Assembly: GCA_027563935.2 (NCBI GenBank)
Contig: CM050453.2
Span: forward strand, 91,052,665-91,116,664
Direction of reading: 5' to 3'
Length of the DNA stretch: 64,000 nt
Origin: Costus lasius
Lineage: Eukaryota > Streptophyta > Magnoliopsida > Zingiberales > Costaceae
Part shown: one piece after another, positions 1 to 64,000 of the stretch
Position numbering within the stretch: position 1 is the first letter of the stretch
Layout: every line of letters begins with the position of its first letter
Translations under genes and position numbers: made by a program
Notes under the pieces: generated by a model
The model's database searches: none
Seen by the model: the letters and a program-made list of their open reading frames with translations, nothing else
Told to the model about the DNA's origin: nothing

Positions 1-67
1 TTTTCTATAAAATTTTAAAGATAGTTAGATGATGCTATATATAGACTTCCAAAAAATTTAACTAAAC

Positions 68-140
68 TCCATTGTCGTCTAGTCTGGTTAGGATACCTGG
101 CTTTCACCCAGGTGACTCGGGTTCAAATCCCGGCAATGGA
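68..140 (+). tRNA. tRNA-Glu (anticodon TTC)
   Basis: A 73-nt cloverleaf that decodes GAA/GAG glutamate codons. The acceptor arms TCCATTG and CAATGGA pair perfectly. The anticodon stem CCTGG/CCAGG encloses loop CTTTCAC, giving anticodon TTC. The T arm is TCGGG-TTCAAAT-CCCGG with one G-T pair. Internal Pol III A-box and B-box (GGGTTCAAATCCC) sequences are intact, and no CCA is encoded, as expected for a nuclear gene. The first T-run that could end Pol III transcription is at about 189-194. Nothing suggests a SINE, since no A-rich tail or TSD follows. Confidence 0.93.
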
Positions 141-355
141 AATAAAAGTTTAGATATGTATGCCAAAGTTCTAACTATGGTTATTATCTTTTTTATTGTT
201 CTAGGTTAAATACTTTAAGCTATTATCATATATAACTTTAACATGTTCAGAAATAGAATCTAACAATTCTTTGGATAAAAACTTTAACTTCATATCATTA
301 AATAAGTCTTTTGAATCTTGCTTTAAACATTTTTTGACCCAATCACTTATGTCAT

Positions 356-360
<5 letters not shown>
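141..360. other. AT-rich spacer, no gene seen
   Basis: AT-rich sequence between the tRNA gene and the GA microsatellite. It holds the T-run at 189-194. I see no coding signature or repeat boundary. It could belong to the far 5' part of the E6 LTR or to ordinary intergenic DNA; I could not decide. Confidence 0.4.

Positions 361-432
<72 letters not shown>
361..432. repeat. (GA)n microsatellite, about 36 units
   Basis: Uninterrupted GA dinucleotides over about 72 bp, followed by a pyrimidine-rich stretch. Frames across it translate to poly-Ser-Leu on the minus strand and are not genes. Its length is likely polymorphic. Confidence 0.97.
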
Positions 433-434
<2 letters not shown>

Positions 435-517
435 CTTTTCCATCTCCTTTTCCTTTCTCTCCACCTGTTGTCGAGCTTCCCATCATCTCCCATAAGATTT
501 TTGCAACACTTTCTTTC

Positions 518-2473
518 TGTTGGGAAACCCCGGGGACATTTTACAATTTTTAGAGTCATGGACATACATTTTACACAGCGGAAGAATGTCCCCGAAACAG
601 GCCGGTCCCAAAAACCCAGTGAAGATCGCAAGCAAGGGAGTCGACACGATGAGTTAGGAAATACCTTAAGAGCAATGTGGAGCGATGCCGATGTAGGCGT
701 CCAAGTGTGCGCCCTCTGCATTCTCGCACACACGGATCTCTTGAGTTCTCTTCTTCCACGCCCGGTGCTAGCCTCGGGAAGAAGATCCAAGCCTTAGAGA
801 GATACTCTACTTCACTTGCGCCACCAAGAGAGATGATGTGCCAAGAGAAGAAGGAAGACTACCCAAACCGCCAAGCACTAAAGTTCCTTGCGCCAAGAGG
901 AAAGGAGGAAGAGGCTTGCGGTTATGAAAGAAGGAAGATGCGCCCTTGCTCCAAGCACTCGCCCCCTTCTTGTGTTCACGCCTTCAAGGATTGATCACTC
1001 ACAAGAGGGGGCGACTAGGGTCACATTTATAGGGCAAGAGGCGGTTAGGGTAAGGGCTAGGATCATGACAAGTGTAGGGCTAGGATGAGGAGGTTTGAGA
1101 CAAGGAAAGTCTCCAAGACATTTCCATAATTCTCATTCAACCATTCCTTATTGTGCCCCACGCCTTTCCTTGTGCGCCAAGGCCTTGCCTTGCGCCCCAA
1201 GCAATGCCATAGAGGCATGCATTCCATCCTAGGAAGAGAGGGGAGGCGCCCTTTACTTCCATAATGAAGCAAAGGCGCCAACATGACCCCATTATGCCCC
1301 TAGGCGCTTAATGGTTCATGTTTCTCCCCATTATACCCTTTTAGCCTCTCATCTCTTCATGAGAACTTGTTATTGGGCCTCATTGGATAATGAGCTAGCC
1401 CAAACCTCATTACATGGGTTGATTAAGCACTTGGATCCAATCCAATGCAACCCTAATCCAAATGTGACCAACCATGGTCAAATACGGGTCAACCTGCCAA
1501 AAATGAAGTTTGGCTCCAATAACATTCTTCCATCTCATCAGGCCCATTGGCGCTGATGAAATCTCCCAATTAGATCCGAGTTATCCAATAACTCGATCAT
1601 AAGGCTTCCCGATCAATACGAGAACTCAAGTATCAAGTTGTGCGACCCTGTAAGTTCTTCTGACGCTGGCAGTGCTGACCAAAGGTCATCACAAGCAGTG
1701 AGTGGCACCTAGCAGTGCATCGCTGCTACCCAGGTCATTGGAATGGATATCGACATCGACATCCCCATCATCGCAACTAGGTACAGATGCATTACAGTCT
1801 CTTTGCCAAACTGATATCCGATTGGACAAGTGTGTCACCACTTGTTTTCATCCAATCACATGGCTATGACTAAAACAGGTTCTCACCTGGGTATGGCCAT
1901 ACACTCTCAGTCATAGAACCATAAAGGAGCTCCATGGATATCATACTTCCCTAGGGAAGGGGCAAATCCTATGTCTGTCTATTGATCTTCTCATATGGGT
2001 CGTGACATGCTCAATAACAACCGTTATGACCTCCCAGCTACGGCAAGGTGTTAGGTTGTATCAAAGCAAGTCCCTAACCATATAGAATGATCAATGATCT
2101 CAAGTCAAGGGATCAATGCATCTCCTGTCACTTATGAGGATAACTCATGACACCAAGTCATAGCCTCATAGCGGGTCTATCCAGTATATCCTCCAATGAT
2201 ATACCCATGTGTCTGTATTAGCACCACGTGCCTAACCAGCCCATATACCAGTCTCTCAAGTACCAGAGCTGTCCCATATCCACTCAGGTGCATCGACTGG
2301 GGAAAATTATTTGAGCACAGATCCAATCTGTCTCCAGGGACATTATCATGTAAGTACACAATCGCAGGTGTAGTCAAACAATGATAACGACAATGCAAGA
2401 ATGATATATAAATATCAATGTCAAGTAGTACATAAGTTGACCAAAACTAGGTCCTCGGGCATATACACCAACA
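518..2473 (-). mobile_element. S1: solo copia LTR, E3-related, minus orientation
   Basis: A lone LTR of 1956 bp. The plus strand starts TGTTGGG and ends ATACACCAACA, so on the minus strand it starts TGTTGGTGTATATGCCC, as the E3 LTR does. Exact 5-bp target duplications CTTTC lie at 513-517 and 2474-2478. The body matches the reverse complement of the E3 LTR, for example the stretch at 1490-1620 against 23900-24010, with clear divergence and indels. No internal region or second LTR is present, so it probably formed by LTR-LTR recombination. The small frames inside it are not genes. Confidence 0.9.
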
Positions 2474-2478
2474 CTTTC

Positions 2479-2942
2479 CAGCTTCAACCTAGGTAAGGTG
2501 AGCTTACATCACTAAGCTTTAATAGTGAAGTAGTAGGGAAAGAGAAGGGAAAGAGAACATAATCCATTCTCTTTATTTCTTCTTTTCGAGGTTCAGCTCG
2601 TTTTTCTTCTCTTTTATGTTGTTCCTCATATGTATGTTCTCCATTTCTTTTCTCTTGCACTAGTTTGTTTGCTGCTACATATTTTAGGCAATTCAATAAA
2701 TTGCTTCTGACGTTCAAGTGAGTTTTACCCTATTCAAATGCTATTAGGGATCTTAAGAGAAAATTATCAATTTCTATTTTGTTTCCATAGATTAATATTA
2801 GATCTAGCTATAAGTGTAAACTTATGTATGTATATAAGTTATGACAACTTTCTATCTTTAAAGAATGCATGCAAATGTAGCTTATATATTTATATTAATG
2901 TGTATAGACATTTAAGTGTAGAGATAGACAAGAGATGAGTGG
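2479..2942. other. Unassigned stretch between S1 and E1
   Basis: Pyrimidine/purine-rich then AT-rich sequence. The last five bases (AGTGG, 2938-2942) are the left target duplication of E1. Removing S1, E1 and E2 joins it to 15197-15236 and then to 50983 onward, which leads into the 5' LTR end of E6. It may therefore be part of the E6 5' LTR. I could not align it to the 290 bp of E6 3' LTR present at 58537-58826. Confidence 0.4.
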
Positions 2943-4632
2943 TGATGAGTACTCTACTATACTACTTACCAGAAGTGTGACGGTTTTGTCATGATAGTAT
3001 GTAAGTGTCGATCCTACAGGGACAATGATCAAGTACCAAGTGATTACGAATCAATAGCTAGACAATCGATTAAGTGGTTTGAAATTATGAAAACTAAAGT
3101 GAATATAACTTAATGCAAACCGAATCTAGCAAGAGAAAGTTTTGGGTAGAAAACAGGGGATAGAGATATCGGAACTTCGGGTTCGTCTCATTGATGGATC
3201 TCAAATTCCAAAAAGGTAAAATTATAACAATGCAATTTTAAAAGTATTCAAGGAAATATCGAAAGGTACAAATTACCCTCTTTTGACAGCATAATCTGGT
3301 ATTAATCTAGATCGACGTCCTACTTTCGTGGCTAACCAGACCTAGATTGATCCAATGGGTTCAGAGATATTATAAGATTCCTCACACAAATCCTCCCCTA
3401 ATTCTTGACAGCTTAGAGCATGTTCGATCTAGTAGATCTAGAGTCACAATTCACCTTTCAGTCCTTCTTGTGGCGCCCGAGAAAAATAATTACGTGATCA
3501 AGGTAACACTAGCAGTAAAATAACACAAAACGAATAAACACAAGATAAAATTTGCATTTGCTATGAACTAACAAGTTTGAACAAAAGATACAATCAACGA
3601 GACTACACCCTAGTACTAATAGAGAAATTACGCTATCATAGTGTCGTTATGATACAAGTCTCTCGAAGAAGAAAGAAACAAAGTAAAGATTTGAAGATAG
3701 AAAAGAGGAAACTCTTCTAAGAAGGGCAACAATCCTCTTTTCTCCAAGCCTTCTAAAATGGATGCACAAAGAATCTTCTTCTCCCAAGCTTTCGCTAAGA
3801 TCACCACCCCTTGCCAAGACTCTTTGCCCTTTCCAAGAGGTTTTTCACCCATTATATAGAGCCGAATGCAACTTCTGAATGCTACATTGATAGCTCTCTT
3901 TATTATCTATGTTTTGACACAAAAAAAAATCCAAAACGGAGCTATAATAAAGAGTTATGACTGTTTTAAATTTGGGCTGCGCAGAGATCATGGGCGTAAT
4001 CACCATTACGGCCCTGCCTATAATGCCGACATTGATGCTCTTTAACTCCCAAAACACTCATGTAATTATGGCCCATTGAATGCTCATCATTTTGGTACCA
4101 CGAACGCTCGAAACAGACTTGTAACGGAGAAGTTATGGCCATTTTATTGCTGGCCTTTAATGCTCTTAATGTCATTATGAGTATAATGAGACTATGGGCA
4201 TGCCCGTAATTTTGGTGGAAAACTCCGTTTCGTCTGAAATTTTGCGGGTGAGTTGATGTTTGACTTGACTTGAATTTTGGCCATAGTATGATGTCAAAGG
4301 TTGCCGATGTGAAAATTACTATTAAGCTGAAATTACGGCCATACCCATAATGTCTTCTGTCAAAGTTATTGTCTTCCGAAAGGCAGCTATTGAACAAGTT
4401 AAGGGCATGTCTTTGAAATAGCTCAAGGTTCTTGATTCACTCGGGGGTATAAATATAATTCCAAATAGCTCAAAAAGCGAATGAAATATCCTATATTCAT
4501 CAAACAAGACAAGTAGTGAAACTTCTGAAGATAGTTAATGAAATAAGCTAGAAAGAGATATAAAAACATTATAGTAGGTCTCATTTTACTAGTAAATATA
4601 CGTCAAAAAGACTATAAAAATACGAGACATCA
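2943..4632 (-). repeat. E1 3' LTR
   Basis: A 1690-bp LTR. The plus strand begins TGATGAGTACTCTAC and ends GAGACATCA, so the termini are TGATG/CATCA. It matches 13383-15191 throughout, but lacks about 110 bp present there near 14850-14985, which explains the length difference. A TATA-like CTATATAAT reads on the minus strand at about 3852-3859. The stretch 3960-4400 is rich in broken palindromes built on TTACGG/CCGTAA. Confidence 0.92.
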
Positions 4633-4670
4633 AAATCTCTTAGACTTAGATCATTGCTTGTCCTCAAGCA
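4633..4670 (-). promoter_or_regulatory. E1 PPT region and conserved pre-LTR hairpin
   Basis: Minus-strand sequence just upstream of the 3' LTR. Next to the LTR is a purine-rich AAGAGATTT, the likely plus-strand primer. At 4670-4655 lies the hairpin TGCTTG-AGGA-CAAGCA, separated from the LTR by 22 nt. E2 and E7 carry the same hairpin at the same distance (43354-43369 and 60824-60843). Its function is unknown. Confidence 0.7.
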
Positions 4671-5694
4671 TATAAGAGTGGTAAGCAGAAAAAGATGAAA
4701 TCAGGTCAAGCTTATAAATATTGTGTCCTAGGAAAATATCATTATGAACTAGCCTCAGCAAGTCAGGGGATTCAAAGTAATCATCTATCGTCAGGAATGA
4801 AGGTGTGAAGATCAAAACACAAAATCAGATGAGGTTTACCTTTATAGGTTGCAACAATCTTTTGTTTGAAGTATGCACTCTGTTCGAACCTGATTCATCC
4901 AAAGACACGAGTTGAAAAAAAATACCAATGCACTCTTATTTGTGTTATTTTCATCCTCTCAATTTTATTTTGACTTCAACTCATTCCTTAGGTACCACTG
5001 CCAATTTTACGCAGTGCTAGGTAGAGGAGTCTGTTTTATTTTCTTTTTGTATTTTTCTTTTCTTCTCTTGTTTTTTTCAATTTTGAGAGGAGATCATAAT
5101 CATATCACAATCATAGATTAGTGCTTTGATTATTTCCAACAGGTAGCAAGGAGAATCAAATTGATAGAGTTATGTTCTTCCATAGAAAGATCTTAGCATG
5201 AAAGGGAAAACCTCAATCAAAAATTGGATCTATCACTTCATTACCTTTTTCCATCAAATAAGACTATAAAATGAAATTCCTAACCTTGATACAAGAATCA
5301 GAACATAATAATATCATCCCATGGATTCAATATAAAACATGAAGCTATTATGATTTCCAAAAAATCAAAACAAGATCAATCACCACGTAATCATCAGCAT
5401 GTGAAAATAATCGCAGAGTGTAATCCAATTATCAAAAATCAAGGGTTTATCCAGCATCAACATGAGAAACACAACACAAGTACTGTATAACAAAACTAAA
5501 GTGTTGAAATTATCCATCACAATAAGTTAAAAAGTTACTAAAGTGCTGTATAACAAAACTAAAGTGCTTAACAAAACAAAGTAAAACTTCTAAAGGTGAA
5601 CCCTCTATCTCCCAGACTTGAAATATGCATAGTCCCTATGCATAGCAATGAACGAATTCAAAATTTGGAGATATGGGTATAGAAACTCACTAAA
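4671..5694 (-). other. E1 3' untranslated region with covarying hairpin
   Basis: AT-rich, non-coding sequence between the downstream ORF and the 3' LTR. At 4996-5016 there is a 6-bp hairpin CACTGC/GCAGTG with a 9-nt loop, flanked by GGTAC and TAGAGGAGTC. The same module occurs in E2 (43002-43022) and twice in E7 (61204-61224, 61297-61317). I see nothing else in this stretch. Confidence 0.6.
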
Positions 5695-7066
5695 TCAGTC
5701 CTCCTCATCGGTGTCAGAGCTGATCTCAATGCCCTCCTCCTGTGGATCCTCCTCGTCGTCGTTACTGTCTCCACGTATCTCGGGCTCATCCTCTTCATTA
5801 GGAATCAGTGTGGACTTCAAGTCACTAAAGGAAGTCCATAGGGAAGTCATAAACTTCCCCTGGCGGGTTTGCTCAACTGCCATCCTCTCAAGGATGGAGT
5901 TCTGGTTGGATAGGCCTTGGCGGATCTCATGTTGCCCCTCTTCCAAATGTGAGAACATTTGTTGCATATATTCCCCTTGACGTTGTTGTTCTTCTAACAG
6001 TTGTTTTATAAGGGATTCAACATTTGAGGAAGAGGAGGAAGAATACTGACCAGTAAAAGCAAAAATCCGGCTGAGGATAGAGGTGGTATGAAACTCAAAG
6101 GTGGTACATGCCCGGCTACTATAGTGGAGGAAGTAGTGATAGGGTGTATCTTCCAATTACTTTGGTTCCTAACAGTGGTGCGGTCCTGGCATGGTAGAGG
6201 CATCGATTGGGTCCCATCTCTGAAGAAGAGGAAGTAGGAATCCCCTCTCTTGATGATCAGGCACATACAGAGACAAGAATCTAAGTCCAGACGTGAGCTG
6301 CTAGTGGCGATCTCCATGCCACTGGGGTCAATGTCGACAGCAAGTGCAATACAAGTGACCAATCCACCCATGACTATCTATCATTTACTGACTCGAGATA
6401 CTTTCAATATTTGCTTGACCATAAAGTAACCAGTGTTTAATTGAAATGAATGAAGCATGGCCCATATATAAAGTACCTCGCCATGGCACACCATGCCGTC
6501 GCTCTCGCCCATCCAAAGAAAGTATGGGCTAGAAAATGGTGGACGTAGTGAAGAATCGGGTTGCTGATGCCGCTGGCACGGTCAGAGCCGGCAGAATATG
6601 AAGTGTCGCTGCTGATGGAAGCCCCAAACTCGTGCTCCCTATGCTCAGATGGCGCCATATGTGGTGCATGTAGAGGGAATCCAAAGATCCTGTTGAGCTG
6701 AATAAGGTCAATGCAATGCTCTGCTCCACCCAATCTAAAAGTGATCTGCCCAATATCATCATCGTCATGTGGAGAAACTGGTGCCAGCCTATCTGGTGGA
6801 ACATCCACTCAATGTCGTCTGAGAAGCCGAGTGTGCCCATAGCAAATCTATCCAGATATCGCGTATGTATAATCTTACGCTGGAGAATTTGTTGACACTT
6901 GTGAACTTGGATAGCATTGCGTATGGGAAATCCAAAGATAGCATGCGGCCTCGGAATAGCGTCTGATGAAGAGGGCGGAATAGCAAAAGTTGCAGGCTAG
7001 CGGAAGGGAGTAGTAGGGATGTTGATGGTGGATTTTCGAGCTCCAATCTTCCATTTAGGGGCCATT
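5695..7066 (-). pseudogene. E1 ATHILA-type downstream ORF, broken
   Basis: Minus-strand coding remnant in the position often called env-like in Athila elements. It starts at 7066 with MAPKWKIGARKSTIN. Fragments in shifting frames then follow: a stretch around GFPIRN to YLDRFAMG (about 6960-6830), FRLGGAEHCIDLIQLNRIFGF (about 6740-6680), ISNPILHYVHHFLA (about 6570-6525) and GGLVTCIALAVDIDPSGM (6371-6310). These recall the ATHILA ORF-1 family (Pfam PF03078, from memory). The last piece (6156-5695) is an open frame with a Gln/Glu-rich, probably coiled-coil segment and a strongly acidic C-terminus. No transmembrane envelope features are visible, so calling it an envelope gene is not supported. 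Function is unknown. Confidence 0.72.
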
Positions 7067-8071
7067 GCAGATGCAGTAGGGGACAAGTGTAATCAGAGAA
7101 GGCAGCAGCAAGAATCGAACAAGAACCTGGTAAATTGCTGAGAGCCAGAGGCAGAATTTAGAGAATTGAAGGCTCTTGGCAGAGTTGGCGAAACACGTCT
7201 CTGTGAAGAACATCGGTAGTAGAGCAGATGCTCGGATCAAATTCAGCAGATGAAATCAGAATAAAGATAACTAGGAATCTTCTTCTCCAGAGTTGCCCGC
7301 GGTCGTGATGATATCAACGGCGGGAACTGGGTGGTCAGCGCTTGTGAAGGTAGCAGCAGCTGTCGGAAGTTCTAGAAACAAGGAAGATCTTGCGAATTAT
7401 AAGGCGTTGAAGGCACGGAAGATTAATGTCACCGAACTCGTGGCTGCTGGAGGAAGGAAGTTAATCTCTTTCTGCGGCTGGTTAATGGCGCTTGAAGGAG
7501 CTGTGGCAGAAGAGAGATCGTCACAGCAATAACACCTGGAAAAACGATGAATGGCGAACGGCTTCGTGAAGGTCATAGACATTGAGGGGCGATGATGATT
7601 TTGGTTGAATTTGGAGGAAAGGCTGGCGGCAATTAATGCATATTGGATTGATGAGGTCGGGTGGATTTTCGTTGCAGTTTGAAGAGGGCGGCGGCAGTTT
7701 TTTATTGAAGCAAATGGGCAGCGCCGAGGTGAAAAAGGAGGGCAACGGCAGTTTCAGGTTGGATTGAAGGAGGGCAGCGGCAATTTCAGCTTGGATTCAA
7801 GGAGGACAGTGGAGATTCAAGGTTGCAGAGGTGAAAAAGGGGCACCCGTAAACCCTCTTTGCTCATGGAACTTGATTGCCACAGCTTGGAGAAAATTGCG
7901 GCTGCCCTTCTTTTTCAGCCAAGTTACGACTATAATGGATATTACAACTGTGCCTGTAATCTGATTTTTTCTAACTCAAGATAAAATTTCTCTATGTTAG
8001 CTAATCCTGAAATAAACCTGAAATAACACTCGTCAGAAATAACAAATTAGAAAAAAATAAAGATAAAGTAC
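7067..8071 (-). other. E1 spacer between pol and downstream ORF
   Basis: About 1 kb without a recognisable domain on either strand. Short frames on both strands (such as 7293-7532) look like chance frames. In related elements this interval could hold a splice acceptor or leader for the downstream ORF, but I see no clear signal. Confidence 0.45.
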
Positions 8072-8087
8072 TTGGATTGCCTCCCAA
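8072..8087 (-). promoter_or_regulatory. E1 hairpin after the pol stop
   Basis: On the minus strand it reads TTGGGAGGCAATCCAA: a TTGGG/TCCAA stem (one G-T pair) around loop AGGCAA, preceded by AGCACTTC. It lies 45 bp past the pol stop at 8132. The equivalents are 22623-22638 in E2 and 62288-62303 in E7. Confidence 0.6.
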
Positions 8088-8131
8088 GAAGTGCTAGTTT
8101 AACGTCGGTAGCTCAATAGAAAAATCCATGA

Positions 8132-9560
8132 TCAAGTGAAAGAATTAGAGAGGAGTAAGGAAACTCCCTTTTCAATTGGTGCAGGGAAATTATAAGGCTT
8201 TAGACATTGCCCATTGACTTTGAAAGTTCCAGACTGATCACTATAAATATCTATTGCACTGTACTGATAGACTTTCTGCACAACATATGGACCAGTCCAT
8301 CTAGATAGTAACTTTCCAGGAAATAATCTGAGTCTTGAATTAAAAAGTAGGACCAAATCTCCAACTTTAAATTCCTTGTGCACTATACGTTTGTCGTGAA
8401 ACCTTTTGGTCCATTCCTTATAAATTTTTTCATTCTCATACGCCTCAAGTTATATCTCGTCCAATACATTCAGATCCAATTTCCTCCTCTCACATGTTGT
8501 CTTGAAATCATAGTTTAAAGGTCTTATCACCCAGAACGCCTTATGTACTAGCTCGACTGGAAGGTGACAAGACTTCCCATATACCATTTGAAATGGAGAC
8601 ATTCCTATAGGAGTCTTGAAAGCAGTTCGATAGGTCCAGAGAGCATCATCCAATTTAAGGGCCCAATCTATTCTTGCAGTCGAAATAGCACGTTTTAAAA
8701 TCCTTTTCAGTTCATGATTTGTTACCTCGACTTGTTCGCTAGTCTATGGGTGATATGGTGTTGCAATTTTGTGATGCACCCTATACTTTTTCAGTAGAGC
8801 GGCAAATCGTTGTTCAATGAAATGTGATCCTCCATCACTTATGATCACCCGCAGCACGCCAAATCTTGGAAAGATAGTCTTCCTCAGCATCTGTATCACA
8901 ACTCTAGAGTCGTTGGTCGGTGTGGCTGAAGCTTCTACCCACTTCGATACGTAGTCGACGGCTACCGAGATATAATTGTTTCCACAGGAGGATGAGAATG
9001 GTCCCATAAAATCTATCCCCCATACATTGAATAATTCGACTTCTAAAATATTATGTAAGGGAAGTTCATCACGTTTCGAAATGTTGCCACTTCTTTGGCA
9101 ATTATCCCTAGTCAGAATAAAATTTCGTGTGTCTTTAAAAATACTGGGCCAGTATAATCCAGATTGTAGTACCTTAAATGCAGTCTTTGTAGCGCTGGCA
9201 TGACCTCCATAAGGGGAAGAATGTCAGTGCTTAAGAATATCGGGAACATCATCTTCAGGTACACATCGTCGAAAAAGTCCGTCGGTGCATCACTGAAAAA
9301 GATATGGATCATCCTAGTAAAAATGCCTTACGTCGGATAAGAACTTCTTTTTTTGTTGGTATGACAGGTCCGGTGGAAAAATATCAGAAGCTAAATAGTT
9401 AACGAAATCAGCGTACCAGGGTGCATCTTGCACAACAATTTTGAACAACTTATCTTCGGGAAATGTATCATCAATTTCCAAATAATTAGAAATAGCAACT
9501 TCTTTATCCAAAAGCAAACGTGACAAATGGTCTGCCACCACATTTTCAGCTCCCTTCTTA
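8132..9560 (-). pseudogene. E1 integrase, broken
   Basis: The integrase part of the Athila-type pol on the minus strand. Visible pieces are the zinc-binding end and [14 protein letters not shown] (about 9160-9110), the catalytic core with [10 protein letters not shown] (about 9025-8995), [10 protein letters not shown] (about 8855-8825) and PYHP (ending 8744), then the C-terminal domain with [20 protein letters not shown] and [11 protein letters not shown], ending at 8132. An in-frame stop follows PYHP at about 8743 and another follows LDEI at 8450. The zinc-finger region is shifted in frame and its CxxC is degraded. It cannot make a full enzyme. Confidence 0.88.
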
Positions 9561-9970
9561 TCTCTTATTTCCAAATCCAATTCTTGAACGAGAAGTATTC
9601 ATCGGATTAGTCATGGCTTTGCATCTTTCTTACTCATCAAATACTTGATTGCTGCGTGGTCTGTATAAACAATAACTTTCAAGTCAATCAAGTAAGAACA
9701 AAATTTGTCAAACACGTAGACGATGGATAAGAGCTCTTTTTCTGTTGTTGCATAATTAATTTGCCTCGTTTAAAGTGTAGCTGGCATAATATATTGCGTG
9801 AAGCTTTTTGTCTCTTCTTTGCCCTAGAATAGCTTTGATGGCAAAGTCGCTTGTGTCGCACATTAGTTCGAAAGGTAGGTCTAGTCAGGGGGCTATATAA
9901 TGGGTGCGGAAATCAAAGCTTTCTTAAGCTTCTCAAATGCCTGAAAATAGTCATCATCAAAATAGAATTC
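9561..9970 (-). pseudogene. E1 RNase H, broken
   Basis: Degraded RNase H between RT and integrase. The tail LEIRDKKGAENVVADHLSRL (9575-9510) is clear and marks the end of the domain. The middle part (9890-9600) has several stops and frameshifts, though homology to the E2 segment 20860-21220 can be followed. Confidence 0.78.
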
Positions 9971-10880
9971 AGAATCCTTACAGAGCAAATTAGTTAGTGG
10001 TCGGGCTATCTTTGAGAAATCTTTAATGAATCTTCTGTAGAATCTGGCGTGTCTGAGGAAACTACGAATTCCTTTGACTGAAGTTGGTGGATTCATCCTT
10101 TCGATCACTTGAACTTTCACCTGATCGACTTTTATCCCATGTTCAGAAATCAGATGTCCTAACACAATCCCTTCTTGTACCATAAAATGACACTTCTCTC
10201 AGTTCAGAACGAGGTTAACTTCCTCGCATCGCTGCAAAACCTTGGATAAATTAGCTAAACAAGGCTCAAAAGATCAACCATATACCGAAAAGTCGTCCAT
10301 AAAAATGTCCATGAAATCTTCAATATAGTCAGAGAAGATCTCCATCATGCATCGCTGGAATGTGGCTGAAGTGTTGCATAATCCGAATGGCATTCTCCTA
10401 TACGCAAATGTTCCATATGGAAAAGTAAAACTCATCTTTTCTTGATCCTCTAGGTGAATTGGGATATGTTGGAAACCAGAAAATCCGTCAAGAAAGCAAA
10501 AGTAAGCATTATGGGCATGATGCTCAAGCATTTAATCTATGAAGGGTAGAGGGAAGTGGTCCTTTTGCATCGCTTTGTTGAGCTTCCGATAGTCAATACA
10601 CATTCACCATCCACTTATAGTGCGGACCGGAACTAGCTCGTTCTGCTCATTCTTGACAATTATTACCACGCCCTTCTTTGATACAACGTGGATAGGGCTC
10701 ACCCATCGGCTGTCCGATATTGGGTAGATGACTCTCATGTCTAGAAGTTTCAGGATCTCTTTCTTTACGACCTCCTTCATACTTGGATTCAATCGACATT
10801 GAAACTCGATGGAGGGTTTGCTTTCCTATTCCAAGAGAATCCTATGCATGCAGATAGATGAGTCAATTCCTTTGATATCA
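9893..10880 (-). pseudogene. E1 reverse transcriptase, broken
   Basis: Athila-type RT on the minus strand. Visible parts: LLDMRVIYPISDSRWVSPIH (10745-10686), YFCFLDGFSGFQHIPIHLED (10504-10445), YGTFAYRRMPFGLCN (10410-10366), and the catalytic box FMDDFSVYG (10300-10274), a FMDD variant of YxDD. Then come EGIVLGHLISEHGIKVD and [19 protein letters not shown] (to about 9990). The frame is interrupted at least at 10604, 10531 and 10274. Same clade as the E2 RT. Confidence 0.9.
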
Positions 10881-11790
10881 TCTAGGGAGTATCCTATGAA
10901 CCTTTTAAGAAGTTTAATTTGAGCTAGTAATTGTTCTGTCTGAATATCAGTCAAATCCACATTAACTATCATATGCAAGGTAGAATCATCATCTAAAAAT
11001 TCATACTTCAAATTTTGAGGAAGCGATTTCAACTCAATCTTTCTTACCTCACTTACCTATGACGTCGTCTTGTCAAGATGTTCGAATCTCACCTTTTTGG
11101 GGTTTAATGTTTCAACTGAGTCCATTATCTTTGCGTAAGTCTGGGCTTCTTTATTCTCTTTAGCAGTTGGACTCTCCAAAAGACAGACCTCTAATGGGTC
11201 ATTGAGCATCCCATCGGTTATGGGATTGTCATCTTTAACAGCATCGTCAATGACATCCAAGCTACAACATCAACCTGCGATAGAAGGGTGTTTCAGATTT
11301 CGTGCTAAATCAAATTCCGTAGCCTCCTCAATGATGTTTAAGGCTAGTTTTCCATTTTTCACATCAATGACTGCTTCGGCAGTCATAAGGAATAGTCTTC
11401 CTAGAATTATTGGTAGTTTCGTGTCCTCCTCCATCTCAAGCATGACGAAGTTGATTGGAATGAAGAAATCTCCGACCTTGATCGGGACGTCTTCCAGGAT
11501 TCCTGCCGGCTTGCATACCGAGCGGTCAGCAAGTTATAACGAGATTGGTGTTGCCTTCACATCGCCAATGTCCAATTTCCTACATATAGAAAAAGGCATT
11601 AGACTGACACTGGTGCCTAAATCACATAGTGCGTGATCAAAAGTCAAATCCCCTATTTTGCATGGTATTGAAAAGGTGCCTGGATCTTTTAATTTTTCTG
11701 GAAGCTTGTTTTGAATAATGGCGTTGCACTCTTCAGTAAGCGCCACTATGCCTAGTTGCTCTAGCTTCCTTCGATTTGAGAGAATGTCCT
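10881..11790 (-). pseudogene. E1 protease and linker to RT
   Basis: Minus-strand protease region. DHALCDLGTSVSLMPFSICR (about 11640-11580) is the Athila-type active-site neighbourhood (DLGA in E2, DLGT here). It is followed by a retropepsin-like segment with PIKVGDFFIPINFVML and KLPIILG to about 11400. The linker to RT (11260-10826) keeps ELKSLPQNLKYEFLDDDSTL, which matches E2 19690-19740. Stops occur near 11533 and 11050. Confidence 0.82.
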
Positions 11791-13325
11791 ATAAAAATTT
11801 CGCATACGTGGGCATCTGCGTTAAAACTTCAGTAAAGGGGATGTTAATTAACAATTTTTTTAAAAATTCTAAAAATTTTCTGAATTGTTTATCTATCTTT
11901 GCCTTGGCCAGTCTTTGAGGGAATAAAATTGGTGGCTTGTAAGGCAGTGGTGGAACATAAGCCGGTTCACTCATATAATCATCTTTCTCCTCACTTGGTC
12001 TCTCGAGTTCGGGTTCATTACTAGTAGATGCATTAAGACTCAGGTTAGAGTCAGGTACTCTAGGTTCTTTCAATTGTTTACCACTACGAGTAGTAATTGC
12101 ACTGTAATTTTCTTGAGGGTTCTTTTCAGGTTGGGAAGGTAACCTTCCTGAGGGTTTTGCTAGACTGGTGGCTAAGTTTGCTAATTATATATCTACCTGT
12201 TTGTTGTGGGCTTCAATGGAGTCTAGTCTAGATGACATATGACGCATCATAGCATTAATACTCTCATTCATTTTGGTCTGAGAGGAGATAAAATTTTCCA
12301 TGATTGTTTCAAGTGAGGTCCTTTGAGGTTGTGGTGCATATGGTCGAGGTTGAAATCCAGGTGGTGGTCTGTAGTTCGATTGTGGAGCAGGGTTAGAGTT
12401 GTTCCTATAAGAGAAGTTAGGATAGTTTCTCCAACCAGGATTATATGTAGTGGAATAGGGATCATTTTCTGGTCTAGGATTTTGGTTTCCTACAGCATTA
12501 ACATATTCTTGTTGGGGTTCAGAGGGTTGGGAAACAACTAACTGTTAATTAGCATGGTTGTGGCCAAAAGTTCCACAAATCTCACAAACAGAAGGATTAG
12601 AGCTTGAATCAATAGAACTGACATTCATTGAATCTAATTTACGAGACAGTGAATCAACCTTGGCAGCTAAAGAACTTAAGACATCTAATTCATACTTACC
12701 TGGTGCAACCGTGCAATAGCCCTAGATGATGTACCTCGTTGTTCTCCAGCCCATTGGTTGTGATTCAGTGCCATGTCTTCTAGTAGATTCATTGCTTCAT
12801 CAACATTCTTGTTCATGATCGCTCCACCAGCGACTGCATCTATAGTAAGACACGTATTATAATTAAGACCATTGTAAAATGTATGAACAATTATCCATTT
12901 TTCCAAGCCATGGTGTGGGGATAGGCATTGAAGCTCCTTGAATCGCTCCCAAGCTTCATACAAAGATTCCCCTTCTTTTTGGGTGAAACCAGTGATCTAG
13001 TTTCGCAGTTGAATAGTTTTGCTTGGGGGAAAGTATTTCGAGAGAAACGCTTGCGAAAGTTGTTCCCAAGTTGCTAGCGATTCCGGTTGAAGCGAATATA
13101 GCCAGTTCTGAGCTCTATCCCGTTGAGAGAATGGGAAGAGTCATAGTCATAACACATCGCTAGAAACTCCATTCATCATGGTCATGTCGCAGAACTCCAA
13201 GAATATCGACAGATGCATGTTTGGATTTTCAGAAGGTAGGCCTCCAAATTGGTTCTACTAAACCATTGATAAAAGAGAGGGCTTTATCTTAAAGTTATTA
13301 GTCTCCACTGGAGGTCGAGAAATAC
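11789..13325 (-). pseudogene. E1 gag, N-terminally deleted and broken
   Basis: Athila-type capsid/nucleocapsid region. It begins abruptly at about 13325 with SRPPVETNNFKIKPSL. Then come QNQFGG, LFPFSQRDRAQNWLYSLQ, LSKYFPPSKT, EGESLYEAWERFKELQCLSP (12976-12917), a zinc knuckle reduced to CEICGTFGH with a stop where the last Cys is expected (about 12585-12545), TTRSGKQL, and a Pro-rich stretch before protease. About 80 N-terminal residues present in E2 (16940-17155) are missing. Stops also fall near 13260, 13140 and 12998. Confidence 0.85.
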
Positions 13326-13359
13326 TTGAGTGTTAAATCACTTTGATATTGGTTGCCTG

Positions 13360-13377
13360 TCCACGGCAATGCTGCCA
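13360..13377 (-). promoter_or_regulatory. E1 primer-binding site, mutated
   Basis: The minus strand reads TGGCAGCATTGCCGTGGA, 5 nt inside the 5' LTR. It differs at 4 of 18 positions from the E2 site TGGCGCCGTTGCCGGGGA. The decay fits an element that no longer needs priming. Confidence 0.78.
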
Positions 13378-13382
13378 AAACT

Positions 13383-15191
13383 TGATGAGTACTCTACTTT
13401 GCTACTTACTGTAAGCGTGATGAATTTGTCATGAGAGTACTTAAGTGTCGATCTCATAGGGATAGTGATCAAGTACCAAGTGATTACGAATTGATAGCTA
13501 GACAATCGATTAAGTGGTTTGGAATTATAAAAGTAAAGTGAATATAACTTAATGCAAACCGAATCTAGCAAGAGAAAGTTTTGGGTAGAAAACAGGGGGT
13601 TAGAGATGTCGGAACTTCGGGTTCGTCTCGTTGATGGATCTCAAATTCTAACAAGGTAAAATTATAACAATGCACTTTTAAAAGTATTCAAGGAAATATC
13701 GAAAGGTACATATTATCCTATTTCGACGGCGTAATCCGGTATCAATCTAGATCAGCGTCCTACTTTCGTGGCTAACCGGACCTAGATTAATTCAATGGGT
13801 TCAGAGATATTATAAGGTTCCTTACACAAATCCTGCCCTAATTCTTGACAGCTCAAAGCATGTTCGATCTAGTAGATCTAGTGTCGCAATTCACCTTTCG
13901 GTCCTTCTTGTGGCACCCGAGAAAAGTAATTATGTGATCAAGGTAACACTAGCAGTAAAACAATGTAAAACGAATAAACACAAGATAAAATTTGCATTTG
14001 CTACAAAATAACAAGTTTGAACAAAAGATACAATCAACGAGACTACACCCTAGTTCCGATAGAGAAATTATGCTATCATAGTGTCGTTATGATACAAGTC
14101 TCCCTCGAAGAAAGAAACAAAGTAAAGATTCGAAGATAGAAAAGAGCAAACTCTTCTAAGAAGGGCAGCAATCCTATTTTCTCCAATCCTTCTGGAACCG
14201 ATGCACAAAGAATCTTCTTCTCCCAAGCTTTCGCCAAGATCACCACCCCTTGCCAAGACTCATCACCCTTTTCAAGAGGTTTTTCACCCATTATATAGAG
14301 CCAAATGCAACTTCTGAATGCCTATATTGATAGCTCTCTTTATTATCTACGTTTTGATACCAAAAACGTCCAAAATGGAGCTATAATGAGAGAGTTATGG
14401 CCGTTTTAAATTTGGGTTGTATAGAGATTACGGGCATAATCACCATTATGGCCCTGCCTGTAATGCCAATATTGATGCTCTTTTACTCCCAAAACACTCA
14501 TACAATTATGGCCCATTGAATGCTCATCATTTTGGTACCAAGAACGCTCGAAACGGACTTGTAATAGAGAAGTTATGGCTATTTTAATGCTGGCCTTTAA
14601 TGCTCTTAATGTCATTACGGGTGTAATGAAATTATGGGCATAACTGTAATTTTGGTGGAAAACTCCGTTTCGTCTGAAATTTTGCTGGTGAGTTGATGTT
14701 TGACTTGTCTTGAATTCCGGCCATAGTATGATGTCAAAGGTTGCCGATGTGAAGATTACGGTCAAGCTGAAATTACGGCCATACCTGTAATATCTTATGT
14801 CAAAGTTTTTGTCTTCTGAAAGGCAGCTGTTGAAGAAGTTAAGGGCATATCTTCAGAATATGACTATGCTTGCATAAAAACGGGTTCTTTCGAAAGTCAA
14901 ACTTGGAATTACGGTCATAATGTAGATTATGGCCTCGGCCGTAATTCTAGAAATTAGTCCTGTTTGAAGCCAAACTTCTTGTCAAGGTTCTTGATTCACT
15001 CGGGGGTATAAATATACTTCCAAATAGCTCAAAAAGCGAGTGAAATCTCCTGTATTCATCAAACACGACAAGTAGTGAAGCTTCTGAAGAAAATTAATGA
15101 AATACGCTAGAAAGAGATGTAAAAACATGATAGTAGGTGTCGATTCACTAGTAAATATACGTCAAAAACACTATAAAAATACGAGACATCA
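13383..15191 (-). repeat. E1 5' LTR
   Basis: An 1809-bp LTR, plus-strand ends TGATGAGTACTC and GAGACATCA, matching 2943-4632. It keeps about 110 bp at 14850-14985 that the other copy lost. The minus-strand TATA-like CTATATAA lies near 14291-14298. The stretch 14400-14960 carries many TTACGG/CCGTAA half-palindromes. On the minus strand it begins TGATGTCTCGTATTTTTATA, close to the start of the E2 LTR, so E1 and E2 are related families. Confidence 0.92.
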
Positions 15192-15236
15192 AGTGGTATA
15201 AGAGTAATTACAATGGTACTTTGCATATGAGTTAAG
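15192..15236. other. 45-bp remnant of the common target between E1 and E2
   Basis: The only original sequence left between the two Athila elements. It starts with the right TSD of E1 (AGTGG) and ends with the left TSD of E2 (TTAAG, 15232-15236). Confidence 0.85.
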
Positions 15237-16820
15237 TGATGTCTTGTATTTATATAGTCTTTTTGACTACTATTTCCTAGTGAATCGAGACATATTTTCA
15301 TGCTTTTGCATCTTTTTCCAGCTTATTTCATTAACTTTCTTCAGAAGCTTCACTACTTATCATATTTGTTAAATACAGGACAATTCACTCATTTTTAGAG
15401 CTATACGGATGTACGGTCACATATCCGAGTGAATCAGGATTCATGACAAGAAGTTTGGCTTCAGATAGGAGTAAGAGCTTATACGCAGCCACCAGAATTT
15501 ATTGCCAGCCGTCAAGGATTAAATGAGCATTAATTATCTGACGATTACAAGAATTAAAGAAGCTGTAGTTAATATTTTATCATTACGGTCATAAATGCGG
15601 AATTTGTTTGGATCATTTAATAGCCATCAAGAGTCATAATGGGGATTAAATTGATAATTTGAAGAGTCATGCGATTAATGGATGAGGATTTAATACAGAA
15701 TACCAAGAGACACGCCATCAAGAGCCATAATGGGAATTAAGTTGAGAATTTGAAGAGTCATGCAATTAATGGATGGGAATTTAATACAGAATACCATGAG
15801 ACATGCCATTAAGAGCCATAATGGGGATTTAATTCAAAGTTTAATTCCAGGATTTAATTCTGAATTTAATTCGGAATACAAAGAGGCACCCGATTTCTAT
15901 ATAAAGGGCTCAAGAGAAAGGAGAAGGGGGTGGTCCACGGCGAGAGGAGGATTACATTGAGAGCCCAAAGCTTGGTTACAAGGCAAGAATACAAGTATTC
16001 CAAAGAGAGGAAGGCGACATCAAGGGAGGAGAGAAGGAGTTTGTCTTAATTCTTTTCTCATATTTACTTTGTTCGGTTTCTTTTACATTTTAATTGTAAG
16101 TCTTGCACTTGTTGTAATCATGTGTGTACTAGCATAAAACCTCAATCGGGATTTGGGTGTAGCCCGTCTTTTTGATTTGTAAGAGTTAATGTTGAGAACT
16201 ACTTTTTGATATATCTTTCAAAGCCATTTGATCTTGGTTTGTTTCACTCGTGTTTATCGATTTTTGGCTAGATCGGTTTTCACACTTTAAGTTGGTTGTG
16301 GTAAAATCTGATAGGTGAATTGCAATCAACGGATCCTCCTTGATCAATCTTGTGTGCTCTATTACGAGAGTCGTAGAGACCACTTGGGGAATCTTCGTGT
16401 CCCGTTTCAACATGATCTACTTATGCTTAGTCCACTGCGAGAGTAGGAGACTAACTAAGTAGATTGTGGAGTTGTCCACCGCGAGAGTATGAGACTAACT
16501 AAGTTGCTGAGTTGTGCACCCGAGAGGGGTATGGCTCAAGAGGACCAATCCTTGGTTTTTTTTCTAATGATTTTCTAAGCAGTACTTTTCGTTACACTTA
16601 TAAGTTGATAGACGTGGTGAACCCAGATTTCCTGATTTCCCTCTCATCGATACGATATTTGTTTTATTACGCTTTTAGCTTAGTTTGCGTTACCAACCAA
16701 GGTTTTTAATCACTTAGCTATCAAAGATCAGAATATTTGGTACTTGACAATCCATTCCTGTGGGAACAATATCTTAAGTACTACATCAGTAAGCCATGCG
16801 CTTGCGGATTTTGTGCAACA
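15237..16820 (+). repeat. E2 5' LTR
   Basis: A 1584-bp LTR starting TGATGTCTTGTATTTATATA and ending TTTTGTGCAACA. It matches the split 3' LTR (43392-44604 plus 50590-50977, together 1601 bp). The region 15530-15850 has short diverged repeats around GAGTCATGCAATTAATGGATG and GAGCCATAATGGGAATTAA. Confidence 0.94.
15898..15905 (+). promoter_or_regulatory. E2 LTR TATA box
   Basis: TATATAAA in context TTTCTATATAAAGGGCTCAAG, conserved in the 3' LTR at about 44071-44078. It lies about 660 bp into the LTR, a plausible core promoter. No transcription evidence is available from sequence. Confidence 0.65.
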
Positions 16821-16826
16821 AGTTTT

Positions 16827-16844
16827 TGGCGCCGTTGCCGGGGA
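16827..16844 (+). promoter_or_regulatory. E2 primer-binding site
   Basis: TGGCGCCGTTGCCGGGGA, 6 nt after the LTR. This is the standard Athila-type PBS, usually assigned to tRNA-Asp. It is intact. Confidence 0.9.
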
Positions 16845-16939
16845 TTGGTATTTTGTCAATATTGAGATATTCTAAAAATTGATAGACTAAGTTTTCGCTT
16901 ACTTCCTTCGTTATTTACTTTTACTTTTTAGTTTTTTTT

Positions 16940-18815
16940 ATGCACAGAAGTCTTCTATCAGGAGGACTTGAGGACTTATATGATCTCGACCAGGAAATAG
17001 AGCGAACATTTCTTCGAAGAAGGAGACTTAAGGAATTGAGGGAAAAAGAACAATCAGGTAATATTGATCCTATTCCTCTATCTGAATTCGCGATGGCAGA
17101 CAACAACCGCTCTTTGAAGGATTTCGCAGCCCCGAATGTACAAGGGCTTCATTCAAGTATCGCTCGTCCACCAGTGGAAGCGAACAATTTTGAAATTAAG
17201 CCTTCTTTGTTGTCATGGTCCAGAATAACCAGTTCGGAGGTACGCCACATGAGGACCCTAATATGGATTTATCAATATTCTTAGAATACTGCGATACCAT
17301 GAAGATGAATGGTGTATCTAGTGATGCAATAAGATTGAGGCTTTTTCCATTCTCATTACGAGTAAGACTGTACAGCTGCGCAACCAAATTACAAGCTTTA
17401 CTCAAATGGAAGGGGAATCTTCGTGTCCTGTTTCAACATGATCTACTTATGCTTAGTCCACCACGAGAGTAGGAGACTAACTAAGTAGATTGTGGAGTTG
17501 TCCACCGCGAGAGTAGGAGACTAACTAAGTTGCTGAGTTGTGCACCCGAGAGGGGTACGGCTCAAGAGGACCTATCCTTGGTTTTTTTTCTAAAGATTTT
17601 CTAAGCAGTACTTTTCATTACGCTTATAAGTTGATAGACGTGGTGAACCCAGATTTCCCAATTTCCCTCTCATCGATACGACATTGGTACTTGGCAATCC
17701 ATCCCTGTGGGAACGATATCTTAAGTACTACATCGGTAAGCCGTGCGCTTGCTGGGGAATCTCTCTACGAAGCTTGGGAACGCTATAAAGAACTCCAAAG
17801 GCTATGTCCACACCATGGACTCGAGAAGTGGGTAATAATTCATACCTTCTACCACGGTTTGAATTATAACACATGACTTACTGTAGACGCAGCCGCTGGT
17901 GGAGCTCTTATGAAGAAGAACATAGACGAAGTAATGAATTTACTTGAAGACATGATGCTCAACAACAACCAGTGGTCTGACGAAAGAGGTAACGCCACAA
18001 GAACAAGCACCCCAGGTATGTATGAAGTAAATGCTTTGAGCTCATTGGCAGCTAAGGTAGACCTTCTTTCACACAAATTACAGTCGATTAATACGAACTC
18101 TGTTGACGCAACTGTTTCTTCCTGTGAGATATGTGGATTGACAGGACACACCTTAACTGAATGTCAGTTGGGTATTTCTCATGACACAACTAATGAAGAA
18201 GTTCATGCGGTAGGAAATTCCAACCCTAGACCTCAACTAGACCCATTTTCAAGCACCTACAACCCAGGTTGGAGAAATCATCCCAACTTCTCCTACAGAA
18301 ACAACATGAATCCTATACCTCAACAAGGTTATTGACCACCCCCTGGATTCCAACCAAGCTACCCAACAACAAGGCCATATGCTCAACCTCAGCCCCAGAA
18401 ATCACCACTGGAGACAATGATGGAACATTTTATTTCTACTCAGACAAAAACTAACGACAATTTCAATGATCTTTTGCAGCGATTAACATCAAGGTTTGAC
18501 GCCTTTGAAGCCCATAGTAAGAGAGTAGACACTCAATTGTATAACATGACAACTTCTTTGGCTAGACCCTCTGGTAAATTACCATCACAACTAGAGATGA
18601 ATCCCAAAGATACTTGCAATGCAATCACTACCAGAAGTGGAAAGCAACTGGATGGCCCCAAGATGCCTGACCTTGATACTGAGGATACATCCCCCAAAGC
18701 ACCAGAGGCGAATGACACCACAGAAGAGAATCGAGGTGAAAAACAAGCTAAGGAAGATGAATCAGTGACCATTTCACCACCGCCTTACAAACCCCCCATC
18801 CCATTTCCTCAGTGA
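16940..18815 (+). pseudogene. E2 gag, broken and carrying an LTR fragment
   Basis: Athila-type Gag. The N-terminal frame starts at 16940 (MHRSLLSGG) and includes NRSLKDFAAPNVQG and PPVEANNFEIKPSLL. One frameshift later comes MVQNNQFGGTPHEDPN (17215) and DAIRLRLFPFSLR. Part of the following capsid region is missing, and a fragment of the element's own LTR (17412-17753) replaces or interrupts it. Gag then resumes with ESLYEAWERYKELQRLCP (from 17760), a stop at 17875, the zinc knuckle CEICGLTGHTLTEC (18122-18163), NPGWRNHPNFSYRNN, and TTRSGKQLDGP before protease. Confidence 0.88.
17412..17753 (+). repeat. LTR fragment inside E2 gag
   Basis: Matches the E2 5' LTR from 16386 to 16805, with an internal deletion of about 80 bp near 17683 and scattered substitutions. 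Both junctions carry GGGGAATCT: 17412-17420 on the left and 17754-17762 on the right, where gag resumes. The same 9-mer is at 16386-16394 in the LTR, so the insertion was probably driven by this short homology. Confidence 0.85.
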
Positions 18816-19412
18816 TGAGCGAAAGCAAAGCTTGATCGGCTGTTCGGTAAATTCTTAGAAATTCTGAATAAATTGTATGTAAATATACCTTTCAACGATG
18901 CTCTAGTGCAGATGCCGACATATGCCAAGTTTTTAAAGGACATCTTGACTACTAGATGAAAATTGGAAGAACATGCTACAGTTGCACTCACTGAAGAGTG
19001 CAGTGCCATAGTTCAAAACAAGATTCCACAAAAGTTGAAGGACCCTGGAAGCTTTTCCATCCCTTGCCAAATAGGAGATTTATCCTTTTAGAATGCCCTT
19101 TGTGATTTAGGGGCAAGTGTAAGTCTAATGCCTTCTTCTATTTGCAGGAGGCTCGATATTGGAGATATAAAGGACACCACGATCTCTCTACAGTTAGTTG
19201 ATCGATCCATACACAAACCAGCTGGGATTTTGGAGGACATCCCCATTAAAGTCGGTAACTTTTTCATCCCAGTAGATTTTGTAGTGCTGGAAATGGAAGA
19301 GGATGTTAAGCTACCCATTATTTTAGGGAAACCGTTCCTTGCCACGACAGGAGCGGTGATAGACAAAAAGAATGGGAAGTTATCTTTAACCGTGCTTGAA
19401 GAAAATATCTAA
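18809..19412 (+). pseudogene. E2 protease, broken
   Basis: Aspartic protease region. KLKDPGSFSIPCQIGDLSF is followed by a stop at about 19089, then NALCDLGASVSLMPSSICRR with the DLGA catalytic box, and a continuous frame 19128-19412 with VGNFFIPVDFVVLEMEE, KLPIILGKPFLATTGAVIDK and a stop after LEENI. A linker with KSLPPNLRYVFLD (about 19690-19740) leads to RT. Confidence 0.85.
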
Positions 19413-19937
19413 TTTGATTTATCTGCCAGTATGAAGAAACCTTGTCTTGCAGGATCTTGTTGTAGCATCAATGTTGTAGATGATGATGTTGATGTGAATA
19501 AATTTAGCAGATCAACGATAGACCCTCTAGAGGTTTGTCTTTTGGAAGATGGAAACACAGAATAGAATGAGGAGGTGAAAGCCTATACAACACTTCTTGA
19601 CTCCGCAAGTAAAGTCAACCCAACAACTGTAAGGCCAGAACTGCTCCTTAACGAACAAAGAATGGTAAAATCTGCAAAGGTAGAGCTAAAATCATTACCA
19701 CCGAATCTGAGGTACGTATTTCTTGATTATGATTCAACCCTACCAGTTATTATGAATTCCAATTTGACGGAGAACCAAATTAACCTTTTGCTTACTGAAC
19801 TGTGATTACATCGCAGTATCATTGGATATTCCTTAGATGATATCAAAGGAATAGATTCTTCTATTTGTTCACACAGGATTTGGTTAGACCTAGGAAGCAA
19901 ACCTTCTTTTGAATTTCAACGCCGACTCAAACCGAGT

Positions 19938-20708
19938 ATGAGAGAGTTTGTGAAACAGGAGATACTGAAGCTTTTAGATGCAGGAGTCATTTACCCTATT
20001 TCAGACAGCCAGTGGGTCAGTCTGATCCACATGGTACTTAAGAAGGGTGCTGTCTCCGTGGTCAAAAATGAGGACAATGAGCTGATACCGATGCGAACTG
20101 TGACTGGATGGAGAATGTGCATAGATTACCGAAAGTTGAATAAAGCTACACGAAAGGATCACTTCCCATTGCCCTTCATAGATCAGATGCTCGAACGGTT
20201 AGTGCATAACTCCTATTACTGCTTTCTTGATGGTTTCTCTAGATTTTTGCAGATATCAATTCACCCAGAAGACCAAGAAAAGACTACATTCACATGCCCA
20301 TACGGAACCTTCGCATATAAGAGAATGCCGTTTGGACTATGCAATGCCCCGGCGACATTTCAAAGATGTATGATGTCAATTTTCTCTAATTTCAACGAAG
20401 AGTTCATGGACATTTTCATGGATGACTTTTCTATCTATGGGAGTTCATTTGAAGAATGTCTGTCTAATCTTTCAAAAGTGCTGCAACGCTATAAGGAAAC
20501 CAACTTAGTTCTGAACTGGGAAAAATGCCATTTTATGGTAAGAGAAGGCATAGTTCTCGGTCATCGAATTTCTGAGGCAGGAATTGAAGTAGACAGAGCA
20601 AAAGTCAAAGTCATCGAACAGATGCGCCCACCAAATACCATAAGAGGAGTTCGAAGTTTTTTAGGACATGCAGGATTCTATCGCCGGTTTATAAAGGACT
20701 TTTTCTAA
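19938..20708 (+). pseudogene. E2 reverse transcriptase
   Basis: 256 continuous codons covering nearly the whole RT domain. They include LLDAGVIYPISDSQWVSLIH, GWRMCIDYRKLNKATRKDHF, YCFLDGFSRFLQISIHPEDQ, MPFGLCNAPATFQRCM and the catalytic FMDDFSIYG. It ends with [17 protein letters not shown]. The frame is lost by what looks like one extra T in the T-run at 20699-20705, where [10 protein letters not shown] would otherwise continue. This is the best preserved piece of E2 pol. Confidence 0.92.
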
Positions 20709-21240
20709 ACTCGCTCGCCCCTTGACCAATTTGCTCTGCAAAGACGTTGAGTTCTGTTTTGACCAGAATTGTGCTACAGCCTCTGAGAAACTAAAAGGAG
20801 CACTCATTTCCGCACCAATTATGCAATCTCCTGATTGGTCATTACCATTCGAAATCATGTGCGATGCTAGCGACTTCACTGTTGGAGCAGTACTTGGACA
20901 ACGAAAGGATAAAAAGCTACATGCTATTTATTATGCTAGCCGTACTTTGGACGATGCTCAGATCAATTATACCACGACTAAGAAAGAACTGTTTGCAATT
21001 GTTTTTGCTCTTAGTAAATTCAGGTCTTACTTGATAAATTCTAAAGTAATTATCTTTACTGATCACGCAGCCATCAAGTACCTGACGAACAAGAAAGATG
21101 CAAAGCCGAGGCTTCTCCGTTGGATTATTCTACTTCAGGAGTTTGACATCAAGATTAAAGACAAACGAGGAACTGACAACCTTGTGGCTGATCATCTCTC
21201 ATGTCTTACTCAAGAGCAAGAAACAGAGCTAGAAGAGGAG
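20709..21240 (+). pseudogene. E2 RNase H
   Basis: In the frame that opens at 20722 ([11 protein letters not shown]). It includes [20 protein letters not shown] with the first catalytic Asp, [20 protein letters not shown] with the catalytic Glu, and [10 protein letters not shown] with a further Asp, ending [18 protein letters not shown]. No stop occurs inside. It is separated from RT only by the frameshift near 20703 and fused downstream to integrase. Confidence 0.9.
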
Positions 21241-22581
21241 ATCGGTGACTCATTTCCTAATGAAAGGTTGTTCGCTATCTCTGCCATGAATTCTCCTTGG
21301 TACGCTGACATGGTGAATTATCTCATAGCAGGTATTCTCCCTTACGATATATCTTATCAGCAAAAGCAAAAATTCATACACGATGCAAAATACTTTTACT
21401 GGGATGATCCATTTTTATATCGACGTTGTGATGACTCCATTTATCAAAGATGCCTACCTGAGGAAGAATATATGAATGTTCTTCATCACTGCCATACATC
21501 TGCTTACGGAGGACATTGTTGTGCCTCTAAGACAGCATTTAAAGTGCTTCAATCAGGATTCTATTGGCCCACCTTATTCCGCGATGTAAGGAATTTTGTA
21601 CAAATTTGTGATCGATGCCAACGCACGGGTAACATATCAAGAAGAGATGAAATGCCACTTAATGAGATTTTGGAGTTAGAAATCTTTGAAGTATGGGGCA
21701 TTGATTTTATGGGTCCATTCCCTTTGTCATGCGGGAATAAATACATACTGGTTGCTGTCGACTACGTGTCGAAGTGGGTGGAAGCCTTAGCCTCACCAAC
21801 AAATGATTCCAAGGTTGTGATTAAATTGTTTAAGAAGATAATATTTCCTCGATTTGGAATTCGCGCCGTTATAAGTGATGGTGGATCTCATTTCATTGAG
21901 AGAAACTTTTGAATTCTGCTGAAAAAGTACGGGGTAACCCACAAGATGGCTACGCCTTATCACCCCCAGACGAGTGGTCAAGCAGAGATTTCAAATAGAG
22001 AGTTGAAAAGGATTTTAGAGAAGACTATTTCAAGATCTAGGTCTGATTGGTTGCTCAAACTTGATGATGTATTGTGGGCATACCGTACCGCCTACAAAAC
22101 TCCAATTGGAATGTCCCCATTCCAGATGATCTACTGCAAGTCTTGCCATCTGCATATTGAGTTGGAACACAAGGCATATTGGGCAATCAAGACGTTGAAT
22201 TTTGATTTGAAAAGTGCTGGAGAGAAACGATGCTTGGATTTTAACGCTCTTGATGAGATACGTCTAGAAGCATACGAGAACGCTCGGATTTATAAAGAAC
22301 GCACAAAGAAATTTCATGATTAACGTATTGTGCGGAAAAATTTCAAGGTCGGGGACAAAGTCTTATTATTCAACTCAAGACTATGGCTATTCCCTGGGAA
22401 ATTACGAACTCGATGGTCGGGGCCATTTACTGTTAAAAAAGTCTACCCATACGGAACAATAGAGATATATCGCGACAATGATGATTCTTTCAAAGTCAAT
22501 GGACAAAGACTTAAACACTACTATGATCCTGAATCTGAGAATACTAGGGTCACACTGCTTCTTTCTGACCCAGTCAGATGA
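21241..22581 (+). pseudogene. E2 integrase, two breaks
   Basis: Zinc-binding HHCC end at about 21480-21625 ([11 protein letters not shown] then CDRCQRTG), catalytic core [11 protein letters not shown] (about 21690-21725) and [10 protein letters not shown], a TGA at 21910-21912, then [20 protein letters not shown] with the catalytic Glu, and a C-terminal part [36 protein letters not shown] with a stop at 22323. The last frame (22330-22581) has [19 protein letters not shown] and [12 protein letters not shown]. The core looks conserved, but the stops make it inactive. Confidence 0.9.
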
Positions 22582-22622
22582 TTTCAGCTACGGTCAAGCT
22601 AATGAACTTAAACGAGCGCTCC

Positions 22623-22638
22623 TTGGGAGGCAACCCAA
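22623..22638 (+). promoter_or_regulatory. E2 hairpin after the pol stop
   Basis: TTGGGAGGCAACCCAA: perfect 5-bp stem TTGGG/CCCAA with loop AGGCAA, 41 nt after the pol stop at 22579-22581 and preceded by GAGCGCTCC. It is conserved in E1 and E7. Confidence 0.65.
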
Positions 22639-23027
22639 ATACGTTATTTATCTGATTTCAATTAGTTTTTCTTGCTGATATGTGCTATTTGCTGCAGGTT
22701 TGTTGCTTTTTGAAAAAAATAGCATCGAGGGCTCCGTCCGCAAGCACCGCTCTTCACCTTCCACACTTGCCACTGACGCTCGGTCTTCGTCCGCCTTCAA
22801 CACCCATGGCTACGGTTACCGTTCCTAGAGCCGTTGATTGCTATTACTGCTCCAGGCGCGCCGACTCACTCCATCTTCAATTGAAATCTGCAACTGACGC
22901 CATCGCTTATTCGTCCACACCCATCGACGACGCTTTCGATTCTTTCGTCCACCAGGCGCACTGATTCATTCTACCAAGTGCACCGATTTAGTCTGCCATT
23001 AACGAAAATCATCGCCGACCCTCTTTA
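22639..23027 (+). other. E2 spacer between pol and downstream ORF, left of E3
   Basis: No recognised domain. An open frame at 22680-22964 has no family resemblance I can name and is low confidence. The stretch ends with the left TSD of E3, CTTTA (23023-23027), and continues at 41475. Confidence 0.5.
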
Positions 23028-25247
23028 TGTTGGTGTATATGCCCTAAAGACCAATGTATGGACATGGTCAGGCATTGGTTGAATGTACTTTGATAGAACT
23101 ATTACTCTTTATATAGGCATGGTCGTTATTATGCAGACTTCTCTACCTGCGTTGATGTATTGAGTTGCATAAATAATGTCCCTAGAGTTTGGATTGGATC
23201 CATTCTCATAAGCTATCCCCAGACAAGGTACCTTAGCAGATATGGGACAGCTTTGGTACATGTGAGACTGGTGTATGGGCTGGTTAGGTGCGAGGCACAG
23301 TAACGCAGACATACAGGTGCATTGGATGCACTGGAGTGATCCACCATGAGGATTGACTTGTCTAGTCAACAAGTCAATCTCACATGCAAGAGGTTTGCAT
23401 TGATCCTTAGACTTGAGGTATTCATGTCTAGACTTGATGATGGGTATGCTTTAATACAGTCTTACGTCTCTCCGTAATTGGGAGATCAAAACGACTGTCA
23501 TTGGGCATGTCATAAGTCATGTAGAGACATGGATGACCAATAGTAGGATTTGCCCCTTCCTTCCGAGGAAGAATGATATCCCCCTCGGGGCACCCCACCT
23601 TATTGGTGCATGACAAGAAAGTGTGGCCACACTTGTTGAGTCATGACCAATGCATTGGATAATAAACTTGAGACTAATCCAATGGCAGGATATCAGCTTA
23701 GGCAAAGGGATCTATAATGCAATAGGAATCCTCGTTGCTTGTTAGGAGTTGTTGCCATAATGACTTAAGTCCTATGACATGGGTAGTAGTGATGTGTTGC
23801 TAGATACCCCTCACTACTTATGATGTTTACATCATTGCCATCGTCATATGGATCCTACGGGGTCACACGCAATAGACTCTTGACGTTGTTTTAATCAGAA
23901 GCCTTATGATCAAGTTATTGGATAACTTGGATCAATTTGGAAGATTTCATCAGCGCCAATGGGCCTGATGAGTTGGAAGAAAGTTATTGGAGCCAAACTT
24001 CATTTTTGGCAGGTTGACCCGATATTGACCTAGATTGGTCACATTTGGATTAGGGTTGCATTGGATTAGATCCAATAGCTTAATCAACCCATGCCATGAA
24101 GTTTGGGCTAGCTCATTATCCAATGAGGCCCAATAATTAGTTGTCATGAAGAAGAATTGGATTAAAAGGGTATAATGGGGAGAAATCTCACCCCATTGGC
24201 GCCTAAGGGCATAATGGGGTGAGGGAGGCGCCTTTGCTTCATTATGGAAGTAAAGGGCGCCTAGCCCTTCTTCCTTGGATGGAATACTTGCCTCGAAGGC
24301 AAGTCTTGGGGCTGATATGGCTTGAGGACTCTTTTGGAAAGAGCTTGGGCGCATATGAGAAGTAGGGAGATGTTTATGGTAAAGTCTTGGAGACTTTCCT
24401 TATGAACCCTATATGCACCCAAACCCTTGCCCTAGCCGAATTCTTCATGCATGTTGCGCCTAGCCCTTCTCCTTGGATGGAAAGAATGCCTCTAAGGCAT
24501 GTCTTAGGCTGATATGGCCATTGGGAAAATTAGGAAAGGTTGAATGAGGTTTATGGCAAAGTCTTGGAGACTTTCCTTACCTCAAGACTCCTTTATCCTA
24601 GCCGCCCACTTGGCATGATCCTAGCCATTGTCCTTGCCGCCTCTTGTCCTATTTATAGGACCCCTTACCGCCCCTTCCAATGTTCGACTTTTAGGAGGCG
24701 TGAGCAAGGGCAAAGGGTGACAACAACAAAGGCTTGGCGCAACCCTTCTTCCAAGTGGCCGAAAGACATCCTTTCTTCTTCTCCTCTTCTTGGCGCAAAG
24801 AGAAATTGGGCTTGGTGACTTCTCCTTTTATTGTCGCAAGCCCTCTCCCTCTCATAGCCATTGGCGCATCTTGCTTGAAGGTGGCGCAAGCAAAAGAAGA
24901 AGAGGGAAGTTCTTGGCGACATCTTCCCTATTCCCTCCTTGGCGCAACTTCTCTTGAAGGTGGCGCAAGTGGAGTGAATGCTTAATTCTCTTCCCGAGGC
25001 TAGCACCGAGCGTGGAAGGGAGCAACGATCAAGGAGTCGACGCATGGATACTTGTAGAGGGCGAACACATGGGCGCCTTCAACATGGCTTCGACATCTAG
25101 ACAAGCAAAAGAGGTACATCTCTAACACATCCTTGTGTCTTCTCTCTCGCATGGATCCTTGGGACCGGAATGTGTTTCGGGTGTAATGCTTCTTCCGCTG
25201 CGTCCTGGGACTGCAAAATTTTATATTACACCCGGCATTCCCTAACA
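23028..25247 (+). repeat. E3 5' LTR
   Basis: A 2220-bp LTR from TGTTGGTGTATATGCCC to GGCATTCCCTAACA. It aligns with 30034-31873 plus 41070-41469 (2240 bp). I noted about a dozen substitutions and one roughly 20-bp insertion in the 3' copy near 31708. That is roughly 1% or less divergence, older than E4. Confidence 0.93.
23108..23117 (+). promoter_or_regulatory. E3 LTR TATA-like motif
   Basis: TTTATATAGG only about 80 bp into the LTR, followed by CATGGTCGTTATT. E4 has TTTATAAAAGGCATGG at the same distance from its LTR start. Promoter function is a guess, because U3 would be unusually short. Confidence 0.35.
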
Positions 25248-25248
25248 G

Positions 25249-25260
25249 TGGTATCAGAGC
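25249..25260 (+). promoter_or_regulatory. E3 primer-binding site (initiator tRNA-Met)
   Basis: TGGTATCAGAGC, one base after the LTR: the usual complement to the 3' end of initiator tRNA-Met in plant copia elements. Intact. Confidence 0.9.
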
Positions 25261-26760
25261 TACTTGCGAGAAACACAAGGTGTACATTTGCTTGTGTGAA
25301 AAATTTTTGGAAACTTTTTCTTCTATCCATGCGCGTTTCACGTAGAAAGCGTTTTTCATCCAATCTTCTCTTCTCAACTCTATGGCCGAAACTTGGATTG
25401 TGTTTATGCTTGATTTAAGACCAAAGGCGCACGTAGGTTTTGTCAAGTAGGACGGGCATTGTGTCTTCGGACTGGCCGGGTCTCTTGATCTGACAAAACT
25501 GCTAGCCGATAGGGTCTATGAAATCATCATGGAACTTGATCTAAATTTTGGCATGAAATTGGTTAAGAGAGTGCTTTGGATGATGTTGGCGCATAAGGTA
25601 CTGAAATTTGACTTTTTCAGAATTTCAAATTTTATATGCGCCACTTGATTTGGTTGATATGGTCATAGCGAGTGCCCTCCTGTGTTGTGATGTGGAAGCA
25701 TGTTTCCACCTATGATGAATGCTTGTAAAATCTTTCTACCACCTGCGTGTGGTTCTCCCCCTTCTTGATGTAAAATTTTCATCTTTCCTTAAAATAGATG
25801 TAGAATTGTTTACATGAGATAGGTTAAGGTTCATCAAAGACAACAAGGAGCCTTCTTTAATTGGAGTCAGAAGTGGCGCCAGCTTTGGAAGCGTGGTGAT
25901 GGACTTGCGACTGAAGGAAGGACACATGCTTTCAGCTTCTGGCATGGGCTGATTTGCTTCAGGGACTCGCAACCCTTGGATGCACAATAACATGTCACAT
26001 GGCTCGTGACAAGTTATGTGTATGAAAAGGGCTATGACCATATCGACCAGAAATAGCATGCCTGTGATGGTTTATTATTTTGTCCATAGCATGCCTGTGA
26101 TGTTTTTCCTTTGCTGCCATAACCATAGGAAAACTGCATGCTAGAAAAGAATAAAAACATGCAAAAACTCTCAAAACAATATCAAGTCGATAGCCTTCTA
26201 ACGCGTAGCCCTCATCAAACTATCGATCGGTGGTGTTGTGAACAGTTTCCCATCCTCGTGGGACACACCCACTTATCTTTAGAAGGTGTGTGGTGACATT
26301 GATTTTCCCAGTCCAGTTTTAACCTGGGCGTGCCTTCGCAAGGAAATTTGTTGGCCCTGGGCATAACGGTTAGGACCAGACTTGACTAGTTTTTCATATG
26401 TCATTGACATGATGAATTACTAGAGGCAGCTGTTAAGAGGATAGGGTTTTGTGTTGTATCCAGCCCTCGCTGGACACAGGGCGCCTAGTCTGTCTTAACT
26501 AAGAGGAATTGTGCATGGCACAATTGGCTGGCATGCCTACCTAAGGAAGCATGAGACTCTCTGTGCATCTCAACTCACCCTCGTGAGTCGCGGAGACCTT
26601 ATGTGAAATTAGGATCCTACTCACTTATTTCCATGTTGAGTTAAAGAGTTCTCAACTTGTATTAAAAATAGTGGGAGCATAGCATTTACTTTAAAGTCTT
26701 TGTTAAATGCTTTATCATAGTACTTATTTTACTTATTTGCTTATTGTAGAAGGCATCTCC
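25261..26760 (+). other. E3 untranslated leader
   Basis: About 1.5 kb with no recognisable protein domain on either strand. E4 also has a long leader (about 1.9 kb), so this matches the architecture of Angela/BARE-like elements. Confidence 0.6.
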
Positions 26761-26764
26761 TGAT

Positions 26765-29700
26765 CTAAGATTGAAACTTTATAAACATAAACTGGATGGG
26801 ACAAATTGGACAAAATGGTTCAAGATTTTGTCCAAGATACTAAAACAAGAAAATAAGGTGCATCTTCTTGAAAGACCTCCATCCCAGCCTAGTGTGTATT
26901 TCACTAATGACAGGGAGTGGAATGTCTATCTTGAACATTGTGAAGATAATGAACAGTACACTGCTCTTGTCTTAGAGTGCATGACCCCAGAGGTCAAGGT
27001 TGAATGTGATGAGATGGGGATCTATGATCTAATCATACATCTCAAAGGTCTCTTCACACCATGCTTTATAGACAATGATCAGGAGAGTTCTGTTGGATCT
27101 TCAGAATGTGTGCCTGAATCTGAGAAAGACCATGGTTCTGTATCTTCGAAGCTAATACTTCGGAAGACCGGGAATGCATGGGTATTTCAAAGAGGATTAA
27201 TGGCCAAGAAGAGCATAGAAAGAAGAAGGGATGTAATCCATCCGCTTCAGGTATTGTGTTACCGAGGTCTTTTGTCTACTTCTTATTCATGGGTACTGGG
27301 TACCGTATGAGAGGCTCACATATGTTTTACATGTGCAGGAGCTCAAAAGAAGTAGGACGAAGAGGCTTGATGGGATCGACTCTCGGGTCAGGGACGGAGC
27401 ATTGGATGCTGCTGTTGAACATCATCTCACTGCCTTGAAGACTTTATATAGAACTTTGCTATTATGTATCAGCTTATGTATTAGAACATCATTCCTTTTG
27501 GAAAGGACTTCAGTTTGAAATAATGAATAATATTTTTCTTTAAATCTGAGATGTTCTATTAAAGTGATACAGTTGACAATGGCTTATGGTTCTATATGTG
27601 ACACAAGATCAGATCTAATGATTCATTAAACTTCCTCTCATAACATTGTCTCTTGAACCATAGAACAATGGTCACATCCAAAGGTCCATGGACTATTGGG
27701 GTCATTGTCCTCTCAGGACTATGATACATGTGAGCCTAGTTCAAAGGAACAATGCGGCAGATGCTACCTTCACCAGAAGGGTGGAAGGAATAGTGACTTG
27801 TTGGATCTATTACACAGCAATGTGAGTGGACCCATGTTAACGAGCACTAAGAGGAATTTTATATACTTCATTAGGTATGGGTATGCCTTACGCAACCCAA
27901 GAACTTTGGAAAAATTCAAGAAGTTCATAAATGAAGTATTGAGTCAAATTGAAGGATCTATCAAAGCACCTTGATTGGATCAAGATGATTAGTGGAGAAT
28001 TTGATGACTATCCTAAGAAGTGTAGAGTTATCTCACAGCTTACTTAGTACACCACTGTGTGGTGAATTTCAAAGAAAGGAAAAGGAACACATTGGATGTG
28101 GATTCCATCTTTGAATAGTCATGCAAATATACTACTGTGATGCCATGCAAACAGATGTACTACTACTCCATAAGAAAATGTCTAAGTTACCTTTTGAGTT
28201 GAGAACTGCAAATATCCCATTTCTTCAAAGGAATTGGGAATGTAATGTGCAATAATTCAAAAGTATGTATTTGTGGTGTACTATAGAGTGCTAATTCTAT
28301 CCCATGGAGAACAAAAATATTTGTTGCTCAAACTGCTGTCTCTCTTGAGAAAGTATTTCTTTTGAAAGAAGCTAGTGGGTGTAGATTTGATTTGGACAAG
28401 ATCTAGAATCAACCACAATATAATTAGACACACATGGAGAGCAAAATCTCACATACAGGTTGAAAGTCAACCTGAGGTTCAAGTAACACAGGAATAACAT
28501 AAGTCTGGATCGATTCAATATGCTGGGCATGACGAATTTTTCATCAAGCATGAACCTAAGACTTATGAGGAAATGGAAGCGGTCGGTGGACCAGATTCCA
28601 AGAAATGGCTAAGGGCCATGAGAACCATAATGGACTCCATGTCTGCTAATCAAGTCTGGGATTTGGATGAGCTGCCAAAAGGGGTAATTCCCACAGGCTA
28701 TGAATAAATCTTCTAGGAAGATAGACATGGAAGGTAACACTGTTACTTTAGAAGGCAAGCTAGTGAATAATGATTTCAGGCAAATCCACTGGGTGGATAA
28801 TGATGAAATTTTCACCAATAGCTGAGCTTTAAGTCCATTAGGGATCTGCTTGTTATAATTGCATGATCAATTATGGGATGTTGTTATGATAACTGCTTTT
28901 CTTGCATGGACATCTGAAAAGATATCTATAAGGAAATAGCCAGAAGGTTCTCATATCAAGGCCATATAGATATGCATGATGCAAGCATGGTTGAAAAGCC
29001 TGTGTTTACAAGAAGATCAGTGGGAGCACCTTAATAGTATTTCTTGTCTAGATGATTGATGATATTCTCCTCACATGGAATGACATCTCAGCTCTTCACA
29101 TGGTGAAGAAAAGGTTTGATATGTGTTTCGAGAAGAATGATCTAGGGAATGATGCCTGCATCCTAGGCATGAGGATCTATAAATAGAGATCCAAGAAAGT
29201 CATTGCCCTTTAGTCAATCTATGTTCATCCAAGAGTTTCTAGAGAGGTTTATATTGGATGATTCCAAATATTGATACCTTCCAGAAAGATATGGTCTGAG
29301 TTTCTCAAAGATGTTGTGTCCTGTGGCACAGCTGGAAAGTAATAACATGAATCTAAAATCCTGATACATGGTGTGTGGGATGGATCATGATTTGAATATC
29401 ATACTCAAGACCATTTGTGGCAAATGCTTGGAGCATAGCCAGCAAGTTTCAATCAGATCTTAGTGTTTAACACTAGATAGCTGTAAAAGCAATCCTTATA
29501 TGTATACTTGGGAAGTATAAAGGATTGAAGTCTAGTCTATGATAGACAGGAAAGAATTTTGTGTACAGGGGTACACTGATACTTCGTTCCAGTCTAGTGA
29601 CTATTGATCACAGCCAGGAGTTGCACTTTGCCTTGTTATGGTGTTGTGTGCTGAAAGAGCATTATGCAAACCAAAGTGGCAAGATTCTACAAATAAGGCT

Positions 29701-30000
29701 GAGCACATTGCAGCTCCTTGTGGCAGCCAAGGAAGCAGCTTCATTCATTTGAACTTGATCTAGTTCATAGTGCTTGATGGTCCAGTATAGTTCTTACTGA
29801 GACCATAGCATGAGAGAAGGAACTTGATGCTCAAGTATGTACTGCAGCATATCATCTGATCTTAGAGATCATGGATAAGGATGATGATCAAATTTGTTAA
29901 AATAAACACAGATAGCAATCTGGAAAAACCCACTGACCTAGCCTCTGGCGCAGCGGAAGCTAAATGGGTCATACTAGAGACATTGGAACTAACTAAACAT
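26765..30000 (+). pseudogene. E3 gag-pol, heavily degraded copia polyprotein
   Basis: Traces in order. Gag-like KLDGTNWTKWFKILSKILKQ and MTPEVKVECDEMGIYDLIIH (26780-27060). Integrase pieces SDLLDLLHSNVSGPM and RYGYALRNPRTLEKFKKFIN (27790-27940). Post-integrase VAQTAVSLEKVFLLKEASG (about 28325-28380). RT pieces WLRAMRTIMDSMSANQVWDL (about 28605-28665) and IDDILLTWNDISALHMVKK (about 29055-29110). RNase H GYTDTSFQSS (29565-29592) and the C-terminal KINTDSNLEKPTDLA (29896-29940). Zinc knuckle, protease and most of the integrase core are missing or unrecognisable. Stops are everywhere. Confidence 0.85.
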
Positions 30001-30020
30001 CAGTTATCCTTGGTCTTAGT

Positions 30021-30033
30021 GCAAGTGGGAGAT
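30021..30033 (+). promoter_or_regulatory. E3 polypurine tract
   Basis: GCAAGTGGGAGAT directly before the 3' LTR at 30034: the plus-strand DNA primer site. E4 uses the identical tract (minus strand, 33584-33572). Confidence 0.85.
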
Positions 30034-31873
30034 TGTTGGTGTATATGCCCTAAAGACCAATGTATGGACATGGTCAGGCATTGGTTGAATGTACTTTGAT
30101 AGAACTATTACTCTTTATATAGGCATGGTCGTTATTATGCAGACTTCTCTACCTGCGTTGATGTATTGAGTTGCATAAATGATGTCCCTGGAGTTTGGAT
30201 TGGATCCATTCTCATAAGCTATCCCCAGACAAGGTACCTTAGCAGATATGGGACAGCTTTGGTACATGTGAGACTGGTGTATGGGCTGGTTAGGTGCGGG
30301 GCACAGTAACGCAGACATACAGGTGCATTGGATGCACTGGAGTGATCCACCATGAGGATTGACTTGTCTAGTCAACAAGTCAATCTCACATACAAGAGGT
30401 TTGCATTGATCCTTAGACTTGAGGTATTCATGTCTAGACTTGATGATGGGTATGCTTTAATACAGTCTTACGTCTCTCCGTAATTGGGAGATCAAAACGA
30501 CTGTCATTGGGCATGTCATAAGTCATGTAGAGACATGGATGACCAATAGTAGGATTTGCCCCTTCCTTCCGAGGAAGCATGATATCCCCCTCGGGGCGCC
30601 CCTCCTTATTGGTGCATGACAGGAAAGTGTGGCCACACTTGTTGAGTCATGACCAATGCATTGGATAATAAACTTGAGACTAATCCAATGGCAGGATATC
30701 AGCTTAGGCAAAGGGATCTATAATGCAATAGGAATCCTCGTTGCTTGTTAGGAGTTGTTGCCATAATGACTTAAGTCCTATGACATGGGTAGTAGTGATG
30801 TGTTGCTAGATACCCCTCACTACTTATGATGTTTACATCATTGCCATCGTCATATGGATCCTATGGGGTCACACGCAATAGACTCTTGACGTTGTTTTAA
30901 TCAGAAGCCTTATGATCAAGTTATTGGATAACTTGGATCAATTTGGAAGATTTCATCAGCGCCAATGGGCCTGATGAGTTGGAAGAAAGTTATTGGAGCC
31001 AAACTTCATTTTTGGCAGGTTGACCCGATATTGACCTAGATTGGTCACATTTGGATTAGGGTTGCATTAGATTAGATCCAATAGCTTAATCAACCCATGC
31101 CATGAAGTTTGGGCTAGCTCATTATCCAATGAGGCCCAATAATTAGTTGTCATGAAGAAGAATTGGATTAAAAGGGTATAATGGGGAGAAATCTCACCCC
31201 ATTGGCGCCTAAGGGCATAATGGGGTGAGGGAGGCGCCTTTGCTTCATTATGGAAGTAAAGGGCGCCTAGCCCTTCTTCCTTGGATGGAATACTTGCCTC
31301 TAAGGCAAGTCTTGGGGCTGATATGGCTTGAGGACTCTTTTGGAAAGAGCTTGGGCGCATATGAGAAGTAGGGAGATGTTTATGGTAAAGTCTTGGAGAC
31401 TTTCCTTATGAACCCTATATGCACCCAAACCCTTGCCCTAGCCGAATTCTTCATGCATGTTGCGCCTAGCCCTTCTCCTTGGATGGAAAGAATGCCTCTA
31501 AGGCATGTCTTAGGCTGATATGGCCATTGGGAAAATTAGGAAAGGTTGAATGAGGTTTATGGCAAAGTCTTGGAGACTTTCCTTACCTCAAGACTCCTTT
31601 ATCCTAGCCGCCCACTTGGCATGATCCTAGCCATTGTCCTTGCCGCCTCTTGTCCTATTTATAGGACCCCTTACCGCCCCTTCCAATGTTCGACTTCTAG
31701 GAGGCGTGAACATACATAGAGAGGCGTGAGCAAGGGCAAAGGGTGACAACAACAAAGGCTTGGCACAACCCTTCTTCCAAGTGGCCGAAAGACATCCTTT
31801 CTTCTTCTCCTCTTCTTGGCGCAAAGAGAAATTGGGCTTGGTGACTTCTCCTTTTATTGTCGCAAGCCCTCTC
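30034..31873 (+). repeat. E3 3' LTR, left part
   Basis: Matches 23028-24855 of the 5' LTR. It has a roughly 20-bp extra segment at about 31708-31727, duplicating GGAGGCGTGA with ACATACATAGA between. It is cut by E4 after TSD CTCTC (31869-31873). Confidence 0.93.
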
Positions 31874-33571
31874 TGAAGAAACCCCTTAAAATGGGGGGCA
31901 AAAACCCTAAGCATGGCGCTAATGAAAAAGATGCTAGCGGAAGCAAGGGTTTAAGATCATTTGCATGCCATATGTTCAACTATAACCGATTGAATAGATT
32001 GAGATGGAAATTCATACCAACGCCATATGCTTGGAAGTCGGCTTGGATGAAGAGAACAAACTAGATCTCCTCCACAAGTTCACACACAAGATGAAGATGC
32101 TTACTCCTTGCGGTCCCTTGTGCTAGCAAGACACCCAAGCTTTTCTTTTGTCGAATTGGAAGGGATGATGAGATGATTCCCTTTCTTGGCCGAGAGCTTC
32201 TCTTGCTTCTCTCCCACCTTCGTCAACCACCCAACGAAAGGATGATCGCGTTCAAGTGAAGAAGCCAACGCTTATGCGTTTTGGCGTTGAAGCATAACCG
32301 GCTTTGATTACTTTCCATAAGTGGAAGAGAATCAAGCCAAGCGTTCAAGCCACTTCATGAACGCATATTGGCATTGAACCAAGCGTTCACATTTGTGAAC
32401 CGGTTCAATCCAAATCGTTCAATCGAATTTGGTTCATCAAACCAAACCGAAATAGCTCAAGCCACTTGGTCTAGACCAAATCGAACCCCAAGGCTCATGA
32501 TCTAACCATTCATCTCCTGATGCCCCTGATCTCTCCGATCTAGCATCATCTCTCTCGATCGAAGCTTACCGATCTCAAGTCCTAATCAATCAAACATGAT
32601 CAGACCAGATCTCACTTACAATCAGAGATTAAATCCCTATAATCTGAACTCAAAGAATCCAGTCCATACGATCTGACTCAAGTAAGCCATATCACCAAAT
32701 TGTGCGACCCTGAGGGTTTCCTCTAAATGTCGGTAACGATAACTTACGTTATCACGATCAGTGAGGGGTATCTAGCAACACATCACTGTCTCCCGATATA
32801 AAGGAAAGAGTCTTCCAAGACTACTCCCAAACCATAGCACAAGTGTGAATCAAACTCACAAGGCATACATAATTCCTTTGCCACTGGATGTTCTTATTGG
32901 ACAAGCATGTCAAGCCTGTAACTCCAATACGATGAGCATGATTAGATCAGATGCACATAGTCATCTGGGTATGGCCATACACTATCTCAATCATCTCATA
33001 AGGGGGCCCAGTTAGAACATCACACTCCTTAAACAAGGAGACGGCAATCCTATGTCTATCACTAGTGCCCTAACCTGATTCAAGCTCACCATCCAAGATA
33101 GTCTATAATCATTATGTTTCAAATGATATTGAACTACCTCAAGACAATGACAATCATCATTTAGAAACACAAGTGATCTCAAGTCAGAGGACATGTGCCA
33201 CTTGCTGCTTACAAGGATCATTCACATTGTGACAAGCAATGGAATATCCCAGTAGGGTCTGTCCAGTACATCCAATGTACCCATGAGTCTACATCTTATT
33301 CCATGCTCGAAGCATCCTATAAGATTAGCACTTATATTAGTCTCAATCATATCAAGGCTGTCTCATGTTCACCAAGATATCTCGACTAAGGACATATAGC
33401 CTGTCAGCCTAGCTGAACAGCTTTGAGACATTATTCAGAAGTACACTTATTACAGCAGACAAGGTAACAACCTGAATAACAACCATGCCTTTTATAAACA
33501 TAAGAGTTTATTACATGATACTTATACAATCCCAAGGCCTCAAACATTAGCCTTAAGGGCATACTCCAACA
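31874..33571 (-). repeat. E4 3' LTR
   Basis: 1698 bp; plus-strand ends TGAAGAAACCCC and CATACTCCAACA. Differs from 39367-41064 at 33405 (C against T at 40898) and 33427 (G against T at 40920); no length change. Confidence 0.95.
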
Positions 33572-33584
33572 ATCTCCCACTTGC
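33572..33584 (-). promoter_or_regulatory. E4 polypurine tract
   Basis: Minus strand GCAAGTGGGAGAT abutting the 3' LTR, identical to the E3 tract. Confidence 0.85.
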
Positions 33585-33591
33585 ACTTAAT

Positions 33592-36500
33592 CTAATGGTT
33601 GAGAAATCTCAAACCCATATTATTACAGTGCTTCTCATGCTTCTGCTGCGCCAGAGGCTTGGTAAGCGGGTCTGCCAGATTGTCATCTGTATGAACCTTG
33701 CATATTTTGATCTCGCCTCGATCAATGATCTCCCGGATCAAGTGAAACCGTCTCTGTATGTGCTTGGACTTCTGGTGCGACCGCGGTTCCTTTGCTTGTG
33801 CGATGGCTCCAGTGTTATCACAGAAGATAACCAAAGGATCAGCACTCGAAGGAACGACACCAAGTTCTCTCACGAACTTACGAATCCACACTGCCTCCTT
33901 GGATGCTTCCGAGGCTGCAACATACTCGGCTTCTGTTGTGGAATCAGCAACAGTTGACTGTTTGAAGCTCTTCCACACCACTGCTCCACCATTCAAGCTA
34001 AAAACATAGCCTGATTGCGATCGGAAATCATCCTGGTCCGACTGGAACGAAGCATCAGTATATCCCTCTATACTGAGTTCTTCCTGACCACCATATATCA
34101 AGAACATATCTTTGGTCCTCCGCAGATATTTCAAGATGTTCTTGACCGCAATCCAGTGCGCCAATCCTGGATTACTTTGGAATCGACTGGTCACGCTTAA
34201 CCCGTAAGCGACGTCTGGGCGAGTACACAACATCGCATACATAATGGACCCAATAGCCGAAGCATAAGGCGTATTGTCCATTTCATCTTTCTCAGTCTGT
34301 GTTTGTGGACACTGACTCTTTGAAAGATTCAGACCATGTCTGACTGGAAGATATCCACGTTTAGAATTCTCTAAATGGAATCTCTCCAGGACCTTATCGA
34401 TGTAAGTACTCTGGCACAGCCCGAGAAGCCTCTTAGATCTATCTCTGTAGATCTTCACACCTAGTACATAGGCTGCTTCTCCTAGATCTTTCATCTGGAA
34501 ACATTTTCCTAACCATGCTTTAACAGCATGCAGTTCAGGAATATCATTTCCAATGATTAAGATATCATCGACGTAGAGGATTAGGAATGTAATCACGCTC
34601 CCACTAAACCTCTTATATACACACGGGTCATCCTCGTTCTTGATGAAACCAAACTCAGAGATTGATTCATCAAAACGAATATTCCAGCTCCTAGATGCTT
34701 GTTTCAGCCCATAAATGGACTTCTTTAACTTGCATATTTTATGACGATCTGCTGGATTAGTGAAACCTTCCGGTTGTGTCATATACACATCCTCATCCAG
34801 ATTTCCATTAAGGAAAGCTGTCTTCACATCCATCTGCCAGATCTCATAATCGTAATATGCAGCTATCGCGAAAAGAATCCGAATAGACTTAAACATGGCT
34901 ACAGGTGAGAAAGTTTCATCATAATCTATCCCGTAGATTTGTTTGAAACCTTTCGCAACTAGCCTGCCTTTATAGGTAACCACGTTACCATCCATGTCAA
35001 TCTTCTTCTTGAAGATCCATTTACAGCCTATAGGGATTACTCCCGGAGGCGGATCAACCAAATCCCAGACTTGGTTATCTGACATGGAGTCCATCTCGGC
35101 TCGCATAGCTTCAAGCCATCTAGCTGACTCCGGTCCACTGACCGCATCCGCATAAGTTAGGGGTTCATCATTATCAATGATGTAGACTCCGTCATAGCGC
35201 TCAGGCTGTCGACGGATCCTACCCGATCTTCGCGGTTCCCGTGATATTTGAGCCTCAGGTTGTTCAGTAACCTGATCTACTGGCTCAGGCACATCCAACT
35301 CTACCTGACTACTTTGTCCTTCCTCTGGATTCTCATCCAGCTTTATTTCTCTCCCACTGGCCTCTTGCAGAAGAAACTCCTTCTCAAGAAATATGGCCGT
35401 CCGAGCAACAAAAACCTTGTTCTCTTTGGGATCGAAGAAATAATAACCCTTAGTTTCCTTAGGGTAACCGACAAAGATGCATTTATCAGATCTGCTCTCT
35501 AGTTTCCCAGAGGCGAGTTTTTTGACATAAGCCTCGCAACCCCAGATCCTGATAAATGTCAAGCTAGGCTGTTTCCCATACCATAGCTCATATGGCGTCT
35601 TTGAAACTGCCTTGGATGGCACTCGGTTTAGTACCTTTGCAGCTGTTTCCAGTGCAAAACCCCAAAAGGAATATGGAAGAGTAGCCTGACTCATCATAGA
35701 ACGAACCATATCAAGTAACGTTCTATTTCTCCTCTCGGACACACCATTCCACTGCGGTGTTCCTGGCGGAGTGAGCTGTGAGATAATCCCACACTCCTTC
35801 AGATAGTCAGTAAACGCATGACTCAGGTATTCTCCACCTCGATCAGAATGAAGTGCCTTGATATTTCGGCCTAACTGATTTTGTACTTCATTTTTGAACT
35901 CTTTGAACTTGTCAAAAGATTCACTTTTATGTCTCATTAAATAGACATACCCATATCTACTGAAATCATCAGTAAAGGTAATGAAGTACTGATAGCCACC
36001 TCTAGCATGTTTACTAAATGGCCCACACACATCACTGTGTATAAGGTCAAGTAAACCTGAAGTCTTTTGACCTTTGTTTGAAAAAGGTGACTTCGTCATT
36101 TTACCCATCAAACAAGCTTTGCATGTATCAATCTCCTCATAGGAGAAAGATCCCAGCAGTCCATGATCATGCAACCGCTTAATGCGCTTCTCGTTTATAT
36201 GGCCTAAACGACTATGCCATAGCAAGGTGCTGTCATCAGCATACTTGGCTTTCTTATTATCAATGTTTTGTATAGAATTTTCCATGTCCAACATGTATAA
36301 CCCATTGTTAATTGAACCAGTTGCATACACAATATTATCTAGAGATAAAACACACTTTGAAATATTGCATTCAAAGGCAAATCCTTTCCTGACAAGAGCA
36401 GGAATAGAGATAATATTCTTTGTGATACTTGGTACAAAATAACAATTGTTTAATTCTAATACAATGCCAGATGGTAAAGTAATGAAATAGTCTCCTACAG

Positions 36501-37476
36501 CAACAGCAGCAACCCGTGCCCCGTTTCCAACTCGTAGGTCTACCTCATGCTGTCCCACCTGCCTTCTTCTCTTGAGTTTCTGCACATTTGAACAAATGTG
36601 AACTCCACATGCAGTGTCCAACACCCATGATATAGTAGAAGAAGATAACATGACCTCAGTCACATATATACCTGAGCCAGAAGCGATGCTTCCCCTCTTA
36701 TCTCCTTGGAGCGCTTTACAGTCCTTTTTCCAGTGACCCAGCTGGCCACAGTGGAAACACCTGTTGTCCTTCGACCGCTTCACCTTCTGTTTCAGGGCCT
36801 TGCTGTAATTCTTGACAGGGGCCTTGCCCTTCTTCCCCTTCTTCTTGTTCCTGGAAGGAACCATCAAGACAGAGGTTGAAGGCTTACCCTTCAGAGTTTC
36901 CTCAGTGGTCAAGAGCATATTCAGCAGCTCTGCCGGCGTACAATCGATTTTGTTCATATTAAAGTTAATGATGAACGCATCGAAAGAAGGCGGGAGAGAC
37001 TGCAGAATAATATCCACAGCAAGCTCCTGGTTGATGGTATGCCCCAGTTTCTCCAGAGCCTCCTTGTGCCCAATCATCTTGAGCACGTGAGCTCCCACTG
37101 GGCTCCCTTCAGCCAGTTTGCTCTGAAAGAAGAGCTTCGTCAGATTATAGCGTTCAGTCCTCGCCTGTGCAGCATACAGCATCTTGAGGTTCGCTATAAT
37201 TTCTATAGCCGACATATCCTCATGCTGACGCTGCAGCGGTGGCGTCATAGACGCTAGCATCAGGCAAGCGACATCAATGCTATCATTGATGTGCTTTTCG
37301 TAGGCATCCCGAACCGCCCTTGCGGCGTTCGGAGCGGGCTGCGGCGGTATCGCCATCTCGAGGACATACAGTTTCCTCTCTGCCTTAAGAACGATCTTAA
37401 GGTGTCCGAACCAGTCAGAGAAGTTCGGCCCAGCAAACTTCTCCCTTTCCAGTAGGGATCGCACATTGAAGCTCAT
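33592..37476 (-). CDS. E4 Gag-Pol polyprotein (copia), intact
   Basis: 1294 residues encoding everything needed for replication in a virus-like particle. Gag occupies about residues 1-230 (EKFAGPNFSDWFGHLKIVLK near the start). The zinc knuckle CFHCGQLGHWKKDC is at 240-253. The protease active site WVLDTACGVHIC is at 285-296, with Ala in place of the usual Gly of D-T/S-G. Integrase: H421, H426, C452 and C455 bind zinc; the catalytic triad is D482, D545, E581 with the canonical 35-residue gap before Glu. RT spans about 785-1030 with TAFLNGNLDEDVYM and YVDD at 968-971. RNase H spans about 1134-1265 with D1141, E1182 or E1184, and D1220. The order protease-integrase-RT-RNase H is the copia order. 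The frame ends 20 bp before the LTR. The start at 37476 (MSFNVRSLLE) fits the family. Confidence 0.95.
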   Translation of the reverse strand: MSFNVRSLLEREKFAGPNFSDWFGHLKIVLKAERKLYVLEMAIPPQPAPNAARAVRDAYEKHINDSIDVACLMLASMTPPLQRQHEDMSAIEIIANLKMLYAAQARTERYNLTKLFFQSKLAEGSPVGAHVLKMIGHKEALEKLGHTINQELAVDIILQSLPPSFDAFIINFNMNKIDCTPAELLNMLLTTEETLKGKPSTSVLMVPSRNKKKGKKGKAPVKNYSKALKQKVKRSKDNRCFHCGQLGHWKKDCKALQGDKRGSIASGSGIYVTEVMLSSSTISWVLDTACGVHICSNVQKLKRRRQVGQHEVDLRVGNGARVAAVAVGDYFITLPSGIVLELNNCYFVPSITKNIISIPALVRKGFAFECNISKCVLSLDNIVYATGSINNGLYMLDMENSIQNIDNKKAKYADDSTLLWHSRLGHINEKRIKRLHDHGLLGSFSYEEIDTCKACLMGKMTKSPFSNKGQKTSGLLDLIHSDVCGPFSKHARGGYQYFITFTDDFSRYGYVYLMRHKSESFDKFKEFKNEVQNQLGRNIKALHSDRGGEYLSHAFTDYLKECGIISQLTPPGTPQWNGVSERRNRTLLDMVRSMMSQATLPYSFWGFALETAAKVLNRVPSKAVSKTPYELWYGKQPSLTFIRIWGCEAYVKKLASGKLESRSDKCIFVGYPKETKGYYFFDPKENKVFVARTAIFLEKEFLLQEASGREIKLDENPEEGQSSQVELDVPEPVDQVTEQPEAQISREPRRSGRIRRQPERYDGVYIIDNDEPLTYADAVSGPESARWLEAMRAEMDSMSDNQVWDLVDPPPGVIPIGCKWIFKKKIDMDGNVVTYKGRLVAKGFKQIYGIDYDETFSPVAMFKSIRILFAIAAYYDYEIWQMDVKTAFLNGNLDEDVYMTQPEGFTNPADRHKICKLKKSIYGLKQASRSWNIRFDESISEFGFIKNEDDPCVYKRFSGSVITFLILYVDDILIIGNDIPELHAVKAWLGKCFQMKDLGEAAYVLGVKIYRDRSKRLLGLCQSTYIDKVLERFHLENSKRGYLPVRHGLNLSKSQCPQTQTEKDEMDNTPYASAIGSIMYAMLCTRPDVAYGLSVTSRFQSNPGLAHWIAVKNILKYLRRTKDMFLIYGGQEELSIEGYTDASFQSDQDDFRSQSGYVFSLNGGAVVWKSFKQSTVADSTTEAEYVAASEASKEAVWIRKFVRELGVVPSSADPLVIFCDNTGAIAQAKEPRSHQKSKHIQRRFHLIREIIDRGEIKICKVHTDDNLADPLTKPLAQQKHEKHCNNMGLRFLNH

Positions 37477-39352
37477 GGTGTTCGTTGCTGCAGGAATCTA
37501 CAACAAGCAAGAACAGCAAGGTCAGTATCAATGTTCAGAATCAATCCAGGACTTAAGAAAGATTCTTTTCTCACTATTTTGTCTGACTGAAAAATCCAGT
37601 AAACAGTCCGAAAGAGTAACACTCTTTTAGTGAGATGGGATCCAGATTTCATACTTGGTCTCCGCGTCCCGCTCAGGCGAGATAAGATGCACAGAGATGA
37701 CAAGCACTAATTTCTGGTAGGCTGTCCCAGCCAATCGCCAACCCGTGCGATTCCCCTTCATCTTGGCAATCCAGCAGACTGTGCCAACTGAGTTGGTACA
37801 ACACAGTCTCTGATCCCAGAGATGGCTGCCTCCATGCGCTACCATATGCGCCACATATGTAGTCTACATGGTCAAGCTGACCTGACCTACTCCCTGGACC
37901 ACCACGTGCTATGCTGAGCAACGAGAGGGGATAAATCCCAACTCTGTAACACGCAGGTGAAATCCAGCACCGTCTGAAGATAGATGGACGTGCCCACTGA
38001 GTGGGTTCAACACGGCTCCAACGATAATCAGAAAGGTGAGGTTTCGCGTCAGAAGGCTTATCGAGCTTGATATGTTAGCGTTGGATTTTAACGGTCTTTT
38101 ATCTTCTTAACTATCATGGAAGTCCTATGGTGATAGCAGAAGATAAACTTAAACATGCAATTCTAATTATAAAAGCAATAAATAGAATGCATGATCTTAT
38201 GTGGTAAAAGCCCATGAACCCTAGTAAGACCTTAATTTTACTTAAGTCTTCACTTGAGCTCCATTGCATCTCATCTGGTCCAACCCAGTGCCCTAGCGCC
38301 AAGAGCACCTCAGGTGCACCACCAGGTGAATGCCCCTCTTGGATGTGTGCCTTTGTGCTCTTGTCTAATCAAAGTACATTTGATCTATCTAGACAAGGTT
38401 GACTCGCAGGTCAACAACATATTATAAATTAAGTACAATGTGATTCGCAGATCACAAATTAATTTACAATTTTTAAATCCAGGCACGCAGGCCCCAGCAC
38501 AGCACACAAATGGGCAACCCACATAAGACTAAATAAACAAGCATATGGTTCAATCAACATGTGATCCATTCATGAAATTAAAATTTTTGAAAAACCCCAT
38601 GGTATCAATTTTAATTTCCTTATAAGCCCTATAACCTTACAATGGTCCATTGATAGGGATCCACGCATCCATCTAGTCAGATCCACTGCCCTTGCATGCA
38701 CCGAGTCCTAACTGACCCGTGTTGACCTAATGGTCAACCATGCATGCGCCAAGGGCTGAACCACCCTCATGAGTTTTGGCAAGCGGGTGTGACCCCGGGC
38801 CTAACTCATGTGTGTTCAGTAGTTGTCTCAACCAGACCTCGCTACACGCCCTAGATGCAGTCAACCTACAGCCACCTTGTGCTTGCGCATAGGTGCTATC
38901 AGGTCAACTCATCTGAGCTGTCAGATGGTCTGATCAGACTTGGATCTATTTAGATTATGCTTTCAACCCCATCAACCCATCTAAGGAATTATAGTAGGGG
39001 CACCTTAGATCTAATCAGCCGCGCAAGATATAAGTTTTATAAAACATCTAGATCAAGCGCAAACAATCAAACAACATGCTTCATTCATATTGATAACCCT
39101 TAGATCTAAGGGGGTCCCCTTCAAGGGGGAGCGCAAACTTTAGGGGGTCCCCTTCAAGGGGGAGCGCAAACTTTAGGTAATCATGCCACAAGCGCAAAGT
39201 TCATGTAACCATGACACAAGCGCAAAGTTCATGTAACCATGACACAAGCGCAAAGTTCATGTAACCAAATCATCAAGTAAGCGCAAAGTTCATCAAGTAA
39301 GCGCAACATGTATGGATCACATCAGCAAACATAATAGCATGCATAGAGCCTA
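37477..39352 (-). other. E4 untranslated leader
   Basis: About 1.9 kb between PBS and the polyprotein start, with no domain on either strand. Length is like that of BARE-type leaders. It contains the tandem repeats at 39110-39305. Confidence 0.7.
39110..39305. repeat. Two adjacent tandem repeats in the E4 leader
   Basis: Two identical 33-bp units at 39110-39142 and 39143-39175 (GGGGGTCCCCTTCAAGGGGG then AGCGCAAACTTTA), each containing CCCCTTCAAGGGG, a near-perfect palindrome. Directly beside them are about three 28-bp units from 39187 (CACAAGCGCAAAGTTCATGT then AACCATGA), the last ones shortened. Both arrays share GCGCAAA. They lie just inside the PBS, where dimerisation or packaging signals could be. 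Confidence 0.9.
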
Positions 39353-39364
39353 CCTCTGATACCA
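39353..39364 (-). promoter_or_regulatory. E4 primer-binding site (initiator tRNA-Met)
   Basis: Minus strand TGGTATCAGAGG, two bases from the 5' LTR. Eleven of twelve bases match the E3 site. Confidence 0.87.
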
Positions 39365-39366
39365 AT

Positions 39367-41064
39367 TGAAGAAACCCCTTAAAATGGGGGGCAAAAACCC
39401 TAAGCATGGCGCTAATGAAAAAGATGCTAGCGGAAGCAAGGGTTTAAGATCATTTGCATGCCATATGTTCAACTATAACCGATTGAATAGATTGAGATGG
39501 AAATTCATACCAACGCCATATGCTTGGAAGTCGGCTTGGATGAAGAGAACAAACTAGATCTCCTCCACAAGTTCACACACAAGATGAAGATGCTTACTCC
39601 TTGCGGTCCCTTGTGCTAGCAAGACACCCAAGCTTTTCTTTTGTCGAATTGGAAGGGATGATGAGATGATTCCCTTTCTTGGCCGAGAGCTTCTCTTGCT
39701 TCTCTCCCACCTTCGTCAACCACCCAACGAAAGGATGATCGCGTTCAAGTGAAGAAGCCAACGCTTATGCGTTTTGGCGTTGAAGCATAACCGGCTTTGA
39801 TTACTTTCCATAAGTGGAAGAGAATCAAGCCAAGCGTTCAAGCCACTTCATGAACGCATATTGGCATTGAACCAAGCGTTCACATTTGTGAACCGGTTCA
39901 ATCCAAATCGTTCAATCGAATTTGGTTCATCAAACCAAACCGAAATAGCTCAAGCCACTTGGTCTAGACCAAATCGAACCCCAAGGCTCATGATCTAACC
40001 ATTCATCTCCTGATGCCCCTGATCTCTCCGATCTAGCATCATCTCTCTCGATCGAAGCTTACCGATCTCAAGTCCTAATCAATCAAACATGATCAGACCA
40101 GATCTCACTTACAATCAGAGATTAAATCCCTATAATCTGAACTCAAAGAATCCAGTCCATACGATCTGACTCAAGTAAGCCATATCACCAAATTGTGCGA
40201 CCCTGAGGGTTTCCTCTAAATGTCGGTAACGATAACTTACGTTATCACGATCAGTGAGGGGTATCTAGCAACACATCACTGTCTCCCGATATAAAGGAAA
40301 GAGTCTTCCAAGACTACTCCCAAACCATAGCACAAGTGTGAATCAAACTCACAAGGCATACATAATTCCTTTGCCACTGGATGTTCTTATTGGACAAGCA
40401 TGTCAAGCCTGTAACTCCAATACGATGAGCATGATTAGATCAGATGCACATAGTCATCTGGGTATGGCCATACACTATCTCAATCATCTCATAAGGGGGC
40501 CCAGTTAGAACATCACACTCCTTAAACAAGGAGACGGCAATCCTATGTCTATCACTAGTGCCCTAACCTGATTCAAGCTCACCATCCAAGATAGTCTATA
40601 ATCATTATGTTTCAAATGATATTGAACTACCTCAAGACAATGACAATCATCATTTAGAAACACAAGTGATCTCAAGTCAGAGGACATGTGCCACTTGCTG
40701 CTTACAAGGATCATTCACATTGTGACAAGCAATGGAATATCCCAGTAGGGTCTGTCCAGTACATCCAATGTACCCATGAGTCTACATCTTATTCCATGCT
40801 CGAAGCATCCTATAAGATTAGCACTTATATTAGTCTCAATCATATCAAGGCTGTCTCATGTTCACCAAGATATCTCGACTAAGGACATATAGCCTGTTAG
40901 CCTAGCTGAACAGCTTTGATACATTATTCAGAAGTACACTTATTACAGCAGACAAGGTAACAACCTGAATAACAACCATGCCTTTTATAAACATAAGAGT
41001 TTATTACATGATACTTATACAATCCCAAGGCCTCAAACATTAGCCTTAAGGGCATACTCCAACA
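39367..41064 (-). repeat. E4 5' LTR
   Basis: 1698 bp, same ends as 31874-33571. On the minus strand it starts TGTTGGAGTATGCCC, related to the E3 LTR start. A TATA-like TTTATAAAAGG reads on the minus strand at about 40991-40981, 74 bp from the LTR start. Confidence 0.95.
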
Positions 41065-41069
41065 CTCTC

Positions 41070-41469
41070 CCTCTCATAGCCATTGGCGCATCTTGCTTGA
41101 AGGTGGCGCAAGCAAAAGAAGAAGAGGGAAGTTCTTGGTGACATCTTCCCTATTCCCTCCTTGGCGCAACTTCTCTTGAAGGTGGCGCAAGTGGAGTGAA
41201 GGCTTGATTCTCTTCCCGAGGCTAGCACCGAGCGTGGAAGGGAGCAACGATCAAGGAGTCGACGCGTGGATACTTGTAGAGGGCGAACACATGGGCGCCT
41301 TCAACATGGCTTCGACATCTAGACAAGCAAAAGAGGTACATCTCTAACACATCCTTGTGTCTTCTCTCTCTCATGGATCCTTGGGACCGGAATGTGTTTC
41401 GGGTGTAATGCTTCTTCCGCTGCGTCCTGGGACTGCAAAATTTTATATTACACCCGGCATTCCCTAACA
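41070..41469 (+). repeat. E3 3' LTR, right part
   Basis: Resumes the E3 LTR after the E4 target duplication (41065-41069) and ends GGCATTCCCTAACA at 41469, followed by TSD CTTTA. Matches 24856-25247. Confidence 0.93.
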
Positions 41470-41474
41470 CTTTA

Positions 41475-41770
41475 TTCCTCAACGAAAGGCGACACAGCTC
41501 TCTGCTTCTCCTCTGATTTCGCTCCTGAGTTTTTCCATTCGACCGACGAGGTGACTCCTTACGGCATGTGTTTCACCCACAATCTCACCGAGACTTGGCA
41601 ACTCCATCCTCCCACCTCTACCAAATTGCCGGTTTTCTTCCCCCGCCAACCATCTCCGATGCTGCTACTTCCCAGACTCTATCGTCGCATTCCTCTGCTC
41701 TGCCGTTCTTGCTGACACACTTGAAGATCTCTACTGGACTATACAGCTTCTGCGATCCACACTTCAGATA
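41475..41770 (+). other. E2 spacer, right of E3
   Basis: Continuation of the pol to downstream-ORF interval of E2. Frames exist on the plus strand, but none shows a recognisable domain. Confidence 0.45.
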
Positions 41771-42391
41771 TGCCTCCGATACGTAAGACGACGGCTAGGA
41801 AGTCCACTATCAATTTTACTCCTTACGGCCACCGCATGTGCTCTTCTTCAATGCCATCGTTAGTTGAACCACATCATCACAAGAACGATTCAAAAATCTG
41901 GCTACTTACTATTTCCTCTGCCAACACTCCTGCGCATGCTCCACCGTTCTGCTCTGCACAACCATCAGCTTCTACTGGATTCTTCGCCTACACTAGTGAG
42001 TATTCCCCCTCCTCCCACATTGACTCCTTACTGACACAACTATTAGACGAGCAAAAATGCCAAGGGGGGGGGGGTACTTCCAACAAGTCTTTTCGCATCT
42101 GGACAAAGTACAGCATATGCTTCACCAAGAGTTATCACGTTAAAGCTCCATGATAGCACACATGGAAGCTCAACTGGATCTCTAAGGGAAAATTCTGGAT
42201 TCCCTTTGGCCTTCATTTCATGACACCCTGTTGCCTGATGACGATCCTGAGATATAGGGCGATGCTGATAATGAGGATGACGATCCTGAGATATATGGCG
42301 ATGTTGATGCCGATATAGAGATACAGAGCGATGCTGATATCGATGAGGAGGATCCTGAAGTGGTTGAGCTTAGTTCTGATGACTCTACATG
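41771..42391 (+). pseudogene. E2 ATHILA-type downstream ORF, internally deleted
   Basis: Starts MPPIRKTTARKSTINFTPYG, the counterpart of E1 MAPKWKIGARKSTIN. The central conserved part seen in E1 (about 6830-6310) is absent. The frame goes almost directly to TGFFAYTSEYSPSSHIDSLL, matching the E1 C-terminal part near IFAFTGQYSSSSS. A run of about 11 G at 42064-42074 breaks it. The distal part (42150-42391) has in-frame stops and encodes an acidic tail with repeats of the type DPEIYGDVDAD, then ELSSDDST and a stop. This is a remnant with no functional product expected. Confidence 0.72.
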
Positions 42392-43391
42392 ATTTCGTGA
42401 GTATTTTGTCCCCCATCTCCAAATTTTGAGTACCTTTACTGTGAGGCATAGAGACTATGCATAACTTTAGTCTGGGAGATTGTGGGTTGTTACACTGTGC
42501 TGTGCTACTGTTATGCCATTTATTCTTAACTTTTGACGCAGCTATCTTTTGAAATCATTATGTAGTTTTCTTTTGAAACTTTTATGCATAGTACTGTACT
42601 TGTGTCTATCTGAGATGTGTTTTGTTCTTGTGTTTGAATGTTAAATTATTCCCTTGTTCTCAATGAATAGATTACTTTACTTAATTGTTCTTAAGTGGTG
42701 ATATTATTCATGTTTATTATTTCTGATGAACTCATGCTTGCCTAATAAATTATTGAATCTCTGCGATATTATCATTATGTTCAAAATCTGGTGGTTTGGA
42801 ATTTCATTCCATTATCTTATCTGATTGAAAAAGGGTTGTGGAGTGATAAATCCGATTTTTGATTAAGGCTTTTGCTTTCTACGTATGCTTATGATCTTTC
42901 TGTGAAAATATATAACTCTATCGGCTTGATTCTTCAATGTATTTGTCTATGGTTATAATCCCCTCAAAAATTCAAAAAAAAAAAAAGACTCCTCTACTTG
43001 GCATTGCGTAAAATTAGCAGTGGTACCTAAGACATGAGTTGAAGTCAAAAAAAAAATTGAGGAGATGAATATACAAATAAGAGTGCATTGGTGTTTTTCC
43101 AACTCATATCTTTGGTTGAATCAGATCTGAACAGAGTATATTCTCCAAATAGAGGATTATTGCAGCTCATGGAGGTAAGCCTCATCTGATTTCGTGTTTT
43201 GATCTTCACACCTTTATTCCTGACGATAGATGATTACCTTGAATTCCCTGACTTGCTGCAGTTTGCTCATAATGATATCTTCCTGGGACAAAATATTTTA
43301 CAAGCTTGGCATGATTTCATCTTTATCTGATCACCACTTTACCTACTCTTCTATGCTTGGGGACAAGCAATGGTGTAAGTCTGGGAGATTT
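42392..43391 (+). other. E2 3' untranslated region with conserved hairpins and PPT
   Basis: AT-rich and non-coding. It holds the hairpin CATTGC/GCAGTG at 43002-43022 (one G-U pair in RNA) and the pre-LTR hairpin TGCTTG-GGGA-CAAGCA at 43354-43369. The likely PPT GTCTGGGAGATTT runs up to the LTR at 43392. A poly-A run at 42974-42986 precedes the first hairpin. Confidence 0.7.
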
Positions 43392-44604
43392 TGATGTCTT
43401 GTATTTATATAGTCTTTTTGACTACTATTTCCTAGTGAATCGAGACATATTTTCATGCTTTTGCATCTCTTTCTAGCTTATTTCATTAACTTTCTTCAGA
43501 AGCGTCACTACTTGTCATATTTGTTGAATACAGGACAATTCAATCATTTTTAGAGCTATATGGATGTACGGTCACATATCCGAGTGAATCAGGATTCATG
43601 ACAAGAAGTTTGACTTTAGACGGGAGTAAGAGTTTATCCGCAGCCGCCAGAATTTATTGCTAGCCGTCAAGGATTAAATGAGCATTAATTATCTAATGAT
43701 TACAAGAATTAAAGAAGCTGCAGTTAATACTTTACCGTTACGGTCATAAATGCGAAATTTATTTGGATCATTTAATAGCCATCAAGAGTCATAATGAGGA
43801 TTAAATTGATAATTTGAAGAGTCATGCAATTAATGGATGAGGATTTAATACAAAATACCAAGAGACACGCCATCAGGAGCCATAATGGGAATTAAGTTGA
43901 GAATTTGAAGAGTCATGCAATTAATGCATGAGAATTTAATACAGAATACCATGAGACACGCCATCAAGAGCCATAATGGGAATTAAGTTGAGAATGGGGA
44001 TTTAATTCAGAGTTTAATTCTAGGATTTAATTCTGAATTTAATTTGGAATACAAAGAGGCACCCGATTTCTATATAAAGGGCTCAAGAGAAAGGAGAAGG
44101 GGGTGGTCCACGGCGAGAGGAGGATTACGTTGAGAACCCAAAGCTTGGTTACAAGGCAAGAATACAAGTATTCCAAGGAGAGGAAGGCGACATCAAGGGA
44201 GGAGAGAAGGAGTTTGTCTTAATTCTTTTCTCATCTTTACTTTGTTCGGTTTCCTTTACATATTAATTGTAAGTCTTGCACTTGTTGTAATCATGTGTGT
44301 ACTAGCATAAAACCTCAATCGGGATTTGGGCGTAACCCGTCTTTTTGATTTGTAAGTGTTAATGTTGAGAACTGCTTTTTGATATATCTTTCGAAGCCAT
44401 TTGATCTTGGTTTGTTTCACTCGTGTTTATCGATTTTTGGCTAGATCGGTTTTCACACTTTAAGTTGGTTGTGGTAAAATTTGAGAGGTGAATTGCATTC
44501 AACGGATCCTCCTTGATCAATCTTGTGTGATCTATTACGAGAGTCGTAGAGACCACTTGGGGAATCTTCATGTCCTATTTCAACACAATCTACTTATGCT
44601 TAGT
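43392..44604 (+). repeat. E2 3' LTR, left part
   Basis: Matches 15237-16431 with scattered substitutions and small indels, including the TATA box near 44071. It ends with TTAGT (44600-44604), the target duplicated by E5. Confidence 0.93.
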
Positions 44605-46318
44605 TGACGCAGCGGATGTTATGGGTGAGTTGGTCCTTAATTCAGTACTCTACGGTGGGGGAAACCATGATGCCTAATACATGAGAGGGGCTGTAGGCAA
44701 GAGAAGTAAAACGTGTGGAGCGATGAAAACTCGAGAAAACCGATGAAAACCCGTGCCGCGGAGACGATGAGCACGATTCTATGAATTAAACTACTCACCT
44801 GAATTGTAGAGCCAATTTCTTGAAGCAAGCACGTGCGCGCAGGACCTAGACGGGGCTGTGGAGGATGAACGCTGCGAGTCCAAGATACAAGCCGAACAAT
44901 GATTGCTTTGAAAAGGACACGGAGCCTTGGGAGGTTCTCCGGGTGTTTTGATTGAAAACTAAAAAGCGATTACAAGAGAGGGGGCGAAGAAACCCTAGGC
45001 GAGCTCTTCGGAGTTTGAAGTGGTCTAAAGCTTCGCGTGGGGGAAGGTGCTACTACAACAAAGCTAAGAAACTAGTAGTCTCTCGGCCCTCTTTTATAGA
45101 ACAAGAGGGAGGGGTGAGGTACAAGCTACTCACATGGGGTTTGTTGGAGACACCAACAACCCCTAACAACTAAAGAGGGTCTAAGATGCCCTCTAACAAC
45201 CTAAAAAGCAATAACTAACTTGGGAATAAAAGTACAGCAAACAACACGGGGTGGCTGGCGCATGGGCCTTCTTGCTGGGCCGTTGTCGACGGCTACACCA
45301 TCTCGGAGCAGGCTACTATGAAGTAGAAAAACTTGCTGATCGTGGGCTGATTCTGGACGTTGGTGGTGGTCTCTTGGGCTCAGTTGAGGAACCGATTGTT
45401 GTAGCAATCCGCGGTGGCTTCCAGTTGGGGTCCTCACGGAAGAGTAGCCATAGGGACGGGTTGGAGCGACTCCGAAGATGTAGGTGAAGCCTCGTTGATG
45501 GAGCGGACGTGGCCAGTTGTTGCTGAAGAAGGGCTCACCACACCCACAAAACGGTCCGGGGGGTGCGAAGACCATTGCGAGCATCGAACGGGATGAAAAA
45601 TGATCTTCGTGTGTTTTCTGGGGATAAACACGTCCTGGCCGTGCTTGCCGTCACGGCCGTGATCAGCGTCTGGATTTCCCGTCGGGGCAAACACGGCTGG
45701 AGGCATGGGTGTGTCGGTGATCTGCGAGCTCGTCACAGCCGTGTCCCTTGTCACAGCCTGGCCGTGTCCCTCGTCACGGCCTGGCCGTGTTGGGGTCGAA
45801 CAGGTTTTATGGCAGTGTCGTAACGAGTGTCACGGGCCGTAATGTGGGGTCCAAAATCCATAGAAAGTTTGGACACGGCCGTGTTCCAGGTCATGGCCTA
45901 GCCATGCTGAAGTGGGCTAGTGACGCCGGATGGGGGACTGGTCATAGCCTGGCCGTGTTCCTCATCACGGCTGTGATCGCTGAGGTCGAAGTCCACTGAA
46001 CTCGTCACGGCAGGTGTCACGGGAGTGTCGCGGACCGTGTTGGCGTGCGTGTTCTTCCTTGACGGTGTCACGGCCGTGTTCTCCATTATAGCCTGGCCGT
46101 GTTGAGGTGGGCTATGTCACGCGGAGTCGGTCACGGCTGCTGGAATGGTCGTTCTTCTTGTCACAGCCATGTCTGCAAACACGGCCTGGCCGTGTTCAAG
46201 GTGACAGAGTGCTTCTTGATCTGAAATTTGTGGGGCATCCTCCTCAGGTCCTGGGGAGTCTCCCCAAGTGTCTCCCAAAGGTGCTGGGCCGCCCTCATGT
46301 GTGTCCATGACTCCGTCA
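44605..46318 (-). repeat. E5 3' LTR
   Basis: About 1714 bp. The U5 end at 44605 is fixed by the TSD. The U3 end (46318, plus-strand CTCCGTCA) is inferred from homology with the solo LTR S2, whose ends are fixed: both U3 starts share the motif ACTTGGG then GACTCCCCAGGAC. The stretch 45610-46200 is dense in CACGGCCGTG and CACGGCCTGGCCGTG dyads. No strong PPT abuts 46319, which is the weak point of this boundary. Confidence 0.75.
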
Positions 46319-46386
46319 CGTATCCCAGGGTGGGAAGAATTCTCCTCCGGAGAATAAGAATTCTCCTTCGAGGTGGAGGCCCGCAA
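45434..46386 (-). pseudogene. E5 LTR-encoded reading frame, broken copy
   Basis: Minus-strand frame that enters the LTR from the protease side without a stop. Inside the LTR it reads MDTHEGGP, then TWGDSPGPEEDAPQ and LEHGQAVFADMAV (46309-46160), and stops at 46117. Further pieces in other frames are EEHGQAMTSPP (about 45935) and DGKHGQDVF then PPDRFVGVVSPSSATTGHV (45660-45500). The order matches the intact S2 frame (53380-54126). At least two frameshifts break it. The product would be a His/Asp/Gln-rich repeat protein of unknown role. Confidence 0.6.
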
Positions 46387-46391
46387 CTCCT

Positions 46392-47060
46392 TGGGCGGAG
46401 CCGGGGTCAGGCAGATCTTATGCCCTCTGTGCTAGAAGATGTAGGTGTTAGACTGGCCATAGTGGATGACGTCGCGGTCATAGAGCCAAGGTCGGCCAAT
46501 GGGCGACGTCCATGGATGTAACGTCGCACCACACCTTCTCGGCGTAGTCACCGAAGTAAATGGGGACCTGGCAGTGATGGGTGATGGGCAGGCTGGACGC
46601 GTCGACCCACGCAATCGAGTAGGGTCAAGGGTGCGGCTCCAAAGGGAGACCGAAATGGGTGACCGCCATCCGGGAGACCGTCGTTGAGGCTGCTACCCCC
46701 ATCAATCACGATTTTGCACGAGTGTCCATTACACTTAATATAAGTGTAAAAGATGCTCGTGTGCTTCCAATCCTCGGACGGAGGGGGAGAGTGCACAAGG
46801 GTGCAGCGGACTATGGCCAAGGTAGGGCGCGGGCTCGACTCCTCATCGGAGTAACACTGGGGTCCAACCTCTTGGGCCGAGGGTGGCCCGGGAGCAGTGA
46901 CGGCGTGGGGGTTGCACGGAGCGGCCGCGATGTGCAAGGAACGGCTGTGAACTGTAGGCCAGTCCCGGTTGAAGTGACTAGTCTGACTACAGTGACGACA
47001 AGGTCCGGGGGGGCACCGCAGCGAGGGGTGCCTTACCCTTTTCGTCCCAGGTGAGACGGG
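46392..47060 (-). pseudogene. E5 zinc knuckle and protease remnant
   Basis: In the frame after the end of gag lies CRHCSQTSHFNRDW, a CCHC knuckle with Trp in place of the last Cys (about 47008-46967). Then come YIKCNGHSCKIVIDGGSSLN (about 46745-46690), the aspartic protease active-site region, and, in another frame, SPIGRPWLYDRDVIHYG (about 46500-46450) from the protease C-terminal part, then a stop at 46434-46432. RT does not follow; the sequence runs on into the LTR. Confidence 0.75.
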
Positions 47061-48141
47061 GCACATGTGCCTCGCGTGGAGCATCATGCAGAGGTCGTCG
47101 GGGACGTGCGTGCTGGGGACGCGGAGGAGCCTCGTGGCAGGGGGTCGGGGCATGCGCATGAACCAGAAGACGCTGGGGAACAGGTTTACCGCGATGGGGC
47201 TGCGAACGCAAATCCTGCTTGACCTCGCAAGCATGGTCTAGGATGAGGATGATCGAGTCTAACCCATAGGACGGAAAGGCGCGTCGGATATCCTCTCGGA
47301 GTCCGCGCTTAAACCTAGAGAGCATGAATGCCGAGTCCTCCCTAAGATTGCAATGGATTCCGAGTTTGTCGAAGCGAGAGTGGTACGCATCGACGGAGTC
47401 GGACCCCTGCGAGATAGCGGAATAGGAGTCAAGGAGGCGCTGATGGTAAGTGGGTGGCACATATTTCTCCATAAGGTGATAGCACATCTCTTCCCACCGA
47501 GTGATGGGGGGAAGACGCTGGTCAACTAGTTGGCGCTCAACGTTTGTCCAGTACAACCGGGCGGGGCTGGTGAGCAGTAGGCGAACAGAACTGACCTTAA
47601 GGTGAATGGACATAGCGCTCCACTCGAAATAGTTTTCCACGGCTGAAACCCAGTCGAGGAAATCGTTGGGATCTAGGCTACCCTTAAAGATAGGGGGGTC
47701 GATGCGCGTGAGACGACGGACCTCATCATCCTCGCGACTTCGCTGGATCGGACGCTGCGGGGGAGGGGCCTCCTCCACCCACGTGGACTCATCACCGAAC
47801 AGGTTGTACCACGGGGATTCGTTGTTGCGCATGTGCAGCGGGGCCAACAAAGGGGCACTAAGCGAGGGCTGCCCCATGGCGGGCTTAGACTTGAGTTCCA
47901 CAACTTGGTCCGTGAGGTGTTGGACCGACGGCATTAAATGCTGAAACATAACCTCCATCGCTTCCAAGCGTGTGGATAGCGATTCAACCAACTCTACCCT
48001 AGGCGGAGTACTTTCCTCAGTCATAGTGGGCACTTGGGTAGGGGGGTTTTGGTAAGAGGTTCCTGATCTAGTAGTCATGGTGACAGAAAATGTATGAGTA
48101 TGCAATGTGGAAGAGAAAACCGAAGAAACCGTATGATACAA
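46987..48141 (-). CDS. E5 Gag (Retrotrans_gag-type), open frame
   Basis: 384 residues. A Retrotrans_gag-like capsid domain spans about residues 145-315 (PPIFKGSLDPNDFLDWVSAV, EKYVPPTYHQRLLDSYSAIS, SRFKRGLREDIRRAF). Met22 (MTTRSGTSYQ) is the more likely start, because residues 1-21 look like untranslated sequence. The frame ends just before the zinc knuckle, which is found one frame over. The change coincides with a run of seven G on the plus strand (47007-47013), suggesting a one-base slip that removed the nucleocapsid part. The Pro/His/Arg-rich tail is typical. Confidence 0.82.
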   Translation of the reverse strand: MYHTVSSVFSSTLHTHTFSVTMTTRSGTSYQNPPTQVPTMTEESTPPRVELVESLSTRLEAMEVMFQHLMPSVQHLTDQVVELKSKPAMGQPSLSAPLLAPLHMRNNESPWYNLFGDESTWVEEAPPPQRPIQRSREDDEVRRLTRIDPPIFKGSLDPNDFLDWVSAVENYFEWSAMSIHLKVSSVRLLLTSPARLYWTNVERQLVDQRLPPITRWEEMCYHLMEKYVPPTYHQRLLDSYSAISQGSDSVDAYHSRFDKLGIHCNLREDSAFMLSRFKRGLREDIRRAFPSYGLDSIILILDHACEVKQDLRSQPHRGKPVPQRLLVHAHAPTPCHEAPPRPQHARPRRPLHDAPREAHVPRLTWDEKGKAPLAAVPPRTLSSL

Positions 48142-48157
48142 GAGTTAGCTCCAACTT

Positions 48158-48169
48158 GCTTTGATACCA
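48158..48169 (-). promoter_or_regulatory. E5 primer-binding site
   Basis: Minus strand TGGTATCAAAGC, four bases from the LTR terminus at 48174; one mismatch to the usual initiator tRNA-Met site. It proves that the LTR end at 48174 is the inner U5 end. Confidence 0.82.
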
Positions 48170-48173
48170 AAAT

Positions 48174-50584
48174 TGACGCAGCGGATGTTATGGGTGAGTT
48201 GGTCCTTAATTCAGTACTCTACGGTGGGGGAAACCATGATGCCGAATACGTGAGAGGGGCTATAGGCGAGGGAAGTAAAACGTGCGGAGCGATGAAAACT
48301 TGAGAAAACCGATGAAAACCCATGTTGCGGAGACGTGACTTGAGCAATACCAGCGAACCGAAGGAGACAACGAGCATGATTCTATGAATGAAACTACTCA
48401 TCTGAATTGTAGAGCCAATTTCTTGAAGCAAGCACGTGCGCGCAGGACCTAGATGGGGCTGCGGAGGCGGAACGGTGCAAGTCAAAGATACAAGCCAAAC
48501 AATGATTGCTTTGAAGTGGACCCGGAGCCTTGGGAGGTTCTCCAGGTGTTTTGATTGAAAACTAAAAAGCGATTATAAGAGAGGGGGCGAAGAAACCCTA
48601 GGCGAGCTCTTCGGAGTTTGAAGTGGTCTAAACCTTCACGTGGGGAAGGTGCTACTACAACAAAGCTAAGAAACTAGTAGTCCCTCAGCCTTCTTTTATA
48701 GAACAAGAGGGAGGGGTGAGGCACAAGCTACTCACATGGGGTTTGTTGGAGACACCAACAACCCCTAACAACTAAAGAGGGTCTAAGATGCCCTCTAACA
48801 ACCTGAAAAGCAATAACTAACTAGGGAATAAAAGTACAGCAAACAACACGCGGGGTGGCTGGCGCATGGGCCTTCTTGCTGGGCCGTCGATTGGGCCGTT
48901 GTCGACGGCTACACCATCTCGGAGCAGGCTACCACGAAGCAGCAGAACTTGTTGATCGTGGGCTGATTCTGGACGTTGGTGGCGGTCTCTTGGGCTGAGT
49001 TGAGGACCCGTTTGTTGTAGTGATCCGTGGTGGATTCCAGTGGGGGTCCTCACGGAAGAGTAGCCATAGGGACGGGTTGGAGCGACTCTGCGCGACACAG
49101 CCCACCTCAACATGGCCAAGCCGTAACGGAGAACACGACCGTGACACGGTCAAGGAAGAACGCGCATGCCAACACGGTCCGCGACACACCCATGACACCT
49201 GCTGTGATGAGTTCGGCGGACTTCGGCCTCAGCGATCACGGCCGTGACGAGGAACACAGCCAGGCCGTGACCAGTCCCCCATCCGGCATCGCCAGCCTAC
49301 CAGGAACACGGCCGTGTCCAAACTTTCTGTGGATTTTGGACCCCACATTACGTCCTGTGACACTCATTACGGCACTGCCATAAAACCTGCTCGACCCCAA
49401 CACGGCCAGGCCATGACGAGGGACACGGCCGTGATGAGCTTGCAGATCACCGACACACCCATGCCTCCAGCCGTGTTCGCCCTGAGGAGAAATCCAGACA
49501 CTGATCACGGCCATGACGGCAAGCACGGCCAGGCCGTGTTTAGCCCAGAAAACACACAGAGATCATTTTTCATCCCGTTCGACGCTCGCAACAGTCTTCG
49601 CACCCCCCCTGGACCGTTTTGTGGGTGTGGTGAGCCCTTCTTCAGCAACAACTGGCCACGTCCGCTCCATCAACGAGGCTTCACCTGCATCTATGGAGTC
49701 GCTCCAACCTGTCCCTATGGCTACTCTTCCGCGAGGACCCCCACTGGAAGCCACCGCGGATTGCTACAACAACCGGGTCCTCAACTCAGCCCAAGAGACC
49801 GCCACCAACGTCCAGAATCAGCCCACGATCAGCAAGTTCTACAGCTTCGTGGTAGCCTACTCCGAGATGGTGTAGCCACTGACAACGGCCGAATCGACGG
49901 CCCAGCAAGAGGGCACATGCGCCAGCCACCCCGCGTGTTGTTTGCTGTACTTTTATTCCCTAGTTAGTTATTGCTTTTCAGGTTGTTAGAGGGCATCTTA
50001 GACCCTCTTTAGTTGTTAGGGGTTGTTGGTGTCTCCAACAAACCACATGTGAGTAGCTTGTGCCTCACCCCTCCCTCTTGTTCTATAAAAGAAGGCTGAG
50101 GGACTACTAGTTTCTTAGCTTTGTTGTAGTAGCACCTTCCCCACATGAAGGTTTACACCACTTCAAACTCCGAAGAGCTCGCCTAGGGTTTCTTCGCCCC
50201 CTCTCTTATAATCGCTTTTTAGTTTTCAATCAAAACACCTGGAGAACCTCCCAAGGCTCCGGGTCCACTTCAAAGCAATCATTGTTTGGCTTGTATCTTC
50301 GACTCGCACCGTTCCGCCTCCGCAGCCCCATCTAGGTCCTGCTCGCACATGCTTGCTTCAAGAATTTCATTCGTAGAATCATGCTCGTTGTCTCCTTCGG
50401 TTCGCTGGTATTGCTCAAGTCACGTCTCCGCAACACGGGTTTTCATCGGTTTTCTCAAGTTTTCATCGCTCCGCACGTTTTACTTCCCTCGCCTATAGCC
50501 CCTCTCACGTATTCGGCATCATGGTTTCCCCCACCGTAGAGTACTGAATTAAGGACCAACTCACCCATAACATCCGCTGCGTCA
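48174..50584 (-). repeat. E5 5' LTR replaced by a giant inverted repeat
   Basis: Left arm 48174-49088 (915 bp) is the normal U5-side part of the LTR. Right arm 49696-50584 (889 bp) is its reverse complement. The 607-bp spacer 49089-49695 is the reverse complement of the 3' LTR stretch of about 45473-46123. So the LTR reads normally to CGACTC (49083-49088), then turns round and runs back to the U5 terminus. The turn-point matches GAGTCG at 46124-46129 of the LTR. About 190 bp of U3 (46130-46318 equivalent) is missing. Both arms share two insertions absent from the 3' LTR. Confidence 0.88.
49027..49875 (+). pseudogene. LTR-encoded frame in the inverted arm of E5
   Basis: Same frame as in the 3' LTR, here on the plus strand because the arm is inverted. 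Pieces: PQHGQAVTENTTVTR and DHGRDEEHSQAVTSPP (to 49285), then one frame over PQHGQAMTRDTAVMS and DGKHGQAVFSPENTQ (49400-49560), then one frame over DRFVGVVSPSSATTGHV and SAQETATNVQNQPTISKFYS ending AYSEMV and a stop at 49875. The C-terminal end matches that of S2 closely. Confidence 0.6.
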
Positions 50585-50589
50585 TTAGT

Positions 50590-50977
50590 CTACCGTGAGA
50601 GTAGGAAACTAACTAAGTAGATTATGGAGTTGTCCACCGTGAGAGTAGGAGACTAACTAAGTTGCTGAGTTGTGCGCCCGAGAGCAGTACGGCTCAAGAG
50701 GACCTATCCTTGGTTTTTTTTCTAAAGATTTTCTAAGCAGCACTTTTCGTTACGCTTATTAGTTGATAGATGTGGTGAACCCAGATTTCCCGATTTCCCT
50801 CTCATCGATATGACATTTGTTTTATTACGCTTTTAGCTTAGTTTGCATTACCAACCGAGGTTTTTAATCACTTAGCTATCGAAGATCAGAATATTTGTAC
50901 TTGGCAATCCATCCCTATGGGAACAATATCTTAAGTACTACATCGGTAAGCCGTGCCCTTGCGGATTTTGTGCAACA
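50590..50977 (+). repeat. E2 3' LTR, right part
   Basis: Resumes after the E5 target duplication and matches 16432-16820, ending TTTTGTGCAACA, followed by TSD TTAAG. Confidence 0.92.
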
Positions 50978-50982
50978 TTAAG

Positions 50983-52211
50983 TTAATGGAGTGTCAAATG
51001 AAAATGAGATATAGCTTAATTTGAGAAGTTGATTTAGGTAACGAGTAGGACTTTGGAGTGATCCAGTGTCGTGTACTAAGGAGAGGCATGGAGGTAGGAA
51101 TCTTGTCTTTTCCTTTGTAAATCATGGTATTAATATATGTTGCACCATGATCTTCTTACTATTCCTTTTCTTATTATTGTTTCTAATTCCTTTGTACTCT
51201 TTGTGTTGATTAATTGAAGCATGTGAATGAATGTTTGTGGTTTAAAGTTGCATTATTGACACTGCGTTCATATATTTGTTGAAATAATTGATATATTCGA
51301 TGTTATGCATTTTGTTAAGTTATGATTAATTTATAAGTGGTATTGATGCTTGCATGAAAATGTTGTGACTGTGTTGATCTTCTTGGCTGGTCGAGGTGAG
51401 GACTAGTGGACCATAGTTTAGCTATAGTTGCCTATTGGCATTTGGACTATAGCGGTGCTGGCTAGGGCTTACCATCAGATTGTCTTCGGACAATGCTAGG
51501 TCGCTAGGTGTTGGATGCAACACCATCGGGCTGTCTCTTAACAATCATTCCACTATGTGAGCTAGCAGTGGAAACACTCTACCCAAGAGTGCGGCTCATG
51601 ATGAGGGTTTGTGGTCGCAGCTTAATGATTTCATGACTTGCGTGTTAAAAGTATTTTTATGATATCGTATTTATGATATTATGATATATGTGATGTTGTG
51701 GTAGAAGATTAATTGTTTGCTTATCTTGTATTTGGCGCATGGCATCATCTTGTTACGATTCCTACTCAGCCTTTTGCTTACTCCCTTTGTTTTGCCTCTA
51801 GGTCTAGATGCAACACCAGCTATAAATTGGTAGATAGCAATAGAGACTAACCCAAAGTTTTGGGTAATTTGTTGTATGATGGGGTAGTTAGGTAGTATTG
51901 TAAGTTGACTTTTGCCTTGTACTTGTTATATAGACTTATTACTTTTTGGACATTAAACCCATGTTTTGGGTTATGGATTGATCATACTTGTAGTTTTGTT
52001 ATCAAATCGATCAATTTTGGTTTTGATTATGATGCATATAAATGATGTGAATTTATGATAAATATATTGGTTATCAATCAAGGTTGATATACAGGGTGTA
52101 GATTAAAAATATTATTGGATTATGATATGATAATTAGTAAGACATTGTTACACCTCAAGGGTGAATTTATCAATCGAGTTATTTTGGACGACACTCTATC
52201 GGGGTGTGACA
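50983..52211 (+). repeat. E6 5' LTR, right portion
   Basis: Sequence leading to an LTR end CGGGGTGTGACA at 52211, seven bases before the PBS. The AT-rich composition without coding fits a Tekay-type LTR. The left end is not identified: the first 290 bp of the 3' LTR (58537-58826) have no match here or in 1-2942 that I could find. The 5' LTR therefore probably extends left through the E1/E2/S1 insertion sites, or beyond the window, or is truncated. Confidence 0.6.
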
Positions 52212-52218
52212 ATTTATT

Positions 52219-52230
52219 TGGTATCAGAGC
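52219..52230 (+). promoter_or_regulatory. E6 primer-binding site (initiator tRNA-Met)
   Basis: TGGTATCAGAGC followed by CAAGGTTG, the typical chromovirus PBS. Intact. Confidence 0.88.
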
Positions 52231-52400
52231 CAAGGTTGTAGGAGTTAATCTCAGGACCTAGGTTTATAGGAACCTAGGTGGGTAGGGGTAAGCCCTAAGG
52301 ATTTTCTTTTGGTTTTAATATTAAGAATATAGGATAGTAAGAACTTATGTATTAGTTTACTTGCAATTGTTTGAATAACTTTGTGTTTGTGGTTGGTAGG

Positions 52401-52562
52401 ATGGCTCCAAAGACGCAGAAAGGGATATCTTCTACTGGTTCTCAGAGGACACGAAGAGGGGCTAGAGAGCCAAGAGAGTGAGGTGCTTCTTTAGAAGAGG
52501 CAATGGCACTACCACAACAATCGCGAAGGGTACCTAGAAGAAGCCAAAATGAACTAGGATGG
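52401..52562 (+). pseudogene. E6 gag N-terminus, cut by S2
   Basis: Starts ATG at 52401 (MAPKTQKGISSTGSQRTRRG), has an in-frame TGA at 52479-52481, and runs to the S2 insertion site. It resumes near 54154. Basic N-terminal Gag segment of a Tekay-like element. Confidence 0.7.
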
Positions 52563-53379
52563 TGATGTAGCGCCTAATAGGAGGGAGGGTCCTTAAGCCA
52601 TACTCTAGGGATTTTACACAATGCACGTAAAACAACAGTGGGTCGTGAGACGAGGGAAGGAAAAACACTTCGGAAAGTGCAGGAGAAACCGGTAGAAAGC
52701 GCGACGAAAACGGTGACGAGTTCGATTAGGGCAACACTAATGCGATTGAAAAGCGACGACACCCAACTATTAACGCAACACACTAACCTCAAAGCAAATT
52801 TTAAGCAATCCTCGCAGCACACTTGGCACGTTAACCTCAGCCACGCAATGGACAGCGATTGTGCAAGACGTAGCTCACCGGCCTTTGTAGCTGAAAACAA
52901 GCCAAAGAACACAAGAACGAACCACGCTTCCGAAGAGGGAATAACGTGGGGTGAAAGAGGAAAATCGCAGCGAAGGAACACACAACGGAAATGAGAAACA
53001 GGCGAACCTGACCAACCGGAAGGGTGGGATTTACTTCAAGCTGAAAGCGGGAAACAACTTGGAATCGAGGTGTCCTCGACTTGAACAACGACGAAGGCGA
53101 GGCTCCGGCTCGACTTCTACAAATGCTGGCGACTCTAACTCACCAGGAGGTCTCTCCACTCCAAGAGAACTAAGGAACCCTACAGCCCAACCTCCTCTTT
53201 TATAGAATAGAGGGGTGGGAACAAACAAAACGCACAAAGGACGAACTACTTTAACTAACCAACTACTCTCGTAGGCCACCAAAGTAGTCAAGCTGCGACT
53301 AAAGACAAAATATAACAAACTCCTAACTAATATTCTGTGGGGCAGGTGGTGTGATTCCACGTCTTTGTACGGTCGTGGT

Positions 53380-54126
53380 CTAGACGCGTTCCGAACACAC
53401 GGCGATGAGGCAGCAAAACTTCGATGTTGTGGGCTGGGCAACGACCGTCGCGGCCCGCTCTTGGGCCGTGTTGTTGACGAGGTTGAGTGGCCCACTTGGA
53501 GTAAAATCTTCAGGGGACTTTCCCTTGGGTGGCGCCGCGTCGGTGCGGATGGGGAGAGAGCTAGTGGCGCCCAAGAAGCGGTCCGGAGGCTTACTTTGGC
53601 GTTGGGATTGCCGGATTTCCACTTTGTTGAGCTCCCTTGACTCCTCATGGGGTGGAGCAACATGGTAGGGAGGGCGGTGCACATCAAAATGGGGTCGTCG
53701 AGGCTGAAATGGATCTCCAGGGGCGAACACGGCCTGACCGTGATGGTGGGCACGGCCGTGTTCAGAGTCACCGAAATCCACAGAAGCGGACACGGCTTGC
53801 CCGTGCTTGGAGTCACGCTCGTGCTTGGCATCGTCGAAATCCACAGAAGCGGACACGGCTTGCCCGTGCTTGGAGTCACACCCGTGCTCAGCGTCGTCGA
53901 AATCCACAGAAGCGGACACGGCTTGCCGTTGCTTGGAGTCACACCCGTGCTTGGCATTCGCGTCCCTAGGCGACCGTGTCACGGCCGTGTCTAAGCGCAC
54001 GGCCTGGCCGTGCTTGGGTCCAGTGAACTCTGATCGCGCTGGAATTCTGGCCGTCTCTTCCCCATGTCCTGGGGAGTCTTCCCAAGTGCCTTTCAGGGGA
54101 TTTGGGACGTCCCCAAGTGTACCCAT
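53380..54126 (-). CDS. LTR-encoded repeat protein frame in S2 (unknown function)
   Basis: 248 residues, starting 23 nt inside the U3 end and open to 53380. The N-terminus MGTLGDVPNPLKGTWEDSPG resembles the E5 counterpart (TWGDSPG in both contexts). The centre holds three in-frame 21-residue repeats containing KHGQAVSASVDFDDAEHGCD. The C-terminal half has PPDRFLGATSS and ends with NNTAQERAATVVAQPTTSKF and SERV. The E5 copy keeps PPDRFVG and SAQETATNVQNQPTISKF at the same places. Whether it is translated is unknown. In an intact element it would be the C-terminal tail of Gag-Pro read into the 3' LTR. No known domain recognised. Confidence 0.5.
   Translation of the reverse strand: MGTLGDVPNPLKGTWEDSPGHGEETARIPARSEFTGPKHGQAVRLDTAVTRSPRDANAKHGCDSKQRQAVSASVDFDDAEHGCDSKHGQAVSASVDFDDAKHERDSKHGQAVSASVDFGDSEHGRAHHHGQAVFAPGDPFQPRRPHFDVHRPPYHVAPPHEESRELNKVEIRQSQRQSKPPDRFLGATSSLPIRTDAAPPKGKSPEDFTPSGPLNLVNNTAQERAATVVAQPTTSKFCCLIAVCSERV
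53772..53960 (-). repeat. 63-bp in-frame tandem repeat in S2, three copies
   Basis: Period 63 bp (21 codons), units starting at 53772, 53835 and 53898 with CGAAATCCACAGAAGCGGA, then ACACGGCTTGCCCGTGCTTG and GAGTCAC. Copies differ by a few bases without changing the minus-strand frame. Confidence 0.88.
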
Positions 54127-54153
54127 GGGCTCGGTTGCTCCTGCATCAGATGG

Positions 54154-55106
54154 TAGGTTGCTGAAAGTGAAGCAACTGTCTCTACCCCAACACCTCTAGT
54201 GGTACAAAGGGTGGAACCCCGAAACACAAGTATGTTAATGCAATTTATCCAAATAGGCAAGGATTATTTTGGCACATTTAAAGGACAACCAGATCCATGG
54301 GCAGCTCATAATTGGCTGGCTAGTGTAGAAGAGATCTTAGATTTGATAAAATGCCCAAATGAGGATAGAGTGGCACTAGCAGCTCACTCCCTTGTAGATC
54401 AAGCAAAGAGGTGGTGGAATGTTAAAAAGACTACCTTACGAGCAAATGCTCTCACTTGGAGTGTGTTTAAGGAATCATTCTACGATAAATATTTTCCTAA
54501 AACCTTCCAAGATAACCAAAGGCAGGAGTTCCTAAACTTGCAACAAGCAGGGAGATCAGTGTTAGACTATGTTACAGAATTTGAGAGGTTAGCAGAGTTA
54601 TTTCCTATGATTGTGCTCACTGATAGACAACGATCACAACATTTTATTAGAGGCTTAGATTTTCCAAAAAGAGACTAAATGATAACCATACCCCAAGATG
54701 ACTTTCAGGTGGTGATTGACACAAAATTCAGAGTAGAGTCTGTTTATTTGGGTATTGCTCTGGAAAAGCAAAAGAGTAGAATGCAAGGACAACTTGGACC
54801 AAGAAAATTTGGGCAACAATTAGAGGACTTACAGCTAGCTCTAGGAGGTAGTCATATGGTCACAGAATTTTGCTCCAAAAATCCAAATTGATGAGAAGGG
54901 ATATGCAGGGAACATCACATGCTGTACAGAAAACTAGCTCTATAGGATCAATATCTTCTAAAGCATGTTTTAAATGTGGTCAGACAAGGCACTTAGCCAA
55001 ATCCTGCCCATTCACAGGAATTCAGTGTCACCATTGCAAGCAAATGGGCCATTTTAAGAAGAATTGCACTCTTAATAACCAATCTTTTCAGCCTACCTTA
55101 CCTTAG
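54154..55106 (+). pseudogene. E6 gag, capsid and two zinc knuckles
   Basis: After S2 the Gag frame resumes. The capsid part in 54199-54678 contains YFGTFKGQPDPWAAHNWLAS, LVDQAKRWWNVKK and YDKYFPKTFQDNQRQEFLNL, a Retrotrans_gag domain, and ends in a TAA. 54679-54891 continues the linker. Two CCHC knuckles follow: CFKCGQTRHLAKSC (about 54965-55006) and CHHCKQMGHFKKNC (about 55028-55069). Two knuckles and this capsid type fit the Tekay/Del group. Confidence 0.85.
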
Positions 55107-55279
55107 AGCTTCCAGTCAGTAGTTTATCATGGTAAACTGAGTCAGAAGGGGCCTCAGACTTCACAGCTTCAGAGTGCCCAGCCACATGTTCCTGTTAAAG
55201 CTCAAGTGCATGCATTGACATAGCAAGAAGCTCAGCAGGCATCTGGTTCTGTTTTACAAGTTATTATTTTCATATTTGT

Positions 55280-55605
55280 AAACCCCTGCATGTCTTTTGA
55301 TTGACACGGGTAGCACCCACTCCTTCATATCATCTACTTTTGTTGTAAAATTGGGGAAAAAACCTACACTATCAATTTATGATGTGATTGTATACACGCC
55401 AGGTGGAGGTATGTTACAGTCAAACACTGAATTGAAGCAAAGTCCCTTAGTATTTGATGATGTGACTATTTATGCTGATTTGATGGTGTTGAGCTTTTCA
55501 GATTTCAACATCATCCTAGGCATGGACTGGCTTTCTATCAACCATGCCCTGGTGGACTGCTACAAACATGTAGTATATTTTAATCCACCAGAAAGGCCTG
55601 CTTAG
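55280..55605 (+). pseudogene. E6 protease
   Basis: LLIDTGSTHSFISSTFVVKL carries the D-T-G catalytic motif at about 55297-55310, followed by FSDFNIILGMDWLSINHALV, the usual chromovirus protease end. The frame is open to 55605. It is separated from gag by stops near 55105 and 55220. Confidence 0.87.
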
Positions 55606-57198
55606 ACTTTTATCGGGGTGTCAGGACAGATTGCCCTGATAATATCATATTTTGCTTAGAGGTAGATGCCATGGATATTTGTTATTTATTGTGGGAATCT
55701 CAGAGCAACTAGAGGTGCCAATTGATCAGGTTCCAGTGGTTAGGGAATATACTGATGTGTTCCCTGAAGACTTGATTGAGTTGCCACCTCACAAGCAAAT
55801 TGAATTTACAATTGACTTACAGCCTGGAACCACTCCAACCTCGAAAGCACTTATCGTATGGCACCTAAAGAGCGAGAAGAACTTAAAAAGCAATTGCAGG
55901 AGCTACTTAGAAAGGGCTTTATATGACCTAGTGCATCACCTTGAGGAGCTCCTGTCCTTTTTATTAAAAAGAAAGATGATTCTTTCAGACTATGCATAGA
56001 TTATAGACAATTGAATGCAATTACTATTAAGAATAAATACCCTTTATCTCGGATAGATGATCTGTTTGATTAGTTAAAAGGCACTTATATTTATTCTAAA
56101 ATTGATCTAGGATCAAGATATCATCAACTGAGAATTAAGGTAGAAGACATACCAAAGACTACTTTTCGGACACAATACGAGCATGATGCGTTTTTGGTGA
56201 TGCCATTTGGGCTAACTAATGCCCCAGCTGCATTCATGGATTTAATGAATAGAGTTTTTATTGACTGTTTGGACAAGTTTGTTATGATATTCATTGATGA
56301 TATCCTAGTGTATTCTCGTAGTAATTTTGAACACGAGGAACACTTAATGATTGTACTGGACATTCTGAGGAAGGAAAAGTTATATGCAAAATTTAGTAAA
56401 TGTGCGTTCTGATTAAAAGAAGTAGTTTTCTTCGGTCATGTGATTTCAGGTACAGGAATAGCCGTGGACCCCCAGAAAATTAGTGCTATACTTGACTGGG
56501 AGAGGCCAAGATTAGTGTAAGAAATTAGAAGCTTCCTAGGATTAGCAGGCTATTACAAGAGATTCATAGAAGGCTTCTCAAAGATAGCTGCTCCCCTAAC
56601 TCATTTGATAAGAAAAGGAGTGAAATTTCTTTGGGATGATGTCTGTGAGAGGAGCTTCTAGGAGCTTAAAAGAAGGTTAGTTTCTGCACCTGTGCTAGAA
56701 ATTCCTAATGGTGATACTGGATACACTGTATATATTGATGCCTTAATCCAAGGATTAGGAGGAGTTTTAATGCAAAATGGCAAAGTGATTGCATATGTTT
56801 CACACCAACTCAAAGAGCATGAAAAGAATTATCCAGTTCACGATTTAGAGTTGGTAGCTATTATCTTTGCTCTGAAAATTTGGAGGCATTATTTATATGG
56901 AGTCACCTTTGAGATATATATTGATCATAAGAGCTTTAATTATTTGTTCAATAAAAAAGAATTAAATATGAGACAAAGAAGATGGATGAAATTTCTAAAA
57001 GATTGTGATTGTACTATTAATTATCACCCTGGTAAGACAAATGTAGTAGCAGATGCCCTTAGTAGAAAATCAGCTGGATTATTAGCACAATTGAGAATGG
57101 CACCAATGGAATTTGCTAGACAAATCTCAGAATTGGGTTTAGAAGTGTTGAATCAGACAGAAAAAGGATATATGGCAGTAATGATAGCAAGCTCTTAG
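55606..57198 (+). pseudogene. E6 reverse transcriptase and RNase H, broken
   Basis: VREYTDVFPEDLIELPPHKQ (55738-55797) precedes RT. The finger part (55830-56160) is frameshifted. [20 protein letters not shown] and the catalytic FIDDILVYS (about 56291-56317) are intact. A TGA near 56410 interrupts [35 protein letters not shown] follows, with stops at 56518 and 56659. RNase H runs in the open frame 56692-57198: [65 protein letters not shown]. Chromovirus type. Confidence 0.88.
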
Positions 57199-58330
57199 AT
57201 TGTACAAAAAAAATAAAGAAAGTCAGTTGGAGGACAAGCAGCTATAAGCTATGCTATCCAAGGTGAAGCAAAAGCAAGACTCAAAATTCTCTATAGATTG
57301 AGAGGGTGTATTAGATTTAGGGGTAGATTATGTGTACCAAGAAGACACCATGTGAAAGAAGAATTTTTGAGTGAGGTGCACAAGTCTAAATTTACTATAC
57401 ACCTTGGTAGCCTAAAAATGTATAAAGATATTAAGAAGCCATATTGGTGGCATGGGATGAAAAGAGATGTAGCTAAATTTGTCTCACGTTGCTTAGTATG
57501 TCAACAAGTTAAGGTTGAGCGCTTCAGACTATAAGATAAATTACAAAACATTCCCATCCTAGAGTGGAAATGAGAACATGTCACTATGGATTTTCTTTCT
57601 AGGCTTCCAAGGTCCCAAAAGGGACATGAGTCAATTAGGGTTATTGTTGACAGGTTGACACAGGTAGCTCATTTTCTAGTTTATGAAGAAGACCTACTCT
57701 ATGGATAAACTAGCAGATCTATACTACAAGGAAATTATTAGACTGCATGATATATCTGTTACTATCATATCAGATAGTGACCCTAGATTTACCTCAAGAT
57801 TCTGGGGAAGTCAATAAAAGGACTTAGGTACTCAGCTTTATTTTAGTACTACTTTTCATCCCCAAACAGATGGGCAATCAAAAAGAACAATTCAAACATT
57901 AGAAGACTTACTTAGGGTATGTGTTTTAGATTTTGGTGGGAGCTGGGAGAGCCTTTCGCATTCAGTTGAATTTGCTTATAAAAATAGCTATCATTCAGGA
58001 ATCCAAATGGCTTCTTTTGAAGCATTGTATGACAGAAAATGTAGATCATCGGTGTTATGGGATGTGCCAAGTGAGAAATGTGTTGTAGGCTCTCACATGA
58101 TTCAACGTGATGTTGAGTTAGTGCAAAAGATTAGGGAGAGATTATTAACTACTCAAAGTAGGCAAAAACGTTATGTGGATCATAGGAGGAGAGACCTAGA
58201 ATTTTTAGTAGGTGAGCATGCATTCTTAAAGGTATCACCTATATTCCATGTTTTAATGCTAAGGATATATATTTATGACCCAACTCATGTGTTGACAGAT
58301 TTGATAGTGCCCATCCAGTTAGATGCAACA
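57199..58330 (+). pseudogene. E6 integrase, broken
   Basis: Zinc-binding part in 57298-57534: EVHKSKFTIHLGSLKMYKDI with both His, then CLVCQQVK. The core begins TMDFLSRLPRSQKGHESIRV (about 57579-57640) and soon loses frame with several stops; the equivalent of the Asp/Glu core is at about 57770-57890. The C-terminal part resumes with MASFEALYDRKCRSSVLWDV (58007), GSHMIQRDVELVQKIRERL and FHVLMLRIYIYDPTHVL (to about 58295). Confidence 0.83.
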
Positions 58331-58506
58331 TATGTAGAGCACCTGGTAAGAATTCTAGACAGAAAGGAACACAAGTCAAGGAACAAGATCATTAAGTTGG
58401 TAAAAGTCGGGTAGCAAAACCATCCATATAATGAAGCCACATGGGAACGAGAAGAAGATGTTCAAGTCCAATATCCTCATTTGTTTGCATCTAGTAAGAG
58501 AATTTA
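58310..58506 (+). pseudogene. E6 chromodomain, degenerate
   Basis: YVEHLVRILDRKEHKSRNKI then IKLVKVG, a stop at 58412-58414, and YNEATWEREEDVQVQYPHLF (58429-58488). The pattern RILDRK, KVxW, EATWExEDD and PxLF is that of the C-terminal chromodomain of Tekay-type chromoviruses, which steers integration to particular chromatin. The Trp of KVxW is now a stop codon. The frame ends at 58506. Confidence 0.78.
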
Positions 58507-58524
58507 GAGGGCAAAATTCTTTTT

Positions 58525-58826
58525 AGGAGGGAAGAATGTTATGGATTTAATTTTCTACTAGTTTATTAAATTTATTTTCTGATTTTATTAGGGACTAAAT
58601 AGTAATTTGATAGAACTTATGTGCTGGAATGCCAAATCTGCATTTCCAAACCCTTCTCCTTACTGCTCATGTGGTAGAAGTAGCTTTTCTACTCGGTTCA
58701 AGTTAAAAGTATATATATTTATATAAGAAGAAGAATATGTTGCATCCCAACAAGTAGGTAAACAAAACTTATTTCTGAAGTCGCAGCCAAAACTTATTGT
58801 ATGGCGCACAGGGACTCGTCACCCCC
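58525..58826 (+). repeat. E6 PPT and start of 3' LTR
   Basis: PPT AGGAGGGAAGAA (58525-58536) abuts an LTR starting TGTTATGGATTTAATTTTCT. A TATA box TATATATATTTATATAAG lies at about 58712-58728. The LTR is cut by E7 at 58827 and must resume beyond the window. Confidence 0.78.
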
Positions 58827-60804
58827 TGATACGGCTCCAAAAACTTGTTGAGTTACCACACTTGTTGTTATCTCCACAAGTGCATGGATACTCGAAGTAA
58901 TAAAGAAAGATATCGAACCCACAGAGACCTATGTTGTCAAGTACCGAATAATTGATTTCTTCCTATCTAGGCAATCGAATAAAAGCAAAGTAAAGATCGA
59001 AAACACACGGGAAAATATTATCAGAGAGAAACTGGGACTAGGGTTTCATTCACATTAATTTTCATGACTAGATATATAAGGATATTCATCAATCAAATTC
59101 TATTATGATAAAGGCATAATTTACTTTGTAAAGAGATTAACTCACTTTCATGCAGATAACCATGCAGAGACCAATCCTCGCTTTCGCGCAAGATTTATCC
59201 CAAGCTAATGATAAGTAAATCATTAAATAAAGAACTCAAGGATCACTTTCGTGCATCCGAGTTCTAAGTTGATCGCCTCGAGTGGAAACTCAAGGATCAC
59301 TTTCATGCATCCAAGTCTCAACACAAGTTCTACCTATGGTTCTCCAACGTTCCGATCCACACTTTCGTGCAAGATCTCCACGTTTGACACAATAACTCAA
59401 TCCTAGGTTCATAATTATCATCATGGCAATTTAAACTACTAGAATAAAGAAATAAGAACTTAACCTAATTTCTTACGGTGAGTTCCTATTAATCAATTTT
59501 AGGGTTCCAAGTTCTCAAGCAAATCACCTTTCGGTCCTATTGCAAAACTCTAAATCATGATGACAAAAAAGTAAACTAAGGAGAATCTTAGAGCAATAAT
59601 CACATAGGTAAAATTATCAAAGTAGAATAATCATGATGAAAGCAAAAAGTATCTAGTCATTAAGAAAATCAAAAGGAATTACTCCCCCCATGTCCCAAAG
59701 AGTGTTTAAGCTAGCATGGTGAAGAAAATACGATATTCCATTGTTTCAGAAGATCAAAAATCAAAGGAAAAGAAGTTTTAGGAAAATACACCACGGTGAA
59801 ATTAAACACAGCCGTAATTTGCAAAGGAGGGCGATGAATAGTAGTGGCGCCTCCTTCTTCTTTGATTTCTCCTCCAACTGATCTTCTTTCGTTCTGAAAC
59901 TTCTGGCATGTTGTCTCCTCCACCAGGCGAAGCTTCAGTATGAATTTCACGGCCGGAGATGCTCTGGATTTGTTGCGGCGGCAGAACCCTAGGTGGCGGC
60001 GTGTAACTCAATTTCTCCCTGTACAGTTGATGAAATTGGGGCTTTTGGTGTCTTCGTGATCCTCTCCTCAAAAGCTCTTCTTTTCCTTTTTACGGTTTTG
60101 AGTTTTAGGCCTTGGATCGTCGGCAATCTTCTCCGCAAAAATCAGGCTTCAAAATTAACCTCAGACTCACGTTCAAAAGCAGAAATACAGTAGTGTAATA
60201 TTTCACGGCAGTGCTGTAAAATCGCTCGCGTTCTCTGATCTGATATTGTCTGGAAAATACGACACCGTAAAATGGTTTACGGTACTGCCGTAAAATCGGC
60301 TGAACTCTCTGGTCGAAATCATCTAGAAAATACGGCCCGTGTCAAAGTTTACAGTAGTGTCGTAATTTCAGCAATTTTCTCTGTTCTGAATGCGCTTCAA
60401 AATACGGCCCATGTAATTCCTTACGGCAGTGTTGTATTTTTCATTAAACCTTCTAGTCAGAAATTCCACCAATTTACGGTAGTGCTCTGATATTACGGTA
60501 TCGTACGGAAATACGGTACCGTAATATAGAATACGACACTACCGTATTTTGGTATGTTGCTCTGATTTGCGTGAAATTTCTCAGGTGATCTCCTCTCGAT
60601 GATGGTAACTCTTCCATGTCTTTGATTTCACTTGAAAATGCCTCAAAATAGTTCCTTTTTACCTAAAAATCATGAAAAACCAAAATAGAAGTAGATTTTT
60701 CAATATTTGATAAACTTAGCATAAAAATAAGCAAAAGATCTTCAATTTAGCATGAAAAGATATATAAAATGATACAAAATATACTATATATTTTGATGTC
60801 ATCA
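58827..60804 (-). repeat. E7 3' LTR
   Basis: About 1978 bp, from TGATACGGCTCC to TTTGATGTCATCA. The stretch near 58915-58985 resembles the same position of the E1 LTR (ACAGRGAC, then TCAAGTACCRA). The region 60190-60560 is a diverged tandem array of ACGG/CCGT palindromes. Short minus-strand frames at 59711-60071 are not convincing genes. Confidence 0.75.
60190..60560. repeat. Palindrome array in the E7 LTR
   Basis: About five diverged units of roughly 70 bp, each with a dyad such as TTACGGTACTGCCGTAA, a spacer with CTCTGGTCGAAATC, and AAATACGGC. It includes the perfect palindrome TACGGTACCGTA near 60516. Confidence 0.75.
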
Positions 60805-60823
60805 AAATACATAAGGCTCAAAC

Positions 60824-60843
60824 TTTGCTTGTCTTCAAGCAAA
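60824..60843 (-). promoter_or_regulatory. E7 conserved pre-LTR hairpin
   Basis: Minus strand TTTGCTTG-AAGA-CAAGCAAA: an 8-bp perfect stem and a purine tetraloop. The TGCTTG/CAAGCA core lies 21 nt from the LTR. Confidence 0.7.
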
Positions 60844-62287
60844 AATCAAAAATTGATTAAAAGATTAACCTTTTCATGCCTAATAAATTTCTAAAATTCA
60901 ACCATCAATGAAAAATTCCATCAACCGTTTCATAAAACTTCAAGTATACATATCATCCTTAGGACTCAACCCTCTAGATCCACAATTCAATCAAATAAAA
61001 CTTTGCAACTTGTATAATAATTAGAATTTTCAATCTCAAGACTTAGTTCAAATCTATCATGCTTTTGTTTACAAGAATTAGGTTTCCAAGATCTTTTTCC
61101 ACACATAATTATTTTTTTTATGCATTTGATTATTTTTGCATAGATGGCATGTACCCACTTAGATACATACTTTGCATTTTGACTTCAACTCTTTCTTCGG
61201 TACCACTATCAAATTTGCATAGTGCCAAGTAGAGGAGTCTTATTGTTTTTCATTCCCAATATCTTTTATATAGACTTCAACCCATTTCTCAGGTGCCACT
61301 ATCAATTTTACATAGTGCCAAGTAGGGGAGTCTCTCACTATTTTTATGGATCTTGGATTCTTCCTTCCCAACAAATAGCAAAAATAGACTAAACATCTAC
61401 TAGGTTAATCAATTGATATCTATTCACAAATTATACTCATATACTCATTTTATTTAAAAGAATAGTTTCACTTTTAGATTTCATTCTTCAAATAATATAT
61501 CTACCCAAAATTTCATGCATCAACCAATGTCAAATTTCAAAAATAGATATGCGTTGAAGAAATAAATCTAGCATGATAGGGTTTTTCTCTAATGATGAAT
61601 ATTGATTTACTCATCATCAAGGAAAATATTCATCAATGAAATTCTTTAAGGACAAAATCACACCATGATATAAAGTCAATCATATGTATTCAATAATTCC
61701 TCATATTAACTAATATATACATCCAATTAAAGTATAGCACTGAAGGACACAATAGTTTATAGAGTCATTCATTTTTATGAAATTTTCATGTAAAGGAGCA
61801 AGGGGATGGGTACTCACAAGACTCTCTTCGTCATCGTTTGGTCTGATATCTTTTGTACTCCCAGGAGAGTAGTCAGCATCAATGCACCCTCTTTTTCTTC
61901 TCTCTCTCGAATTTATTTTTTTGTTGAATAATACGGTACCATAAATATATTATGGTGCTACCGTAATTTCGGGTATGTTTCAGAAACTTTCATCGGAAAG
62001 TCTCACGAAAATACGACCGTGTAAAATGTTACGTTGGTGCTGTAAAAACGATGAAGCTCTCAGCTCTATTTCTGCCACAAAATACGATACTGTATAATCA
62101 CTTACGGCAATGCCGTAATTTCATCACAACTCTCTGGTCGAAAGCGGGTGACAATTATGGTGCCGTAATATAGTTTACGGCAGTGCCGTATTTTGCACCA
62201 AATTCTTGTTTTACCTACAAAAATAAAAGAAAAAAATTAGTCCTAAGAAAAAATTAAATAGAAGGAAATAGATAAAGGTTAGAAAGC
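60844..62287 (-). other. E7 3' untranslated region with duplicated hairpin and palindrome array
   Basis: No coding frame of note. The module GACTTCAAC...GGTRCCACTAT...ATAGTGCCAAGTAG occurs twice, with hairpins at 61204-61224 and 61297-61317. A second palindrome array (61930-62190) has the same design as the one in the LTR, including TTACGGCAATGCCGTAA and TTACGGCAGTGCCGTA. Confidence 0.65.
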
Positions 62288-62303
62288 TTGGGTTGCCTCC
62301 CAA
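62288..62303 (-). promoter_or_regulatory. E7 hairpin after the pol stop
   Basis: Minus strand TTGGGAGGCAACCCAA, identical to the E2 hairpin, 22 bp past the pol stop at 62325 and preceded by AGCGCTTC. Confidence 0.65.
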
Positions 62304-62324
62304 GAAGCGCTAATTTAAAGGTCA

Positions 62325-64000
62325 TTAGCTTGACCGTTCTGCACTCAGATTTGATCTTGGTTCATCCAGGTAAAAGCTATCCTTTTCTTCAATCAGTTTT
62401 TCTTGATAGTAGTGTTTCAATCTTTGACCATTAACTTTAAATTCTCTCGTATCTTCACTCCATATGTCCACAGCTCCGTAGGGATAAATTTTCTTCACCT
62501 GAAAAGGCCCAGACCAACGAGACTTGAGTTTACTAGGAAAAAGCCTTAATCTAGAATTGAATAAAAGAACAAAGTCACCTGGTTGGAAATCTTTTCTAAA
62601 AATATGCTGATCATGCCATCTCTTAGTTCTCTCCATGTAAATTCTTTCATTTTCATGGGCGGAGAGTCTAATCTCATCTAGCTCATTCAATTGTAACCTC
62701 CCTTTTTCATCTGCATTCTTTTAAGTCAAAGTTTAATGCCTTGATTGCCCAGAACGCCTTATGCTCGAGTTCTACAGGTAGATGGCAGGACTTACCATAA
62801 ACTAATTGAAAAGGAGACATACCAATTGGTGTTTTGAAAGTTGTCCGGTATGCCCATAGTGCATCATCAAGTTTGAATGCCCAATCTTTCCTTGTGCGTG
62901 AAACTGTCTTTTCCAAAATCCCTTTTAGTTCTCTATTTGATATCTCAATTTGTCCATTTGTTTGAGGATGATAAGGTGTAGCTACTCTATGATTTACTCC
63001 ATACTTTCTAAGTAAAGTTGAAAACTTGTGTTCTATGAAGTGTGAGCCTCCATCACTAATTACAACTCGTGGTGTCCCAAACCTTGGAAAGATATTTTTT
63101 TTGAATAATTTGACAACAACTCTAGAATCATTGGTTGGGGATGCAATAGCTTCAACCCAGTTTGAAACATAATCTACTGCTACAAGAATATACTTGTTGC
63201 CTCCAGAAGATGGAAAAGGTCCCATGAAGTCAATTCCCCAAACATCAAATATCTCAACCTCAAGAATATTGGATAGTGGCATCTCATGTCTTCTGTTAAT
63301 GTTCCCTGTCCTCTGACATCTATCACAAGATAAAATAAAGTTTCTAGCATCTTTAAAAATTGTCGGCCAATAAAATTCTGATTGCAACACTTTGAAGGCA
63401 GTTTTCTCAGCACTAGCATGCCCACCATAAGAAGATCCATGGCATTGAAACAATATATTTGTAATCTCCTCCTCAGGCACACATCTCCTAAAAATACCAT
63501 GTGCACCTCTTCTAAACACATAAGGCTCATCCCAAAAATAGTGTTTTACCTCAGCCAAGAATCTCTTCCTTCTTTGGTAACTCAAATCAGGAGGAAAAAC
63601 ATTAGCTACAAGGTAATTCACAACATCAGCATACCAAGGGGCTCTGATTTGTTCGATGGTCATTAGTTGTTCTTCAGTGTTCACCATAATCCTTGAAAGA
63701 TGATCTACAATAAAATTCTCTGATCCTTTTTTGTCTTTAATTTCCAAATCAAAATCTTGTAAAAGCAGAATCCATCTGAGCAAACGCGGTTTAGTATCCT
63801 TTTTCTGCATTAAGTATCTTACAACTGCATGATCAGTATACACTACCACCTTGGAGTTAATCAAATATGATCTAAATTTATCAAAAGCAAATACTATAGC
63901 CAATAATTCCTTTTCAGTGGCAGTGTAATTCTTCTGTGTCTCATCCAAAGTCCTGCTGGCATAGTGAATAACATAAGGTTTTTTTATCTTTTCTCTGTCC
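62325..64000 (-). pseudogene. E7 pol: RNase H end and integrase, one frameshift, continues off the edge
   Basis: One open frame from the right edge to 62707. It contains the RNase H part [30 protein letters not shown] and [20 protein letters not shown]. Integrase: [17 protein letters not shown] and [10 protein letters not shown] (zinc-binding), [41 protein letters not shown] (D, D, E all present), then [21 protein letters not shown] single extra base near 62717-62720, after NFDLK, shifts the frame. The other frame (62690-62325) then completes the C-terminal domain with [21 protein letters not shown] and a stop. Apart from that one indel the visible part is intact, so E7 is much younger than E1, E2 or E6. 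Confidence 0.9.

Follow-up and report, generated by a model that had tools for sequence, protein, structure and literature searches.

A Ty3/gypsy-type element which carries a U5 terminus at both outer ends, in place of one U3 and one U5 end, was identified at positions 44605-50584 of the window (the whole 64,000-nucleotide stretch analysed, from a host plant genome of 1.28 Gb). It is a single insertion with three LTR parts of common origin, a microhomology junction and a 5' U3 terminus that has been lost. Integration of LTR elements is taken to proceed via a U3 end and a U5 end, and their annotation is built on direct LTRs. It is considered probable (roughly 0.66) that a foldback switch within a single cycle of reverse transcription gave a linear cDNA with U5 at each end, which was integrated once with a 5-bp duplication.

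The terminus TGACGCAGCGG begins at 44605 and its reverse complement runs up to 50584, giving the TG...CA termini and short target-site duplication (TSD) of Ty3/gypsy elements, here an exact 5-bp TTAGT at both outer ends, and a paralogous empty site inside the window holds TTAGT once (Table 1). The locus was found three times on contig C8, in the window and in two further assembled copies (L009 and L010), as segmental duplicates which include the flanks. Both L009 and L010 keep TTAGT on both sides and the same ends, apart from a single base change in each right terminus, and L010 itself lacks approximately 93 bp at the border of spacer and arm 2. They were rejected as independent insertions as their flanks are in common with the window (98.4% over 10 kb for L009, both flanks for L010), and the three loci therefore count as one event. 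An earlier note on this DNA had claimed the same LTR terminus at both outer ends and integration as one unit; every coordinate it gave agrees with the sequence, and the exact TSD, the empty site and the same TTAGT-flanked ends in two duplicates all speak for single integration of the whole element. A second TSD pair around the inverted copy, which the note had named as a refutation, was not seen: the inner end of that copy has no U3 terminus, and a scan of the window for inverted pairs having TG...CA ends and a TSD returned the outer pair only.

Table 1. Features of the element and of its target site (positions in the window).
Feature	Position	Strand	Basis
Paralogous empty site, one TTAGT	15237..16820	+	left flank 15237-16431, right flank 16427-16820
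Left TSD, TTAGT	44600..44604		single copy at empty site 16427-16431
3' LTR, complete	44605..46318	-	U5 terminus 44605, U3 start 46318; termini match relatives
Departure-site equivalent in 3' LTR, CGACTCCG	45467..45474		sequence
Proposed landing site of switch, within U3, CGGAGTCG on plus strand	46122..46129		sequence
Stretch with pol-loss junction (46359/46365)	46319..46420	-	internal region's 3' end joined to gag side
Open frame downstream of gag, no Pfam match	46548..47234	-	Pfam scan
gag open frame with Retrotrans_gag	46987..48141	-	PF03732, E 1.6e-12
Presumed primer-binding site, sense strand TGGTATCAAAGC	48158..48169	-	motif; four bases from U5 end
Arm 1, truncated 5' LTR, U5 terminus to turn point	48174..49088	-	sequence
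Turn point, microhomology CGACTC(T)G	49083..49090		sequence
Spacer, inverted U3 sequence missing from arm 1	49089..49695	+	sequence
Arm 2, inverted LTR part with second U5 terminus at its end	49696..50584	+	sequence
Right TSD, TTAGT	50585..50589		sequence

The arms of about 0.9 kb and the 607-bp spacer reported previously were confirmed, arm 1 being 915 bp and arm 2 889 bp (94.3% identity over 915 aligned columns). The turn from CGACTC (49083-49088) to the site matching GAGTCG (46124-46129) is likewise present in the sequence, and the junction at 49088 connects two interior U3 positions, with no LTR terminus there. In the 3' LTR the departure equivalent reads CGACTCCG and the landing site CGGAGTCG, a match of 8 bp, and arm 2 of both the window and L009 has CGACTCCA at the corresponding spot, a match of 7 bp; the seventh base at the junction is T in all three duplicates, which leaves 6 bp. 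The microhomology is thus 6 bp now and perhaps was 7-8 bp, if the parental state survives in the 3' LTR or in arm 2. When 300,000 random junctions were drawn in each of three LTRs, the chance of a run of at least 8 bp at a self-foldback junction within one LTR was 0.0002-0.0004, and that of at least 6 bp approximately 0.002. Microhomology of 6-8 bp is compatible with template switching and with end joining.

The 3' LTR, arm 1 and arm 2 formed one clade against 13 other LTRs (support 96/93 for the arms), and the common clade was also recovered from the U3 part, where arm 1 is absent (support 98/96). Judged by distance alone, the 3' LTR and the 5' block might have come from separate parents, since divergence among family members is about as large as that between the 3' LTR and arm 1; one parent is favoured by the trees and by shared states, in the form of 5 columns where all nine rows leave the commonest family base. 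In L010, the duplicate without arm conversion and the one on which three-way equality rests, the three LTR parts differ at 45/876, 52/903 and 51/865 sites with overlapping bootstrap intervals, the arm 1-arm 2 difference being slightly, not significantly, below the other two; about equal distances are as expected if a single cycle of reverse transcription gave rise to all three. In the window and in L009 the two arms are separated by distances of 0.030 and 0.029, against 0.060 and 0.059 from the 3' LTR, and the one-cycle model therefore needs gene conversion between them. The closeness of the arms is located in one converted tract (12 sites, columns 130-539), with 6 arm-2-specific sites at columns 592-803, and such conversion shows the later behaviour of a palindrome of this kind.

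The internal region holds a retrotransposon-type gag as expected of Ty3/gypsy elements, preceded by a presumed primer-binding site of a kind like those for initiator-Met tRNA. A pol with reverse transcriptase, RNase H and integrase in Ty3 order is missing at the 46359/46365 junction, which carries a 7-nt filler (AATTCTC), a repeat of nearby sequence. One relative (L028) has RVT_1, RNase H, H2C2 and rve in this order within one frame and in another (L026) RVT_1 and rve are split over separate pieces, with rve under its curated cut-off in both relatives; judged by these domains, the element is a pol-less copy of a family with Ty3-order pol in relatives. No transposase, as carried by DNA transposons with terminal inverted repeats, was found in the two minus-strand frames scanned, where gag was the sole Pfam family; besides these two, the element has a 217-aa frame on the plus strand (49314-49967).

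A TATA motif, assigned by motif, lies 494-534 bp from the U5 end in 20 of 22 rows, so arm 1 extends beyond the promoter motif by approximately 0.4 kb into U3, and the switch should therefore follow the second strand transfer. In the proposed mechanism the second (plus-strand) transfer would come first, after which the minus strand would copy U5, R and approximately 0.4 kb of U3 (915 nt) and would then leave its plus-strand strong-stop template. Its 3' end would pair via CGACTC (perhaps CGACTCCG) with a minus-strand LTR, either that at its own 5' end or that of a co-packaged sister; as the spacer is absent from arm 1, the template would be another, longer LTR copy. Copying would run to the 5' end of the template strand, which is the U5 terminus, and integrase would thus be given two processable U5 ends. 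Counting against a late switch, a strict displacement model would leave the landing site still paired with strong-stop DNA at the time. The foldback via a minus-strand LTR copy suggested in the earlier note fits the sequence and is refined here: the template would be a separate LTR of greater length than the nascent one, and the switch would follow the second strand transfer. Joining of cDNA pieces before integration is the competing account. A fuller version is put forward tentatively, at rather less than even odds: that a plant Ty3-type integrase took two U5 ends in planta, from a cDNA which had become palindromic when its minus strand switched late from one DNA template to another, with pol lost by a second switch in the same cycle.

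The main rival, which we regard as unlikely, is head-to-head joining of two extrachromosomal pieces ahead of integration: microhomology-mediated end joining would link a cDNA with a broken 5' LTR to a free LTR fragment from that same element (e.g. a strong-stop duplex), and the linear product would carry U5 at both ends. This would produce the ends, the TSD and the short microhomology seen here, and the filler at the pol-loss junction is a mark which end joining can also leave, but two molecules from one parent would each have to break, whereas the switch needs one event. That the inverted arm formed in the chromosome once the element had integrated, through foldback repair or break-induced copying, is very improbable. 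In the window and L009 the arms do resemble each other more than they resemble the 3' LTR, but that closeness is confined to the converted tract and the LTR parts of L010 are about equally distant; moreover, outward copying of the 3' LTR would enter the reverse complement of the left flank, whereas beyond TTAGT the sequence continues into the right flank in the same way as at the empty site. A later chromosomal foldback was rejected.

The other explanations are more improbable still. Given the abundance of the family (200 genome matches to its U5 terminus with at most 3 mismatches), two insertions in opposite orientation might have been fused later by recombination; this is contradicted by the exact TSD across both outer ends, the single TTAGT at the empty site, an inner junction without an LTR terminus, and the tree, in which the parts are one clade. 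Autointegration can invert cDNA, and a cDNA might have inserted into itself before integrating, but this would join a viral terminus to an internal site, and no such join is seen in the microhomology junction between two interior U3 positions. Long inverted repeats are prone to misassembly; the turn point is, however, present in the assembly at three loci, with flank divergence of 0.6-2.3%, so an assembly chimera is equally hard to credit, and the junction at 49088 claimed in the earlier note holds at assembly level.

Among known systems, in HIV-1 the 3' end of minus-strand strong-stop DNA folds back and self-primes on DNA. This takes place before the first transfer and on the nascent strand itself, whereas the foldback switch proposed here would follow the second transfer and use a different LTR copy. 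Olsen and Swanstrom (1985) reportedly found defective retroviral DNA with inverted segments, put down to the growing strand switching template, as is proposed here. Abnormal template switching in reverse transcription has been described to yield rearranged cDNA, integrated once with a 5-bp TSD (Sabot & Schulman 2007; PMC1950507). As in that complex, the outer LTRs are alike and a single TSD surrounds the whole rearranged unit, on which the same argument is based; there, however, three LTRs were present, the internal one common to two complete cores, while here the extra LTR part is an inverted end part, the outer U3 is gone, both ends are U5 and there is one core. The inverted case is not described in PMC1950507. 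According to excerpts of PMC3790719, MMTV and Rev-A integrase joined DNAs mimicking U5 ends pairwise to target in vitro, with a 5-bp duplication in sequenced concerted Rev-A products; that work used short DNA ends and purified enzyme, whereas here a whole element lies in a chromosome. No plant LTR element with two U5 ends was found in the titles and abstract openings returned by searches of openly licensed papers, which do not prove absence; the present case is undescribed in excerpts of PMC4468133, PMC5651808, PMC7215508 and PMC5668417, and inversion terms matched no passage of PMC3187697.

The insertion indicates that a U5/U5 molecule can integrate in a living plant with normal target duplication, and it preserves a record of the site where synthesis switched. 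A search rule follows (inverted U5 ends, a TSD and microhomology), which could measure the rate of integrated palindromes from late template switching; if the fuller version is true, reverse transcription yields, as a by-product, palindromic cDNAs with multiple switches, and these reach the chromosome and may be counted through U5/U5 elements in genomes.

The sampled relatives have one U5 and one U3 outer end and ordinary LTRs, with exact 5-bp TSDs in 5 of the 7 relative loci for which both outer ends were at hand. Full or nearly full foldback junctions were found at 3 of the 40 scored matches (from 138 candidates), all three being the duplicates, and the other 37 cover one side of the junction only. 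A palindromic LTR as the family norm, also named in the earlier note as a refutation, was thus rejected, and among the same 40 matches the inverted-repeat structure did not occur at independent loci, as it would for a DNA transposon. Outward-facing U5 pairs within 16 kb, among the 100 matches listed of the 200, were found at the window's own locus only, a weak negative as the right ends of L009 and L010, which carry base changes, were not recovered among them. The same 100 matches included 13 direct U5-terminus pairs, 3 of them at the locus and its duplicates. Across 263,901 bases (the window and L009-L028) there were 24 inverted pairs of at least 100 bp, and the three with TG...CA ends and a TSD all belong to the same event.

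The earlier note had described an LTR retrotransposon carrying a U5 terminus at both outer ends; its description of the sequence at 44605-50584 was borne out, the layout, the turn, the TTAGT repeats and both U5 ends all being as stated. The 5' block opens with a normal 5' LTR start of 915 bp (arm 1). After the turn at 49083-49088 it is the reverse complement of the LTR, made up of a 607-bp inverted U3 spacer, absent from arm 1, and a second arm (arm 2) running to the second U5 terminus at 50584. Exact TTAGT adjoins both outer ends of the unit. In 48174-50584 each arm contributes a copy of the family's promoter (TATA) motif, the two standing head to head and one directed outward into the right flank, and the family's U3 is rich in short palindromic units like CACGGCCGTG (window 45627-46195 and 49232-49539; repeat families D3, D6 and D7).

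Features of the element and their positions in the window
Feature	Position	Strand	Remarks
Whole unit	44605-50584	minus	
3' LTR	44605-46318	minus	
Internal region with gag	46319-48173	minus	gag = PF03732
5' block	48174-50584		begins as normal 5' LTR (arm 1), ends as inverted LTR
Pol-loss junction stretch	46319-46420		7-nt filler that repeats nearby sequence

A paralogous empty site was identified within the window, where the left flank is matched by 15237-16431 and the right one by 16427-16820, with one TTAGT in common; a second unfilled site is spanned by a 277-bp duplicate at 17412-17688. K2P distances between filled and empty flanks (left 0.047 over 1190 bp, right 0.080 over 388 bp) were near that between the 3' LTR and arm 1 (approximately 0.06), and the insertion therefore probably postdates the flank duplication, perhaps closely. 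Assuming 1.3e-8 substitutions per site annually, 0.06 corresponds to approximately 2.3 million years. The stretches 2943-4633, 13383-17688, 43392-44604 and 50585-50977 are diverged mutual duplicates, and the insertion site recurs unfilled at two places, 16427 and 17453.

The genome (1.279 Gb, 269 contigs; the window is C8:91052665-91116664) was searched, and the same structure was found at C8:90692599-90698649 (in region L009) and C8:90244587-90250553 (in region L010). Separate insertion of these two copies was rejected, as their flanks are shared with the window (K2P 0.006 for L009; 0.017 and 0.023 for L010), making them segmental duplicates. The foldback junction was assembled separately in all three, which speaks against an assembly error as its source. 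TTAGT is unaltered on both sides in L009 and L010, each of which has one base change in its right terminus, and L010 lacks approximately 93 bp at the border of spacer and arm 2.

Relatives of the element have LTRs of approximately 1.7 kb, with a U5 terminus like TGACGCAGCGGAT and a U3 terminus like CATGACTCCGTCA, both read on the antisense strand. Exact 5-bp repeats flank one U5 and one U3 end in five of the seven loci in which both outer ends were compared (L011, L014, L019, L023 and L025), while the outer repeats of L013 and L027 are not exact matches. The RT, RNase H and integrase domains of relative L028, in that order, the RT and integrase pieces of L026 (rve falls short of the curated threshold in L028 and L026 alike) and the gag domain PF03732 point to a Ty3/gypsy family. 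A 120-bp query across the turn point gave 138 candidates, of which 40 were scored; it was matched in full or nearly so at three, all at the duplicates, and on one side only at the other 37. Among 100 listed of 200 genome matches to the U5 terminus, no other outward-facing U5 pair of the family was found beyond the element's own locus. Some LTRs on contig C2 contain an internal tandem 256-bp unit (L021:4490-5003; region L012).

Trees were built from the three duplicates and 13 other LTRs (22 rows for the arms, 19 for the U3 part). The 3' LTR and 5' block of the duplicates formed one clade apart from the other LTRs, with support of 96/93 (arms) and 98/96 (U3 part). In L010 the pairwise differences were 45/876 (arm 1-arm 2), 52/903 (3' LTR-arm 1) and 51/865 (3' LTR-arm 2), and their bootstrap intervals overlap; this three-way split, seen in one duplicate, is as expected if a single parent served as template for all parts within one cycle. 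In the window and L009 the two arms are nearer to each other (0.030 and 0.029) than to the 3' LTR. Twelve derived states occur in both arms of these two copies and are missing from L010 arm 2, all at alignment columns 130-539, and six arm-2-specific states common to the three duplicates lie at columns 592-803; a single cut divides the two sets (chance 5e-5 for one given order). This pattern, lacking in L010, looks like a gene conversion tract. Since eight of the 12 shared states are also in L010 arm 1, arm 2 was most likely overwritten by arm 1 over at least 0.4 kb, most likely after the L010 split and before that of window and L009.

At the turn, CGACTCCG (8 bp) is common to the departure and landing sites in the 3' LTR as it now stands in the window and in L010, and CGACTCCA (7 bp) occupies the departure site of arm 2 in the window and in L009. 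The junction is CGACTCTG in all three duplicates, sharing 6 bp with the 3' LTR. Either CGACTCCG or CGACTCTG was present at the landing site in 7/10 other alignable LTRs (three more were not alignable) and at the departure site in 7/13. Random self-foldback junctions in three LTRs had matches of at least 8 bp in 0.0002-0.0004, at least 7 bp in 0.0006-0.0009 and at least 6 bp in approximately 0.002 of cases.

Twenty of the 22 rows (exceptions: L010 arm 2 and L011) have a TATA motif 494-534 bp from the U5 end, including L026, the most divergent row of the arm region, so that arm 1, at 915 bp, extends into U3 by approximately 0.4 kb. During normal reverse transcription the 5' end does not acquire U3 until the second strand transfer has taken place, and the switch would thus have been a late step on a DNA template. 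Its landing site is also within U3, 189 bp from the U3 start. The nascent arm itself cannot have been the template because it lacks the spacer; a different LTR must have been used, the simplest candidate being the one at the 5' end of the same minus strand or of a sister strand. Synthesis to the template's 5' end, by definition a U5 terminus, would make the second end an exact U5 end, and a few identical extra bases would stand by the primer site at each end, to be trimmed by integrase. Retroviral precedent with inverted DNA reportedly exists. The reverse direction, in which a nascent minus strand in U3 jumps to a finished minus strand, would give the same product and may have occurred instead, and end joining of two cDNA pieces may also account for it. 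On integration through two U5 ends, PMC3790719 describes concerted in vitro joining of two U5-end DNAs by purified MMTV and Rev-A integrases, with a 5-bp duplication in sequenced concerted Rev-A products; the present locus suggests that such integration is tolerated in a plant too. The nearest published plant case found comprises direct template-switch complexes with TSDs (PMC1950507).

The element also lacks pol, 46359 being joined to about 46365 with AATTCTC between, which repeats neighbouring sequence. At this point the relatives compared run on into sequence leading to pol in L026 and L028, on the LTR side (5/5) and on the gag side (5/5), these two loci belonging to both sets. The 102-bp pol-loss junction (748 candidates, 40 scored places) was matched in full or nearly so at three places, all the duplicates, and on the gag side alone at the other 37. 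That a single insertion has two switch-like lesions suggests that they arose in one error-prone cycle; pol could instead have been lost between insertion and duplication.

Elsewhere in the window, repeats offset by 63 and 126 bp at 53723-53957 lie within an open frame of 308 aa that matches no Pfam family. A nearly intact copia-type element at 31874-41064 (LTRs 99.8% identical, TSD CTCTC), with a 1294-aa open frame bearing gag, integrase and RT domains, sits within the LTR of an older element (23028 to about 41469; outer TSD CTTTA).
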